Origin: Colwellia sp. | GTDB taxonomy: Bacteria > Pseudomonadota > Gammaproteobacteria > Enterobacterales > Alteromonadaceae | DNA: 64,000 nucleotides | NCBI GenBank assembly: GCA_002733765.1 | Contig: NVWU01000016.1 | Location: 40,592-104,591 of the forward strand | Reading direction: 5' to 3' | Shown: positions 1 through 64,000 of the stretch, in pieces | How positions within the stretch are numbered: the stretch's first letter is position 1 | How the letters are laid out: the number at the start of each line of letters is the position of its first letter | Notes under the pieces: model-generated | Told to the model about the DNA's origin: nothing | The model's input: only the letters and a program-made list of their open reading frames with translations | The model's database searches: none | Position numbers and translations under genes: made by a program

Positions 1-15
1 AATGAGAATATATTT

Positions 16-1647
16 ATGACAGGAATGGGAAATCCTAAAACTTGGTCCCTTGGTGAACAAGACACCGTAATTGCCGCCTTAGAACGTGCTGTTATAGCCT
101 ATCCAGACCGTGTGTTACTAGATTTTTCAGGTAGCACTTTTACCTATGGGGAGGTTGATCGTCTTTCTACGGCTATGGCGCACTCCTTAGCATCTATGGG
201 TGTTAAGGTTGGTGAAACAGTTGTGACCATGCTTGATAACAACATTGACGCTATTGTCAGTTGGTTAGCTGTTAACAAGTTATGCGCTGTTAGTGTGCCA
301 ATAAACACGGCATTACGGGGTAAGTTTCTTGAGCATCAAATTTCAGATGCTTCAGCGAAAGTAGTACTTTGTGAAGCAGGTTATTTAGAACGTATTGGTG
401 CGGTCTGTGATGAACTAACTAAACTTAAATTAATACTGCATCGTGGTGAGATAACAGACCAGCCCGAATTTGGAGTGAAATATGCGCCACTAGACAATTA
501 CCGTGGCAGTAATATTAGCCCTATTGAGAAAAAACCCAAGCCTTCTGATCTTGCCTGTATTATTTACACGTCAGGCACAACAGGTCCTTCAAAGGGGTGC
601 ATGTTAAGTTATAATTTTATGTGCAGTTTAGCCAGACAGCAATTACGCGCAGGTCCCGTCACTGAGTCAGATGTCACAATCACTCCGTTACCATTGTTCC
701 ATATGAATGCACTTTGTGTTGGTGTTATTTCCAATATTCTGATGGGTGCAAGACTCTGTGTTGTACCGCGCTTTTCTGTATCTGGATTTTGGCCTGAAGT
801 TGAGCGATCTGGTGCAACGATTGCTTCTATACTCGGTGGTATGGGCTGGTTGTTAGCACAGTCGAAAGAAAATGACGCCATGAAGCGGTGTTTTGGACAG
901 ATACATACCGTGCGTGGTAATCCTTTTACTGAAGAAGCAAAAGCAGCCTGGCGTGAGCGTTTTGGCGCTAAACAGGTAGGCGGAAATGGTTATGGTTTGA
1001 CCGAAGCTTGTGTAGTGACATCGCTGCCAGGTGGTGAATATGCGGCACCAGGTTCATCGGGTAAGCGCATTCCTGAGTATGATGTGCGTATTGTCGATGA
1101 CTTAGACCATGAGTTGCCTGCCGATCAGTCAGGTGAAGTTATTATCCGTCCACTTCATCCTGATATCATGTTTATGGGATACTGGCGCAGGCCAGAAGAA
1201 ACACTCAAATTGATGCAAAACATGTGGTTTCATACTGGAGATATTGGCAAGTTTGATGAAGATGGATTTTTCTATTTTGTTGATCGTAAAAAAGATTATT
1301 TACGTCGCCGAGGTGAGAATATCTCCAGCTTTGAAATGGAGTCAGCATTTGCTACCCATGAGAAAATCTCTGAAGTTGCTGTACATGCAGTACCATCTGA
1401 CAAGGGTGAAGATGATGTTAAAGTAACGGCTGTATTACATCAGGGAAGTACATTAAAAGAAGAAGATTTATTTCAGTGGGCGACAGATGTAGTGCCTTAT
1501 TATGCGCTACCAAGATATATTGAATTCCGTTCTGATTTGCCTAAAAACCCTCAAGGGCGTGTGTTAAAATACTTGCTGCGTGATGAAGGTAAAACAGAGT
1601 ATACATGGGATCTTGAAGACACGGATATTCAGGTTAAAAAACATTGA
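16..1647 (+). CDS. AMP-dependent acyl-CoA synthetase/ligase (CaiC-like)
   Basis: 543 aa ORF; AMP-binding motif IIYTSGTTGPSKGCMLS, GYGLTE, and YFVDRKKDYLRRRGENIS. Confidence 0.9.
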   Translation: MTGMGNPKTWSLGEQDTVIAALERAVIAYPDRVLLDFSGSTFTYGEVDRLSTAMAHSLASMGVKVGETVVTMLDNNIDAIVSWLAVNKLCAVSVPINTALRGKFLEHQISDASAKVVLCEAGYLERIGAVCDELTKLKLILHRGEITDQPEFGVKYAPLDNYRGSNISPIEKKPKPSDLACIIYTSGTTGPSKGCMLSYNFMCSLARQQLRAGPVTESDVTITPLPLFHMNALCVGVISNILMGARLCVVPRFSVSGFWPEVERSGATIASILGGMGWLLAQSKENDAMKRCFGQIHTVRGNPFTEEAKAAWRERFGAKQVGGNGYGLTEACVVTSLPGGEYAAPGSSGKRIPEYDVRIVDDLDHELPADQSGEVIIRPLHPDIMFMGYWRRPEETLKLMQNMWFHTGDIGKFDEDGFFYFVDRKKDYLRRRGENISSFEMESAFATHEKISEVAVHAVPSDKGEDDVKVTAVLHQGSTLKEEDLFQWATDVVPYYALPRYIEFRSDLPKNPQGRVLKYLLRDEGKTEYTWDLEDTDIQVKKH

Positions 1648-1733
1648 TCTGATAAAACTGATTCATCGCAACAGCTCTTCCTAATAGCTTGGGAGTTATA
1701 TTTACCTAAAACTGTTATTCTTGATATGGAAAA

Positions 1734-2660
1734 GTGAACGTCTCTATGATGCAAATAATAGCGCTATCTGAACAAGTAACCATAAATCAGGCCTTTGCTG
1801 TGAATGTTAGTGACCAGCCAATTGTTTTGTTTCGTGATAAAGATGGCGATGTTTGCGCGCTTGAAGACCGTTGTCCACATCGTCGTGTTCCGCTTTCATT
1901 AGGAAAAATAATAGAAGGTGATATACGCTGTGTCTATCACGGTTGGACGTTTAATAGTCGCACTGGGGCTTGTGTAAATATCCCGAACCTAAGCGATGAT
2001 GAAGCGATTCCTGCCAAATTAAAAGCCATTTCATTTGTCGTGCAAGAACACAATGGTTTTGTTTATTTATACAACCCTGAATCTGATGCGCAAACAGCAG
2101 CTTTGCCTATTGATGTTTTTAGTGATCAGCCCTTTGATGCAGAGCTGTTTGGTAGTGCTAATGTTCCAATAACACTGCAAGAGTATCTGGCAGTGTTATT
2201 AGATGGACCCGAAACACTATTGGTATTCAGCGGTGTGGGCATGACCGATTTTTATCTGGGAGGGGTAGTAGAGCAAGAGCAAAGCGTATCTATTGATCGT
2301 GCTGCAGATTGGTCTCTTATAGATAGAAAACCGTCATGGAAGTCGCTTGATTATCCGCTCATTATCCGCAGTGAGATATGTCAACAGAGGTTTACTGCTA
2401 TGGTGAGTGTTTTAAATACGGCTGAACAATGCTTAATGGAAGTTTATCTTTCTATTGTGCCCGACAAACGAGGTACCTCGCGTATTCTTTGGCGGGCAAG
2501 GCGCTATTCAGCATGTTTAGAGTCGGCACCTTTGGCCATTCGCTTGAAGATGTCTATGTGTAAAGGCTTTGTGAAAGTGAAAGAAACAATTTGTGCTACT
2601 GCCATTACTAGCTTGATGGTAGGACCCTCGACTATTCTTGTGCCGATTGATTCAGCGTAA
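1734..2660 (+). CDS. Rieske [2Fe-2S] domain protein with degenerate oxygenase domain
   Basis: Rieske motif CPHRRVPLSLG...CVYHGW; no histidine after residue ~110, so no HxxxxH iron site. Confidence 0.8.
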   Translation: MNVSMMQIIALSEQVTINQAFAVNVSDQPIVLFRDKDGDVCALEDRCPHRRVPLSLGKIIEGDIRCVYHGWTFNSRTGACVNIPNLSDDEAIPAKLKAISFVVQEHNGFVYLYNPESDAQTAALPIDVFSDQPFDAELFGSANVPITLQEYLAVLLDGPETLLVFSGVGMTDFYLGGVVEQEQSVSIDRAADWSLIDRKPSWKSLDYPLIIRSEICQQRFTAMVSVLNTAEQCLMEVYLSIVPDKRGTSRILWRARRYSACLESAPLAIRLKMSMCKGFVKVKETICATAITSLMVGPSTILVPIDSA

Positions 2661-2699
2661 TAACAGGAATTCCTAACTGGGATAGTATTGAGGCCTAAA

Positions 2700-3755
2700 A
2701 TGGATACCTTACAAAGCAAAACGCTTGAATATTTGGCAAATGCTAAACGTCGTAAGTTCAATGATTGGTTACCTAGTCAATTTGATTTTCGAGATACTTG
2801 GTTTCCGTTGTCGCATGCTAACCACGTGGGTAAACAAGCTATACGGAGAATTGTCCATAATCAGTTTATCTATTTATGGCGTGAGGGTGAACGTATTGTT
2901 GCAGCAGATAATCATCCTGATATAACGGGTTTTCGCCGCCGTCCAGCTAATTCTTTCACAGCAGGTAGTGGCTTGTATAAGGCTGTGGAGCGTTATGGTT
3001 ATATTTGGGTCTGGTACGGTAATCCTGATAATGCTGACCAAGCCTTAATACCTCATATTCCTTTTTTGCCAAAGAATGGCATGGGCATACCCAATTATAT
3101 GCGCACAACAATCCGTTTTGATGCGTGTTCAACTTTGTCAGTAGAAAATTTATTAGACTTGACTCACGCTGATTTTTTACACGGAGAGGTGGTAGGAGGG
3201 GAAGGTGAGGCAAAAACTGATGAGGCGTTTTTTGAGAGCACTTCAGAGACGATAACCCGAACACGTATAGTAACGGGCAAACCTGTTTCACCTATTATGC
3301 GTTGGGTAGGCGGTGTGCGGGTTAAATACCAAGACTTTCGTTCAACACTGCATGTTCATTTACGTAGTAATGTGTGTATTTATTATCCACGTTTTGATCC
3401 TGGTTTTGATGTGCCAAATGTTCAACCATTTGTTCCTAGCGGTCCTTATAGTTCACGCGTCGATCAAATTTTTAGTCTTGCTGATGCACCAACACCATTT
3501 CGCCAATTAATGCCGAAGGTTGCTTTTATAGTTGGTCCGCAAGATAACTCAGTGATGCGACCACAAAATCCGCGCTATATAAATTTAGATACTAGAGCCG
3601 ATTTACACTCTCGGTTCGATGCACCGGGTAATCGTTATCGCTATTTAATGAATAAACTAAATGAGCGACAGAAAAATTCAGATTTTTCTTATCTGTCAGA
3701 TGTGGATCCAGGTGCTAATATTACTGAACTACTGGGAATGAATATTAAGCGATAA
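2700..3755 (+). CDS. Rieske-oxygenase homologue lacking Rieske cysteines, keeping mononuclear-iron HxxxxH motif
   Basis: VENLLDLTHADFLHG motif; Rieske-like N-terminal fold (FRDTWFPLSH...YGYIWVWYG) without CxH/CxxH; ATG at 2700 preferred over ORF start 2688. Confidence 0.75.
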   Translation: MDTLQSKTLEYLANAKRRKFNDWLPSQFDFRDTWFPLSHANHVGKQAIRRIVHNQFIYLWREGERIVAADNHPDITGFRRRPANSFTAGSGLYKAVERYGYIWVWYGNPDNADQALIPHIPFLPKNGMGIPNYMRTTIRFDACSTLSVENLLDLTHADFLHGEVVGGEGEAKTDEAFFESTSETITRTRIVTGKPVSPIMRWVGGVRVKYQDFRSTLHVHLRSNVCIYYPRFDPGFDVPNVQPFVPSGPYSSRVDQIFSLADAPTPFRQLMPKVAFIVGPQDNSVMRPQNPRYINLDTRADLHSRFDAPGNRYRYLMNKLNERQKNSDFSYLSDVDPGANITELLGMNIKR

Positions 3756-3903
3756 ACCCTTTATGTATATAATTTACAGGAAAGTTAAGCCTTGAAGCTT
3801 GTTAATTCAATTAATGGTATGGACCCTCTCCACTCCACTTACGGCTTCAAATGAGCCAATATAGGGTTGATTAAAACGTCTATAGATAAAGAGAGAGGAT
3901 CAC

Positions 3904-4929
3904 ATGAGTACTATAACAATCGGATTAGATATAGCCAAATCAGTTTTTCATTTAGTTTGGATGAACGCAACAGGTAAAGTATTAAAAAGAAAACAGCTTT
4001 CACGAAAAAAAGTAGCGGAGTATTTTGCTAACCTAGAAGGATGTACTGTCGTCATGGAAGCTTGTGGCAGTACACATTATTGGTCACGGGTAATTACTCG
4101 CTGTGGACATGAGGTAAAAGCAATTGCACCACAGTTTGTTACGCCTTACCGCAAAGGTAATAAAAATGATTACAATGATGCGGAAGCGATAGCAGAAGCA
4201 GCACAACGTGAAAATATGCGTTTTGTGCCGTTAAAATCATTAGAACAACAAGACATTCAAATGTTGCATAGAATTCGGGAAAGGTTAATTAAAAATAGAA
4301 CGGCATTGAGTAATCAAATTAGAGGTTTATTGGCAGAGTATGGTTTAGTGATACCTAAAGGTATTCACCACCTAAAAGCACAGTTACCTGGATTTTTAGA
4401 AGATGCCACGAATGAATTAAGCACTTCAGCTCGTCGTTATTTTCAAGGACTGTATGAAGAGTTGGATGAGTTATCAATTCAAATAAAGTCAGTTGATAGC
4501 GAAGTGTTGGGCATAAGTAAACAAAATGAAGTTTGCCAGCGATTAAGTACAATGACAGGCATTGGGCCAATTATTGCAACCGCTTTATATGCGGGTATTG
4601 GAAATGGAAAAGCGTTTACTAGTGGTCGACATGTTTCCGCTTGGTTAGGCTTAGTGCCAAAACAACATTCGACGGGAGGAAAACCGACCTTGTTAGGAAT
4701 TTCTAAGCGTGGTAATACCTATTTAAGAACACAGTTGATTAATGGGGCAAGAGCCGCATTGAGGCATTGCGAAAATAAAAATGACCAAGTTAGTCTTTGG
4801 GCAAAAAAATTAAAAGAACGAAGTAATTACAATAATGCCACAGTCGCTTTAGCGAACAAAATGGCTCGAATGGCGTGGGCGATGTTACATCACCAAGAAG
4901 ATTATCGATTAAAAGTTGCGAGCAAGTAG
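3904..4929 (+). CDS. IS110 family transposase (IS1111 type)
   Basis: GLDIAKSVFHLV, VVMEACGSTHYWSR, KGNKNDYNDAEAIAEA, MTGIGPIIATAL...GLVPKQHSTGGK; typical IS110 DEDD/transposase_20 architecture. Confidence 0.95.
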   Translation: MSTITIGLDIAKSVFHLVWMNATGKVLKRKQLSRKKVAEYFANLEGCTVVMEACGSTHYWSRVITRCGHEVKAIAPQFVTPYRKGNKNDYNDAEAIAEAAQRENMRFVPLKSLEQQDIQMLHRIRERLIKNRTALSNQIRGLLAEYGLVIPKGIHHLKAQLPGFLEDATNELSTSARRYFQGLYEELDELSIQIKSVDSEVLGISKQNEVCQRLSTMTGIGPIIATALYAGIGNGKAFTSGRHVSAWLGLVPKQHSTGGKPTLLGISKRGNTYLRTQLINGARAALRHCENKNDQVSLWAKKLKERSNYNNATVALANKMARMAWAMLHHQEDYRLKVASK

Positions 4930-5172
4930 AGCGTAAAGAACACCGTATAACAACCTTGTAACATTGCTAGATAATAGAGATTGATGGGATACAGTTCAGC
5001 ACTGCCCTATAGGAAACCTTATAATACCAAGGGCTATCATAAGCCGTTCAATTGATGAGGTGATAGGGGCGGAAATCCATCAGGGCTAGAGGCATCAAAT
5101 GATACCTCAGTCAAAAGCCGAATATATGGCTGCAATGCACTCTATAACAAAGATCTAAATTGTCTTGCAATA
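4930..5172 (+). ncRNA. Candidate bridge RNA in the right noncoding end of the IS1111-type element
   Basis: ~243 nt noncoding between transposase stop and right IR; stem arms GCCCT (5004-5008)/AGGGC (5030-5034) and GAGGCATC-AAAT-GATACCTC (5089-5108, one mismatch); TAATACCA (5022-5029) complements flanking target TGGTATTA (5189-5196). Confidence 0.45.
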
Positions 5173-5360
5173 GGAGAGGGTCCATATATGGTATTAATAA
5201 TAAGTGTTCCGATTTTTACAATGAAAGAAAGTATAGGTATCTATTGGAAAAAAAGGCTATGAGTGCAATAATTGCACAAGGTCTGTTTAGCCCGTAATTT
5301 AGCTCAAGGTGAAAGTTAACTTTCTATGACTATAAGTAAATTTTTGGAGAAATTTTAAAT

Positions 5361-6080
5361 ATGGATAATGTCGAGGTTTCTGATTTAAAAACATTAACCA
5401 ATATGGTTAGTGGAGATATGGAAAATACATCAAAAATGTCAACATTAGGCTCGAAGGAAGATCCTGAAAAGCCTAATGTTGTCGCTACTCGACACGTGAG
5501 TAAAAATAAACGTTCTGAAAGAACGATAAATTTGATTTTGAATGCAACAGAAAAAGTTATTCTTGAATCCGGTGCATCTCGGATTACGATTAATAATGTT
5601 TGTAAATATGCTGGCATTTCTCGAGGCACTTTTTATCGGTATTTTTCTGCTCAAGATGACTTGCTAGAAGCATTTTCTCATCATAAGCGAGATCGCTTTC
5701 ATTCTAATTTGAGGAAGCAGTTAGCACCTTATAGCGATCCAGACGAAAAGTTTGCCAAGTTAGTTGAGTATTTGGATGCCTACCTCGAAAATGGTCAAGC
5801 TCGTCGTTTATTATTAATAGCCCCTGATTATGCCATGCGGTGGTTTGAAAGCATTTTCCAAGATTCTATCAACTGCTTTCAGGAAGACTTGAAAATTATT
5901 TTTGATAGCTGGGATATCAAATTAGGCGTTAAGCTAGATCGGGAACTGATATGTGAATTAATTATTCGTTATATTCTAAGTGAACAACTGGTTCCCTCAG
6001 GGAAATTACGTCGCAGTATGCCTTTACGAATTGGCGTAATGATTCAAAGTATTATTGTAGGTACCATGCGAAAAGCATAA
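5361..6080 (+). CDS. TetR family transcriptional regulator
   Basis: N-terminal HTH RTINLILNATEKVILESGASRITINNVCKYAGISRGTFYRYFSAQDDLLEAF. Confidence 0.9.
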   Translation: MDNVEVSDLKTLTNMVSGDMENTSKMSTLGSKEDPEKPNVVATRHVSKNKRSERTINLILNATEKVILESGASRITINNVCKYAGISRGTFYRYFSAQDDLLEAFSHHKRDRFHSNLRKQLAPYSDPDEKFAKLVEYLDAYLENGQARRLLLIAPDYAMRWFESIFQDSINCFQEDLKIIFDSWDIKLGVKLDRELICELIIRYILSEQLVPSGKLRRSMPLRIGVMIQSIIVGTMRKA

Positions 6081-6213
6081 GCCGCTTAATTTTTCTATAT
6101 AAAAATCCGTTTTACCTTGAGTCAAATGATTTCTTTGAAGTCTTAGTATGTAGCTGTTTTAATAGCCTCAGCAGATAAACAAACAACAATATTAATTTCT
6201 GTCTGGAGCTTTA

Positions 6214-7788
6214 ATGAATAATTCGTATGATGTGATTGTAGTGGGCGGTGGTCATAATGGCTTAGTGTCTGCCTGTTATTTGGCTGAAGAAGGTAAGCGA
6301 GTGTTGGTGCTTGAAGCCGCAGATAAACTCGGTGGAATGAGCGCTTCAGGCTATCTCATTCCCGAAGCGCCGGAGCACATGATTCACTCTTGTGCGTTAG
6401 ATCTTATGTCACTTCGGGTACACCCGATGGTTCCAGAAGAGTTACAACTTAGTCAGTATGGATTTAAACAAGTAGAAGTTAAACCCGGTTATATTTACTG
6501 TCACCCTGACGGTGAATCATTGGTGTTTGGCCGAACAGTTGAAGCAACAGCCGCTGAAATAGCGCGTTTCTCCGCCAACGATGCTCATGAATTTATTGAG
6601 TTGATGAAGTTGGTGAATGTCTTTTTGGATATGGCCATTCCTATGATGCGTGCTGACCCAGCACGGTTTAATTTGTCGGCAAAGTTACAGGCCTTGGGTG
6701 CACTATTAAAAAATATAAAACTGAAATCTGATGTCATGGATTTAATCCAGAGTCCTGCCTATACATCTATTATTGAGCGTTTTGAACACCCAGTGACGCA
6801 ATCAGCTTTATGCGCTCTTTTAGGCGCGGCTGGACCCATTTCTAATGAAGGTACCGGTGTCTTTTTTGCTTTGCTCGGCTTTATTCATCGTTTTGGTATT
6901 GGACGCGCGGTGGGCGGTATGCAAATGTTGCCAAATGCGCTTGAAGCTCGCCTGTACGAATTAGGTGGTGAAGCTAGAGTGTCGTCGCCCGTAGCAGAAA
7001 TTGTTGCTGAGAAAGGACAGGTTAAAGGGGTTGTATTGGCTGATGGCTCGCGCATAGATGCGAAGGTCGTTATTGCGGCAATTCATCCTAAGAGTGCGTT
7101 TGAAATGGTAACACAAGGTGCTTTCGATCGTAAAATTATGACGCGAGTTGCATTGGCTCCAGCGAATGCACATGGCGCAGCACCAATGAAAATTGACCTT
7201 GCGCTTAATGGACAAATTTCTTATACCAAGCATGAAGCTAAACGTACTGATGGCTTATGCATGAGAAATGCGGTTATTCTTGTGGGGACCTCAGAAGCGG
7301 TATTGGATAATTTTAAATGCGCGGCGGCGGGTAAAGTATCCGATAAGCCTTATTTTTGGGCAACTGCACCGACAGCAGTCGATCCGTCACAGGCACCCGC
7401 TGGGCAAGATGTCGTGTATATATATCCTATTGCCATGCCAGTAGAACCTATACTGGGTTGGGATAGTATTCGTGCGGATACGGCTCAGCAGATGGTTGAT
7501 TATACTGCTGAATATATGGATGGAATTAAAGAGTATGAAATTGCTCGACGAATTGAAGCATCACCGGATTTAGCTGATCGATTAAAAGTGCATCGTGGTT
7601 GTGTTGTACACATTGATACTGGCATCACACGAACAGGGTTGATGCGGCCTGCAGCGGGTATTGGTAGTGACAAACTACCCGTTGATGGGTTCTTTTTAGG
7701 GGGCGCAGGAATACACCCAGGTGGCGGTGTTAATGGATTACCGGGGCGAATAACTGCTGCCAGAGTAAAACGGTATTTGAAAAAGTAG
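6214..7788 (+). CDS. FAD-dependent oxidoreductase, phytoene desaturase/CrtI-like
   Basis: YDVIVVGGGHNGLVSACYLAEEGKRVLVLEAADKLGGMSAS; C-terminal GFFLGGAGIHPGGGVNGLPG. Confidence 0.88.
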   Translation: MNNSYDVIVVGGGHNGLVSACYLAEEGKRVLVLEAADKLGGMSASGYLIPEAPEHMIHSCALDLMSLRVHPMVPEELQLSQYGFKQVEVKPGYIYCHPDGESLVFGRTVEATAAEIARFSANDAHEFIELMKLVNVFLDMAIPMMRADPARFNLSAKLQALGALLKNIKLKSDVMDLIQSPAYTSIIERFEHPVTQSALCALLGAAGPISNEGTGVFFALLGFIHRFGIGRAVGGMQMLPNALEARLYELGGEARVSSPVAEIVAEKGQVKGVVLADGSRIDAKVVIAAIHPKSAFEMVTQGAFDRKIMTRVALAPANAHGAAPMKIDLALNGQISYTKHEAKRTDGLCMRNAVILVGTSEAVLDNFKCAAAGKVSDKPYFWATAPTAVDPSQAPAGQDVVYIYPIAMPVEPILGWDSIRADTAQQMVDYTAEYMDGIKEYEIARRIEASPDLADRLKVHRGCVVHIDTGITRTGLMRPAAGIGSDKLPVDGFFLGGAGIHPGGGVNGLPGRITAARVKRYLKK

Positions 7789-7806
7789 CACTATATTTCG
7801 TTAAGA

Positions 7807-8469
7807 TTATGCTTCCTCTTGAGTACGTTTGTGCTCCAGAGTAGAGAGTAGTAGTTGAAGCGAAAATTCAGCCCAACTCTCTATTTCATCTTTAGACTTA
7901 GGGTTAGAACCCGCCAGAACCGACATTAAATATCGGTTTGTAAATGGTCCTGTCGCAATCAAGCCTAGTGCTGAAAAAAGCTGCTTGGGGCAGAAGTCTG
8001 CACGAAAATCACCACTGTCGATACCGCGATTAAGAATGTCTGAAAATTTCTTTAGTAAAATAGGCGTTTGTTCCTTGAACTGATTACGGGGTGTTGAATG
8101 AGTATCGTGATAGTGGATACCCTCCATCGCTAAAGTGGCTAACTCGGGATCTTTAAAAGGGGTAGGGAAATCGCGGATAAAATCTTTTAATGCCTCGCGA
8201 GGCGGTTTGTCAGAATAGTTTTTATCAATTAGGTGAGCCATTGCGTTTTTGGATGATTCATCTAGAACGCAGGAAAATAGCAGTTCTTTGCTTTGATAAT
8301 AATGATAAATCAACTGCTTTGTAACTCCCGCATTCTCGGCAATGGTTTCAACTCGTGTCTTTGTCATACCTTTATCTGCGAACTCGCTCCTTGCAGCATC
8401 GAGGATGCGCTGCAATGTTTCGACTTTACTAGATTTTTTTTTATTTTTAATATTAGTTTTGTCCGTCAC
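7807..8469 (-). CDS. TetR/AcrR family transcriptional regulator
   Basis: TLQRILDAARSEFADKGMTKTRVETIAENAGVTKQLIYHYYQSKELLFSCVL. Confidence 0.9.
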   Translation of the reverse strand: MTDKTNIKNKKKSSKVETLQRILDAARSEFADKGMTKTRVETIAENAGVTKQLIYHYYQSKELLFSCVLDESSKNAMAHLIDKNYSDKPPREALKDFIRDFPTPFKDPELATLAMEGIHYHDTHSTPRNQFKEQTPILLKKFSDILNRGIDSGDFRADFCPKQLFSALGLIATGPFTNRYLMSVLAGSNPKSKDEIESWAEFSLQLLLSTLEHKRTQEEA

Positions 8470-8735
8470 ATTACTTTCCTGATGTTTTATTAATCCACCG
8501 AATTTAGGGCGATAGTTGTATAAGGATTACGTGCTTTCTAGTCAAAGCGCGAAGGCCACACTTTTTCAGTTGTACCTTGAGTAAAACAGAAACTCCGACT
8601 ATCCCTTAATTTTATCATATCATACCAAATATAAGCTGATTATGCGATTTACAAACGTTTATTGCAAAGTTGGTCAAGTTTGTTTTATTTGTGATAAAAC
8701 CTAATTCGTTACCATTAATAATAAGGAGAGTAATC

Positions 8736-10019
8736 TTGAAAACTCAATCGTCAGAAGACCTTCAATTAGAAGCGGCCTATAAATCGGTATCTGATACATA
8801 TCGCGGAACTGGAATTGATATCCACAAGGCTTGTAAAAAGCAACGCGAAGAAGGCGGACCTGTTTATGAAGGTGACTTTGTCACCCAATTTGGGGTTCCT
8901 ACAAACGCAGGGCTTCAGCAAGGTACACGCCCTACGTTTACCATCTTTGATTATAAAGATGTGATGTCTGTCATGCGTGACAATAAAACCTATACCAGTG
9001 GTTTTATCGCTGAAGGTTTGGGTGCATTCTTTGATGGCTTGATTATTCTTGCGATGGATGGTGAACAACATCGTCAAGTCAGATCTTTGTTGCAACCTGC
9101 GTTTATGCCAGAATCTATTAATAAGTGGCGCCCCGAAATTGAATTGGTCATGCGCCGTGATTTTCTAGAGCCGCTGGCGGCTAAGAAAAAAGCCGACATT
9201 ATGGAGTTCGGTTTATTCTTTCCTATTCGTGTGATGTATGCGTTGATGGGATTCCCAACAAATGATCCAGAGAAATATAAAAAATATGCGGCTTGGGCCT
9301 TGGCTATGGTTGGCGGTAATCAGATTGATCCAACTAAAATTGAAGAAGCACGTCGTCAGTCAGGCATTGCAGTAAAGGCACTTTATGATTCAATCCTTGA
9401 GGTTGTGCAGGAACGTAGAGCTTCAGATGAGTATAAAGATGACTTGATTGGACGTTTGATTACAGCCGAGTTTGAAGGTCATACTTTGGATGATCATGAG
9501 ATTGTTACTTTCGTTCGCTCTTTATTGCCGGCCGCTGGCGAAACCACGACGCGTACTTTGAGCTGTGTATTAACCATGTTATTTAATACTTCTGGTCTTT
9601 TAGATCGAGTACGTGATGATAGAGCACTTATTCCTAAGTTGATTGATGAAACTGTTCGCTATGAACCCATGGGGACTTTTAGAACGCGAGAAGCCTCTAA
9701 AGATACAGAGATTCAAGGTGTTAAAATCCCTAAAGGGTCTTTCGTTCAGTCTATGATTGTTTCGGCAAACAGAGACGAAACGGTTTTTGAAAACGGCCAT
9801 GAGTTCAATATTGATCGTAAAATGAAGCCCTCTTTTGGTTTCGGTTTTGGTGCACACATGTGTATTGGTCAGTTTGTTGCTAAGTTAGAAATGAACTGTG
9901 CTATTAATGCAATGTTTGATTTGTTACCTAACCTTCGCCTTGATCCTGATTATCCAGCGCCAGTTATTGAAGGTGCTCAGTTACGGGGTTGCTCTAGTAT
10001 TCATGTTTTGTGGGATTGA
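8736..10019 (+). CDS. Cytochrome P450
   Basis: Heme motif FGFGFGAHMCIGQ, I-helix LPAAGETTTR; likely TTG start at 8736 after AAGGAGAG rather than ORF start 8670. Confidence 0.93.
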   Translation: MKTQSSEDLQLEAAYKSVSDTYRGTGIDIHKACKKQREEGGPVYEGDFVTQFGVPTNAGLQQGTRPTFTIFDYKDVMSVMRDNKTYTSGFIAEGLGAFFDGLIILAMDGEQHRQVRSLLQPAFMPESINKWRPEIELVMRRDFLEPLAAKKKADIMEFGLFFPIRVMYALMGFPTNDPEKYKKYAAWALAMVGGNQIDPTKIEEARRQSGIAVKALYDSILEVVQERRASDEYKDDLIGRLITAEFEGHTLDDHEIVTFVRSLLPAAGETTTRTLSCVLTMLFNTSGLLDRVRDDRALIPKLIDETVRYEPMGTFRTREASKDTEIQGVKIPKGSFVQSMIVSANRDETVFENGHEFNIDRKMKPSFGFGFGAHMCIGQFVAKLEMNCAINAMFDLLPNLRLDPDYPAPVIEGAQLRGCSSIHVLWD

Positions 10020-10100
10020 TTCGTTGTTTTGCACGGCCAAGGGCGCATGTGGATTCTTCGATGAGAGGATAGCAAATAACAACACCAGAAGAGAGGACTT

Positions 10101-11156
10101 ATGAAAAGTTTTAAGAAAAATGCACAAAGGGGGGATTTTAATTTCCAATGTTTAGTTTCGCCTCAGCAAGTAAGTGGCAAGAAACTTGCGGATTTACGTG
10201 ATCATTTTGGTCTTAAATTTACCAAGCATATGCCCTTTGGTAGTGTGCGAGATGAAGAAAACCATATTTACTCTTTTGTAAGAGCTGTAAATGGCCCAGA
10301 CAGTACACCTAATCCAACAAAGTTTATTTACCAGTCAACCCGCGTTGATGGAGAAAGTATTCGCATTGATCGCGAGAATATAACAACTCAGGCGATAACA
10401 ATGTTTCCAGAACGCTGGTATGAAGAGAATACAGATACGGCGGGTTGGTCAAGTGTTAAGGATGAACCAGGCAACCCGTGGGAGATTACTGCCTCTGGTG
10501 ATAAACTTAGCTGGTGTGAAAAGGGATTGTTTGATATTTCGGGCACATTACTCGGAAATGGTATGCAGTGGTATTTGCCGGGCGAAGACTGGGGCACGTT
10601 TTATGTTTCTCAAGTGTATGAAGTGACGGGTACCTGCGAAGGGCGATCGGTAAAAGGCATCATAATGCTAGATCAGGTATGGATGGCTGAGGGCGGAGCG
10701 ATTCATTTTCAGAAAGATTTGGTTGTTAATAACAAAATGCATGTGCTGTGGTGGACTTTTGCGACTGTTTATAAAGATGGTAGTTGGGATATTGGCTCGT
10801 TTATGGTGGGTCATGAAAACCTAGGTTACGGTATATTTCAAAATGACAAAGGTGAATTACGGGTGACGACCAAGGTGGAGGGGGTAGCTGAGCACAAGGA
10901 TGGTAGTTACTTCTTAAAATGTGCCAAAATAATCGTGGATGGTGAACATGAATGGGAGTTCTTGCCAGATCCTAAAGGTGAGATGAAAGACTTTGTAGGC
11001 GGATTTCCTATTACTGCTCAACAAGAAGGACGCTGGAGGCGCGTGGGAGATACACGTGAGCCTGATTACTGGGTTGGTTGGGGTGAATCAGACAGGCGTA
11101 ACGGCACAGCACGTAATGTCTTTGGTACAGACTTAGATGAAGGAGAGAAAAAATGA
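10101..11156 (+). CDS. Conserved hypothetical protein (possible lipocalin/CrtC-like beta fold; uncertain)
   Basis: 351 aa ORF between P450 and SnoaL-like gene; family not recognised with confidence. Confidence 0.6.
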   Translation: MKSFKKNAQRGDFNFQCLVSPQQVSGKKLADLRDHFGLKFTKHMPFGSVRDEENHIYSFVRAVNGPDSTPNPTKFIYQSTRVDGESIRIDRENITTQAITMFPERWYEENTDTAGWSSVKDEPGNPWEITASGDKLSWCEKGLFDISGTLLGNGMQWYLPGEDWGTFYVSQVYEVTGTCEGRSVKGIIMLDQVWMAEGGAIHFQKDLVVNNKMHVLWWTFATVYKDGSWDIGSFMVGHENLGYGIFQNDKGELRVTTKVEGVAEHKDGSYFLKCAKIIVDGEHEWEFLPDPKGEMKDFVGGFPITAQQEGRWRRVGDTREPDYWVGWGESDRRNGTARNVFGTDLDEGEKK

Positions 11157-11509
11157 GCACTGAAAATACGGCACCCATAGAGGCTTTTGTACATGAACAA
11201 ATCGCCTGCTGGAACCGAGGTGATAAAGAGGCCTTTTTTGCAGCGTATCGCAATATAGCGACCGATAAGTTATTAATTGAATATGTCGGAAAACCTGAAG
11301 CTGATGGCTGGCCTATTCTTGAGGATATGTGGGCACAAAGCCAAGAGAAAATAGAGGTTGAAGAATTGTTAATGATTGCAGCCGGAGATGAAGTTGCTTG
11401 TCATAACAGAAATAATATCCTCGGTACTGATCAAGCTATTGAAACGGTTGAATTATATCAATTATCATCAGGCAGCTTAAGAGTAAGATATTTCATAAAA
11501 ATGCCTTAA
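11153..11509 (+). CDS. SnoaL-like/NTF2-like polyketide-cyclase-fold protein
   Basis: 118 aa, IEAFVHEQIACWNRGDKEAFFAAY; ATGA overlap with upstream gene. Confidence 0.7.
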   Translation: MSTENTAPIEAFVHEQIACWNRGDKEAFFAAYRNIATDKLLIEYVGKPEADGWPILEDMWAQSQEKIEVEELLMIAAGDEVACHNRNNILGTDQAIETVELYQLSSGSLRVRYFIKMP

Positions 11510-11531
11510 TTTCTTACTTAGTTAACTATTC

Positions 11532-11570
11532 AAAATGCAGGAGTGCGAATTAGCGCTGCCTGCATTTTTT
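11532..11570 (+). terminator. Rho-independent terminator
   Basis: AAAATGCAGG ... CCTGCATTTTTT stem, inner AGTGC/GCGCT pairing, T6 tail; 22 bp after the stop at 11509. Confidence 0.85.
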
Positions 11571-11633
11571 ATGCGCTAAATAATAGTAAGTCATAAATTA
11601 AATGTAGACACATATATATAATACGTCTAACTT

Positions 11634-12176
11634 ATGGGTATGTTTTTTGATCATCGAGACATTGAAATGTCTAGAGTACCACCGATTACAATTACTCAAC
11701 TTAGCCCGAAACTGTCTAATAAAGTTGAACGTGGCCTGAATAGCCGTATGTTGAGTTCAGCTATTCCCATACAAGTATGGGCGCACAGGGATGAGCTCGC
11801 ATGCACTTGGCTAGATTTGTTAGAAACTATGCATAACAGTCGTTTGCTGGAGAGCAGACTAAGAGAATTAATCCGTCTTAAAATAGCCTCAATTACTCAG
11901 TGTAAAGTGTGCCAAATTGCCCGAAAAAGTGATGATGTTGATGAGTTCGATGTTGCCTGCCTGAGTTACCTAGATGATCACTTTACACCGGCTGAGCAAG
12001 GGGCGCTTCACTACGCTGAATTATTTGCGAGTGATTATATGGCGATAGATGATGCTATTTATGACGAGCTTTATAAGCATTTTTCTGTCGCGGAAGTGGT
12101 TGAGTTGAATATGTATTGTGCCCTAATACTAGCGGGTGGACGCATGACATTTGTACAGCAGGCGTATGAAACATGA
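11634..12176 (+). CDS. Carboxymuconolactone decarboxylase/AhpD-like protein
   Basis: ESRLRELIRLKIASITQCKVCQIARKS ... HYAELFASDY...VVELNMYCALILAGGRM. Confidence 0.8.
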   Translation: MGMFFDHRDIEMSRVPPITITQLSPKLSNKVERGLNSRMLSSAIPIQVWAHRDELACTWLDLLETMHNSRLLESRLRELIRLKIASITQCKVCQIARKSDDVDEFDVACLSYLDDHFTPAEQGALHYAELFASDYMAIDDAIYDELYKHFSVAEVVELNMYCALILAGGRMTFVQQAYET

Positions 12177-12191
12177 AGTATGAGCGAATGA

Positions 12192-13397
12192 GTGCTGTTT
12201 ATGCCCGATAATGTTCATGAAAAAGAGGTTCCAAGAACAAAAAGGACCACCGCAGTGTTAGCACTGATAGCCTGTCAGGTGGGACTTCATGCCTGTATGC
12301 AATCGATGCGCTTGGCAACGCCACTAGAAATTTTGTCTGAGGGTTATGGTGAACTGGAAGTTGGCATTTTAATTTCACTTTTTGGCCTTGCACCAGCCTT
12401 GTTGGCTATTCCTGCCGGTCATATGGCAGACCGGTATGGTTACCACAATCCGGTAAGAATAGCGGCAAGTCTGTCTTTACTGGCAGTTGTTATTACCACT
12501 TTACAAGGTGGACTCGTCACTTTATTGTTTGCGGCATCTCTTAGCGGTGCAGGGTCAGGGTTTGGCATGATAGCTATTCAACGCACAGCTGGTCGCATGG
12601 CTATAAATGGTACTGACAGAATAAAAATATTCAGCTGGATTGCATTGGCACCTGCAATTGCGGGCTTTTTCGGTCCGGGAATCACTGGTGTATTAATTGA
12701 TCTTTATGGCTTTCGAGTGGCCTTTGGCGCGATGGCCGTTCTGCCTATTGCTACCTTCTTCTTTTCATGGTTGGTGCCTGCTGAAAAAATTAATTATAGT
12801 GCTTACAATGAAAAAAAAGATAAATCTTCTAAATCTCTATTCACCGAACCCTTATTTATTCGATTATTGATTATTAACTGGCTTGTGACTGTCAGTTGGG
12901 GGGTATTTAGTATGGCCCTGCCTATCTTGAGTCACGAACGGGAAATGAGTGCATCGGTAGTGGGTTTTATATTTATGGTGTATTCACTTTCATCAATAGT
13001 GGTGAGAGTCATTATTCCTTTTGTCGCAAAGAGGCTTTCTGATCAGGTCATGCTTGGCGTAACCCTATTGCTTAATGCGGGTGTCTTTGTTTTATTTCCT
13101 TTTATAAACAGCGAGTTACCTATGGTGTTACTTGCCGCTGTTTTAGGGGTTGCACTGGGTATGATCCAGCCATTAATGCTAGTAATGCTTTATCAAATAA
13201 CACCAAAAAGCAGGGAAGGTGAGGCATTAGCCTTACGATCTGCTTTTGTGCATGTTTCTATGGCCACTATGCCAGTAATGTTTGGTGTGCTTGGATCTGT
13301 TGTAGGTATAGGGGCACTTTTTTGGTTGATGGCAACACTACTTGCTACGGGTAGTATGCAGGCTCGACACTTTATTAGAGTTAAAGATCCGAATTGA
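12192..13397 (+). CDS. MFS transporter
   Basis: 401 aa, 12-TM-like hydrophobicity, GHMADRYGYHNPVR loop motif. Confidence 0.85.
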   Translation: MLFMPDNVHEKEVPRTKRTTAVLALIACQVGLHACMQSMRLATPLEILSEGYGELEVGILISLFGLAPALLAIPAGHMADRYGYHNPVRIAASLSLLAVVITTLQGGLVTLLFAASLSGAGSGFGMIAIQRTAGRMAINGTDRIKIFSWIALAPAIAGFFGPGITGVLIDLYGFRVAFGAMAVLPIATFFFSWLVPAEKINYSAYNEKKDKSSKSLFTEPLFIRLLIINWLVTVSWGVFSMALPILSHEREMSASVVGFIFMVYSLSSIVVRVIIPFVAKRLSDQVMLGVTLLLNAGVFVLFPFINSELPMVLLAAVLGVALGMIQPLMLVMLYQITPKSREGEALALRSAFVHVSMATMPVMFGVLGSVVGIGALFWLMATLLATGSMQARHFIRVKDPN

Positions 13398-13556
13398 TCT
13401 TGAATAGTCATTTAAATAAAAACGAGTCACAAATAATAAAAGTGTTTAAATTAAACCCTGATACTGTTACCTTAGTACAACTAAAGTTATTTATACAGTT
13501 TATCAATAGGTGTTTCAATTGGTTGATCTCTGAAAGATAATGTTAACCGTTAATGA

Positions 13557-14849
13557 GTGGTGAGTAATATGTCCAACAAGCACAATAACAATTTGGAAAA
13601 AGCGTTTGCCGATGTCGCCGATAACTATCGCGGGCAAGATGTCGACTTGAATGCTATTTATCGGGATATGCGTAAGAACACTCCGGTAATTGCCGAAGAT
13701 TTTATGAGTAAATTAGGGGTACCGAATATAGCCGGTCTTGATGCAGAACGCCCCACCTTTACGCTATTTAAATACAGCGATGTAATGGCAGTATTGCGTG
13801 ATGCGAAACGTTTCACTAGTGGTTTTATTGCCGAAGGCTTGGGTGCATTTTTTGATGGCCTTATTCTAACTGGTATGGATGGGGATGAGCATAAAAAAGC
13901 GCGTGCCTTATTGCAGCCTATTTTTATGCCTGATGTCGTTAATACTTGGCGTGATACTAAAATGGACCCGATTATTCGTAATGAATATCTGATCCCTATG
14001 CAGAAAGAGGGTAAAGCAGACTTGATGGAGTTTGCGCTCTACTTTCCGATTCGTTTGATCTATTCATTAATTGGTTTTCCAGAAGACGACCCAGAAAAAG
14101 TACAACAAGTCGCTGCTTGGTCTTTAGCGATTTTGGCAGGGCCTCAAGTAACGCCGGAAAAGGCCGAACAAGCGCGTAAGACGGCGATGGAAGCTGCGCA
14201 GTCTTTGTACGATGCAGTAAAAAAAGCGGTGGTTGAAGTGCGTAAAAATGGTGCAGAGGGAGGGGATTTGATTAGCCGTTTAATTCGTGCGGAGTATGAA
14301 GGACGCCAGCTAGATGACCATGAAATTACTACCTTTGTGCGTTCATTGCTACCTGCTGCTGGTGAAACTACAACACGTACATTTGGTTCCCTTATGACAC
14401 TTTTATTAGAAAGACCAGAGGTACTGGAGAGGGTCCGTGCTGACCGATCTTTAATCGGTAAAGCTATAGATGAGGCGGTGCGTTTAGAGCCTGTAGCAAC
14501 CTTTAAGGTGCGTCAAACTTCTGAAGACTTGGAAATAGGTGGTCTACAAATTCCAAAAGGAGCGATGGTGCAGTGCATTGTTGCATCTGCGAATCGTGAT
14601 GAAGATATATATGAAAACAGCGAAGAATACATTATTGACCGTAAAGTAAAGCCGTCGTTTGGCTTTGGCTTCGGCCCACACATGTGTATCGGCCAATTCA
14701 TTGCAAAAACGGAAATGATTGTGGCATTAAATGCCATTCTGGATCTTTTTCCAAATATCAGGCTGGACCCAGATATGCCAAAACCAGTAATTTCTGGTGC
14801 TCAATTACGTGGTCCGCATGAGGTTCATGTAGTTTGGGATCAAGTTTAA
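13557..14849 (+). CDS. Cytochrome P450 (paralogue of 8736-10019)
   Basis: FGFGFGPHMCIGQ, LPAAGETTTR; extensive identity with the first P450 (e.g. TSGFIAEGLGAFFDGLI); probable ATG at 13569. Confidence 0.93.
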   Translation: MVSNMSNKHNNNLEKAFADVADNYRGQDVDLNAIYRDMRKNTPVIAEDFMSKLGVPNIAGLDAERPTFTLFKYSDVMAVLRDAKRFTSGFIAEGLGAFFDGLILTGMDGDEHKKARALLQPIFMPDVVNTWRDTKMDPIIRNEYLIPMQKEGKADLMEFALYFPIRLIYSLIGFPEDDPEKVQQVAAWSLAILAGPQVTPEKAEQARKTAMEAAQSLYDAVKKAVVEVRKNGAEGGDLISRLIRAEYEGRQLDDHEITTFVRSLLPAAGETTTRTFGSLMTLLLERPEVLERVRADRSLIGKAIDEAVRLEPVATFKVRQTSEDLEIGGLQIPKGAMVQCIVASANRDEDIYENSEEYIIDRKVKPSFGFGFGPHMCIGQFIAKTEMIVALNAILDLFPNIRLDPDMPKPVISGAQLRGPHEVHVVWDQV

Positions 14850-15017
14850 CTCAGACAGAATGTAAGAATATGCTCTACTTTATTGAAAGTGTTAGACAGA
14901 ATGATGAAAAGTGTTTAGTATTGATATGTTGATAATTTCAAATAACATTAAATAACAAATATAGGGACGCTGTAGATTCTTTTAGATAAAGCAGTTTTAC
15001 CCGTCGGAGGATTTTAA

Positions 15018-16325
15018 ATGAAACTCGAAGATATGATTTTAGTCAGTGTTGACGACCATGCGATTGAACCACCTGGAGCGTTTACTCGCCATATGCCAGC
15101 TAAGTTCAAGGGGCGTGAACCTAAAGTAGAGAAACTCAATGGTCGCGATATTTGGATGTTTGAAGAGCAAGCTACCGGATATATGGGACTTAACTCTGTA
15201 GTAGGGCGTCCTAAATCAGAATATGGTATGGAGCCGCTAGGTTATGACCAAATGCGCCGTGGCACTTGGGATATTAAAGCCCGTGTTGAAGATATGGATG
15301 CTAACGGTGTTTTGGGTTCTTTGTGTTTTCCTACGTTCCCCGGTTTTGCCGGACAACGTTTTCAGGTAATGCCAGATAAAGCCGTGAGTCTAGCTGCTAT
15401 TCAGGCATACAATGATTGGCATTTACATGATTGGTGTAATGCTGCGCCGGGCCGTTTTATTCCATTAATGATGGTGCCTTGGTGGGACATGCAGGCAGCT
15501 GCGGCTGAAGTTAAGCGCATGGCTGATCAGGGCGTTCACGCGCTTACTTTATCAGATAACCCGACTGTACATGGTTATCCGTCTATCCATAACCCACATT
15601 GGGATCCATTATGGAAAGCCTGTGAAGATAATAATGTCGTAATTTGCTGCCATATTGGTACCGGTGTGAAGGCAGCACATGCCTCAGACGAATCGCCAAT
15701 TGATGCGTGGATTACGTCAATGCCTATTTCTATATCTAACTCTGCGGCTGACTGGATTTGGGCGCCGTTCTGGAAACGCCATCCTAAATTGCGTATGGCA
15801 TTGTCGGAAGGTGGAATTGGTTGGATTCCTTACCTGTTAGAACGCGCTGACTTTACGCATGGGCATCACAAAGAGTGGACTAACTCTAATTTTGGTAATA
15901 AAAAGCCAAGCGATATTTTTAATAAGCATATTATTACCTGCTTCATTGAAGATGAATTTGGTCTACATAACCTTGATTACATGAATGTGGACAAAGTGAC
16001 TTGGGAATGTGATTACCCGCACTCAGATTGCACATGGCCATATTCTGCTGATGTATTCTGGAAACAGTCGCAGCACCTTTCTGATGAAATTATCAATAAA
16101 GTGACTCATCTTAATGCTATGCGTGAATTTTCCTATGACCCTTTCGCTATTCTGGGTCGTGAAAATTGTACTGTAGGAGCACTAAAAGCTAAGGCAACCC
16201 ATGTCAGCATTGAACCAGCCTTAGGTTTAGGTGGCGCTGCTCCAGTCTCTGATGCTAAGAAACCAGTTACATCTGGTGATATTAATAAAATGTTTGAAGG
16301 TGCTGACGCGGGCACCGCACTTTAA
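15018..16325 (+). CDS. Amidohydrolase (ACMSD-like metal-dependent hydrolase/decarboxylase)
   Basis: VSVDDHAIEPPGAFTRHMP; VICCHIGTG; WECDYPHSDCTWP. Confidence 0.88.
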   Translation: MKLEDMILVSVDDHAIEPPGAFTRHMPAKFKGREPKVEKLNGRDIWMFEEQATGYMGLNSVVGRPKSEYGMEPLGYDQMRRGTWDIKARVEDMDANGVLGSLCFPTFPGFAGQRFQVMPDKAVSLAAIQAYNDWHLHDWCNAAPGRFIPLMMVPWWDMQAAAAEVKRMADQGVHALTLSDNPTVHGYPSIHNPHWDPLWKACEDNNVVICCHIGTGVKAAHASDESPIDAWITSMPISISNSAADWIWAPFWKRHPKLRMALSEGGIGWIPYLLERADFTHGHHKEWTNSNFGNKKPSDIFNKHIITCFIEDEFGLHNLDYMNVDKVTWECDYPHSDCTWPYSADVFWKQSQHLSDEIINKVTHLNAMREFSYDPFAILGRENCTVGALKAKATHVSIEPALGLGGAAPVSDAKKPVTSGDINKMFEGADAGTAL

Positions 16326-16448
16326 TAAAACCGCTTTAGGTGTGCGTTTATAAAGACGCATATCTACTTCTATTTACTTGAGCCTTGATACTTGACGTTT
16401 ACAACTAGTATCAAGACGTTGTCAGATGCTGATTCGGCAGGTACATAT

Positions 16449-17594
16449 ATGTCAATCGAACAATTTAAATACAGCTCTATACCTGCAGAGGCTGAGAAAT
16501 TACGTGTCGAAGTGCGCGCGTTTCTGCAGCAGGAATTAGCTGAGTTTCCAAATATAAAACGCGCCGACTCTTGGATTGGTTTTGATGCGCAGTTTAGTCG
16601 TAAATTAGGTCAACGTGGCTGGGTGGGTATGGCGTTGCCAAAACAGTATGGTGGTTCAGATGCTAGTGCATTCGAGCGTTATGTTGTAATGGAAGAGCTA
16701 TTGGCTGCCGGAGCGCCCGTTTCCGCACACTGGTTTTCAGATCGCCAAAGTGGTCCGCAAATTTTGAAATTTGGTACTGAAAAACAAAAAAACTTCCACT
16801 TGCCAGCGATCTGTCGCGGAGAGCAGTATTTTTGTATTGGAATGAGTGAACCCAATTCAGGATCTGATCTAGCGTCTATTAAATCCCGTGCAGTGCTTCA
16901 AGGTGATAAGTTGATTGTTAACGGACAAAAAGTTTGGACGACTAACGCGCATCTTGCTCATTACATGATAGCACTGGTTAGAACCAGTGAAGGCGAGAAA
17001 CGCCAGCAAGGCTTGTCACAGATCATTATTGATTTAAGCTTGCCTGGCATTACTGTACGTCCAATTAAAGATTTGGTAGGTGGAGCACATTTTAACGAAG
17101 TCTTTTTAGATAATGTAGAGTTAGATGCAGACGCAATCATCGGCACTGAAGGTGAAGGCTGGTCACAAGTGACAGCTGAACTAGCGATGGAACGCAGTGG
17201 ACCTGAGCGGTTTTTAAGCTCTATGGCCTTGCTGAATAGTCTGATCGGCATTATTGGCACTAAGCCAGATGCTTTACAGGCAAAAGAAATTGGTCGTTTA
17301 ACCGCTAAATTAATTACATTACGTAATATGTCTTTATCTGTTACTCAACAGTTGTCTGAGGGAAAAAGTCCAGTTTGGGCTGCATCTTGTGTGAAAGCCT
17401 TTGGTGCCACATTCGAACAAGAAATTCCCGAGCTAGCGCAGGCTTTATGCGATATTTCACCTACATCATTGGGTGGCAGCGAGCATGCTCAGGTACTGGC
17501 GTACCTTATGCAAATGGCGCCTTCTTTTTCTTTGCGCGGTGGTACCCGAGAAATTCTGCGTGGTATTATTGCGCGTGGCTTAGGAGAAAACTGA
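16449..17594 (+). CDS. Acyl-CoA dehydrogenase (likely first subunit of a heteromeric pair)
   Basis: FCIGMSEPNSGSDLASIKSRA, SLRGGTREILRGIIARGLG; ATG 16449 chosen over TTG 16392. Confidence 0.88.
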   Translation: MSIEQFKYSSIPAEAEKLRVEVRAFLQQELAEFPNIKRADSWIGFDAQFSRKLGQRGWVGMALPKQYGGSDASAFERYVVMEELLAAGAPVSAHWFSDRQSGPQILKFGTEKQKNFHLPAICRGEQYFCIGMSEPNSGSDLASIKSRAVLQGDKLIVNGQKVWTTNAHLAHYMIALVRTSEGEKRQQGLSQIIIDLSLPGITVRPIKDLVGGAHFNEVFLDNVELDADAIIGTEGEGWSQVTAELAMERSGPERFLSSMALLNSLIGIIGTKPDALQAKEIGRLTAKLITLRNMSLSVTQQLSEGKSPVWAASCVKAFGATFEQEIPELAQALCDISPTSLGGSEHAQVLAYLMQMAPSFSLRGGTREILRGIIARGLGEN

Positions 17595-17596
17595 TT

Positions 17597-18661
17597 ATGA
17601 GAGATATTTTTGATTCAACAATAGAACGTTTTTTTCTTGATATGGTAAGTACCGAACAAGTTTTACACGCCGAAAAAGAAGGCTGGCATGAAGAGCTATG
17701 GGGATCTTTGGATGAGTTAGGTTTTACCCTTGCTATGGCACCGGAAAGTGCTGGTGGAGCAGGTGCAAACTGGACAGATTTATGTGGGGTGGCTCGTTTA
17801 ACAGGCAGCTATTCACTTCCACTTCCTTTACTTGAAGCTATTTTTTCTAACTGGTTACTTAGTCTGTGTGGGCTAGACCCCTTAACTGGTGCGTTAACCT
17901 TTGCGGCCAAATCAGATCTGAAATTGATCGAAGAAAAACTCACAGGTGTTTTGCAAGATGTGCCTTGGGGGCGTTATGCCGGACATATACTCGCGATAGT
18001 ACCTGAGGCAGAGCAAAATCACCTTGTGGTATTTACCTCTGAGCAAATCGAAAGCGTGGAGCAGGTAAATAATGTTGCGGGTGAAGCGCGTGATACACTC
18101 GTTTTAGCTCAAGTGAAACCTGCGTTCTCCACTGTTTTACCAGCGCAGTTTCCAGCCAATATATTACAGCTAGGTGGGGCAATGATACGTTCGGCACAAA
18201 TTGCCGGAGCTTTACATAAAGCAATGAACATTTCCCATGAATATGCCGCAGAACGAGTGCAGTTTGGTCGCCCAATTGGCAGCTTTCAGGCTATTCAGCA
18301 CCAACTTGCACAAATGGCTGAACATGTTACAGCCTCTGTTATATCAGCTGAAGCAGCATTTTCTGGCTCACCCGACGCACTCGATCCTCTGGCTGTGTGT
18401 GCCGCCAAAATTTGTACTTCTGAAGCCGCTGGTGTAGGGGCTTCGATTGCGCATGCTGTGCATGGTGCTATTGGTTTTACTCACGAACATCCTCTTCATC
18501 TATTAAGTCGCCGCTTATGGTCTTGGCGCAGCGAATTTGGGTCGGAAACGTACTGGGCAAAACAGTTGGGTGAAGCCGTTTGTAAACATGGATATCAAGA
18601 CTTCTGGCCCGCAGTTACCGCTGGGCATTTTGATACATTTCAAAAAGAGATACGCGAATGA
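17597..18661 (+). CDS. Acyl-CoA dehydrogenase-like (likely second subunit)
   Basis: AAERVQFGRPIGSFQAIQHQLAQMA, AVHGAIGFTHEHPLHLLSRR; starts 2 bp after the upstream stop. Confidence 0.85.
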   Translation: MRDIFDSTIERFFLDMVSTEQVLHAEKEGWHEELWGSLDELGFTLAMAPESAGGAGANWTDLCGVARLTGSYSLPLPLLEAIFSNWLLSLCGLDPLTGALTFAAKSDLKLIEEKLTGVLQDVPWGRYAGHILAIVPEAEQNHLVVFTSEQIESVEQVNNVAGEARDTLVLAQVKPAFSTVLPAQFPANILQLGGAMIRSAQIAGALHKAMNISHEYAAERVQFGRPIGSFQAIQHQLAQMAEHVTASVISAEAAFSGSPDALDPLAVCAAKICTSEAAGVGASIAHAVHGAIGFTHEHPLHLLSRRLWSWRSEFGSETYWAKQLGEAVCKHGYQDFWPAVTAGHFDTFQKEIRE

Positions 18662-19458
18662 AACCGTTTTTAATAATTGAGCGTGAAGGTGCGGTAATTA
18701 CTGCACGGATGGATCGCCCTGAAACACGTAACGCATTAACCGAGCCGCAATATATTCAAGAATTTGTTGATTTGTGCAGTGTAATCCGTCTTGACACCAC
18801 GATTAAAGTTTTAATTTTAACTGGCAATGGTTCTGCATTTTGTGCGGGTGGTAATGTTAAGGATATGCGAGATCGTACTGGTATTTTTGAAGGATCACCC
18901 TTTGAATTACGAAATCAATATCGTAATGGTATTCAGCGTATTCCCTTGGCGCTTTATGAACTGGAAGTACCCATTATCGCTGCAATCAATGGCGCAGCTA
19001 TTGGTGCGGGGCTCGACTTAGCTTGCATGTGTGATGTTAGGATTTCGGTTGAGAGTGCTAAATTTGCTGAAAGTTTTATTAAGCTCGGTATTGTACCGGG
19101 TGACGGTGGAGCTTGGTTTTTACCACGAATTGTTGGTTTGCCAAAAGCAAGCATTATGGCCCTAACCGGTGATGCTATTGACGGTAAAAAAGCATTGGAG
19201 TGGGGACTGGTTACCGAGCTTGTAAGCTCAGACGAGTTAGACGATGCCGCCATGAAAATGGCTCAAAGAATGGCAGAGAATCCCGGCCATGGCCTTAGGC
19301 TAACGAAACGTTTACTCCGAGAAGGTCAACATATGCGACTGGATTCACTGTTGGAACTCTCAGCCGCCTTTCAGTCAATTGCTCACCATACTGAAGATCA
19401 TTCTGAAGCAGTAAATGCGTTTCTTGAAAAGCGTAAACCCAAATTTACTGGTAAATAA
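18658..19458 (+). CDS. Enoyl-CoA hydratase/isomerase (crotonase)
   Basis: NGSAFCAGGNVKDM, GAAIGAGLDLACMCDVRI; ATGA overlap. Confidence 0.9.
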   Translation: MKPFLIIEREGAVITARMDRPETRNALTEPQYIQEFVDLCSVIRLDTTIKVLILTGNGSAFCAGGNVKDMRDRTGIFEGSPFELRNQYRNGIQRIPLALYELEVPIIAAINGAAIGAGLDLACMCDVRISVESAKFAESFIKLGIVPGDGGAWFLPRIVGLPKASIMALTGDAIDGKKALEWGLVTELVSSDELDDAAMKMAQRMAENPGHGLRLTKRLLREGQHMRLDSLLELSAAFQSIAHHTEDHSEAVNAFLEKRKPKFTGK

Positions 19459-19489
19459 TTAACATAAACTGAATTGTTGAGGACTGTAT

Positions 19490-20614
19490 ATGCGTTCTGT
19501 ATTCCGAGAAGATCATGAGTTGTTTAGAGAAATGGCACGTCGCTTTATAGAAAAAGAGATTACTCCTAATCTACATGAATGGGAAAAGCAAGGTATTGTG
19601 CCTAAAGAGCTTTGGTTAAAAGCTGGTGAGATTGGCTTGTTGTGTTCCTGTGTGCCTGAAGAGTTTGGTGGCGCTGGCGGTGACTATGGTCATTCCGCTG
19701 TTATGGTTGAAGAACTGGCGCGGGCAAATGCAACCGCTATTGGCTTTACTACTCACTCAGAAATCGTGACAAATTACTTGGTTGCGTACGGCAACGAGGA
19801 ACAAAAAAACAAGTGGCTTGCTAAGATGGTTACCGGCGAAGTGATTGGTGTGATTGCCATGAGTGAACCGGGTGTAGGCAGTGATTTACGTTCTATGCGC
19901 ATGACGGCACGCCGAGAAGGCGATGAATACGTGATTTCCGGTCAAAAAACCTTTATTACCAATGGTGGCAATGCCGATTTAGTGGTGGCGGCTTGTAAGC
20001 TTGATCCTAACTCGCGTGACCTAACGTTAATCTGCATTGAGACGGATCGCAAAGGTTTCACCAAAGGACGTTTGTTGGATAAAATTGGTTTAAAAGGGCA
20101 GGATACTTCAGAACTGTTTTTTGACGATGTTCGGGTACCTGTAACTAATCGCTTAGGCGAAGAGAATGAGGGCTTTAAATACCTCTTCCATCAGCTTGCT
20201 TGGGAACGCCTAATTATTGCTATACGTGCAGCTCAGTGTATTGAAACATTACTTGAAGAAACAATAGAATACACGCGCGATCGTCGGGCGTTTGGTAAAG
20301 CTATTTTTGATTACCAAAATACTCGCTTTAAACTTGCCGAAGTGAAGGCCAAAGCCACTATGTTGCGTGCTTTTGTTGATAGTTGCTTAGTTAAAGTGTT
20401 AACAAATGACCTTTCCGCGGAAGAAGCGGCAATGGCTAAACTTGTGGGTTCTGAATTGCAGGGGCAAATGTTAGATGAATTGTTGCAGTTACATGGGGGG
20501 TATGGTTTTATGACCGAATATAAAATAAGCCGAGCGTGGGTAGATGCGCGTGTTGCGCGTATTTACGGAGGCACTTCCGAAATTATGAAAGAAATTATCG
20601 CCCGTTCACTATAA
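19490..20614 (+). CDS. Acyl-CoA dehydrogenase
   Basis: VIAMSEPGVGSDLRSMRMTA, LHGGYGFMTEYKISRAWVDARVARIYGGTSEIMKEIIARSL. Confidence 0.95.
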   Translation: MRSVFREDHELFREMARRFIEKEITPNLHEWEKQGIVPKELWLKAGEIGLLCSCVPEEFGGAGGDYGHSAVMVEELARANATAIGFTTHSEIVTNYLVAYGNEEQKNKWLAKMVTGEVIGVIAMSEPGVGSDLRSMRMTARREGDEYVISGQKTFITNGGNADLVVAACKLDPNSRDLTLICIETDRKGFTKGRLLDKIGLKGQDTSELFFDDVRVPVTNRLGEENEGFKYLFHQLAWERLIIAIRAAQCIETLLEETIEYTRDRRAFGKAIFDYQNTRFKLAEVKAKATMLRAFVDSCLVKVLTNDLSAEEAAMAKLVGSELQGQMLDELLQLHGGYGFMTEYKISRAWVDARVARIYGGTSEIMKEIIARSL

Positions 20615-20710
20615 TGGTGGATACTGTCCTAACCTTACATTGTGAACTAAGACACCTGTTTCCTTACTAGCGAGTATAGATACAGCGCCAATACATGGCG
20701 ATTTGAACAC

Positions 20711-20739
20711 ATGCCTTTCACCTAATAGATGAAAGGCAT
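20711..20739. terminator. Bidirectional terminator-like hairpin between convergent genes
   Basis: ATGCCTTTCA/TGAAAGGCAT perfect 10-bp arms. Confidence 0.6.
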
Positions 20740-20750
20740 TCTAAATACGT

Positions 20751-21659
20751 TTAACTACCGCAAATCTGAATCAACAATTCTCGCATAGCTTGTGCTGGTT
20801 CGCTCAGAACTACATCTTTTTTCCAAATAATCCCCACTTGCATATCAGGCACCTGATTTTCTATCGGTCGTGATTCAATCTTCTTTCCTTCAAGTGACCA
20901 GGGTCTGTAAACCATATCAGATAAGATAGTAACACCAAAACTGTGGGCAATTAACCCCCGTAAGCCTTCCATAGAACTGGTTTTTAAGCCAATATTTAGG
21001 GTTTCTCCACATGACTCCCAATAGCGCCTTGTTGATTCTTCACCTTCATCCTCGGTAATTTGTATGTAAGGATACTGGCTGACGTCTCGCAGCGATACTC
21101 GATCTTGTTTTAGTAGCGGATGATTGGCACAAACCCAAAGTTGGCGGCGAGAGCGTATAAGAATATGGTGCGAGAAAGGCTGTAAATTATCAGTATTAGA
21201 AATAATCACAATGCCTAATTCTGTTGAACCATCTAGTACTGCTTTCTCTATGGCTGAGCGGTTCATATCACGCAGATCTATTTCGACATTGGGGTAATTC
21301 GCTCGAAATCTTGCGAGTAAATTGGGTAAAAAATATCCTAACACAGTATATGACGCTAAAACTTTAACAGAACCTTTAAGAGTGTGCGTATTAAATCGTG
21401 GTTCGCGTAAGGCATCTTCAAGAGAATCTAACATTTCTTTAGCACGTAAATAGAAACGATGCCCTTCGGGCGTTAAGGTCACACCTTGTTGTTGACGTTC
21501 AAAGAGGCGCACTTTCATTAGTTTTTCAAGTGACTTTATCGCTGATGTAATAGCCGATTGAGAAACATATGTGCTGCGAGCTGCTTTGGAAAGTTGCCCA
21601 GTTTCAGCGGTGGCAATAAAATATCTAAGCTGTTTTAGAGAAACACTTCTAATGTCCAT
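20751..21659 (-). CDS. LysR family transcriptional regulator
   Basis: SLKQLRYFIATAETGQLSKAARSTYVSQSAITSAIKSLEKLMKVRLFERQQQGVTLTPEG. Confidence 0.93.
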   Translation of the reverse strand: MDIRSVSLKQLRYFIATAETGQLSKAARSTYVSQSAITSAIKSLEKLMKVRLFERQQQGVTLTPEGHRFYLRAKEMLDSLEDALREPRFNTHTLKGSVKVLASYTVLGYFLPNLLARFRANYPNVEIDLRDMNRSAIEKAVLDGSTELGIVIISNTDNLQPFSHHILIRSRRQLWVCANHPLLKQDRVSLRDVSQYPYIQITEDEGEESTRRYWESCGETLNIGLKTSSMEGLRGLIAHSFGVTILSDMVYRPWSLEGKKIESRPIENQVPDMQVGIIWKKDVVLSEPAQAMRELLIQICGS

Positions 21660-21772
21660 TATCTGTTTATTTAATACCTGTATGCACTTTTTGTGATTTT
21701 ACATTATTTGAATACTTTTGCATAATATGTTTAACTTATTTTGATGTGTTAGAATATAAACAGGAAATAAAA

Positions 21773-24700
21773 ATGGGCTCATTGGATCAACTTAGTCTTA
21801 AAAATGGTTTGCGCGACGTAAAGCTGGAAGATAAATATTCTCTCAGTAAAGGGCAGATATATGCCAGTGGTACGCAAGCATTAGTGCGACTGCCTTTAAT
21901 GCAGAAAGAGCGTGACCGACGAGCGGGTCTTAATACGGCAGGTTATGTGTCGGGTTATCGAGGCTCTCCTTTGGGTGGCGTAGATTTAGCGCTCTGGAGT
22001 GCAAAGAAACAGCTGGCTGAACATGAAATTACCTTTCAACCAGGTTTAAATGAAGATTTAGCTGCAACGGCCGTTTGGGGGACACAACAGGTTAATTTGC
22101 GTGATAATGCAAAATATGACGGTGTGTTTGGCATGTGGTATGGCAAAGGCCCTGGTGTTGATCGTTCGGCCGATGTGCTTAAACATGCCAACTCGGCAGG
22201 TACTTCAGTTAACGGTGGGGTGCTGTTGCTCGCCGGTGACGACCATGCTGCTAAATCATCTTCGGTGGCGCATCAGTCTGAGCATATTTTGATTGCGTGC
22301 GGTATCCCCGTCTTTTATCCCTCAAATGTTCAAGAGTATCTCGATTATGGTATGCATGGCTGGGCTATGAGCCGCTATTCTGGTCTTTGGGTTGGCATGA
22401 AATGTGTGACAGATATTGTTGAGTCTTCAGCATCTATAGACGTGGATCCTGATCGGTTGGAAATAGTGATACCTAAAGATTTTCCTATGCCCGAAGGTGG
22501 CTTAAATATACGCTGGCCAGATCCACCTTTGGATCAGGAAGCACGTATGTTGAACCATAAATGGTATGCTGCACTTGAATACATCCGCGCCAATAAAATA
22601 AATCGCATTATGCTTGATTCACCGAAAGCGCGTTTCGGCATTATGGCGGCTGGAAAAGCCTATTTAGACGTACGTCAGGCACTAACCGATCTTGGTTTGG
22701 ATGATGACACCTGTATTGAACTAGGCATTCGTATCTTAAAGGTTGGCTGTGTTTGGCCTTTGGAATCGCGTGATGCAAGGGAGTTTGCGACTGGTTTAGA
22801 AGAAATATTAGTAGTCGAAGAAAAACGCCAAATTCTTGAATACGCGCTGAAAGAAGAATTGTATAACTGGCGTGATGATGTGCGCCCAAGCATCTATGGT
22901 AAGTTTGATGAGCGAGATAACTCTGGGGGAGAATGGTCTCAACCACGAGGCCAATGGTTATTACCAGCACGCTATGAACTTTCACCCGCACTAATTTCAA
23001 AAGCGATTGCTACTCGCCTTGATCGCCTCGGATTACCACCGGAAATTCGTCAGCGGGTCATTAATCGGATAGCGATTATCGATGCAAAAGAACGTGAAGC
23101 TAATCAACCACGCTTAGCGGTTGAACGTAAACCTTGGTTCTGTTCTGGTTGTCCGCATAATATCTCAACTCGAGTGCCTGAAGGCTCTCGTGCGTTAGCT
23201 GGTATTGGTTGTCATTACATGGCCATGTGGATGGATCGTAACACGGAAACCTTTACGCAAATGGGCGGTGAGGGTGTAAGCTGGCTAGGACAAATGAATT
23301 TTTCGGGTGATAAACACGTGTTTGTCAATTTAGGGGATGGTACCTATTTCCATTCTGGGTTGTTGGCTATCAGGGCTGCAATAGCTGCCTCCGCTAATAT
23401 TACTTACAAGATTTTATTCAATGATGCCGTTGCCATGACCGGTGGTCAGCCTGTGGATGGAGTGCTCACAGTACCCAAAATATCTCATCAAGTGATAGCA
23501 GAAGGTGCAACTGAAGTATTAATTGTGAGTGATGAGCCGGAAAAGTATGATAGCCGTGCAGAACTGCCTGCTAATGTACAAGTTTATCATCGCGATGAAC
23601 TTGAAAAGCTGCAAATACGCCTACGTGATCAGACGGGTGTTTCTATTATTATTTATGATCAAACTTGCGCTACTGAAAAAAGGCGTCGTCGTAAACGCGG
23701 CTTAATGCCAGACCCAGCACGCCGTGCTTTTATTAATCCGGCTGTGTGTGAAGGTTGTGGCGATTGTACTAAGGCGTCGGGTTGTGTTTCGATCGAGCCA
23801 TTGGCAACTGATTTGGGTACTAAACGACAAATTAATCAAAATAGCTGTAACAAAGATTTTTCATGCTTAAAAGGCTTTTGTCCAAGCTTTGTGACTGCAG
23901 AAGGAGCGCAACTGCGAGCACCTGAAACTGATGATAATTCTGGCTTGCCTAACACCATACCTATGCCAACACTACCTACTTTAGACAAAACCTATGGTGT
24001 AGTGGTCGCGGGGATTGGGGGGACTGGGGTGGTAACAATTGGCGCTTTAATGGGTATGGCGGCGCATCTTGAAAGCAAAGGCGTGACGGTGCTCGATCAA
24101 ACTGGATTGGCACAAAAAGGCGGCGCGGTGATGAGTCATATCCAAATAGCGACCTCTCCTGAAAAAATTCATGCGACCCGTATTCCAACGGCGTCCGCCG
24201 TTGTATTAATTGGTTGTGACGAAATAGTAGCCGCTTCGAGTGATGTATTGTCAAAATTTCGTCAGGGTTTGTCTTACGCTGTGATCAACACGGCACAAAC
24301 GCCGGCGGCTGAGTTTTTAACTGATTCCAACTGGAAATTTCCGAAAGCCGTAGCGGAAAGTAATATCAATGATGCCTTCGGTATTCAATGTGACTACTTT
24401 GACGCAACAGCGCTTTCGTTGCGCACTATGGGTGACAGTATTTATGCTAATCCCTTGTTACTTGGATATGCTTGGCAGAAAGGCTGGATACCGCTGTCAC
24501 ATGACGCGTTAACTAAGGCAATAGAATTGAATGGTGTCACCATCAGCAAAAATTTAGAGGCATTTGAATGGGGCCGTGTAGCTGCTTTTGATAGCAGTTT
24601 ATTACCTCAAACTGATCCTGATAATCGCGTTGTTGTGGTAACAATGCCAGAAACACTTGATTCACTCATTGAAAAAGGAGTAGCTAAGCTAAGCGAATAT

Positions 24701-25321
24701 CAAAGTCCGGCGTATGCCAAGCGCTATCAGCAAGCACTTGAAAAAATTCGTGTCGTTGAAAAACAATTGAAACCCAGTGGCAGTCTTAAGCTAAGCAAAG
24801 CTATTGCGCGAAACCTCGCTAAGTTGATGACTTACAAAGATGAATATGAAGTGGCACGTTTACACTCTTCAGAAACCTTTAAAAATCAATTGCGTAAGCA
24901 GTTTGCAGGCGAGCCAGGCAAAGATTATAAACTTAATTTTCATATGGCACCGCCAATAATTTCAAAACGTGATGTACATGGCCATTTAGTTAAACGACGT
25001 TTTGGATCTTGGATGGGTGGGGCATTTCGTTTATTACGCCATTGTAAAATTTTGCGAAATACGTGGTTCGACCCTTTTGGTAAAACCCAAGAACGTCAAC
25101 AGGAACGTCAATTAATTGGGGACTACTTTGATTTAATTGATACTTTTTGTCAAAGCTTAACAGAAACCAATTTACTGGCGGCAATCGCCTTAGCAGAATT
25201 ACCTGACATGATCCGCGGTTATGGTCATGTTAAAGAGCAAAATATGGATTTAGCTGCGGCTAAAAAGGATGATCTAATGGCGCAATATGAAGGGCGTACA
25301 CTTGAGCGATTAGCCAAATAA
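21773..25321 (+). CDS. Indolepyruvate ferredoxin oxidoreductase-like fusion protein (IorAB-like)
   Basis: ThDP region WFCSGCPHNISTRVPEGS, MGGEGVSWLGQ, LGDGTYFHSG; Fe-S region CEGCGDCTKASGC; gamma domain GIGGTGVVTIGALMGMA; ATG 21773 after AGGAAA. Confidence 0.92.
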   Translation: MGSLDQLSLKNGLRDVKLEDKYSLSKGQIYASGTQALVRLPLMQKERDRRAGLNTAGYVSGYRGSPLGGVDLALWSAKKQLAEHEITFQPGLNEDLAATAVWGTQQVNLRDNAKYDGVFGMWYGKGPGVDRSADVLKHANSAGTSVNGGVLLLAGDDHAAKSSSVAHQSEHILIACGIPVFYPSNVQEYLDYGMHGWAMSRYSGLWVGMKCVTDIVESSASIDVDPDRLEIVIPKDFPMPEGGLNIRWPDPPLDQEARMLNHKWYAALEYIRANKINRIMLDSPKARFGIMAAGKAYLDVRQALTDLGLDDDTCIELGIRILKVGCVWPLESRDAREFATGLEEILVVEEKRQILEYALKEELYNWRDDVRPSIYGKFDERDNSGGEWSQPRGQWLLPARYELSPALISKAIATRLDRLGLPPEIRQRVINRIAIIDAKEREANQPRLAVERKPWFCSGCPHNISTRVPEGSRALAGIGCHYMAMWMDRNTETFTQMGGEGVSWLGQMNFSGDKHVFVNLGDGTYFHSGLLAIRAAIAASANITYKILFNDAVAMTGGQPVDGVLTVPKISHQVIAEGATEVLIVSDEPEKYDSRAELPANVQVYHRDELEKLQIRLRDQTGVSIIIYDQTCATEKRRRRKRGLMPDPARRAFINPAVCEGCGDCTKASGCVSIEPLATDLGTKRQINQNSCNKDFSCLKGFCPSFVTAEGAQLRAPETDDNSGLPNTIPMPTLPTLDKTYGVVVAGIGGTGVVTIGALMGMAAHLESKGVTVLDQTGLAQKGGAVMSHIQIATSPEKIHATRIPTASAVVLIGCDEIVAASSDVLSKFRQGLSYAVINTAQTPAAEFLTDSNWKFPKAVAESNINDAFGIQCDYFDATALSLRTMGDSIYANPLLLGYAWQKGWIPLSHDALTKAIELNGVTISKNLEAFEWGRVAAFDSSLLPQTDPDNRVVVVTMPETLDSLIEKGVAKLSEYQSPAYAKRYQQALEKIRVVEKQLKPSGSLKLSKAIARNLAKLMTYKDEYEVARLHSSETFKNQLRKQFAGEPGKDYKLNFHMAPPIISKRDVHGHLVKRRFGSWMGGAFRLLRHCKILRNTWFDPFGKTQERQQERQLIGDYFDLIDTFCQSLTETNLLAAIALAELPDMIRGYGHVKEQNMDLAAAKKDDLMAQYEGRTLERLAK

Positions 25322-25360
25322 GAAAACGATAGTTGGTAAAGTTTAATTTTCTAAACAAGG

Positions 25361-25412
25361 CTCTACCTAGGTCGTGATTATGTGGTAAATGATAGTCACG
25401 ACCTAGGTAGAG
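25361..25412. repeat. 17-bp perfect inverted repeat (intergenic)
   Basis: CTCTACCTAGGTCGTGA (25361-25377) / TCACGACCTAGGTAGAG (25396-25412). Confidence 0.9.
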
Positions 25413-25445
25413 GAAATCTAAATTAAAATAAAAGAAACTGAAACG

Positions 25446-26195
25446 ATGAAAATTCTTGTTCCTGTAAAGCGAGTAATTGATTACAACATTAAAGTCTGTA
25501 TTAAAAAAGACGGCTCGGATGTAGATCTTAACAACACAAAAATGAGCATCAATCCCTTTGATGAAATCGCAATTGAAGAGGCGATGCGTTTAAAAGAAGC
25601 GGGCATCGCGACTGAAGTTATTGCAATGAGTTGTGGCACATTGGCTTCAACGGACGTATTGCGCACGGCCTTGGCACTCGGTGCTGATCGCAGTATTTTA
25701 GTTGAACTCGAGCATAATCCCGAACCATTGGCTGTGGCTAAGTTGATTAAAGTGGTTTGTGACAAAGAGCAAGCTACGCTTATAATTTGTGGTAAACAAG
25801 CTATTGACGACGATTCTAACCAAACAGGGCAGATGGTCGCTGCTTTACTGGGTTGGTCTCAGGCAACTTTTGCTTCAGAAGTTAAAATAGATGGCGATAG
25901 TGCGCTGGTGACCAGAGAAGTTGATGGCGGACTAGAAACCCTCAAGGTATTATTACCCGCTGTTATTACGACTGATTTACGCTTAAATGAACCGCGCTAT
26001 GCCACTTTACCCAATATCATGAAAGCCAAACGCAAACCATTGGATACGTTTTCTGCAGCCGATTTGGGGGTTGATGTTAGCCCACGATTAACGCTACTTA
26101 AAGTGTTGGAACCTACAAAAAGAACTGCTGGCGTGATGCTAGAAAATGTTGACGCCCTTATTGGAAAATTAAAAACTGAAGCTAAGGTAATTTAA
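25446..26195 (+). CDS. etfB: Electron transfer flavoprotein subunit beta
   Basis: [17 protein letters not shown]...[19 protein letters not shown]. Confidence 0.95.
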
Positions 26196-26196
26196 A

Positions 26197-27129
26197 ATGA
26201 CCGTACTAGTAATCGCAGAACATGATAATAAAGTGCTTAAATCATCAACCCTAAACTGTTTAGCTGCAGCTGGTGAATTGAATGCTGAGATACATCTCTT
26301 GGTAGCGGGGCATCAAGTATCGAGCGTTATAGAGGCCGCAAAAATCGTATCAAATGTGGCAAAAGTGTTAGTTGCGGACGCCGAACAATATGTATTTCAT
26401 ACCGCTGAAAATATTGCAGAGTTGGTGACAAGTATAGCCAGCACTTATAGCCATATTCTGGTGAGTGCCACGACCTTTGGTAAAAACATGTTACCTAGAG
26501 TCGCAGCTTTGCTTGATATGAGCCAAATTTCTGAAATTGTTTCAGTGGAGTCTGAAGACACCTTTATACGACCTATATATGCAGGCAATGCGCTTGCCAT
26601 GATACAAAGCAGTGATGCAATTAAATTCATTACCGTACGTGCTACCGCTTTTGATGCGGTTTTAGACTCAGGAGGCAATGCCGAAGTGGAAATGCTAAGT
26701 GCAACTGCTGATACCCTGTTGAGTGAAGTGATTGGTCGTGAAATTTCTGCTGGTGACCGGCCTGAGTTGACCGCTGCCGCTGTGATTGTTTCGGGCGGTC
26801 GAGGGTTAGGCAGTGAAAAAAAATATTATCAATTACTAGAGCCTTTAGCTGACAAACTAAGTGCTGCCTTAGGCGCGAGTCGTGCTGCTGTTGACGCAGG
26901 TTTTGCACCCAATGACTACCAAGTTGGTCAGACCGGGAAAATTGTCGCACCTGATCTATATTTTGCCATTGGTATATCGGGTGCTATTCAGCACCTTGCC
27001 GGCATGCAGAGCTCTAAAGTGATTGTCGCGATTAATAAGGACGAAGATGCCCCTATTTTTCAAATGGCTGATTATGGTCTAGTGGGTGATCTATTTGACA
27101 TTGTTCCAGAGTTAGTCGCTAAGCTTTAA
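26197..27129 (+). CDS. etfA: Electron transfer flavoprotein subunit alpha
   Basis: IVSGGRGLGSEKKYYQLLEPLADKL, GQTGKIVAPDLYFAIGISGAIQHLAGM. Confidence 0.96.
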   Translation: MTVLVIAEHDNKVLKSSTLNCLAAAGELNAEIHLLVAGHQVSSVIEAAKIVSNVAKVLVADAEQYVFHTAENIAELVTSIASTYSHILVSATTFGKNMLPRVAALLDMSQISEIVSVESEDTFIRPIYAGNALAMIQSSDAIKFITVRATAFDAVLDSGGNAEVEMLSATADTLLSEVIGREISAGDRPELTAAAVIVSGGRGLGSEKKYYQLLEPLADKLSAALGASRAAVDAGFAPNDYQVGQTGKIVAPDLYFAIGISGAIQHLAGMQSSKVIVAINKDEDAPIFQMADYGLVGDLFDIVPELVAKL

Positions 27130-27146
27130 GTCCCGCAATTTATTTT

Positions 27147-27183
27147 AAATGCACTTATTGCCTTAGCGGCAATAAGTGCATTT
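27147..27183. terminator. Bidirectional terminator between convergent etfA and MFS gene
   Basis: Perfect 16-bp stem AAATGCACTTATTGCC-TTAGC-GGCAATAAGTGCATTT. Confidence 0.88.
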
Positions 27184-27212
27184 CATTGTGTTGTAAGTGA
27201 ACGCTAGTTTAT

Positions 27213-28784
27213 CTATAAAACAGCCACAAACCGTTGTATGTCGCCTTCTGGTGAGTATTGAAATAGCTTAAGTTTTAAGGCGCCGACTTTATCCGCTTGT
27301 GTGGCTCGTTCACGTTGTCTTAAATATTCTGCCCAAGATGTCACTATAAAACGTTCGGTATAGTGGTCTGGTTGACTTAAATCACGATATACACGCCACT
27401 TGAGTGCACCATTACGTCGTCTTATAGTGCCTACGTTACGTGCTATTTCCAAAAAACCTTCTTTTTCTGATTCGCTGACTCGATAGTCTATTTCCACGGC
27501 TACAGGTCCATCATCCATTGCTATTTCTAGCATGACAGGCTGAAAATTAGGCGTCTTGACTGAACTGAAATCGGCCTCAGAGCCTAAATTCAAGGGATGG
27601 TTTCCCGCAATAACAACGCCGATTATTAAACAGACTCCAGCAATAATAAAGGTATAGCTAAGCGATAAATTATCGGCAACCAATCCCCAAATTATCGCAC
27701 CTAAGGCCATAGCGCCCATGATAACTAGTAACTGAATAGATGCGACGCGCGCACGCACCCATGCAGCCGCTGTAGATTGAATAACTGTGCCAGCGGAGGT
27801 GTTGACGCCTACCCAGCAGGCACCGGCCACAACGAGCAAACAACAGACCGCAGTTGTATTGTGAATAAAAGGAATGATCATCATAACCGCGGCATATAGC
27901 AAACTAGAGAGCACAAGTAGTTTTCTAATAGGAACACGGTTTAATAGATTAGGTAACTGCGTGGCAGAAATAATGGCGCCAACGCCTAGGCAGCCAAGCA
28001 ACAAACCGTAGCCATTCGCATCAAGTTTGAGTTGTTCTTTGGCAATTAGGGGCAGTAAGGCCCATAGCACACAACCGGTAAGATCAAACAGAAAAACATA
28101 ATGTAAAGCCATGCGTTGTTGTTGACTGTGCCGCATGTATTGCAAGCCATTCATCATGCCTGTCCACAGCCGTTCTGGTGGTAAAAGGCCTTCTTTTTTG
28201 ACTGGTTTAAGCTTGGTGAGTAATAATAAAACCAATATAAAGCAGAGCGATACAATGGAAAAAAGCATAGTTACACCAAAAAATGCAATACAAATGCCGG
28301 CTAGCGCGGGACCTATCACTCGGCCAATATTAGGGGAAATGGAGCTTAGTGCGAAGGCCGCTGACAATTGACCAGCAGGGGCTAATTGAATGGTCGATGA
28401 TAACCAAGCGGCCATACTCAATGCATTGAAGGAGCCTAGCGCAAAGGTTAATAGTAATAATGGCCAAGCAGTTAGATAATCGAAAGCCGCAAATAGCAAG
28501 AGCAAAATACAGACACTAAAAGAACCTACTTGTGTCATGATAAGTAAACGTTTCTTGTCAAATAAATCGGCAAACACGCCGCTAGGCAAGCCGAGTAAAA
28601 AACAGGGCAAAGCCATTGCTGTTTGTACCAAAGAAACCATTAATCTGGATGATGATAATTCGGTCATCATCCAAGCTGCGCCACTGTTTTGCATCCAAAT
28701 GGCCAACTGAACCAGCAGTGCAGCTGTCCAAACAACACGAAATGGCGGGTGTTTTAAGGGACCAATTGCTGATGTCTTGATCAT
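27213..28784 (-). CDS. MFS transporter (MFS_3/EntS-like) with C-terminal ABM-like domain
   Basis: PLKHPPFRVVWTAALLVQLAIWMQNSGAAWMMTEL; GVFADLFDKKRLL; soluble C-terminus. Confidence 0.88.
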   Translation of the reverse strand: MIKTSAIGPLKHPPFRVVWTAALLVQLAIWMQNSGAAWMMTELSSSRLMVSLVQTAMALPCFLLGLPSGVFADLFDKKRLLIMTQVGSFSVCILLLLFAAFDYLTAWPLLLLTFALGSFNALSMAAWLSSTIQLAPAGQLSAAFALSSISPNIGRVIGPALAGICIAFFGVTMLFSIVSLCFILVLLLLTKLKPVKKEGLLPPERLWTGMMNGLQYMRHSQQQRMALHYVFLFDLTGCVLWALLPLIAKEQLKLDANGYGLLLGCLGVGAIISATQLPNLLNRVPIRKLLVLSSLLYAAVMMIIPFIHNTTAVCCLLVVAGACWVGVNTSAGTVIQSTAAAWVRARVASIQLLVIMGAMALGAIIWGLVADNLSLSYTFIIAGVCLIIGVVIAGNHPLNLGSEADFSSVKTPNFQPVMLEIAMDDGPVAVEIDYRVSESEKEGFLEIARNVGTIRRRNGALKWRVYRDLSQPDHYTERFIVTSWAEYLRQRERATQADKVGALKLKLFQYSPEGDIQRFVAVL

Positions 28785-28851
28785 ATCCAGACGTCAGTGA
28801 TAAGCATTATTTGAAATGTGACTTCCCTAATATTACCGACTGCAATAGTCA

Positions 28852-29892
28852 TCATGTGTACTCACCAGACTTATTACAATGTAGTACATAAGCAATTCGA
28901 GAGAACATGAGTTTATAATTACGTCCTTTTTCAGATTCAAAGCAGGGGTCGCCATTACTACTGAATGCTCGGGCTATTTCATCCCAGTCAGTAGGTAACA
29001 GATGTTTAATTGCACCTGGAATAAGTTCAGCTTCTTCTAAAGTAATGTGGCGAAGTTCGTAAAATGCCGCTTGTTCGATAATTGTAGCTAACTCTTCCTC
29101 AACTTCCTTAGGAGAGTTGCTGTAGCGTATTACTACTTTTAGTAGGGACTTTAAATGCCCCTCTTCGGCAGCATGATGACGTTGTAAGGCGTTTATCATT
29201 TCATCAAATTTATTTGTACGTTTTTTGATAGCAGGAAATAGATAAGCGTCTTCCTTCGGGTGATGAAATTTTGCAGGAAATTCACCTAAATAAACTAGTA
29301 TTGTTCGGAGTAAATCAGTATCAATAATCAGACCATCACGCAAATTTTGTGCATAGGCACGCAGGGCATAACAGATGACACCAATGGCGCGATGTTCGTC
29401 TTTAATAATGGAGGTTACTTTACTTCGTGAGGGGTAGGGGTCATTTTTTTCATTAGAGGAAACTAATACGGGTATCGAACTTGCAGCTAACACCTTGAGC
29501 GTCACAGAACCTATGGTTGTGCCAGCAAAACGTTGTCCACGACTACCCATCATAATTAAATCACAACCTAGTTCGGTGGCCGTTTTTAGTATTGCTTCGT
29601 GACGGTGTGATTGGGAGCGGACACAACATTGAAAGTCAATCTGGTGGATTACGGCGGCCACCTGTACTTTAGCTAGAATTTCGCTGGCTTGTCCTAAATA
29701 CTCAAATTCATACTGTTCAGGTAGTAATAACTGCACCAATGAAGCATCACTGGTCAAAGAAGACGTTGAGTTTGTATTAACATAGAGGAAGGTTATCCGT
29801 GCACCTAATTGTTTGGCAAAATCAATTGCTCTGGATGTTGTTCTAGTTGATAGCTCTGAGCCATCGGTGGGAACAAGAATATGACGATACAT
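28852..29892 (-). CDS. Universal stress protein domain fused to a hemerythrin HHE domain
   Basis: USP: MYRHILVPTDGSELS...LIMMGSRGQRFAGTTIGSVTLKVLAASSIPVLV; HHE: IKDEHRAIG...HHPKEDAYLFPAI...HHAAEEGH...ELRHITLEEAELIPGA. Confidence 0.85.
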   Translation of the reverse strand: MYRHILVPTDGSELSTRTTSRAIDFAKQLGARITFLYVNTNSTSSLTSDASLVQLLLPEQYEFEYLGQASEILAKVQVAAVIHQIDFQCCVRSQSHRHEAILKTATELGCDLIMMGSRGQRFAGTTIGSVTLKVLAASSIPVLVSSNEKNDPYPSRSKVTSIIKDEHRAIGVICYALRAYAQNLRDGLIIDTDLLRTILVYLGEFPAKFHHPKEDAYLFPAIKKRTNKFDEMINALQRHHAAEEGHLKSLLKVVIRYSNSPKEVEEELATIIEQAAFYELRHITLEEAELIPGAIKHLLPTDWDEIARAFSSNGDPCFESEKGRNYKLMFSRIAYVLHCNKSGEYT

Positions 29893-29988
29893 AAGGAATA
29901 CCTAACTCAAAAGTGTTATAAAATAAACAGCCTAATAAAAATATCAAACTATTTAGCCCTAGTTTTTTTTTAATTAACCTATTAAATG

Positions 29989-30909
29989 TTATTCAGGTAA
30001 AAGTTCTTCTGGTGTTTTTACACTTGGACCCAGAATTGGTCCAACAATTTCATGTCCCCAAGTACTCATTTTTTCAGGATTAAGTTCATAAGGATCACCT
30101 TGCCATGGTTCTAATTCTGCAATAGTTTCAAAGGCAAAACCTGATGGATTAAAGTGGTAAAAAGACATATGTGGATCTTGGGTATGTTGACCTAAAGTCA
30201 TCATTAGCGGTAGTTCATGCTGTTTAACAATATCAAACGTTTCGCCAACGTCACGCACGGCGTCAACAAAAAGACCCACATGCTGAACACCCATTCGACC
30301 AGGAGCAAAGCCATAGGCAATGTCATGACTGGTTTGCGTGTTTAATTTAGAGCGGAAGAAGCCGGTTTTTCCTTTACCAGCCCCCCATCCATACCAATTG
30401 AAGCCCATTATTTCTAATAGAAAATGCTCAAGTTCTGGACCAAACTCGGGAGTGATCAGGACGACATGACCAACTCCTCTGTCATCACAAATAAAACCAC
30501 CATGAGGGCGTCCTGCAATGAATGAACGCGGTGTCCATTTTTGCGCATAAAAGAGTTCATGCTGGTAACCCGCAGGATCAAGAAAACGAATCAGTTCTTT
30601 TACACCGCGCTGTTCGCAGAGAGCCTCATCGCCAACTGTGATTTCTATATCATATTGTTTAAAGCGTTCACAAGCGGCAATAAAGTCGACGCGATTACGC
30701 GCTTCCCAGCCAATATAAGCAATACGATCGATTTTTCCAGGATGAATGGTAATTCGGTTGCGGCGGTCGTCCAATTTGAAATATATTGATTCTGGGTCAG
30801 TTTCGGGAGAGTCGGCAATCTGAAACCCCATAATTTCTGGACCGTATGAACGCCATTCATCTAGTTTAGTAGTTTCAAAACCGAGGTAGCCTATGCCTAT
30901 AATATTCAC
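29989..30909 (-). CDS. VOC-family extradiol ring-cleavage dioxygenase (BphC/type I-like)
   Basis: IGYLGFETTKLDEWRSYGPEIMGF, GVGHVVLITPEFGPELEHFLLEIMGF, MGVQHVGLFVDAV, GFAFETIAE. Confidence 0.88.
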   Translation of the reverse strand: MNIIGIGYLGFETTKLDEWRSYGPEIMGFQIADSPETDPESIYFKLDDRRNRITIHPGKIDRIAYIGWEARNRVDFIAACERFKQYDIEITVGDEALCEQRGVKELIRFLDPAGYQHELFYAQKWTPRSFIAGRPHGGFICDDRGVGHVVLITPEFGPELEHFLLEIMGFNWYGWGAGKGKTGFFRSKLNTQTSHDIAYGFAPGRMGVQHVGLFVDAVRDVGETFDIVKQHELPLMMTLGQHTQDPHMSFYHFNPSGFAFETIAELEPWQGDPYELNPEKMSTWGHEIVGPILGPSVKTPEELLPE

Positions 30910-30989
30910 GCGTTATCTCCTGTATATTCTAAAATACGTTGTAAACCGATAAATTCATATCAGTCAATTCTGTTTATTAAATTAACTTG

Positions 30990-31745
30990 TTAGGTTGCTA
31001 ACATGCCGCCATCAATGAGTATGTCTGACCCGGTGATAAAAGCACCGTTCTCTGATGCCACAAACAATGCCATAGCAGCTATTTCCTCCGGTTCACCCGG
31101 ACGATTAAGTAGTACTTTTTCTAAAATTGCTTTACGCATAATCGGGTCTTCAATAAACGCCGCAGTACCAGGTGTTTTTATAAAACCAGGGCTAATGCTA
31201 ACAGCACGGATACCTGAGATGGCACCTTCAACGGCGAGTTGACGAGTGAAGGAAACAATTGCACCTTTAGTGGCACAGTGAGCTGAAATTCCGGCTTTGC
31301 GGGAACCTCCCCAAGCTGCTGTTGAAGCAATATTGATAATTACACCACCATTTACGCTGAGGTATTGCCACGCAAAACGGGTTGTATAAAAAACCTGATC
31401 AAGCTCATTGCGAATAGTATAGTGCCAGTCTTCAACTGAGAATTCGCCGATAGGTCCAAACTTGGCTGCAGAGGCATTATTATACAAAATATCAATGCGA
31501 CCATGTTCCTTTACTGCAGTATTTACCCACGTTTCGACCTCAGTTGGATTACCTAGGTCAACGACTGTCGTTCCATACAGCGTCAGTCCTTCCTTTGCCA
31601 AAAGGTCGATCGAACATTGCTGTTCATCACTGTTAATATCACAACCTACTACGATGGCTCCGGCTCTTGCAAACATCAATGCGGCGGCTCTTCCCTGACC
31701 ACCACCTGTTCCTGTTATTAACGCGATTTTTCCTGCAAGTTGCAT
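30990..31745 (-). CDS. Short-chain dehydrogenase/reductase
   Basis: IALITGTGGGQGRAAALMFARAGA, NNASAA, CATKGAIVS; internal Met (MQLAGK) preferred over ORF start 31772. Confidence 0.9.
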   Translation of the reverse strand: MQLAGKIALITGTGGGQGRAAALMFARAGAIVVGCDINSDEQQCSIDLLAKEGLTLYGTTVVDLGNPTEVETWVNTAVKEHGRIDILYNNASAAKFGPIGEFSVEDWHYTIRNELDQVFYTTRFAWQYLSVNGGVIINIASTAAWGGSRKAGISAHCATKGAIVSFTRQLAVEGAISGIRAVSISPGFIKTPGTAAFIEDPIMRKAILEKVLLNRPGEPEEIAAMALFVASENGAFITGSDILIDGGMLAT

Positions 31746-31841
31746 GATATTAAGCTCCAGGTTGTTTAACATATATTTTTGTTGTGTTTAATAACACCTA
31801 AAATACTTGTCTTTTGCTTTTTAGAAAAGTAATACAAATAT

Positions 31842-32063
31842 TTACTCTACAATCACAATAACTTCAGCAGGGCAGGCTTCAGCCCCCTCAGTTGCCGCTT
31901 CAAGTAGCTCGTCGGAAATTTGATCTGATTCAAGATAGATAATGCCATCACTATCTAGCTTGTAGACTTCTGGGCATAAAGCCGCGCATAATCCATAGCC
32001 ACAGCATTTAGTGCTGTCAACTTCTACGCGATGTGTTTTAGATGGTGATATTTCGCTGGACAT
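31842..32063 (-). CDS. 3Fe-4S/4Fe-4S-type ferredoxin
   Basis: 73 aa; VEVDSTKCCGYGLCAALCPEVYKLDSDGI...EACPAEVI. Confidence 0.9.
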   Translation of the reverse strand: MSSEISPSKTHRVEVDSTKCCGYGLCAALCPEVYKLDSDGIIYLESDQISDELLEAATEGAEACPAEVIVIVE

Positions 32064-32175
32064 AATTGAGAATCCTTCATTTGGTTATTTTAAGTATTAG
32101 TTTTTACCTTTTTAATTATGCACAGTTTTTTAAAAACTGTCACTTTTTAATTTACACTATTTTTTTCTATATAAT

Positions 32176-32991
32176 TTATTGAGAAAAAAATAGGTCAGAA
32201 AGTTTTTGGGCAAGTTTATTAAGCTCAAGGCCTATGAAGGCATAATGCTTTTCTGAATAGGAGCCACGAAACGTTACCGCTGAGACACTAAGGATCATTT
32301 TGTCCTCTGAATCAAGAACCGGTGCGGCAACTGAAGTTATACCTTGCGAAAAATAACCATCGTCGATCGCCCAGCCTCGTGCACAGATTTGTTGTATTTC
32401 CTGTTTATACTGCGTAAAATTGAGCTTCCTTGCCCAGCGTATTTTTTCAAAAGCACTGCGCAGTTCTGTTTCTTCAGTTTGATCGTAATAGGAAAATAAA
32501 CGGCCGCTGGCTCCCATTAAATGTGGCAAGCGTTGTCCAGCAGCCATATCAATACGAATGGCGCCAGGATTACTTTCAGTGCAGATTAATATAATTCTAT
32601 CGTTGCCTAGTTTTTTCCATATGGTGATAGTTACATTTAACGTTGCAGCCGCTTTTTGCAGCATAGGACGCGCGGCCTCCATGCTACTAAATGTGCTTTT
32701 AGGAACTAGATATTGCAGTAATAATTCTAGCTCGCTACCAACTTGGTAAGTCTTTGACTCAGAATCAAACGAAAGAAAACCGTCCAACGTCATTGTACGA
32801 AGAATGTTAAAGCAGGTACTTGGGTTTATTTCCAATACTCGGCTAATGTAGCTTGCACGCATGGGGGTTTTATTTTCGGCTAACATTCGCACGATTCTAA
32901 AGCAATAGACAACCGGTTTGACAATAACGATGCCTTTGTCTGCTGCAGCAAGTGCAGCAGATGCTTGAATGTTCATATTACCTGAAGTCAT
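32176..32991 (-). CDS. IclR family transcriptional regulator
   Basis: N-terminal wHTH MLAENKTPMRASYISRVLEINPSTCFNILRTMTLDGFLSFD; effector domain follows. Confidence 0.9.
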   Translation of the reverse strand: MTSGNMNIQASAALAAADKGIVIVKPVVYCFRIVRMLAENKTPMRASYISRVLEINPSTCFNILRTMTLDGFLSFDSESKTYQVGSELELLLQYLVPKSTFSSMEAARPMLQKAAATLNVTITIWKKLGNDRIILICTESNPGAIRIDMAAGQRLPHLMGASGRLFSYYDQTEETELRSAFEKIRWARKLNFTQYKQEIQQICARGWAIDDGYFSQGITSVAAPVLDSEDKMILSVSAVTFRGSYSEKHYAFIGLELNKLAQKLSDLFFSQ

Positions 32992-33090
32992 ATTTACCTA
33001 CTGATGGTGGTGTATTAACGGGTGCGCGTTTGTCACTGATGTAAATGCATGGTGTACAAATTCTGGAACAATTGCGAGCTAGTTATCGCT

Positions 33091-33114
33091 TTTTAAGGTG
33101 ATATTACCTTAAAA
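33091..33114. promoter_or_regulatory. Palindromic operator candidate upstream of the IclR gene
   Basis: TTTTAAGGT-GATATT-ACCTTAAAA, 9-bp perfect arms, 100 bp upstream of the IclR start codon. Confidence 0.5.
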
Positions 33115-33120
33115 TTAAAG

Positions 33121-33149
33121 GACCCTGTAACAGATTTTGTTACAGGGTC
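33121..33149 (-). terminator. Terminator of the thiolase-like/DUF35 operon
   Basis: GACCCTGTAACA-GATTT-TGTTACAGGGTC perfect 12-bp stem; T-rich tail on minus strand. Confidence 0.75.
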
Positions 33150-33205
33150 AATTAAAGACACACAATAATTTGATTCAATGGTGCTTACACAATTTATTAT
33201 TGTTC

Positions 33206-34405
33206 TTAAATATCCCTGCTTAGTAACAGGCAGCCCGCTAAAGGTCCACCTCCGGCTGCAGCGATCGATACTTGATGATCTTTTACCTGGCGAGCGCCGG
33301 CTCGGCCCCATAATTGAGTGCAAGCTTCATGTACATACCCCAGACCATGAGTACGCCCCGCTGATAATTGCCCTCCATTTGTATTAATAGGAATAATGCC
33401 ATCGCGGGCAATACGCTGTCCTCCTTCAATAAATGCCCCACCTTCACCTAAACTACAAAAACCTAGCGACTCCATCCAAATTAGTGTCAGAATCGAAAAG
33501 CCATCATAGAGTTGAGCTGTACCGACATCTGAAGGTTTAAGGTCAGTACCTTGCCACATCATATTTGCAGCATCAATAGTTGCCATACCTGTTAAGTTTA
33601 TTTGATCCCAAGACCAAGATTGATGCAATGCGGCTCCCATAGACTCTATGTGAATGGGTTTATTAGGCATATCTTTAGCGATGTCTGCACGGGAAAGGAT
33701 TATGACCGTAGATGCATCGCAGTGAACGTCACAATCCAAAAGGCGTAAAGGCGTTGAAATATAGCGGGAAGCTAAATAATCGTCCAATGTCATTGGTTTA
33801 TTGTTGAAAACTGCATTTGGGTTCAATTGTGCGTTATTGCGACATGTAACCGGAATTTGTCCAAGTTGTTCGCTAGTGGTACCAAATTCGTGAAAGTGGC
33901 GTTGGGCATACATTGCCATTAAATTAATACCAGACAAAACATTAAAAGGGGTATACCACTGCCAAGAGAAGCTACTATCCCGACCAACGGTTTTATTGGT
34001 GAGTGCGCTGGATGTTTTATCTGTTTGCCGCTTAGATGCCTCGGTAATGGTTCTAAAAACAAGTACGTGTTTACATAAACCAGAGTCGATGGCCATTGCG
34101 CCATTAATAATTCCTGCTAGTGGTCCTGGGCCTTCGTAACCACCTCCATACCAGTTTACTTTAAGCCCTAAAGCAGAGATAAGTGCACTTGGGCCAACGG
34201 GTGAAAAGGCGTCACCATTATTATTATCGCCAGGCCAACATGCTATTCCATCGATATCGTCACGGCTTAGGCCAGCGTCATTAAGTGCTTGCTTACAAGC
34301 ATCGATGGTAAGCTGCATTGCTGTTTTAGCTGAAGGCCGTCCAACTTCAGACTGGCCTACACCCGTGATCGCGACAGATTTAGCTGCATTTTTTTTATTA
34401 AACAT
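33206..34405 (-). CDS. Thiolase-superfamily lipid-transfer/SCP-x-like protein (possible retro-aldolase)
   Basis: AITGVGQSEVGRPSAKTAMQLTIDACKQALNDAGLSRDDIDGIACWPG; C-terminal NTNGGQLSAGRTHGLGYVHEA, GGGPLAGCLLL. Confidence 0.85.
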   Translation of the reverse strand: MFNKKNAAKSVAITGVGQSEVGRPSAKTAMQLTIDACKQALNDAGLSRDDIDGIACWPGDNNNGDAFSPVGPSALISALGLKVNWYGGGYEGPGPLAGIINGAMAIDSGLCKHVLVFRTITEASKRQTDKTSSALTNKTVGRDSSFSWQWYTPFNVLSGINLMAMYAQRHFHEFGTTSEQLGQIPVTCRNNAQLNPNAVFNNKPMTLDDYLASRYISTPLRLLDCDVHCDASTVIILSRADIAKDMPNKPIHIESMGAALHQSWSWDQINLTGMATIDAANMMWQGTDLKPSDVGTAQLYDGFSILTLIWMESLGFCSLGEGGAFIEGGQRIARDGIIPINTNGGQLSAGRTHGLGYVHEACTQLWGRAGARQVKDHQVSIAAAGGGPLAGCLLLSRDI

Positions 34406-34407
34406 GG

Positions 34408-34806
34408 TTATGCTTCTTTTTTGAATAGCGGGAGCCAGATATCATCAATTTCTTCGAAAATAACGCTAACGGGCATACCAATAAAAACTTCATCTGGGTT
34501 GATTTCAACAATGTTGCTGACAAAGCGGAGTCCTTTTTGATCTGTAAGTTCAATAATGGCAACAATGTAGGGAACTTCTAGATCGGGCTGCCACTTTTGA
34601 TGGTTGATAGTAAAACTTGCAACCGTGCCTTTGCCTGATGTTTTTTTAGGCATTACATCTTCGCTCAGGCAGTGAAAGCAAACGGGGGCTGGAGGATGAA
34701 AATATTGCTGACAACTAGCACAATGATGAATCATTAAATTGTTGAATGCTCCTTGTTGCCAAAATGTTGCATTGTCCTTATTAAGCAAGGGTAACTTTCT
34801 TATCAT
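34408..34806 (-). CDS. Zn-ribbon/OB-fold protein (DUF35)
   Basis: HHCASCQQYFHPPAPVCFHCLSEDV; immediately upstream of the thiolase-like gene. Confidence 0.88.
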   Translation of the reverse strand: MIRKLPLLNKDNATFWQQGAFNNLMIHHCASCQQYFHPPAPVCFHCLSEDVMPKKTSGKGTVASFTINHQKWQPDLEVPYIVAIIELTDQKGLRFVSNIVEINPDEVFIGMPVSVIFEEIDDIWLPLFKKEA

Positions 34807-34877
34807 GGCTGAACCTTTTACCTTGGGTCAAATACTAATAGGTAATACTTTAGCATAAAAACATTGACATAAAACAG

Positions 34878-34931
34878 TAAAGTGTTTAATATTTTTAATG
34901 TTTACAGAAATCGATAAAGTGTTTAATATTT
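34878..34931. promoter_or_regulatory. 17-bp direct repeat in divergent promoter region
   Basis: TAAAGTGTTTAATATTT at 34878-34894 and 34915-34931, spaced 37 bp. Confidence 0.6.
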
Positions 34932-35018
34932 GTTAGGTATTTTATTTTACGTCAATACAAAAATAAAACGCAGTATGACCTTAAAGTAACATTAAATGTA
35001 TAAATATAGGAGTTGGTG

Positions 35019-35723
35019 ATGTCTGAATTCAGGCTAAAAGGTAAGCATTATGTAGTAACTGGAGCCCTCGGTTCATTGGGTTATTCATTATCACTTAGGC
35101 TCGTCGATGCTGGTGCAAGGGTTACGATGGTGGATCTTGCTGAAAGTATCGAAGGCCGTGAGCCCCCAAAAGGCAGTTTATTATTGGGCGGGGTAGACTT
35201 GACTAATGAAGAGGCTGTTGAAAAAACATTTAAAGTTTCAAAAGCAAAACTTGGAACAATAGATGGTTTGATAAATATAGCTGGTGGTTTTTCATGGGAG
35301 CCGATTAAAGGTGGTACTTTAGCCACTTGGGATCGTATGTATCAAATGAATTTACGCAGTGCTGTTGTAGCTTGTTCAGTAGTACTACCCTATCTATCAA
35401 AAAGTAATAATGGCGCTATTGTAAACATTGGCGCGGCGGCGGCACAAAAAGCGGCTTTAGGTATGGGGGCTTATACAGCATCGAAATCAGGTGTTGCCCG
35501 TTTGACTGAATCACTAGCGGAAGAACTAAAACTTGAAAAGGTAAGAGTTAATGCTGTGTTACCCAGTATTATCGATACCGCTGCAAATCGGGTTAATATG
35601 CCAGATGAGGACTTTTCACGGTGGGTCAAAGTAGAAGAGTTATGTGCGGTGATTGAATTTTTACTTTCTGATGCGGCATCTGCCGTAACTGGCGCATGTG
35701 TGCCTGTGATAGGGAAAGTTTAA
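35019..35723 (+). CDS. Short-chain dehydrogenase/reductase
   Basis: MSEFRLKGKHYVVTGALGSLGYSLSLRLVDAGA; INIAGG; YTASKSGV; RBS AGGAGTTGG upstream. Confidence 0.88.
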   Translation: MSEFRLKGKHYVVTGALGSLGYSLSLRLVDAGARVTMVDLAESIEGREPPKGSLLLGGVDLTNEEAVEKTFKVSKAKLGTIDGLINIAGGFSWEPIKGGTLATWDRMYQMNLRSAVVACSVVLPYLSKSNNGAIVNIGAAAAQKAALGMGAYTASKSGVARLTESLAEELKLEKVRVNAVLPSIIDTAANRVNMPDEDFSRWVKVEELCAVIEFLLSDAASAVTGACVPVIGKV

Positions 35724-35800
35724 CGGTTTATATTAATGTGTACGATAAACACCAAGTCATTATAAATAACATTAAATTTGAAAAATAAAAATGAGCAGGG

Positions 35801-36805
35801 GTGATAATAATGAGACTGGTAACGTATCGGGATCACAATGGTAATCAGCGCGCAGGCGCATTTATCGAAGGTGATCAATTAATTGTTGATTTGGCCATCG
35901 CGTATAACAGTCAGCATAATCAGTCCCATTCAGCTTTTAATAGTATTCTTGCTTTAGTCGAAGCGGGTAATAGTGCATGGGATATGGCTAAATTATTGAT
36001 TAAAAAGGCACCTGTTGAGGCTGTGATTCAACGTTCGGTAGTTAAAGTGTTAGCGCCAATTCAACCACCTCCCCAAATGCGTGATTGTTCATGTTTTGAA
36101 TTACATATTCAGCAGTGTTTTGCCGCTTCACGAAAAGCTCGAGTAGCCAAGGAACCTGATCCAGAAACAGCCCTTAAATTACTTGATACGAGTATTGATG
36201 ACAATATGCTCAAAACCTTTCGGCGCCAACCTATATATTATAAATGTAATCGATTTGCGGTGGTTGGTCCGGATGAAGATGTTGTATGGCCTGCTTACAG
36301 TAAATTGTTGGATTTTGAGCTAGAGCTTGCCTGTTATATTGGTAAAAAAGTACGCGATCTTTCTCGTGAAAAGGCTAAAGATGCCATTTTTGGTTTCACC
36401 ATTTTTAACGATATTAGCGCCCGAGACACACAAGCACGTGAGATGCCAGGTTATCTTGGTCCAGCCAAAAGTAAAGATTTCGATACCGGTAACGTGATGG
36501 GACCATGTCTCGTTACCGCAGATGAAATTGAAGACCCCTATGATTTGAAAATGACAGCCCGTGTAAACGGTGTGGAATGGGGTAGCGGAACAACACGAGA
36601 TATGTTCTGGAAATTTGAAGATGTGATTGCACATATCTCTCAAGGTGAAACTCTTTATCCTGGCGAAGTGTTGGGTTCAGGTACAGTAGGGAATGGCTGC
36701 GGGTTAGAGCAGTCACGCTTCTTGAAGCCCGGTGATCATATCGAACTGGAAATTGAACAAATAGGAAAATTGGTTTCACGGATTGTTAAACCGGAAATTA
36801 AATGA
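35801..36805 (+). CDS. Fumarylacetoacetate hydrolase (FAH) family protein
   Basis: FELELACYIGKKVRDLSREKAKDAIFGFTIFNDISARDTQ; KSKDFDTGNVMGPCLVT; actual start may be 35810. Confidence 0.9.
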   Translation: MIIMRLVTYRDHNGNQRAGAFIEGDQLIVDLAIAYNSQHNQSHSAFNSILALVEAGNSAWDMAKLLIKKAPVEAVIQRSVVKVLAPIQPPPQMRDCSCFELHIQQCFAASRKARVAKEPDPETALKLLDTSIDDNMLKTFRRQPIYYKCNRFAVVGPDEDVVWPAYSKLLDFELELACYIGKKVRDLSREKAKDAIFGFTIFNDISARDTQAREMPGYLGPAKSKDFDTGNVMGPCLVTADEIEDPYDLKMTARVNGVEWGSGTTRDMFWKFEDVIAHISQGETLYPGEVLGSGTVGNGCGLEQSRFLKPGDHIELEIEQIGKLVSRIVKPEIK

Positions 36806-36988
36806 GGCTCTATATTAGGGGCAGGTTGATGCTAAAAGCAGTGTTTTTAGTATTTACTGGTGTTGAGTAGAGATAGAAAAAGTTGTCATATAAAAATGAA
36901 AAATTAGATTATAACTGAATATATAAAGCAGTACTTAATAACACAACATAAAACCATAATACCCTACATAAAAAAAAAGGAGTACGTA

Positions 36989-38374
36989 ATGTCTAGAAAC
37001 AAAAACGAACTAGCCGATGGGACGAATATTGCCGATCTGGTTAGGATTGATACTCGGGAAGTGCAAATGCGTACCCTAGAGGATCGCGAAATTTATGAGT
37101 TGGAACAAGAGCGCTTGTTTGGTAAAACCTGGCTCATGTTGGGTCATGAAAGCGAAATACCAAACTCTAATGATTTTGTGCTTCGTTATATGGGTGACGA
37201 CTCGGTTATAGTTACCCGAACTAAAGATGGTGAAGTTCACGTAAGCCTAAATGTATGTCCACACCGTGGCATGAAAATATGCACAACAGAAGCCGGTAAC
37301 TCGCCGGTACATACTTGTATTTATCATGGCTGGGCATTTCGTTCTAATGGCGACTTTTTAGGGTCTCCGATTGAAAAAGAATGCATGCATGGCAAAATTA
37401 TGGAGAAAGAAGAACTTGGTTTACGAAAAGCTAGAGTGACGCTTTACGGCGGTCTTATTTTTGCTACTTGGAATCTTGAAGGTGAGTCATTTGATGAGTT
37501 TTTGGGTGATGCAAAGTGGTATTACGATCTGATGTTTTGCCGCAGTGATGCTGGTATGGAAGTGGCAGGGCCACCGCAGCGCTTTATTGTAAGAGCTAAC
37601 TGGAAAACAGCAGGTGAGCAGTCTGCTGCAGATGGTTTTCACACGCTTATGCTACATCGTTGGTTAGGTGAAGTGGGCAATTACAAAAAAGAAGGTGCGG
37701 GCAGTGACTTAGCTGAAGAGATGTACGGTGCTGAAGTGAGTTCACCGCACGGTCATGCTCTGCGTTGTATTGATTTAGCTCGTAAAATACGTCGTCTAAC
37801 GGGTAAAGAGCCATCTGAACTGAGTTTAGAGGAAAAGCTACGAATTTTACCACCACCAGGTATGACAGCCGAAACGGTAGATCAGTTAAAAAACAACCTG
37901 ACTGATGACCAAATGGAAGTGCTTGCGTGGATGCCGCCACAGGTAGGCGGTATGTTTCCAAATATTGTTTTTGCGTTTATTTATATCCCTCAGCCAGACG
38001 GTACGGTGATTGGGTCGATGGCGCTGCACACCTATGTTCCAAAGGGCCCAGATAAACTTGAGTTTATGAATTGGGTACTGGTAGAAAAAGATACGCCACC
38101 TGAGTTAAAAGAACAAATGGTGAAGCAAACCCTTAACTTGCTAGGTACCTCTGGCATGGTGGAACAGGACGATTCAGATACTTGGCCACAGATGACCATA
38201 TCTGCTAAAGGTCCTCAGGGTAGTAAAAGCACGATGAAATATCAGGCAATTTATGAAACAAGCAAGCCTAAAGGTTGGCCTGGACCGGGTATTGTAAACG
38301 AAGGTTTCACTAAAGATGATACACAGTGGCATTGGTGGCTTTACTGGTTGGAATTGATGACCGCTGAAAAATAA
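36989..38374 (+). CDS. Aromatic ring-hydroxylating dioxygenase, alpha subunit
   Basis: Rieske CPHRGMKICTTEAGNSPVHTCIYHGW and iron site DGFHTLMLH. Confidence 0.95.
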   Translation: MSRNKNELADGTNIADLVRIDTREVQMRTLEDREIYELEQERLFGKTWLMLGHESEIPNSNDFVLRYMGDDSVIVTRTKDGEVHVSLNVCPHRGMKICTTEAGNSPVHTCIYHGWAFRSNGDFLGSPIEKECMHGKIMEKEELGLRKARVTLYGGLIFATWNLEGESFDEFLGDAKWYYDLMFCRSDAGMEVAGPPQRFIVRANWKTAGEQSAADGFHTLMLHRWLGEVGNYKKEGAGSDLAEEMYGAEVSSPHGHALRCIDLARKIRRLTGKEPSELSLEEKLRILPPPGMTAETVDQLKNNLTDDQMEVLAWMPPQVGGMFPNIVFAFIYIPQPDGTVIGSMALHTYVPKGPDKLEFMNWVLVEKDTPPELKEQMVKQTLNLLGTSGMVEQDDSDTWPQMTISAKGPQGSKSTMKYQAIYETSKPKGWPGPGIVNEGFTKDDTQWHWWLYWLELMTAEK

Positions 38375-38414
38375 AGTTAATCGCTTTCATATTAATAAAT
38401 TTTAGGAGTTTAAA

Positions 38415-38972
38415 ATGACTCATGATGTAGAACAAAGCGTAATGGATGCAATGAGAGCCCCTGTGGCCATCGGTTCAGAGCGTTATAATACTATTTTGAC
38501 CTTTCTCTATCACGAAGCCAGTTTACTGGATAACCTGAAAATATCAGAATGGGGTAATATCCTCGCGACTGATCTGTTGTACAACATTCCAATTAGGCAT
38601 ACGCGTTCGTCTCGAGATAACGCTATGTCGGTTGTGCGTACTTGTCAACATATGCTTGATGACTATCGCTCGATGCTTGGCCGTATTATGCGTTTGGAGG
38701 GCAACAGTGCTTGGGCTGAAGATCCTCCATCACGTGTTCGTCGCTTTATTACTAATGTACTTGTCTATGAAACAGATAAAGCTGATGAGTTTCTGGTGGT
38801 CAGTAATATGTTAGTCACACGTAACCGTTTTGATGACGATCAGTATGATCTTATTAGCGGTGTGCGCACTGATATTTTACGGCTTGATGAAGCGAGTTAT
38901 AAGTTGGCTCGACGTGAAATTATTCTTGATCAGGCTGTCTTAGGTACTCCTAACTTGGGTATTTTCCTCTAA
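38415..38972 (+). CDS. Aromatic ring-hydroxylating dioxygenase, beta subunit
   Basis: 185 aa SnoaL-like fold; FLYHEASLLDNLKISEW, RVRRFITNVLV; directly after alpha subunit. Confidence 0.92.
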   Translation: MTHDVEQSVMDAMRAPVAIGSERYNTILTFLYHEASLLDNLKISEWGNILATDLLYNIPIRHTRSSRDNAMSVVRTCQHMLDDYRSMLGRIMRLEGNSAWAEDPPSRVRRFITNVLVYETDKADEFLVVSNMLVTRNRFDDDQYDLISGVRTDILRLDEASYKLARREIILDQAVLGTPNLGIFL

Positions 38973-39058
38973 ACAGGTAATCATTTGTTATAAAACCACT
39001 GGTTAGAGCTTAATAGCTAAAGCGGGTGGTTATGATTCTGAGCATCGTCTAAGATTTT

Positions 39059-40330
39059 ATGGGAGCAAAGATGGCTGTTATTCCGGATTTAGCCGAACTA
39101 AAAGAGAGCTGGAGAATTCTGCTTCTCTCTGTGATGGGGATTGCAATAAGTATTAATGCCGTGCTTTTGTACGGTTTTGGTACCTTGGTTGTCTCATTTG
39201 AACAGGAATTTTCTTGGGACCGAAGTGCAATTCAAATTGCTATTACCTTTCTTTATGGCGGTGCGGTATTTGGTTTACAGTTAGTTGGCTGGATGAATCT
39301 ACGTTATGGCCTTAAAACCGTCACTATTGTGTCTTTGTTAACGATGGCATTAGGTTATCTTGCTTGCACTTGGTTTATTGGCGGTTCTATATGGACACTC
39401 TATATAGCTTTTGCTTTGTTGCCCATTGTTGGTATGGGAGCATTAGCAGTAACTTGGACGCAACTGCTGAATCTGTGGTTTTTTAAGAACCGAGGTTTAG
39501 CGTTGGCAATTGGTTTATCTGGAACCGGTATTACCGCTGCGATAATACCTAACATAATGGCCTGGTGTGTTGAACTTTGGGGTTGGCAAGCTCCGTTTGT
39601 TATGCTCTGTTTGGTTAATTTACTAATGATACCCGTGGCTATGTTGTGGTTTGATTTACCTGAAGTGCAGATAACACAACAGCAAAATAAGAACAACGAT
39701 ACGGCGAAAACCGTTAATACTTTATCTTTATTACAAGGAATGAGCTTTCGAGAAGGCTGCGTATCACGTAATTTTTGGATTTGTAATATATCGATGAGTC
39801 TGGTGGTAGCTGCTGTTGTAGGCATGGTAACTAATACAGTGCCTATGTTGATGGATATGGGGTATTCGGTGAGCGAAGCAACAATGGTCTTTAGTACCTT
39901 TGGTTTTTCATTGATTACCGGGCGATTGTTTGTGGGGTACTTGTTAGACCGTCTGTGGCCGCCAGGTGTTGCGGCAGTGAGCCTTATTATGCCTGCCTTT
40001 GGGTGTTTAATTTACCTGTTGGGTGAACCATCGTTTGCAATGTTAACTTTGGCGATTGCACTAATTGGATTAGGAGCGGGAGCTGAATTTGATATAGCAG
40101 CGTTTCTAATCGCACGTTATTTTGGCTTGCGTGAATATGGGCGATTATTTGGACTGCATCAGAGCTTAATTACCGTTTCTTCTGCCTTGGCACCCTTACT
40201 TTTTGCTGCAATGTTGAGCACCACCGGTTCGTATACCGCAATGCTGATATTCTGTTCAATGAGTACTTTGATAGGGTCTATGCTGCTGTTGTTCTTAGGG
40301 CCATTGCCACAATTTAAAACACAAACGTAA
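39059..40330 (+). CDS. MFS transporter
   Basis: 423 aa, multi-TM; SWDRSAIQIAITFLYGGAVFG. Confidence 0.87.
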   Translation: MGAKMAVIPDLAELKESWRILLLSVMGIAISINAVLLYGFGTLVVSFEQEFSWDRSAIQIAITFLYGGAVFGLQLVGWMNLRYGLKTVTIVSLLTMALGYLACTWFIGGSIWTLYIAFALLPIVGMGALAVTWTQLLNLWFFKNRGLALAIGLSGTGITAAIIPNIMAWCVELWGWQAPFVMLCLVNLLMIPVAMLWFDLPEVQITQQQNKNNDTAKTVNTLSLLQGMSFREGCVSRNFWICNISMSLVVAAVVGMVTNTVPMLMDMGYSVSEATMVFSTFGFSLITGRLFVGYLLDRLWPPGVAAVSLIMPAFGCLIYLLGEPSFAMLTLAIALIGLGAGAEFDIAAFLIARYFGLREYGRLFGLHQSLITVSSALAPLLFAAMLSTTGSYTAMLIFCSMSTLIGSMLLLFLGPLPQFKTQT

Positions 40331-40344
40331 ATCTTTACGTTTGT
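40321..40344 (+). terminator. Hairpin overlapping the MFS stop codon (terminator/attenuator)
   Basis: ACAAACGTAAA-TC-TTTACGTTTGT, 11-bp arms. Confidence 0.5.
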
Positions 40345-40372
40345 TTATAATATAATTTCATGAGGATGTTAA

Positions 40373-40690
40373 ATGATAAATGTAACTTTTATTGAGCATA
40401 ACGGGACCGAGCATAAGGTAACTGCCGAAGCTGGTCAGTCGGTTATGCAGGCGGCAACTTTTAATCAAGTGCCAGGTATTTCAGCTGATTGCGGTGGTGC
40501 TGGCGCTTGTGCCACTTGTCATACCTATGTTGCAGCAGAATGGGTAGATAGCTTTCCGACTAAAACAGAAATGGAAACTGATTTGTTAGAGTGTGCCATT
40601 GACATTCGTGAGAACAGTCGACTTAGTTGTCAGTTGGTGTTGAGTGATGCGGTAGATGGCATTGTGATTACATTGCCAGAGTCACAGTAA
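40373..40690 (+). CDS. 2Fe-2S ferredoxin
   Basis: CGGAGACATCHTYV ... LLECAIDIRENSRLSCQLVL. Confidence 0.93.
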   Translation: MINVTFIEHNGTEHKVTAEAGQSVMQAATFNQVPGISADCGGAGACATCHTYVAAEWVDSFPTKTEMETDLLECAIDIRENSRLSCQLVLSDAVDGIVITLPESQ

Positions 40691-40726
40691 TTTTAAACGG
40701 CTAATTATTGAATAAATAATAAGCTG

Positions 40727-41983
40727 TTGATGGAGAGTGTTATGTCTATTCAAAAAGTAGTGGTTATGGGTGCTGGCCATGGTGGCTTTCAACTAGCCGC
40801 AACGTTACGCCAAACGGGTTATCAGGGCTCAATACAACTGCTAAGTGATGAGCCTGGCTTACCTTATCAGCGGCCTCCTTTGTCTAAATCCTATATGCAG
40901 GGTAAAATTAGCGAGATGGCCATGTTGTTTCGACCAGCAGCGTTTTACGAGACAGAAAAAGTCGAGTTGATTCATGACAGCGCTAAGATTATAAATTGTG
41001 ATGCAAAAACCGTTGAGCTTAACTCAGGTAAAATACTTCCGTATGACCACCTCATTATTGCCAGTGGTGCTCGCAATAGGCTACTGAACCTGCCGGGGTC
41101 TGACCTGCAAGGTGTGCATGGGATAAAAACCCGGCAAGATGCAGATGTGCTAATTCCATTGTTACCTATAATTAAAAAACTCGCCGTAATAGGCGCCGGT
41201 TTTATTGGTCTTGAATTTGCAGCAGTCGCCGCGGCGCAAGGAGCAGAGGTACATGTTATTGAATTGGGTGAACGTCCAATGCAACGTGCTATTTCTGAGC
41301 AGATGTCGGAGGTTTTCCGATTAGCGCATGAACAATGGGGTGTGCAGTTTCATTTCAATACTGGGGTCAGTGCCATCGAAGGTGATGGAGATAAAGTCTC
41401 ACGCTTACTGACCAATGACGGTTCTTCCATTGAGGTTGATCGAATTATTTACGGTATTGGTGTTATACCTAATGTTGAAATAGCGGCTGATGCAGGGCTA
41501 ACGATTGAAAATGGTATTGTTGTTGATGAGATGCTACTTACTTCTGATCCGAATATATCGTCTTTAGGTGATGTTGCTAATTTTCCTTGTAAATATTTTA
41601 ATGGTAAACGCATTCGTCTGGAGTCTGTGCAAAATGCAGTAGATCAGGCGCGAACAATTGCTGCAAGATTGATGGGTAACCCTGCACCGTATATTCAATT
41701 ACCTTGGTTCTGGACTGATCAGGGCAACTTGAAATTACAAATTGCCGGTTTATCAATAGGCTACAATGAGACCGTGATTGTTGGCTCTGTTGCTGATCAA
41801 AAGCTCTCAGTGCTTTGTTTTTGCGATGGTGAATTAATTTGTGTTGAGTCATGTAATCGAGCTGGAGATCATATGGTGGGCCGTAAGTTGCTTGCTAGAG
41901 TGTCGGGGTTAACACCGGAAATTGCAAAAGTGGAAGGATTTGATCTTAAAGCTTGGGAAGTGTTGAATCGTCCAGAAGTGTAA
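40727..41983 (+). CDS. FAD-dependent NAD(P)H ferredoxin reductase
   Basis: VVVMGAGHGGFQLAATLRQTGYQGSIQLLSDEPGLPYQRPPLSKSY; LAVIGAGFIGLEFAAVAAAQGAEV; SLGDVANFP. Confidence 0.93.
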   Translation: MMESVMSIQKVVVMGAGHGGFQLAATLRQTGYQGSIQLLSDEPGLPYQRPPLSKSYMQGKISEMAMLFRPAAFYETEKVELIHDSAKIINCDAKTVELNSGKILPYDHLIIASGARNRLLNLPGSDLQGVHGIKTRQDADVLIPLLPIIKKLAVIGAGFIGLEFAAVAAAQGAEVHVIELGERPMQRAISEQMSEVFRLAHEQWGVQFHFNTGVSAIEGDGDKVSRLLTNDGSSIEVDRIIYGIGVIPNVEIAADAGLTIENGIVVDEMLLTSDPNISSLGDVANFPCKYFNGKRIRLESVQNAVDQARTIAARLMGNPAPYIQLPWFWTDQGNLKLQIAGLSIGYNETVIVGSVADQKLSVLCFCDGELICVESCNRAGDHMVGRKLLARVSGLTPEIAKVEGFDLKAWEVLNRPEV

Positions 41984-42006
41984 ATCATGACATTATATAA
42001 ATAATC

Positions 42007-42771
42007 TTACGTTAATACTTCAAAGTTAAGCCATGCTAAGTCGTCCTGACAGAGTTGCTCAGGACGATAGCTAAAGTCTAAAGTAGAGCCTTTTATGCGT
42101 GTTGACTCGGCAGCTCTTGAAGGTTGTTGTGCATAACAAACTCCAGTGGGTTTAGCATGTTTAATAGCATCCAAATTCTTTAAACGACCAAGAGAAATGA
42201 TGGCACAACGTCTCAGCACTAGTGCTGCCTCAGCCTCATCATTAGACAGGTTTTTCAGCGCCCATTTGGCAAAACCTTTACCGATTGATAGGCCGTTATA
42301 AGTGGTGGGCGCAGTAATGAAGGTTTTGTTTTCAATCGACCATGATAAGTGAAACATATTATCTCGAACAAGGTGTGCTTGTGTTTTCTGTGCTTCATGA
42401 CGAGGTATATCTATCTCATAAATACGTGATGTTAACCCTTTAGCTACTGTAGAGAGAGCTAGACCAGTTAAATCGAGCAGGTGAGTACAATGCAAGGAAA
42501 CATCTGTCATGTTGATAATATTATGGGCAGTAGTAGGAATATTTAAACCTTTTAATTTTTGTAACTCAGAAGCTGCTTGAGGGCAAGATATAAACGGTAT
42601 ACGAGGGCTAACGCCGTCTATGGCGGTGATCGTATGATTGTTAAAAAGCATGCGCACTCTGAAATGATGGTAATCATCTTCGAGTACCGCTCTAACCTCA
42701 CCGCCATTCTTGACATAACGAGCGTTTATTTTGATTTTTCTGATAAAAGAGGGCATTGACTGTTCGCTCAT
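42007..42771 (-). CDS. DUF2889-like hypothetical protein
   Basis: RVRMLFNNHTITAIDGVSPRIPFISCPQAASELQKLKG ... CTHLLDL. Confidence 0.7.
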   Translation of the reverse strand: MSEQSMPSFIRKIKINARYVKNGGEVRAVLEDDYHHFRVRMLFNNHTITAIDGVSPRIPFISCPQAASELQKLKGLNIPTTAHNIINMTDVSLHCTHLLDLTGLALSTVAKGLTSRIYEIDIPRHEAQKTQAHLVRDNMFHLSWSIENKTFITAPTTYNGLSIGKGFAKWALKNLSNDEAEAALVLRRCAIISLGRLKNLDAIKHAKPTGVCYAQQPSRAAESTRIKGSTLDFSYRPEQLCQDDLAWLNFEVLT

Positions 42772-42941
42772 ATAAATAAGTGTGTTTTTGGTGTGTAATA
42801 TTTGTATTGTCCCATTGTTCTGGAGTAATCATTGTTGAAATAACACTAGTGATATTACAGCTAATTCGGTTATATTAACATTTATTAACATTTATTGAAA
42901 TTTTGTTCAACTAAATATGATAACTATGAAAGGTAAAAGGT

Positions 42942-43748
42942 GTGATCATGGGATTACTAAACGATAAAGTGGCCATTGTAACAGGTGCTGGTGGTGGTAT
43001 TGGGCGTGGTATCGCGCGCCGTTTTGCGCGCGAAGGTGCGGCCGTTGTTATTGCTGAACTCGACTCAGTGAGTGGTGAAGCAGTGGTAAGAGAAGTAAAT
43101 GAGTTGGGAGGTAGAGGTTTATTTGTTAAAACAGACATAATGCAAAAAGCGTCCATTTTAGCGGTTATTGAGCAAGCAGCTCAGCATTTTGGGCGAGTTG
43201 ATATTCTCATCAATAATGCATTTGTACCCACACCGAATGTAAAGATGGAAGACAAGACAGATGAAATGTTAGAACAGACTTTAACATCTACTATTAAGGC
43301 TGCCTGGTGGGCAATGCAGGCCTGTTTACCCCATATGCGCAAAGTTGGGGGAGGTAAAATTATTAACATGTACTCTATTGATACAGAAATAGGGGCTTGG
43401 CTGCATGCAGATTACAATACAGCTAAGTCAGGAATATTAGGTTTAACACGCAGTGCAGCAGCAGAGTGGGGGCGTTTTAATATTAATGTTAATGCAGTGG
43501 CGCCAACGGCAATGGGAGCTACTTTTCATGAATTGGCTGCTAAGCATGAAGGTTTCGCTGAAAAGGCAGCAGCAATGCGCCCATTGGGACGTTGTGGTGA
43601 TCCGGAAAATGATGTTGGGCCGGTTATTGTATTTCTGGCCTCTTCAATGTCTGACTATATGACCGGTGAAACTTTGCATGTGGATGGTGGACTTCACCTT
43701 CCAGGTTATCAATCTCGGCCAGAGGATGTTCCGGTACAAGAAAAATAA
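42942..43748 (+). CDS. Short-chain dehydrogenase/reductase
   Basis: VAIVTGAGGGIGRGIARRFAREGAAVV; DYNTAKSGILGLTRSAA. Confidence 0.92.
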   Translation: MIMGLLNDKVAIVTGAGGGIGRGIARRFAREGAAVVIAELDSVSGEAVVREVNELGGRGLFVKTDIMQKASILAVIEQAAQHFGRVDILINNAFVPTPNVKMEDKTDEMLEQTLTSTIKAAWWAMQACLPHMRKVGGGKIINMYSIDTEIGAWLHADYNTAKSGILGLTRSAAAEWGRFNINVNAVAPTAMGATFHELAAKHEGFAEKAAAMRPLGRCGDPENDVGPVIVFLASSMSDYMTGETLHVDGGLHLPGYQSRPEDVPVQEK

Positions 43749-43950
43749 GGCAGTTTTTTGAACGAAAGTTTTCCCTATGAAGATGAATTTTTTACATAAA
43801 AAATGACAATATTCAACAAATTGTAAAAATATGCCTATATTGAACACAATATTGGTTACTGTCTAAGTGTAGTGTGTTATTATCAAAATTCATTTGGTTT
43901 GCTTACTACTTAGAGCACCATCCTAGCGGAATAATAAAGAGGAAAACTTT

Positions 43951-45036
43951 ATGCTGATCGACCTCCATGCCCATGCTCCACATCCAGACTATTACGACCA
44001 ACATCCATACTGGGGTCCTGCTTTTGAGCTCCAGAGCGATGGTGATATTAAGTTACGCGTAGGGGATTATATTCTCAAACTAGGTGCACCCGAGCGTAAA
44101 GCGGCACTGCGTGCAGCACATGCTCGTGGTGAAACTCTAGATGTTGCCGAATATATGGCAAAGTGGAAAGACCCTAAAACTCGCTTAGCAGGAATGGATG
44201 CAGCGGGCCAAAATGCACAGGTTATCTCTGTTCCTAGCCATTGCTATATGTATTGGGCAGAAGCTGAGTTTGGTATTCCATTTGCGCAAAAAGCAAATGA
44301 CGTACTGGCTGAGTATTGTTCTGCAGCACCAGACAGATTGATGTTCTGGGCGCACGCTCCTTTAAATGAACCAGTTGAAGCCGCTAAAGAAATTCGTCGT
44401 GCGTGTAAAGAGTTAGGTGCTAAAGGGTTGGTAGCGGGTGGTTCAAACTTTGGTGGTTTAGAGTTTGATTCCCCTGAAATGGACCCAGTGTGGGAAGCAT
44501 TGTGCGAAGTTGATTTACCGATGTTTGTGCACGGTTATAACCAGTCAGCTACTTGGGGTGAAAATGCCAGTACGGATCGTTATGAAACGACTGCCATTGT
44601 AGGGATGAATTACGACGAGACTAAATGTTTCTGGTATTTAATTAACGGTGGTGTATTTGACCGTTTCCCAAATCTTAAAGTGTATATTACTCATGGTGGT
44701 GGTTTTGTTCCATATCAACTAGGGCGTATGGCACAAACTAACCCGAATCTTGATACATATCACAATAAAAAGCCATTCCTAGACTACATGAAAAACTTCT
44801 ATTTTGATGTTGAATTGCATGAGGTGCCCATGCGTCAAGCGATGGTTGAAGTCATTGGTGCTGACCGCGTTTTGTACGGTTCAAACTTTGGTGGCAGTGA
44901 TGCAGTCCGCCATGATTTGACAGATGACTTGAAACTGTCAGATGACGATTTACAAAAAATTCGCTGGAAAAATGCGTGTGAGTTACTTCATTTAGATCCA
45001 GAGAAAATCGGTAAAATCGGTTCTGGAAGCAAATAA
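43951..45036 (+). CDS. Amidohydrolase (ACMSD-like)
   Basis: MLIDLHAHAPHPDYYDQHP; FVHGYNQ; YITHGGGFVPYQ; VLYGSNFGGSD. Confidence 0.9.
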   Translation: MLIDLHAHAPHPDYYDQHPYWGPAFELQSDGDIKLRVGDYILKLGAPERKAALRAAHARGETLDVAEYMAKWKDPKTRLAGMDAAGQNAQVISVPSHCYMYWAEAEFGIPFAQKANDVLAEYCSAAPDRLMFWAHAPLNEPVEAAKEIRRACKELGAKGLVAGGSNFGGLEFDSPEMDPVWEALCEVDLPMFVHGYNQSATWGENASTDRYETTAIVGMNYDETKCFWYLINGGVFDRFPNLKVYITHGGGFVPYQLGRMAQTNPNLDTYHNKKPFLDYMKNFYFDVELHEVPMRQAMVEVIGADRVLYGSNFGGSDAVRHDLTDDLKLSDDDLQKIRWKNACELLHLDPEKIGKIGSGSK

Positions 45037-45908
45037 TGAAACTGGCAAGATGTGAGCTTGATAACCAGAAATTTTGGGCTGTAATTAATGTAGAAAAGGC
45101 GATAGTGAAAAAGATCACGGGTGTTTTTGCTCTGTGGGGACCTAGTTTAACGCAGAGCATTAATGAAGGAGTCTCTGCTGATGGAGAGGCAACCTTGCCG
45201 TTTTCAGGAGACGTTTATCCGCTTGATTCGGTGCGCCTGTTACCGCCTATTGAACCGATTAACCGTGTTGTGGTTGCTGGGGCTAATTATAGTAAGCATC
45301 TGGCCGCTGATTTTGGGCTCGAAGCACCTTCTCAACCCGTTGCTTTTCTCAAAGCTTATGGTGCTTTAATTGGGCCTAATGACGCTATTCGTTATCCACC
45401 GTTAACTAACGAACTTGATCATGAGGTTGAGTTGGTAGTAGTGATAGGCAGTGGGGAAATTGACTTTCAGAATACCTTAGCGTCGGTGCTAGGTTATACC
45501 GTAGGCAACGATGTAAGCTCACGTGATTTGCAACGCAGCGGACCAAAAGGAATCGGTATGGATTTGTTTGCTGCCAAAAGCCAAGATAAAACCACGGGCC
45601 TTGGTCCTTGGATTGTCACTAAAGATGAATTCCCTGCAGGTAATCCGGTACTTCGTATGACTCTGACGGTTGATGGTGATGTGCGTCAAGATGGTACCAC
45701 CAAAGATATGACTTGGGGTGTTGATGAACTGGTCAGTTTTGTGCAACAGCGTTCAAGCTTTGCCGCGGGTGATGTCATGTTTACTGGCTCGCCTGAAGGG
45801 GTTGGTCAAGGAACCGGTCTGTTTCTAAATGCAGGTGAACTCGTTGAGGCAAGCATTGAAGGTATTGGCAGTTTGAAAAATCGCGTTACCCAAAAACAAA
45901 TAATATAA
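45036..45908 (+). CDS. Fumarylacetoacetate hydrolase family protein
   Basis: LDHEVELVVVIGSGEIDF...GYTVGNDVSSRDLQ; GDVMFTGSPEGVGQG. Confidence 0.92.
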   Translation: MKLARCELDNQKFWAVINVEKAIVKKITGVFALWGPSLTQSINEGVSADGEATLPFSGDVYPLDSVRLLPPIEPINRVVVAGANYSKHLAADFGLEAPSQPVAFLKAYGALIGPNDAIRYPPLTNELDHEVELVVVIGSGEIDFQNTLASVLGYTVGNDVSSRDLQRSGPKGIGMDLFAAKSQDKTTGLGPWIVTKDEFPAGNPVLRMTLTVDGDVRQDGTTKDMTWGVDELVSFVQQRSSFAAGDVMFTGSPEGVGQGTGLFLNAGELVEASIEGIGSLKNRVTQKQII

Positions 45909-45926
45909 AAATAAGGAATACGTTGC

Positions 45927-46832
45927 ATGGTCTCCACAGAAAATAAGGTAGTAGTTGTCGGTGCTGGTTTAATGGGTACAGGTATTGCTCATGCATTTGC
46001 CAGTAGTGGTTTTGTGATTGATTTAGTTGATAACAGTGAGTCGGCCTTAGAAAAAGCACGATTGTCGATAGAGTCTATTATTGATGTCGGCGTTGAGTTG
46101 GGCAAAATGTCAGCATCTAATGCTGCCAAAGCCAAACAAAACCTTTCTGTTTCAACGAATTTAAAACAGTCTGCGCAGAATGCCTCACTTTTAGTTGAAA
46201 CGGTGTCTGAAAACCTAGCAGTAAAACAAGCTGTTATTCGTGATGCGATAGCCGTCATGGCTGAAAACGCCGTAATTGCAACAAATACCTCAGCTTTAAG
46301 TGTGACGGAAATTGCAACCGCAGCCTTAGCACCTGAAAATGTTATTGGCATGCACTTCTTCAACCCAGTACACAAAATGAAGTTAGTTGAACTAGTACTT
46401 GGCATTGCCACTAGTGAAGCAACTGTCGCAACTGCCCGTGAATGGTGTGATGCATTAGGCAAAACTTCCATTTTAGTAAATGAAACACCGGGTCTGACCA
46501 CAAGCAGAATGTCGGCAATGCTGGGTAATGAAGCAATGTGGATGTTACAAGAAGGTACCGCTTGTGCGGAAGATATAGATACCGCGCTGCGTATGGGATT
46601 TAACCATCCAATGGGACCTCTAGAATTGGGCGATATGACTGGTTGGGATACTCGTCTTGCAGTCTTACGTTATTTGCACTCAACACTAGGTGAAAAATTT
46701 CGTCCTTGTCCACTGATTATAAAAATGGTTGCAGCAGGGCGTTACGGTCGTAAAACCAGCCACGGTGTTTATCAATACGATGAAAAAGGTCAGCAAATAC
46801 CCGGTTCAGGTTTAAAAGGCAGTGCATTGTGA
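45927..46832 (+). CDS. 3-hydroxyacyl-CoA dehydrogenase
   Basis: VVVVGAGLMGTGIAHAFASSGF; VIGMHFFNPVHKMKLVELV; MGPLELGDMTG. Confidence 0.95.
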   Translation: MVSTENKVVVVGAGLMGTGIAHAFASSGFVIDLVDNSESALEKARLSIESIIDVGVELGKMSASNAAKAKQNLSVSTNLKQSAQNASLLVETVSENLAVKQAVIRDAIAVMAENAVIATNTSALSVTEIATAALAPENVIGMHFFNPVHKMKLVELVLGIATSEATVATAREWCDALGKTSILVNETPGLTTSRMSAMLGNEAMWMLQEGTACAEDIDTALRMGFNHPMGPLELGDMTGWDTRLAVLRYLHSTLGEKFRPCPLIIKMVAAGRYGRKTSHGVYQYDEKGQQIPGSGLKGSAL

Positions 46833-48007
46833 AAACAGTTTATATCGTAGAGGCTGTGCGTACTCCTGTAGGTCGCTACCGAGGTAGCTTGGCGAGTGTA
46901 CGTGCAGATCACCTCGGCGCGCTTGTATTGAATGCTGTCATTGATAGGGCTGGTATTAAGGCTGAAGAAGTTGATGATGTAGTTTTTGGCTGTGTCACGC
47001 AAGTGGGTGAGCAGTCAGCGAATATAGCCCGCACAGCACTGTTGAGTGCTGGATGGCCAGTCTCAATTCCCGGTCTGACTTTAGATAGGAAGTGTGGTTC
47101 AGGTGAAGTCGCTGTGCATGTAGCAGTGGGTTTGATTTCCTCAGGAGCAATTGATGTTGCGGTTGCTGGTGGTGCAGAGAACATGAGTCGAGTGCGCATG
47201 GGTGGTAATCGTGAGATTTACGGCGAAACATTTGGCTGGATGGCGTCTCAGAATTATGAATTGACCAGTCAGGGTGAAGCAGCAGAGCGTGTAGCCGATG
47301 AGTGGTCGTTGAGTCGTGCTGATTTAGATCAATTTGCTGTTGAGAGTCACCGGCGTGCTGTTGCTGCTTCAGAAGCCGGTTTGTTTGCATCTGAAATTGT
47401 TGCAGTCGACGTGCCAGCATTGGCTGAAAAAAATTGGACAGAGCCATTGCCCGCTACTTTCTCTATTGATGAAACCATACGTCCAGGTACTCATGCAGAT
47501 AAACTAGCAACGCTTAAAAGTAGTTTTCGTGAGCAGGGTAAATTAACTGCAGGTAATTCTTCGCAAATTTCTGATGGCGCGGCTGTTTTATTATTAATGT
47601 CGGCTGAAGCCGTTGAGCGTTTGGGGCTTAAACCTAAAGCTAAAATTGTGAGTTTTGCCACGGTGGGTTCCGATCCCACATTGATGCTAACGGGTCCAAT
47701 TGCAGCTACCCGTAAAGTGTTAAAAAAAGCAAAATTGACCTTATCCGATATTGATATTTTTGAAGTGAATGAAGCTTTTTCTCCAGTTCCAATGATGTGG
47801 ATGAAAGAGCTAGGAGTTGAGCATACCCGTTTAAATGTTAACGGCGGAGCCATTGCATTAGGCCATCCTCTGGGGGCCAGTGGAGCTCGTATTATGACTT
47901 CTATGGTGCATGAGCTTGAGCGCCGAGGAGGGCGTTACGCTTTGCAGTCAATATGTTGTGCTGGTGGTATGGGCACCGCGACATTAATTGAACGAATTGA
48001 TAATTAA
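46829..48007 (+). CDS. Acetyl-CoA acyltransferase (thiolase)
   Basis: TVYIVEAVRTPVGRYRGSLASVRADHLGALV; LDRKCGSGEVAVHVA; NVNGGAIALGHPLGASGAR; GTG start overlapping upstream TGA. Confidence 0.94.
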   Translation: MKTVYIVEAVRTPVGRYRGSLASVRADHLGALVLNAVIDRAGIKAEEVDDVVFGCVTQVGEQSANIARTALLSAGWPVSIPGLTLDRKCGSGEVAVHVAVGLISSGAIDVAVAGGAENMSRVRMGGNREIYGETFGWMASQNYELTSQGEAAERVADEWSLSRADLDQFAVESHRRAVAASEAGLFASEIVAVDVPALAEKNWTEPLPATFSIDETIRPGTHADKLATLKSSFREQGKLTAGNSSQISDGAAVLLLMSAEAVERLGLKPKAKIVSFATVGSDPTLMLTGPIAATRKVLKKAKLTLSDIDIFEVNEAFSPVPMMWMKELGVEHTRLNVNGGAIALGHPLGASGARIMTSMVHELERRGGRYALQSICCAGGMGTATLIERIDN

Positions 48008-48036
48008 CCTATGACGTTAATAACTTTGAGGGTTCT

Positions 48037-48897
48037 ATGAACATCGATCTTAGTGGTAAGAGAGTTATTGTAACAGGCGCTTCTCGCGGCATTGGCAAAG
48101 CAATCGCTAAAGCCTTTGCCGATGAAGGTGCACTAGTTGCTGTTTGTGCCCGTAACTTAGAACCGTTGCAAGCAGCCGCTGATGAGTTTTCGCAACAAGC
48201 TGGTGAGGTGATTGTAAGATCGGTCGACGTGACCAACTCTGAGGCCGTTAGGGCTTTTGTCGAGGAAGTCGCTAGCGCTTGGGGTGGGGTGGATGTGTTA
48301 GTGAATAACGCAGGTCAGGGCCAAGGCGGTAATCTTGATACGTTAACGCCGGAAGCCATTTTAGAACATGCCAATATTTTACAAATGGGCCATTTTCGCT
48401 TTACGCAAGCCGTTGTTCCTCATATGCGTTCTCAGCGGTGGGGTAGGATTATTGATATTAATGCGCTGGTCGGCGCTATTCCTGCACCTGACGGAATACC
48501 CTCGGTAATTAACCGTGCGTCTTGTTTGGCTTTATCAAAATCACTGGGGATGTCGTTACCCAAAAATAATATTTTGGTTAACTCCTTAAACATGGGCTGG
48601 ATTAATACCGGACAGTGGGATCGCCACTTTAAAGAAATGCCAACAGGCGTTACTCGTGAAGAATTTGATCAAATGGTATTAAAAGTGGTACCAGTGGGCC
48701 GTTTTGGTAAGCCAGAAGATGTTGTTGGAATGGTGCTATTCCTCGCCAGTGAATATGCCAATTTTATCAGTGCTGCGTCGATTGATATTGCGGGTGGAAT
48801 GGGAGGACAAATTGCTTATTTTCCAACCTTAAAAAGAGATTTTTCGGTGGCAATGGCCGGGAAATACAATAATTCTGATGGGCAGAAAGACCTATAA
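48037..48897 (+). CDS. Short-chain dehydrogenase/reductase
   Basis: RVIVTGASRGIGKAIAKAFADEGALVAVCAR; LVNNAGQGQGG. Confidence 0.9.
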   Translation: MNIDLSGKRVIVTGASRGIGKAIAKAFADEGALVAVCARNLEPLQAAADEFSQQAGEVIVRSVDVTNSEAVRAFVEEVASAWGGVDVLVNNAGQGQGGNLDTLTPEAILEHANILQMGHFRFTQAVVPHMRSQRWGRIIDINALVGAIPAPDGIPSVINRASCLALSKSLGMSLPKNNILVNSLNMGWINTGQWDRHFKEMPTGVTREEFDQMVLKVVPVGRFGKPEDVVGMVLFLASEYANFISAASIDIAGGMGGQIAYFPTLKRDFSVAMAGKYNNSDGQKDL

Positions 48898-48914
48898 CTC
48901 ACTTTTTAATTCTG

Positions 48915-48950
48915 TATGTAGAATTATTTATTTATATGTAGAATAATTTA
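48915..48950. repeat. Short tandem repeat, ~20 bp period, upstream of DUF1302 gene
   Basis: TATGTAGAATTATTTATTTA / TATGTAGAATAATTTA. Confidence 0.5.
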
Positions 48951-49259
48951 AAGTAGTTTGTTATAAATAAGTCATCATATGGAAAAGAAGAATGGCAACT
49001 GTTAGACCTGAACATTTTACACTGGTTTATATAGTTCTCTTTTTAGCTGTGTGTTAGTGGGGTGATAATTTTCCCACTAAGTTCAATTTTGAGTAGTAGG
49101 GTCGTGTAATGGGCCTTAAAGAATTGAGCTAACTGTTATGGGGCAGGTGGTAAGTAAATATGTTTACTATCTCTGTAAAAACAGTATAAGACTGAAACAC
49201 TGCAACTACTTAAAATTGTATAGTTGCTGAAAATAAAAAATATTGGAGTATTTATAAAA

Positions 49260-50915
49260 ATGAAAAAACAAAATATACCTCAACCCTTAAGCGTTTTAGC
49301 AGTTACTATTGCTGCGATTAGTTCTATTGGCAGTGTCCAAGCTGCCCAAATAGAAACCGGCAACCCCAACCTTGTGGTGCGTTGGGATAATACAGTTCGT
49401 TATAATCTGGGTGTTCGTACCGAAAAACAAGATAAGCGTCTGTTAGCAAACAGCATTTTTGATGATGGTGATGGAAAGTTTGACAAAGGTGATATCATTA
49501 CTAACCGTTTGGATATCTTAAGCGAGTTGGATGTTGATTATGACCAGCGCTTCGGCTTTCGATTAACCGCTGCTTTATGGTATGACAATGCCTATAATAA
49601 CGATAGCTTACCAGAGGGAACTGATAGTCCTTACCGCAGTGGTCGATACTCTAATCAAGTTTCACGTTTTATCAATGGCCCTTCCGGTGAAATTCTGGAC
49701 GCGTTTGTATGGAGTAACTTCGAAATTGGAGATGCACTAGTAAATGTTAAACTAGGTAAGCATTCTATATTGTGGGGTGAAGGTTTATTTTTAGGAATGC
49801 ATTCCATTTCTTATTCGCAAGCCCCTGTAGATGGTGTAAAAGCCGTGAGTAGTCCTGGCATTGAAATCAAAGAGGTATTTTTACCAATTAATCAACTCTC
49901 ATTTAAGGCTCAGGTGTCGGATAACTTGACGTTAATGGGACAGTATGCACTAGAGTGGAAACCTTTCCGTACACCATACCCTGGTACTTATTTGATGGGG
50001 GCTGACTTCGCTCCGGGCGCTGATCAATATAATTTTGCTCCGGGTGTAAACGCTTCTGTATTGAAGCCAAGAGAACCCAAAGAGGGTAAAAATTGGGGCT
50101 TGGGCTTAAAGTGGAATGCTGACGCTATTGACTCTGATATCGGCTTTTACTATCGTGAATTTGACGATGTAATTCCTGAATCTGGTGTTCTTTTATCTTT
50201 CACCGATCAGGCTAACCCTTTTACCTATAGTTTCCAATCACCATATGCAGATGATGTCTCTATCTACGGGTTGTCACTGGGTACCTCAATAGGGCCTGTT
50301 AGTGTAGGTTCAGAGCTGTCTTATCGTAAGAATGGTCATTTGAATTCTTCTACTTCTTACGTGACTGCACTTGGTTATGATACGGGTGCACGCGGTAACA
50401 CTTGGCATACTGTTGTGAATGGTGTTTATCTACTGCCTAATACTAGTTTTTGGGATACTGGTAGTTTTGTCGCAGAGATTGGTTATAGTCGTTTAGATAA
50501 AATCACAAAAAATAAAGAGCTATACCGTGGTGAAGGCTATGATGCTTGTGTAAATGCAAATGAAGATGCTAGTGATGGATGTTCTACTGATGACTTTTTT
50601 CAGATTGCCTTTAAATTTACGCCAGAATATCTGCAGATAATACCAGGTTGGGACTTGAAATTGCCTATTTCTCTTAATGCGGGTATTTCGGGCAATGCTG
50701 CATCAGGTAGTGCCGGTAATGAAGATGCAGTTAGTTGGTCTGTAGCTGCAGCAGGTCTCTATTTAAATGAATATGAGTTTACACTACGTTATGCTGATCG
50801 CTCTGCTGATACAAAATATGTAAACGACGTTGCCGTAGGGGGAAATGGTTCAAAAAGCACTCTGGGTGTGACAGACCGTGGCTATTTAAACTTTACCTTT
50901 AAAGTTGCATTCTAA
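49260..50915 (+). CDS. DUF1302 family outer-membrane-type protein
   Basis: Signal peptide MKKQNIPQPLSVLAVTIAAISSIGSVQAAQ; VVRWDNTVRYNLGVRTEKQD; C-terminal aromatic FKVAF; ATG 49260. Confidence 0.88.
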   Translation: MKKQNIPQPLSVLAVTIAAISSIGSVQAAQIETGNPNLVVRWDNTVRYNLGVRTEKQDKRLLANSIFDDGDGKFDKGDIITNRLDILSELDVDYDQRFGFRLTAALWYDNAYNNDSLPEGTDSPYRSGRYSNQVSRFINGPSGEILDAFVWSNFEIGDALVNVKLGKHSILWGEGLFLGMHSISYSQAPVDGVKAVSSPGIEIKEVFLPINQLSFKAQVSDNLTLMGQYALEWKPFRTPYPGTYLMGADFAPGADQYNFAPGVNASVLKPREPKEGKNWGLGLKWNADAIDSDIGFYYREFDDVIPESGVLLSFTDQANPFTYSFQSPYADDVSIYGLSLGTSIGPVSVGSELSYRKNGHLNSSTSYVTALGYDTGARGNTWHTVVNGVYLLPNTSFWDTGSFVAEIGYSRLDKITKNKELYRGEGYDACVNANEDASDGCSTDDFFQIAFKFTPEYLQIIPGWDLKLPISLNAGISGNAASGSAGNEDAVSWSVAAAGLYLNEYEFTLRYADRSADTKYVNDVAVGGNGSKSTLGVTDRGYLNFTFKVAF

Positions 50916-50939
50916 TTTAACCCTATTAAGGACATAACT

Positions 50940-52310
50940 ATGAAAACTATAAAAATAAACCGTCTCTTGATCTCTTGTGTATTAACAGCGGTAACATTGC
51001 AATCAGCCGTGGCCTCTGTTACGCCGGAAGAAGCTGCAAAACTGGGTCAGACCTTAACATTTTTTGGTGCAGAAATTAGCGGTAACGCTGAGGGCACTAT
51101 TCCAGCTTATACTGGAGGTCTACGTACTGCACCAGCAGAATTTAAGGAAAATAGTGGTGTTTGGGCTAACCCGTATAAGGGGGAGAGTCCCGTTGTTCGT
51201 ATCGATTCAAAAAATGCAGATCAATATGCAGACAAGTTGAGTGCAGGACAGAAACACCTGCTGGCGAAATATCCTGACACATTTTATATGGACATTTATC
51301 CTACTCACCGCTCAGCTGCTTTTCCACAAAAAGTATTGGATGCCTCTAAGCGTAATGCAACCGAATGTAATACTACGCACGAAGGTCTGGGGGTCGATAC
51401 GGCCTGCCGTGGTGGTATTCCATTCCCTATTCCAAAGACGGGTAAGGAGTTGATGTGGAATCAGCAGTTACGCTATCAGGAAACAACAACTACCTCAGCG
51501 TCTCGTTCATGGGTTGTGAATGCAAATGGTGACCGTATTATGGCTTCGCAGCAAAAAACCTATGTTGAAGTGCCATATTATATGGATGATCTGGATGGTC
51601 GTGATGAGAGAATCTACTGGAACGTTTGGTCTGTAACTCAGTCACCTATCCGCAAAGCAGGTGAATTGACAGGGATTGTTGATTACCTCGATCCTATTGA
51701 AAAGCCACGTTATGCCTGGAGTTATACACCTGGTTTACGTCGTATTAAAAAGGCTCCTGAGTTTTCATACGATACACCTGTATCCAGTATGGGTGGGGTA
51801 ACATTTTTTGATGAGCTTTTTGTATTCTCTGGCATGATGGATCGTTTCGAGTATAAGTTGGTTGGCAAAAAAGAGATGTACCTTCCTTATAATGCTTATG
51901 AACTGTATTTTGAGTGTGACGTTGATGAACAGTTTATGCCTAAGCACGCCAACCCTAAGTGCTGGCGTTGGGAGCTTCACCGTGTTTGGGAAGTAGAAGC
52001 TACTCTTAAAGCTGGTACACGTCATGTGTATGATAGACGTACGTATTATTTTGATGAAGATAACTACGGTACTGGTTTATATGATGCATTTGATAAAAGC
52101 GGTGAGCTTTACCGTTCAATTTTTAATGCAGGTATCCAGTTCTATGATGTGGATGCTCCATATTCAGTGAAAAACGTGGTTTATGACTTCAACAAAGGTA
52201 TGTATGCCTTACTCAACGATGGTCTTAAAGGGGGGTACCAGGTTGTAAAGCCTCTGTCTAATCGTAATATGAACCCTGAAGTTATTGTTTCTAAACAGTC
52301 AGCCCGTTAG
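50940..52310 (+). CDS. DUF1329 family periplasmic/lipoprotein-like protein
   Basis: VTPEEAAKLGQTLTFFGAEISGNAEGTIPAYTGGL; RWELHRVWEVEATLKAGTRHVYDRRTYYFDEDNY. Confidence 0.92.
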   Translation: MKTIKINRLLISCVLTAVTLQSAVASVTPEEAAKLGQTLTFFGAEISGNAEGTIPAYTGGLRTAPAEFKENSGVWANPYKGESPVVRIDSKNADQYADKLSAGQKHLLAKYPDTFYMDIYPTHRSAAFPQKVLDASKRNATECNTTHEGLGVDTACRGGIPFPIPKTGKELMWNQQLRYQETTTTSASRSWVVNANGDRIMASQQKTYVEVPYYMDDLDGRDERIYWNVWSVTQSPIRKAGELTGIVDYLDPIEKPRYAWSYTPGLRRIKKAPEFSYDTPVSSMGGVTFFDELFVFSGMMDRFEYKLVGKKEMYLPYNAYELYFECDVDEQFMPKHANPKCWRWELHRVWEVEATLKAGTRHVYDRRTYYFDEDNYGTGLYDAFDKSGELYRSIFNAGIQFYDVDAPYSVKNVVYDFNKGMYALLNDGLKGGYQVVKPLSNRNMNPEVIVSKQSAR

Positions 52311-52331
52311 AGAAAATAGGGATAAAATGCA

Positions 52332-52364
52332 GAAGTATTATCTGCATGGTGCAGGTAATACTTC
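52332..52364. terminator. Intercistronic hairpin between DUF1329 and YCF48-like genes
   Basis: GAAGTATTATCTGC-ATGGT-GCAGGTAATACTTC, one internal mismatch. Confidence 0.6.
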
Positions 52365-52394
52365 AGAGCTAAAACCTATATTTAGAGTTTAATC

Positions 52395-53504
52395 ATGTAT
52401 AAAATTAATGCCACAGAATTTTTTTTCCGTGCAGTAGTAAGTAGTTGTCTTATTTTTGTGAGTCCATTTTTACTTGCTGGAAGCGAAACTCAACAAGACA
52501 GATTGGATGTGCCAGCTGCATTCAGTACTCAAGTAAATCGTACAATTAAATTATCTCTTGCATCCCAGAACAACTCTGTTATAGCGGTTGGATTGCGAGG
52601 TGAGGTGTCTGTGTCTTCTGATAAAGGAAACAGCTTTATACAAAAAAAAATAATGCTGAGTTCCGACTTAACCACCACTCGCTTTACCCAAGAGGGTAGT
52701 CTTTGGGTGTTAGGGCATGATGCGGTTATGCTGCGCTCACGTGATCTAGGGAATACTTGGCAGCGCGTATTAGATGGTCGCAGTACATTTGCCCTACTTA
52801 ATGATTATTATCAGCAACTATCAAATAATGGTAATAAAGAAGCGGCTCTGACATTGCGTGATATAAAGCGTTCTGTCGATCCATTACCGACACCTGATAT
52901 CTTGCCCTACCCATTTTTTGATATCAGCATAAATGACAATGGTGAAGGATTTGCTGTTGGTGCTTTTGGTCTGTTGCTTAAAACCAATGATGGTGGACAT
53001 ACTTGGCAGCCTTGGATGGAGCGTGCTGATAATTCTTGGGGTTATCATATTTATTCAGTTCAACAGTTTGATGATCATGTTTATTTGGCCGGAGAGCGCG
53101 GTTTCTTAAGGCACTTAAATAAAACGACTGGAACATTTGAACGTATTGAAACTCCTTTTGAGGGGACCTATTTTGGTGCCTATGTTAATAAAAATATTTT
53201 ACAAGTTTATGGTTTAAGAGGCAGAGTTTATTCTAGTTCAGATAATGGAATAAACTGGCAACACATAAATCTAGATACCGACTCCACGGTTATCAGTTTA
53301 CTAACACCTGAGTCGGGCGAGTTTATTTATGTTACACAAAAAGGTGAGTTTTTTGTTTCTTCTGAACATGGTCAGAATGCCGTTAGTATGGCTAGTAACG
53401 TTACAGGAGAAATATTGTCTGCTGCGTTAATTGGTCAAGATAGAATAGCATTAGCCCAATACAATGGAATCAAAATTGTATTGCTTAGTTCACTTTTAAA
53501 ATAA
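52395..53504 (+). CDS. YCF48/BNR-repeat-like exported protein
   Basis: Signal peptide; repeats such as VSVSSDKGNSF, LLLKTNDGGHTWQPW, VYSSSDNGINWQ, FFVSSEHGQN. Confidence 0.82.
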   Translation: MYKINATEFFFRAVVSSCLIFVSPFLLAGSETQQDRLDVPAAFSTQVNRTIKLSLASQNNSVIAVGLRGEVSVSSDKGNSFIQKKIMLSSDLTTTRFTQEGSLWVLGHDAVMLRSRDLGNTWQRVLDGRSTFALLNDYYQQLSNNGNKEAALTLRDIKRSVDPLPTPDILPYPFFDISINDNGEGFAVGAFGLLLKTNDGGHTWQPWMERADNSWGYHIYSVQQFDDHVYLAGERGFLRHLNKTTGTFERIETPFEGTYFGAYVNKNILQVYGLRGRVYSSSDNGINWQHINLDTDSTVISLLTPESGEFIYVTQKGEFFVSSEHGQNAVSMASNVTGEILSAALIGQDRIALAQYNGIKIVLLSSLLK

Positions 53505-53530
53505 GTCTGCGTCAACGAGGTATACTCTTT

Positions 53531-55945
53531 ATGGCTGTAAATACAAAACCTTCTGGAATGGCAATTATTTCAGATATTAAAAACTTCGATATAAACTCTG
53601 GCAGTTGGCTGGAACGAACTATTTTTAATAATCGGATATGGGTCGTATCTTTTTGTCTATTAGCAACTATTTTACTGGCTATTTCCGCCTCTAAAATAAA
53701 TATAAATGCCAATTTTGAGCGAATGATTCCGCTTAATAGTCCTTATATAAAAAATTATTTAGAATATAAAAAAGAGTTGCCTGGTTTAGGTAATTCAGTG
53801 CGTATTGTTGTTGAAAATAAATCAGGTGATATTTTTGATCCTGAATACTTAGAAATACTTAGAAAAATAAATGACACACTTTATTTAATACCGGGGGTTG
53901 ACCGTTCATGGATGAAGTCTATATGGATGCCTATTGTTCGCTGGCGTGAAGTCACCGAAGACGGTATTAATGGTGGTGCGGTTATGCCTGCTAACTACAG
54001 TGGTTCTGCTGATTCAATCGAGCAATTACGGGCAAATATAATGCGCGCGGGCATTGTTGGTAGACTGGTTAGTAGTGACTTTCAATCAACAATGATTATT
54101 GCTCCGCTGTTGGAGATTGATCCTAAAACTGGGAAGGCCCTAAATTATGGGGACTTCTCTCGACAGCTTGAAGAACAGATACGTTCTTTTGAAAATAAAA
54201 ATACAAAAGTCTACATTGTAGGTTTTGCCAAAATAGTGGGAGATTTGATTGATGGACTATATGAAGTCATGTTGTTCTTTGGATTCTCCGTAGCTATTTC
54301 TGCATTATTTATTTATTTATATACTCGCTGCATCGGCAGTACTCTCCTTTTAGTTTCTACCGCCGTAGTCGGTGTAGTCTGGTTGCTGGGATTGATGCAG
54401 TTGATGGGTTATGAATTAGATCCTTATTCAATACTGGTACCGTTTTTGATTTTTGCTATAGGCCTGTCACATGGCGCGCAGAAAATGAATGGTATAATTC
54501 AGGATATAGGCCGTGGTACACATCATTACGTGGCTGCGCGTTTTACCTTTCGTAGACTCTTTATGGCGGGTTTAACCGCTTTGCTGGCAAATGTTTTTGG
54601 TTTCGCTGTACTTATTGTTATTGATATTCCAGTTATTCGTGATCTGGCTATTACCACGAGTGTTGGCGTTTCTGTACTGATATTTACCAAATTATTCTTA
54701 ATTCCTGTTGCGCTATCATATTTTGGTGTAAGTAAATCTGCCGTTAAATTCGCTTTGCAAGAACAATCTGAGCTCAAAACAGGTAAGTCTATTTTAGGTC
54801 ATATGTGGCAGGGATTAGATAATTTGACTGAACGTCGTTGGGCATTAGTAGCTATTGCGGGAGCAGGGGTTATTACTATTGTTTGTTCGATTGTTATGCA
54901 AGATTTACGTATTGGAGATCTTGATTCAGGTGCGCCAGAATTACGCCCTGAGTCACGTTATAACCAAGATAATGCTTATTTTACATCTCATTATGGTCTG
55001 TCGAGTGACCAGTTTGTTATTATCGTTAAGACTAAGGAGGAAGGGTGTCGTTTGTATGGTGCGCTTGTAAAAATGGATGCCTTAGCACAGGCATTAAGAC
55101 AAGATCCGGCTGTTCAAACTACTATTTCCCTCGCAGAAACAACTCGCTATATAACATCAGCGATGTTTGAAGGCAGTGCTAAATGGAATGCACTTAATCG
55201 TGACCAAGCCATTTTAAATGCTGCGGTTTCAGCTGGTATTATCTCATCACCTGATATAACTAATCCACAGTGTTCAGTATCGCCTCTAGTTGCTTATTTA
55301 ACCGACCACAAAGCCGACACTTTGACACGAGTATTGGCTATATCAGAACAGTTTGCTGCTGAAAATAACACTTTGGATTCAGACCACCCTATTGAATTTT
55401 TACTTGCTGCAGGTAATGCTGGTATTGAAGCTGCCACTAATATCGAGGTGGAGAAAAGTATACTAACAATGTATTTGGCCGTTTATGGTGCCACTGCGCT
55501 GTTATGTTTGATTACGTTCAAAAGTATACGTGCCACAGTTATCGCTCTTATCCCATTAATCATGACAACTATAATATGCAAAGCCTTAATGGTTTGGTTA
55601 GGGATCGGCCTTAAGGTTTCCACCCTACCAGTTATAGCTGTTGGTGTAGGCGTAGGTGTGGACTACGCGCTTTATTTGCTCAGTGTGCAAATTGCTGTGC
55701 AGCGCAGGGGCCAATCATTAAGAGAGGCATACCGTCAGTCGCTTAATTTTACGGGAAAAGTTGTTGCCTTAGTTGGCGTCACAATGGCAGCAGGTGTTGT
55801 TACGTGGGCTTGGTCTCCGATTAAGTTTCAGGCAGATATGGGAATATTGCTAACCTTCATGTTTATTTGGAACATGTTAGGCGCCCTTATTCTTATTCCG
55901 GCTTTATCACATTTTCTTTTATATCGAGTTAAAAGCTCGTCGTAA
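53531..55945 (+). CDS. MMPL/RND family transporter
   Basis: 804 aa; two blocks of TM helices; GVGVGVDYALYLLSVQIAVQRRGQSLREAYRQ; first-block GLSHGAQKMNGI. Confidence 0.92.
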   Translation: MAVNTKPSGMAIISDIKNFDINSGSWLERTIFNNRIWVVSFCLLATILLAISASKININANFERMIPLNSPYIKNYLEYKKELPGLGNSVRIVVENKSGDIFDPEYLEILRKINDTLYLIPGVDRSWMKSIWMPIVRWREVTEDGINGGAVMPANYSGSADSIEQLRANIMRAGIVGRLVSSDFQSTMIIAPLLEIDPKTGKALNYGDFSRQLEEQIRSFENKNTKVYIVGFAKIVGDLIDGLYEVMLFFGFSVAISALFIYLYTRCIGSTLLLVSTAVVGVVWLLGLMQLMGYELDPYSILVPFLIFAIGLSHGAQKMNGIIQDIGRGTHHYVAARFTFRRLFMAGLTALLANVFGFAVLIVIDIPVIRDLAITTSVGVSVLIFTKLFLIPVALSYFGVSKSAVKFALQEQSELKTGKSILGHMWQGLDNLTERRWALVAIAGAGVITIVCSIVMQDLRIGDLDSGAPELRPESRYNQDNAYFTSHYGLSSDQFVIIVKTKEEGCRLYGALVKMDALAQALRQDPAVQTTISLAETTRYITSAMFEGSAKWNALNRDQAILNAAVSAGIISSPDITNPQCSVSPLVAYLTDHKADTLTRVLAISEQFAAENNTLDSDHPIEFLLAAGNAGIEAATNIEVEKSILTMYLAVYGATALLCLITFKSIRATVIALIPLIMTTIICKALMVWLGIGLKVSTLPVIAVGVGVGVDYALYLLSVQIAVQRRGQSLREAYRQSLNFTGKVVALVGVTMAAGVVTWAWSPIKFQADMGILLTFMFIWNMLGALILIPALSHFLLYRVKSSS

Positions 55946-55999
55946 AATTGATTTTAGATTGTATTTTTTAAATAACAGATAATATAGTGGAGATAATGA

Positions 56000-56962
56000 A
56001 TGTTTGAATTGTTGTTAAGTGCCGACATGATGCTGGAAGATCCTGATGGTATGGCGGACTTGCTTGAGTCTAAATTGGGGATATATAAACACGAAAATTG
56101 GCGTCAGGCTTTTGATAATCATCCTTATATTGCACACTTTCTACGTGTACATAAATCGCTTGCTGTCTCGCCTACTCGGGTTGAGCCTCAGTGGCATCTT
56201 GATCGTCCGAATCCTGGTGATCCGATGTTTCATGATTTCCTTGAGAGTTTAAAGAAGTATCAGGGGGCTCATCGCCCAATGATAACTCACTCTATTGTGT
56301 TAGCTATGCATGAATCAAAATTTAACAAACTTGTTGAAAAACTAGTACATCGTAAATTGCCTTTTAGAATGGCACAACGAACACCTGAGATGCCTTTTGA
56401 TCGTCTTTGGTTAGGTACTACGCCAGAAGACTCACGCTATACTCCAGCTGTGGATGGTGGGTTGTGCATTGAAGTTATGCCAACTGAACCATTGCAAATG
56501 CCAGCAGAAACTTATGCAGACACTCCAGCCCAACCACGAAATAGTAAACCCGGTGATATGGTGCGAGTTACTGCCCGTGGTTTTCTAGTACGCGACCTTG
56601 AACATACCATTGCTTGTTTATCGACTAATCTCGATTGGGAAGTAACCTCGGTAGATGATATTGAAGGTGAAGGTTATCGCCGTGCTGTTATGCCGTTTAC
56701 TGTGGCGAATAGTGCAGCACTGCATATCATTGAACCGACTAAGTGGGACAGTGAAGCAGGCTTATATATTAATAACTGGGGACCTGGACTCTATTACATC
56801 CGTATTGGTGTGAATAATCTTGCGGCAAAAGCAGAAGATCTTAAAAAACGTAATGTTAAATTTACTTGGATAGAAAAGTCTGATGCAACGGGTGGAAATC
56901 CCTTAATTAAAATTGATCCTAGTGAACTCCGTGGCCAATTATTTGAGTTTGAGGAAATTTAA
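56000..56962 (+). CDS. VOC (glyoxalase/extradiol-like) two-domain protein
   Basis: 320 aa; ARGFLVRDLEHTIACLSTNLDWEV...YIRIGVNNLAAKAEDLKKRNVKF...RGQLFEFEEI. Confidence 0.75.
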   Translation: MFELLLSADMMLEDPDGMADLLESKLGIYKHENWRQAFDNHPYIAHFLRVHKSLAVSPTRVEPQWHLDRPNPGDPMFHDFLESLKKYQGAHRPMITHSIVLAMHESKFNKLVEKLVHRKLPFRMAQRTPEMPFDRLWLGTTPEDSRYTPAVDGGLCIEVMPTEPLQMPAETYADTPAQPRNSKPGDMVRVTARGFLVRDLEHTIACLSTNLDWEVTSVDDIEGEGYRRAVMPFTVANSAALHIIEPTKWDSEAGLYINNWGPGLYYIRIGVNNLAAKAEDLKKRNVKFTWIEKSDATGGNPLIKIDPSELRGQLFEFEEI

Positions 56963-56963
56963 T

Positions 56964-57776
56964 ATGGCAGCAGACATAAAAACCTCCGAGGTCATTAATG
57001 AATCAGTGTTATTGGAACGTGAAGGGCAAATAGGATGGGTAATCCTAAATCGTCCAAAACAAATTAATTCCATCAATGATGAAATTCGTATGGGTGTTCC
57101 ACAAGCGTTACGTTTACTCGACACGGATTCGGCAATACGGGTGATTGTCATTCGTGGACAGGGACCTAGAGGCTTTTGTGCGGGTGCTGATATTAAAGAA
57201 AAGCGTAAACCAGAAAGCTCGATTGAAACCCGTCAGCGAATGCAAAGTACACGCTGGATAGAAACCCTTGATGAAGTGCAAAAACCAGTTATAGCAGCTA
57301 TTCACGGTTTCTGTATGGGTGGTGGCTTAGAGCTAGCACTGGCGTGTGATATTCGCTTTGTTTCACCCGAAGTTGTAATGAGTTTACCTGAGACCGCATT
57401 GGGATTGATTCCTGGTGGGGGTGGCACGCAACGTTTGCCACGTATAGTCGGGCCAGGTAGGGCGATGGATATGTTGCTTACTGGTGAGCGAGTCAACGGG
57501 CAGAAAGCCTACACAATGGGTTTAGTCACACGTGTTTCGGTTTCGACTGAAACATTACTGCAAGAGGTATCCGTGCTTGCTAATGCTATAGCTAGAAAGG
57601 CTCCTATTGCGACTCGTTATGTAAAACGGGCTACGCAAATAGCTATGGATATTGAACTTAAAAAAGGTTTGGATCTTGAACTAGATTTATTTGCTTTACT
57701 TAAATCGACAGACGATGCAAAAGAAGCCGGAGTGGCTTTTAGTGAAAAGCGTGAGCCAAAATTTTCAGGGCAATAA
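56964..57776 (+). CDS. Enoyl-CoA hydratase/isomerase (crotonase)
   Basis: GPRGFCAGADIKEKR; GFCMGGGLELALACDIRF; ATG 56964 after the upstream stop. Confidence 0.93.
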   Translation: MAADIKTSEVINESVLLEREGQIGWVILNRPKQINSINDEIRMGVPQALRLLDTDSAIRVIVIRGQGPRGFCAGADIKEKRKPESSIETRQRMQSTRWIETLDEVQKPVIAAIHGFCMGGGLELALACDIRFVSPEVVMSLPETALGLIPGGGGTQRLPRIVGPGRAMDMLLTGERVNGQKAYTMGLVTRVSVSTETLLQEVSVLANAIARKAPIATRYVKRATQIAMDIELKKGLDLELDLFALLKSTDDAKEAGVAFSEKREPKFSGQ

Positions 57777-57929
57777 GCAGAAGCTGAACGATTAAATGAG
57801 ATATTTAGCGACGTAACGGTTTAAAAGAGCGGATCTTGGTATTTTTCTGGTTTGTTGAGGGGTTGCTTATATTTTTGACTGCCCCGTTGGCCATTATTGT
57901 ATAGATTAAAAATAAAGAGGTTCACAAAG

Positions 57930-58760
57930 ATGAGCAAAGGTAAATTAAAAGATCGTGTTGCAGTAGTCACTGGAGCTGCGGGTGGTTTAGGTGCAGAAGC
58001 GGCACGAGTTTTGGCATCTCATGGAGCCAAAATCGCGATTATTGATATTAATGGTGAAATGGCCGATAAAATGGCTGCTGAAATTTGCACTAAAGGTGGC
58101 GAAGCCATAGCTGTAGCAACTGATATTTCACAGGAAGCCTCTGTAAAATTAATGGTAGAACAGGTGGTAGGGCACTTTGGTCGGATTGATATATTGCATA
58201 ACAATGCAGCAATATTGAGCAACGAACAACGTGAAGGTGACCGCGATGTGATTAATATGGATGTGGATGCTTGGGATCGTGCTATGGCCGTCAACTTGCG
58301 TGGCGCTATGTTATGTAGCAAATACTGTATTCCCGAAATGATTAAACTTAAACGTGGCTCTGTGATTAATGTTGCCTCTGGCTTAGGGGCGCAAGGTGAC
58401 TTAACGTTATCAGCGTATGCGGCTTCTAAAGCAGCGTTAATCATGTTGGCACGTTCTATTGCAGCCCAATATGGTAAACAAGGCATTAGAGCTAATGCCT
58501 TGTTAATTGGACTCGCACCAGCAGAAAATGCCCATAAAAGTATGCCAGCAGAAATGTTACAAATTATTCGAGATAATCATTTGACGCCAGAATTAGGCAC
58601 TCCCAAGCAGATTGCTGATGCAGTTGCTTTTTTAGCCTGCGATGAATCTTCTTTTGTGACAGGTTCTACTCTTAGTGTTGATGGTGGTTTTGGTAGCCAT
58701 ACACCATCAATGGTAGCGATGAAGTCGCTTTTTGAGCGTATGGGCTCCAATAAAATGTAA
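57930..58760 (+). CDS. Short-chain dehydrogenase/reductase
   Basis: VAVVTGAAGGLGAEAARVLASHGAKIAIID; YAASKAALIMLARSIA. Confidence 0.92.
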   Translation: MSKGKLKDRVAVVTGAAGGLGAEAARVLASHGAKIAIIDINGEMADKMAAEICTKGGEAIAVATDISQEASVKLMVEQVVGHFGRIDILHNNAAILSNEQREGDRDVINMDVDAWDRAMAVNLRGAMLCSKYCIPEMIKLKRGSVINVASGLGAQGDLTLSAYAASKAALIMLARSIAAQYGKQGIRANALLIGLAPAENAHKSMPAEMLQIIRDNHLTPELGTPKQIADAVAFLACDESSFVTGSTLSVDGGFGSHTPSMVAMKSLFERMGSNKM

Positions 58761-58770
58761 GGTGTTTTTT

Positions 58771-59700
58771 ATGAAAGCTGCAATTATAGTTAGTAAAGGT
58801 GCTACACCGGTTATTCAAAAACTTGAGCCTCCACAACCGCAACAAGGCTGTGTGTTAATCGATGTCGATACCGCTGGATTAGGCGGGTGGGATGTTTTAG
58901 GGGCTTATCGTCTTGGTGTTGAATTTCCCTGTGTTATTCGCGGTGAAGGTGTTGGTCGTGCGCAAGATGGACGGCGTGTTTATTTTGGTGAACGCTCTGT
59001 TAGACCTTATGGAGCATGGGCAGAAAAAACGCTGGTACCTGAAGATGAAGTTTGGGATGTGCCAGATGATATTGACGATATTACGGCTATTAATATGGGA
59101 ATTGCCGCCACGGGCGCGTGGATACCTCTTGAAAAAGCGAATATTCAAGCCGGTGAAAATATTCTTATTTTAGGAGCAACCGGTGTTTTAGGGCAAATGG
59201 CTTTACAGTTTGCTCGACATATGGGAGCTGGTCATATTGTTGCTGCAGCGCGCAATGAAGAATCGTTAAAGCAACTTAAAAAACGCAATTTCGCTGATGA
59301 AATTGTGACATTAGGTGGTGAGCCAACTGAAGACCAAGCTAAACTGAAAGACGCCTCAAAGGGGGGCTTTGATGTTGTACTGGATCTGGTATGTGGTCAA
59401 CCTATGCTAAATGCATTAAAGGCTACTCGTCAGGGAGCACGGATACACACTATTGGCACAGGTGCGGGGCGTCAAGTAAACCTTGATATGGCAGATCTGC
59501 TTTTTCGTACACTAACCTGTATTGGCACTGGCCAACGTTCAGCACAAGATAGACACCAAATATGGAAAAATTTGCTTCAATACACCCGAGATAATAAAAT
59601 TGTGGTCGACCATCACTTATTTACTTTGAATGATGCACCGGAAGCTTGGGATATGCAGCTTAATAGCCCTCATGCAAAAATTTTAGCAAAGGTATTTTAA
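58771..59700 (+). CDS. Zinc-type alcohol dehydrogenase/quinone oxidoreductase (MDR family)
   Basis: ILILGATGVLGQMALQFARHMGAGHIVAAARN; GFDVVLDLVCG; ATG 58771. Confidence 0.88.
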   Translation: MKAAIIVSKGATPVIQKLEPPQPQQGCVLIDVDTAGLGGWDVLGAYRLGVEFPCVIRGEGVGRAQDGRRVYFGERSVRPYGAWAEKTLVPEDEVWDVPDDIDDITAINMGIAATGAWIPLEKANIQAGENILILGATGVLGQMALQFARHMGAGHIVAAARNEESLKQLKKRNFADEIVTLGGEPTEDQAKLKDASKGGFDVVLDLVCGQPMLNALKATRQGARIHTIGTGAGRQVNLDMADLLFRTLTCIGTGQRSAQDRHQIWKNLLQYTRDNKIVVDHHLFTLNDAPEAWDMQLNSPHAKILAKVF

Positions 59701-59812
59701 CCTCCATATTAACTATGGTCATTACTCTTACCAATAAGATCAGAACTATTTAAGTCTGTTTGCTTTTGCTGCAATGTGTAAATTTCATTAGATGAAGATA
59801 AAGAGCTAGATT

Positions 59813-60370
59813 ATGAAAGAAGAATTAGAAATATCGTATAAACAAATATTATCAGGTGTAGGCGAAAATATTAATCGACCCGGATTAAAAGATACTCCTG
59901 CGCGAGCTGCTAAAGCAATGCAGTACCTATGTAATGGTTACGATAAAACGTTGGAAAAAATTGTTAACGGCGCCTTGTTTCCAACTAACACTGATGAAAT
60001 GGTGATTGTTAAAAATATTGAATTATATTCGTTATGTGAACATCACATGTTGCCCTTTATTGGTAAAGCACACGTCGCTTATTTACCGACAGGTAAGGTG
60101 ATTGGTTTATCTAAAATTGCCCGAATAGTTGATATGTTCGCACGTCGTTTACAAATTCAAGAAAATCTGACATTAGAAATAGCAGAAGCGATCCAAAACG
60201 TTACAGGTGCGGCGGGTGTAGGCGTAGTTATTGAAGCAAAACACATGTGTATGATGATGCGCGGTGTAGAAAAGCAAAACTCTTCAATGATTTCATCCGT
60301 TATGCTGGGAAAATTCCGCGAGTCTAACAATACTCGTCAAGAGTTTCTGCAGTTGATAGGTCGCAGTTAA
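59813..60370 (+). CDS. folE: GTP cyclohydrolase I
   Basis: [65 protein letters not shown]. Confidence 0.97.
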
Positions 60371-60514
60371 TGTGTATGAATAGCTCATCTTTGGCAACTA
60401 TTAGAGTTAAAAAACTACAGTTTTACTTAATTAATAGCATTAATAAAGACAAACTTAACGCCCTTAGGCTCGATGACGCGATATCGGTCACTCTGAATCA
60501 ATGCTGAGATTAAT

Positions 60515-61621
60515 ATGTTAGAAGAAACCGAAATGAAGCTATGTTTGTCTTCAGAAACAATGGCATTACTCATAAAGCATCCTTTAATCACTGACCGTAT
60601 GGAAGGACATTGGAATACTGTAAATCTTACTAACCAGTATTTTGATACCTTAAGCTTTTCGCTTGATCAGGCTGATGTAGCATTACGCTTACGGCTAGAT
60701 GGTGAACAAGTCATACAGACTTTAAAAGGGCGGGGCGATTGTATCGCAGGGCTGTTTGTCCGCAATGAATGGGATTGGTACTTAGACAGTTATGAGCTTA
60801 ACCTAGAGTTACTTGATAGTAATTGTTGGCCAGAAGCACTTATAGAGTTAGACAAAACGACCATAGAACCAGTTTTCATTAACCAGTTTACCCGCACTAA
60901 AGCAATACTGAAGTGGCTGTGGAAAGGCCAAACGGTAGAAGTCGAAGTAGCCTTTGATGTTGGCAGCGTAGTAACAGATGTGTCTCAAGATAGTATTAGC
61001 GAACTCGAACTGGAAATGAGGCAAGGACCCATTGATGCTTTAATGGACTTTGTTGTTGAATTATCCTCATGTTTTTCGTTAATTCCCAGTAGTATCAGTA
61101 AAGGTGAACGTGGCTACCGGCTATTAAAAGAAGCCCCTGAGAATAGTTTAAAAAACAGCATGATTACTCAAAACAATCTGACGATTGATGAAGAAATATG
61201 CTCCACGGGTAAAATTCTGTTGAGAAGCTTACAACACCTAATTGAATCAATTTATACAGTCCGCAAGGTTGGAACACTAAAGCAGGTACAGCAACAGCTA
61301 GTTTTATTGCGTAGTTTTTTCGCCTGTTTAGACTGTCGAATAGTCAGCGAAGACCAAAAGCAGTTCCAATTATTACTGGATACAGTAACTACTGACATAG
61401 AAACTTTATTAAAGCCTAGTTTATCAGCGACACAACTCGAATCTGAATTTCAACGATATATAGCTAAAACTACTTGGGGATTTTTATGCCTTAGATTAGC
61501 TAAATGGTGCATGCTTAAAGAATGGCAGTTAGTTGAAGATATTAAGCAACGTGAAGTTTTGGATACATCTTTTAAAAAATGGTTGAAAAAGGCTGAATTA
61601 CAGCTTTATGTAGCGTTTTAA
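60515..61621 (+). CDS. CYTH/CHAD domain-containing protein
   Basis: NQYFDTLSFSLDQADVALRLRLDGEQVIQTLKGRGDCIAGLFVRNEWDW; EVEVAFDVG; C-terminal helical CHAD-like region. Confidence 0.85.
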   Translation: MLEETEMKLCLSSETMALLIKHPLITDRMEGHWNTVNLTNQYFDTLSFSLDQADVALRLRLDGEQVIQTLKGRGDCIAGLFVRNEWDWYLDSYELNLELLDSNCWPEALIELDKTTIEPVFINQFTRTKAILKWLWKGQTVEVEVAFDVGSVVTDVSQDSISELELEMRQGPIDALMDFVVELSSCFSLIPSSISKGERGYRLLKEAPENSLKNSMITQNNLTIDEEICSTGKILLRSLQHLIESIYTVRKVGTLKQVQQQLVLLRSFFACLDCRIVSEDQKQFQLLLDTVTTDIETLLKPSLSATQLESEFQRYIAKTTWGFLCLRLAKWCMLKEWQLVEDIKQREVLDTSFKKWLKKAELQLYVAF

Positions 61622-61718
61622 GAGATAATAAATATACTGGCTCATTAGCCGTTAAAAAGGATAATCAGACTATGAAATGCAAAGATACCCATGTTGACTT
61701 TTTACAATTGATTAGAGC

Positions 61719-62486
61719 TTGATGAACGGCAGAGCTTGGGTACTAGTGACCGGAGGAGCAAAGCGTATCGGCGCTTTCCTCAATCAAGAATTTGCCAAAA
61801 ATGGTAAAAATATTGTGCTGCATTACAATCAGTCTGAAACTGCCGCATTAGCGTTAAAAGAGCAATTAGAAACACTCAATATCAAGGTTGTCTTATGGCA
61901 GGCTAATTTAGATGAACCTGCGACTATTAAGCAACGATTTGAAGAACTGCTCACTCAAGTTCCTCATATTGAACTATTGGTAAATAGTGCTTCAGTGTTT
62001 GGAGAAGGTTCATTGCTTGAATCATCTTTAGAGCAAATTCAAAGTAACTTTAATATTCACCTTACAAGTCCTTGGTTATTAATTCAGGCACTAGTAAAAC
62101 AAAATAAACCGTGCCAAATTATAAATATTTCAGATGCCAATTTATCACACCTTTACACTACAAAATCAGCTTATTTTATTTCAAAAAAAGCTCAAGAAAC
62201 ATTAACTAAATTGGCTGCTATAGAATGTGCGCCTAATGTGCGAGTTAATGCGATAGCACCTGGGTTCATTTTAGATGTAATTGATTCAGCTAGTACCCAG
62301 GAAAGTTCCCAAATAGTTACTCAAATAGATAGCAAAGATATTAATATTTTACAACGTATATTACCGTTAGATGACTTATATTCAGCCGTTGAGTTTTTAT
62401 TAAAAAATAATTCTATTACGGGACAAACATTACAAATAGACGGAGGGAGTCACTTACAATGTCCAGCATATATGTTGAAGAACTAG
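61719..62486 (+). CDS. folM: Pteridine reductase/dihydromonapterin reductase-like SDR
   Basis: VLVTGGAKRIGAFLNQEFAKNGKNIVLHYNQSE; adjacent to folE and folB. Confidence 0.75.
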   Translation: MMNGRAWVLVTGGAKRIGAFLNQEFAKNGKNIVLHYNQSETAALALKEQLETLNIKVVLWQANLDEPATIKQRFEELLTQVPHIELLVNSASVFGEGSLLESSLEQIQSNFNIHLTSPWLLIQALVKQNKPCQIINISDANLSHLYTTKSAYFISKKAQETLTKLAAIECAPNVRVNAIAPGFILDVIDSASTQESSQIVTQIDSKDINILQRILPLDDLYSAVEFLLKNNSITGQTLQIDGGSHLQCPAYMLKN

Positions 62487-62809
62487 AAATCTATGCCATT
62501 CTCGGTATTACGGAAGAAGAGCGCAAGAACAAACAAAAGCTTATTATTGACTATTGGATTGACGCAGATATAGGTAGGGCGATGTTGTCTGATGATATCG
62601 ACGATTGTGTTAATTACCGTACCATAAATAAAAAAATTTTAGAGGTAGTGCTCAATTCCAGTTACAAAACTATTGAACGGTTACTGGGCGTATTATTAGA
62701 CTTAATTATTTCCTTTGATGGTGTATTGCACGTTAAGTTGAAAGTTGCAAAGCCAGGTGCTTTACGCTACACAAAAAATGTATCTATTACTGCGGAACGT
62801 TCAGCTTAA
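62459..62809 (+). CDS. folB: Dihydroneopterin aldolase
   Basis: IYVEELEIYAILGITEEERKNKQKLIIDYWID; TIERLLGVLLDLI; RBS GGAGGGAG; overlaps upstream gene by 28 nt. Confidence 0.93.
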   Translation: MSSIYVEELEIYAILGITEEERKNKQKLIIDYWIDADIGRAMLSDDIDDCVNYRTINKKILEVVLNSSYKTIERLLGVLLDLIISFDGVLHVKLKVAKPGALRYTKNVSITAERSA

Positions 62810-62958
62810 TGCCGTTTTATATTGTTGTAATGATGTGATGGACACCTTAGCTAATATGTTAGCCTTATAAAAATAAATATCAAGCTTATACAGATAACTC
62901 TGTACTGTTATTAACTAATAAACCAAATTAAATTTAATCAATTAGAGTTATTAAAATC

Positions 62959-63804
62959 ATGAACATAGTCGATGAAATTCAAGCGCTACGCCAGCAAGTT
63001 AAATTATGGCGTATGCAAAATTTAAAGGTAGCTTTTGTGCCAACCATGGGTAATTTGCATAATGGTCATCTTGCCTTAGTAGAAGCCGCTCATCAGCATG
63101 CTGATAAAGTCATTGTCAGTATATTTGTCAATCCAATGCAGTTTGGTTTGAGCGAAGATATTGATAATTATCCGAAAACACTTGAACAAGACAAAAAAAG
63201 ATTAAGCCAAGTTAATGCGGATCTATTATTTATCCCAACCTCAAAAATCATTTACCCTAAAGGCTATACCGACAATACTTTTGTTGATGTGCCTAATATT
63301 TCAAATAAATACTGCGGAAAAAGCCGTCCTGGTCATTTTCGTGGTGTAGCCACTATTGTGTGTAAATTATTTAACTTAGTGCAACCCGATGTCGCTTGTT
63401 TTGGTTCAAAAGACTATCAGCAGCTACAAGTCATTCGAACCATGGTTGAAGACTTATCAATGCCCGTTAAAATTATTCCCGTGGAAATCATTCGTGAAGA
63501 ATCAGGCTTAGCAATGAGTTCGCGCAATGGCTATTTAACACCAAAAGAACGGCTTGTCGCCCCTGTGCTTTACCAAACTTTACAATGGTTGGCTGAGCAA
63601 ATAAAAACCGAAAAAGACTTTTATCGGTTATGCCAACAAGCAAGTAATAAAATAAATCAAGTAGGCTTAACAACAGACTATATCAACATTTGCCATGCAT
63701 ATACGTTAATCAAAGCTAAAAGAAATGATAAAGACTTGGTCATTTTAGCTTCTGCATTTTGCGGTAAAGCAAGATTAATTGATAATATACAAATTACCTT
63801 ATAA
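62959..63804 (+). CDS. panC: Pantothenate synthetase
   Basis: VAFVPTMGNLHNGHLALVEAA; VSIFVNPMQFG; FGSKDYQQLQVIRTMVEDL; GLAMSSRNGYLT. Confidence 0.97.
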   Translation: MNIVDEIQALRQQVKLWRMQNLKVAFVPTMGNLHNGHLALVEAAHQHADKVIVSIFVNPMQFGLSEDIDNYPKTLEQDKKRLSQVNADLLFIPTSKIIYPKGYTDNTFVDVPNISNKYCGKSRPGHFRGVATIVCKLFNLVQPDVACFGSKDYQQLQVIRTMVEDLSMPVKIIPVEIIREESGLAMSSRNGYLTPKERLVAPVLYQTLQWLAEQIKTEKDFYRLCQQASNKINQVGLTTDYINICHAYTLIKAKRNDKDLVILASAFCGKARLIDNIQITL

Positions 63805-63813
63805 AGGGTATGT

Positions 63814-63838
63814 CTCAGTAAATTGACTATTTACTGAG
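63814..63838 (+). terminator. Hairpin just downstream of panC
   Basis: CTCAGTAAAT-TGACT-ATTTACTGAG, 10-bp perfect arms, no T-run. Confidence 0.45.
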
Positions 63839-63902
63839 TGCCTTTAGATAAGCGTTTGGTCATGAGCCAAAAAACTGTGCCATCATACGACAGCGCACGG
63901 AC

Positions 63903-64000
63903 TGATCTGGTCTAATGGCATAGGACACTTTGATAAAGGATAATATCCTAATTAATCGAGGTGTTTATGAATCAAAAACGACAATACAAAACTTATACGA
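63903..64000 (+). mobile_element. Probable left end of an insertion sequence (IS3-like), truncated by window edge
   Basis: Edge ORF from ATG 63967 (MNQKRQYKTYT...) resembling IS3 OrfA N-termini; upstream TGATCTGG...GGACACTTTGATAAAGGATAAT leader. Confidence 0.4.

Follow-up and report, generated by a model that had tools for sequence, protein, structure and literature searches.

A cysteine-less thiolase-fold protein, DitF, and its DUF35 partner in a Colwellia resin-acid gene cluster: a predicted non-thiolytic acyl-CoA C-C lyase

Thiolase-fold proteins with DUF35 partners and the dit genes

Ltp2-ChsH2(DUF35) (6OK1), the steroid C3 side-chain aldolase of actinobacteria, and Sal-Shy(DUF35) (9MYR), the bile-acid C5 side-chain aldolase of proteobacteria, each pair a thiolase-fold subunit with a DUF35 subunit that is fused to a MaoC hydratase. 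In TcLtp2 the tyrosine of the YDxF motif is the base and Tyr344 is the acid, in CtSal these roles belong to Tyr302 and Cys304, and the position of the thiolase nucleophile is a glycine in CtSal, with an equivalent glycine described for TcLtp2 (PMC12329534). The same fold is found in SCP2-type thiolases and in the DUF35-thiolases 6ESQ, BbsAB and PhlBC, which also have a DUF35 subunit; 6ESQ and the SCP2 thiolases carry the nucleophilic Cys and the His and Cys of HDCF. Another solved relative, 4U4E, is an uncharacterised 'thiolase' of Sphaerobacter thermophilus, Cys-less and with YDxF in the form YDSF.

The dit genes are involved in the degradation of abietane resin acids. Paraburkholderia xenovorans LB400 owes its growth on abietic and dehydroabietic acids to a Dit island on its megaplasmid of 1.47 Mb (PMC6210171). 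Only a minority of dit genes have been characterised in function; mutants with an insertion in ditF no longer grow on dehydroabietic, abietic or palustric acid (PMC13063091). The label given to DitF in the literature is 'sterol carrier-like protein' (PMC13063091, PMC12628601).

The gene pair and its resin-acid neighbourhood

We analysed a stretch of 64,000 nucleotides from Colwellia sp., hereafter the window, for which a Cys-lacking thiolase-like protein coupled to a DUF35 Zn-ribbon protein had been described from the sequence alone. Both open reading frames are as described: they lie on the minus strand, DUF35 first, with a gap of 2 bp. The features considered here are the following.

16 to 1647, plus strand: acyl-CoA ligase, which may activate the carboxyl of resin acids
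8670 to 10019, plus strand: cytochrome P450 a, candidate hydroxylase
13557 to 14849, plus strand: cytochrome P450 b, candidate hydroxylase
29989 to 30909, minus strand: ditC, extradiol ring-cleavage dioxygenase
30990 to 31772, minus strand: ditB, SDR dehydrogenase
31842 to 32063, minus strand: ditA3, single-cluster 4Fe-4S ferredoxin
32176 to 32991, minus strand: ditR, IclR-type regulator
33206 to 34405, minus strand: ditF, thiolase-fold protein without catalytic Cys (YDGF/R351 type), 399 aa, predicted acyl-CoA retro-aldolase
34408 to 34806, minus strand: stand-alone DUF35 protein, C4 zinc ribbon plus OB fold, 132 aa, predicted obligate partner subunit of DitF
35013 to 35723, plus strand: ditG, SDR, divergent from the DUF35-ditF pair
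35801 to 36805, plus strand: ditH, FAA-hydrolase family
36989 to 38374, plus strand: ditA1, Rieske dioxygenase alpha subunit
38415 to 38972, plus strand: ditA2, dioxygenase beta subunit
46829 to 48007, plus strand: ditO-like thiolase with the ordinary Cys, an internal control for the Cys that DitF lacks

The 132-aa protein belongs to the DUF35/ChsH2 C-terminal family, with a rubredoxin-like zinc ribbon and an OB fold; PF01796 (OB_ChsH2_C, 6e-16) and PF12172 (zf-ChsH2, 1.5e-07) both score above the Pfam cut-off. Three of its zinc ligands (C29, C32, C43) are invariant and the fourth (C46) nearly so, a C4 site as in ChsH2, where the ribbon is likewise followed by HPP, and unlike the C3H1 site of Shy. 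Being a stand-alone protein, it has no MaoC domain. The only Pfam domain of the 399-aa DitF is thiolase C-terminal-like.

The pair is flanked on one side by ditG, ditH, ditA1, ditA2 and an MFS permease gene, and on the other by ditR, ditA3, ditB and ditC. DitF is 71% identical to the protein encoded on chromosome 3 (the megaplasmid) of LB400 and 71-74% identical to those of Pseudomonadaceae. Nine regions from other genomes were used for comparison, seven from Pseudomonadaceae, whose DitF is about 72% identical, and two (L158 and L159) with relatives of about 50% identity outside dit clusters. The core order ditA2-ditA1-ditH-ditG-DUF35-ditF is common to the seven Pseudomonadaceae regions and the LB400 locus, and the former also carry ditR, an FAA hydrolase gene, ditC, ditB and ditA3. 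After DUF35, the most constant neighbours of ditF among 71 close loci are ditH (60) and ditG (54). By sequence and gene order, the cluster is thus identified as a dit (abietane resin-acid) cluster and the gene as ditF, the same gene as in Pseudomonas abietaniphila and LB400; the name rests on LB400 and the published dit gene set (PMC12628601) rather than on the BKME-9 sequence. The window departs from known dit clusters in two respects: adjacent ditE/ditD are absent from the interval between ditR and ditC, and the ferredoxin gene has moved beside ditR. A steroid side-chain cluster was considered and rejected: the Colwellia genome has one PF01796 match and one other DitF relative, a canonical SCP2-type thiolase with NCSSGS, HDCF and GHPIGATG that provides a further internal control, and the neighbours of the pair are dit genes.

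No DitF orthologue was found in the 30 genus- and order-level relatives searched (best match 34%), yet orthologues are present in Massilia, Zoogloea, Aromatoleum and Pseudomonas, a distribution that marks the cluster as horizontally spread.

Several other features of these loci were noted. An ORF resembling an IS110-family transposase (3904-4929) lies in the left part of the cluster and fits the reported mobility of dit islands. The catabolic cluster also encodes a 1191-aa indolepyruvate-ferredoxin-oxidoreductase-like protein (21746-25321), accompanied by EtfBA genes and kept in other dit loci. A cluster on a Massilia putida plasmid shares synteny with the window along about 33 kb but has no ditA1A2 between the FAA hydrolase and MFS genes, and the same genes are missing from that place in other Massilia loci. 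Two Amidohydro_2 proteins are encoded at 15018-16325 and 43951-45036; relatives of the first adjoin dit-less YDGF-type genes in 4 of 14 loci, hinting at a common step.

Active site, partnership and kinship of DitF

The active site was compared in an alignment of 85 members of the YDGF clade, with identities down to about 47%, and the solved relatives. The original prediction had singled out a segment, GLKVNWYGGGYEGPGPLAGI, which lacks a cysteine where thiolases carry their nucleophile and where the paralogue at 46829-48007 has one. The segment is present in the product of 33206-34405, and the nucleophile column corresponds to G92 of DitF; across the clade it is occupied by G (64), A (14), S (4), T (2) and N (1) and never by C. 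A Cys does stand there in the window thiolase and in two solved thiolases, 7YVY and 6ESQ, and the observation is confirmed. The His/Asn column of thiolases (HDCF, NEAF) is Tyr300 in 85/85.

The remaining catalytic columns are equally constant. Gly302 stands in all 85 where SCP2 thiolases have Cys, Sal has Cys304 and Ltp2 has His296, giving YDGF in place of YDHF (Ltp2), YDCY (Sal) and HDCF (SCP2 thiolase). Arg351 replaces, again in 85/85, the GHP His of thiolases, Tyr344 of Ltp2, Gln352 of Sal and the His of 4U4E. D301 and H353 are invariant too, the latter being the xHG His that follows the Tyr344 position in Ltp2, and so is Glu91, adjoining the lost Cys, where Ltp2 has Gly and Sal and the solved DUF35-type thiolases have Gly or Ala. 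The C-terminal CxG site of thiolases reads AAGGGPLAG, without Cys. None of the four features of an SCP2-type or classical thiolase (nucleophilic Cys, HDCF/NEAF, GHP His, CxG Cys) is therefore present in DitF, and with both catalytic Cys gone the usual covalent thiolysis is impossible for it. As judged from the alignment, DitF retains the base Tyr of the aldolases, lacks the nucleophile and lacks either known acid, and its clade has an invariant, so far undescribed signature unlike those of Ltp2, Sal or thiolases.

Thiolysis through a Cys relocated elsewhere is extremely improbable: Cys 225, 317 and 362 are conserved in the clade, but none aligns with a catalytic position, Cys225 is shared with TcLtp2 and Cys317 with TcLtp2 and CtSal, both aldolases, and Cys362 lies within a helix (DSSP on the model).

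Partnership with DUF35 was counted in 84 loci whose DitF is at least 45% identical. In all 84 a DUF35 gene lies directly upstream on the same strand, mostly with a 1-19 bp overlap or a gap of a few bp. Natural fusions occur in Streptomyces sp. NBC_00080 and Rhodococcus sp. BH4, each a single polypeptide that begins with DUF35 and has YDGF and LSAGR(L/T)HG intact; a third candidate (L094) has ambiguous bases in the locus and was not counted as a clean fusion. A signature invariant in 85 sequences, together with this constant partnership, shows that the pattern is not due to chance.

Among solved structures, the two chains of 6OK1 come closest to DitF and its DUF35 partner, by sequence (DitF to chain A, 2.4e-54; DUF35 to chain B, 1.3e-26) and by fold. 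The AlphaFold models, whose input held no plasmid rows, have pLDDT values of 88.9 (DitF) and 94.0 (DUF35), and their best matches are chain A (TM 0.86/0.89) and chain B (TM 0.84/0.85). In sequence, 6OK1 is followed for DitF by 4U4E, which belongs to another clade (TM 0.81/0.90), and then by CtSal 9MYR. In both trees computed the YDGF rows, DitF orthologues and more distant relatives alike, form one clade with support 100/100 and a long stem; the second tree places it, weakly (89/76), as sister to Ltp2, and in the first it branches among its neighbours without a resolved sister. The AU tests left two other placements standing, the clade joined to Sal (p 0.07) and the clade joined to the thiolases (p 0.15). 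DitF is thus neither Ltp2 nor Sal, but a separate class closest to them. The earlier comparison with the Ltp2/ChsH2-DUF35 architecture survives as far as the thiolase fold, the loss of Cys, the DUF35 partner and the nearest solved relative of both chains are concerned; it fails in the separate clade, in the replacement of His296 and Tyr344 by Gly and Arg and in the missing MaoC domain.

Predicted reaction and its alternatives

Taken together, the sequence, the fold match, the synteny, the conservation and the clade suggest that DitF and DUF35 form a non-thiolytic acyl-CoA C-C lyase of the abietane pathway, probably a retro-aldolase acting on a beta-hydroxyacyl-CoA; the chemistry, the acid and the substrate are inferred. 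Retro-aldol cleavage agrees best with the combination of a thiolase fold that lacks the catalytic Cys, a base Tyr that never varies in the clade, and a DUF35 partner. This part of the original prediction, retro-aldol rather than thiolysis, is retained as the leading predicted reading, and the steroid pathway is dropped because the neighbours are dit genes. Two features count against a retro-aldolase: the known general acids and the oxyanion His296 of Ltp2 are replaced, which on the alignment calls for new residues or a different chemistry, and this DUF35, unlike ChsH2 and Shy, has no fused hydratase.

In the proposed mechanism, DitF and DUF35 would form a heterotetramer in which DUF35 shapes and stabilises the cleft. 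Tyr300 of YDGF would pull the proton from the beta-hydroxyl of the substrate, and breakage of the C-C bond would leave an acyl-CoA enolate together with a ketone or aldehyde. The candidates for stabilising and protonating the enolate are R351, H353 and/or E91, which would act in place of Tyr344/His296 of Ltp2 and Cys304 of Sal.

The carboxyl of resin acids sits on the quaternary C4, and acyl-CoA dehydrogenation and beta-oxidation are consequently blocked at this carbon. A speculative substrate would be a 5-hydroxy resin acid in the form of its C18-CoA ester, or a compound from a later stage of degradation, and retro-aldol cleavage between C4 and C5 would open ring A. The acyl-CoA ligase and the two P450s of the window were counted in favour of the explanation as a whole. 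Resin acids of this 5-hydroxy type have been reported from P. abietaniphila, by authors who do not link them to DitF (PMC13063091). They accumulate late and may be shunt products rather than the substrate of DitF. A possible but doubtful proposal is that DUF35-dependent thiolase-fold aldolases include a third active-site class (Tyr/Gly/Arg/His), with DitF as its first member, and that DitF opens ring A of a 5-hydroxy acyl-CoA at C4-C5, in a hydroxylase-primed bypass of the blocked beta-oxidation. Genes for CoA ligases, CoA transferases and acyl-CoA dehydrogenases, and sometimes for aldehyde dehydrogenases, surround the dit-less relatives of about 50% identity; a P450 gene is near only 4 of 22, and P450 adjacency was set aside as a weak general support for P450-made beta-hydroxyls.

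The partial retention of the catalytic residues of both aldolases also leaves room for another enolate reaction of a Cys-less thiolase fold, for instance the loss of CO2 from an acyl-CoA of the beta-keto or malonyl type. TbSLP, with YDCF, gives weak malonyl-CoA decarboxylation, but this activity is absent in CtSal (PMC12329534), and the nearest relatives of both subunits, in fold and sequence, are aldolases; we consider decarboxylation unlikely. The constancy of ditG and ditH beside the pair would suit a non-covalent retro-Claisen cleavage of a 1,3-diketone-type acyl-CoA, attacked directly by water or CoA and coupled to the SDR DitG and the FAA-hydrolase DitH. This is distinctly unlikely, the base Tyr typical of aldolases being invariant in the clade, and we know of no thiolase-fold enzyme that performs such a cleavage without Cys. 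A non-catalytic carrier or scaffold, in keeping with the historical label and with the partial loss of the catalytic residues of known relatives, is highly unlikely: the Pfam scan found no SCP2 lipid-binding domain in DitF, its active-site columns (Y300, D301, G302, R351, H353, E91) are invariant rather than relaxed, and growth stops on loss of ditF (PMC13063091).

As a DUF35-dependent C-C lyase, DitF would bring a concrete, assayable reaction to an incompletely mapped resin-acid pathway, beyond the attack on ring C, and 'sterol carrier-like' would be a misleading label for a gene that growth on resin acids depends on. A family across Pseudomonadota, Actinomycetota and Myxococcota, usually annotated as 'thiolase family protein', is defined by the YDGF/Arg signature, and there would be at least three different sets of residues with which the thiolase fold has turned to chemistry without Cys.

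Among thiolase-like relatives of the same class there are more uncharacterised DUF35-linked Cys-less variants, with YDAF, YDSF, YDNF, YDDY and YDCF. A natural series of such active sites occurs on a single Myxococcota contig, where members with HDCF (Cys thiolase), YDGF and YDAF share a span of about 17 kb.
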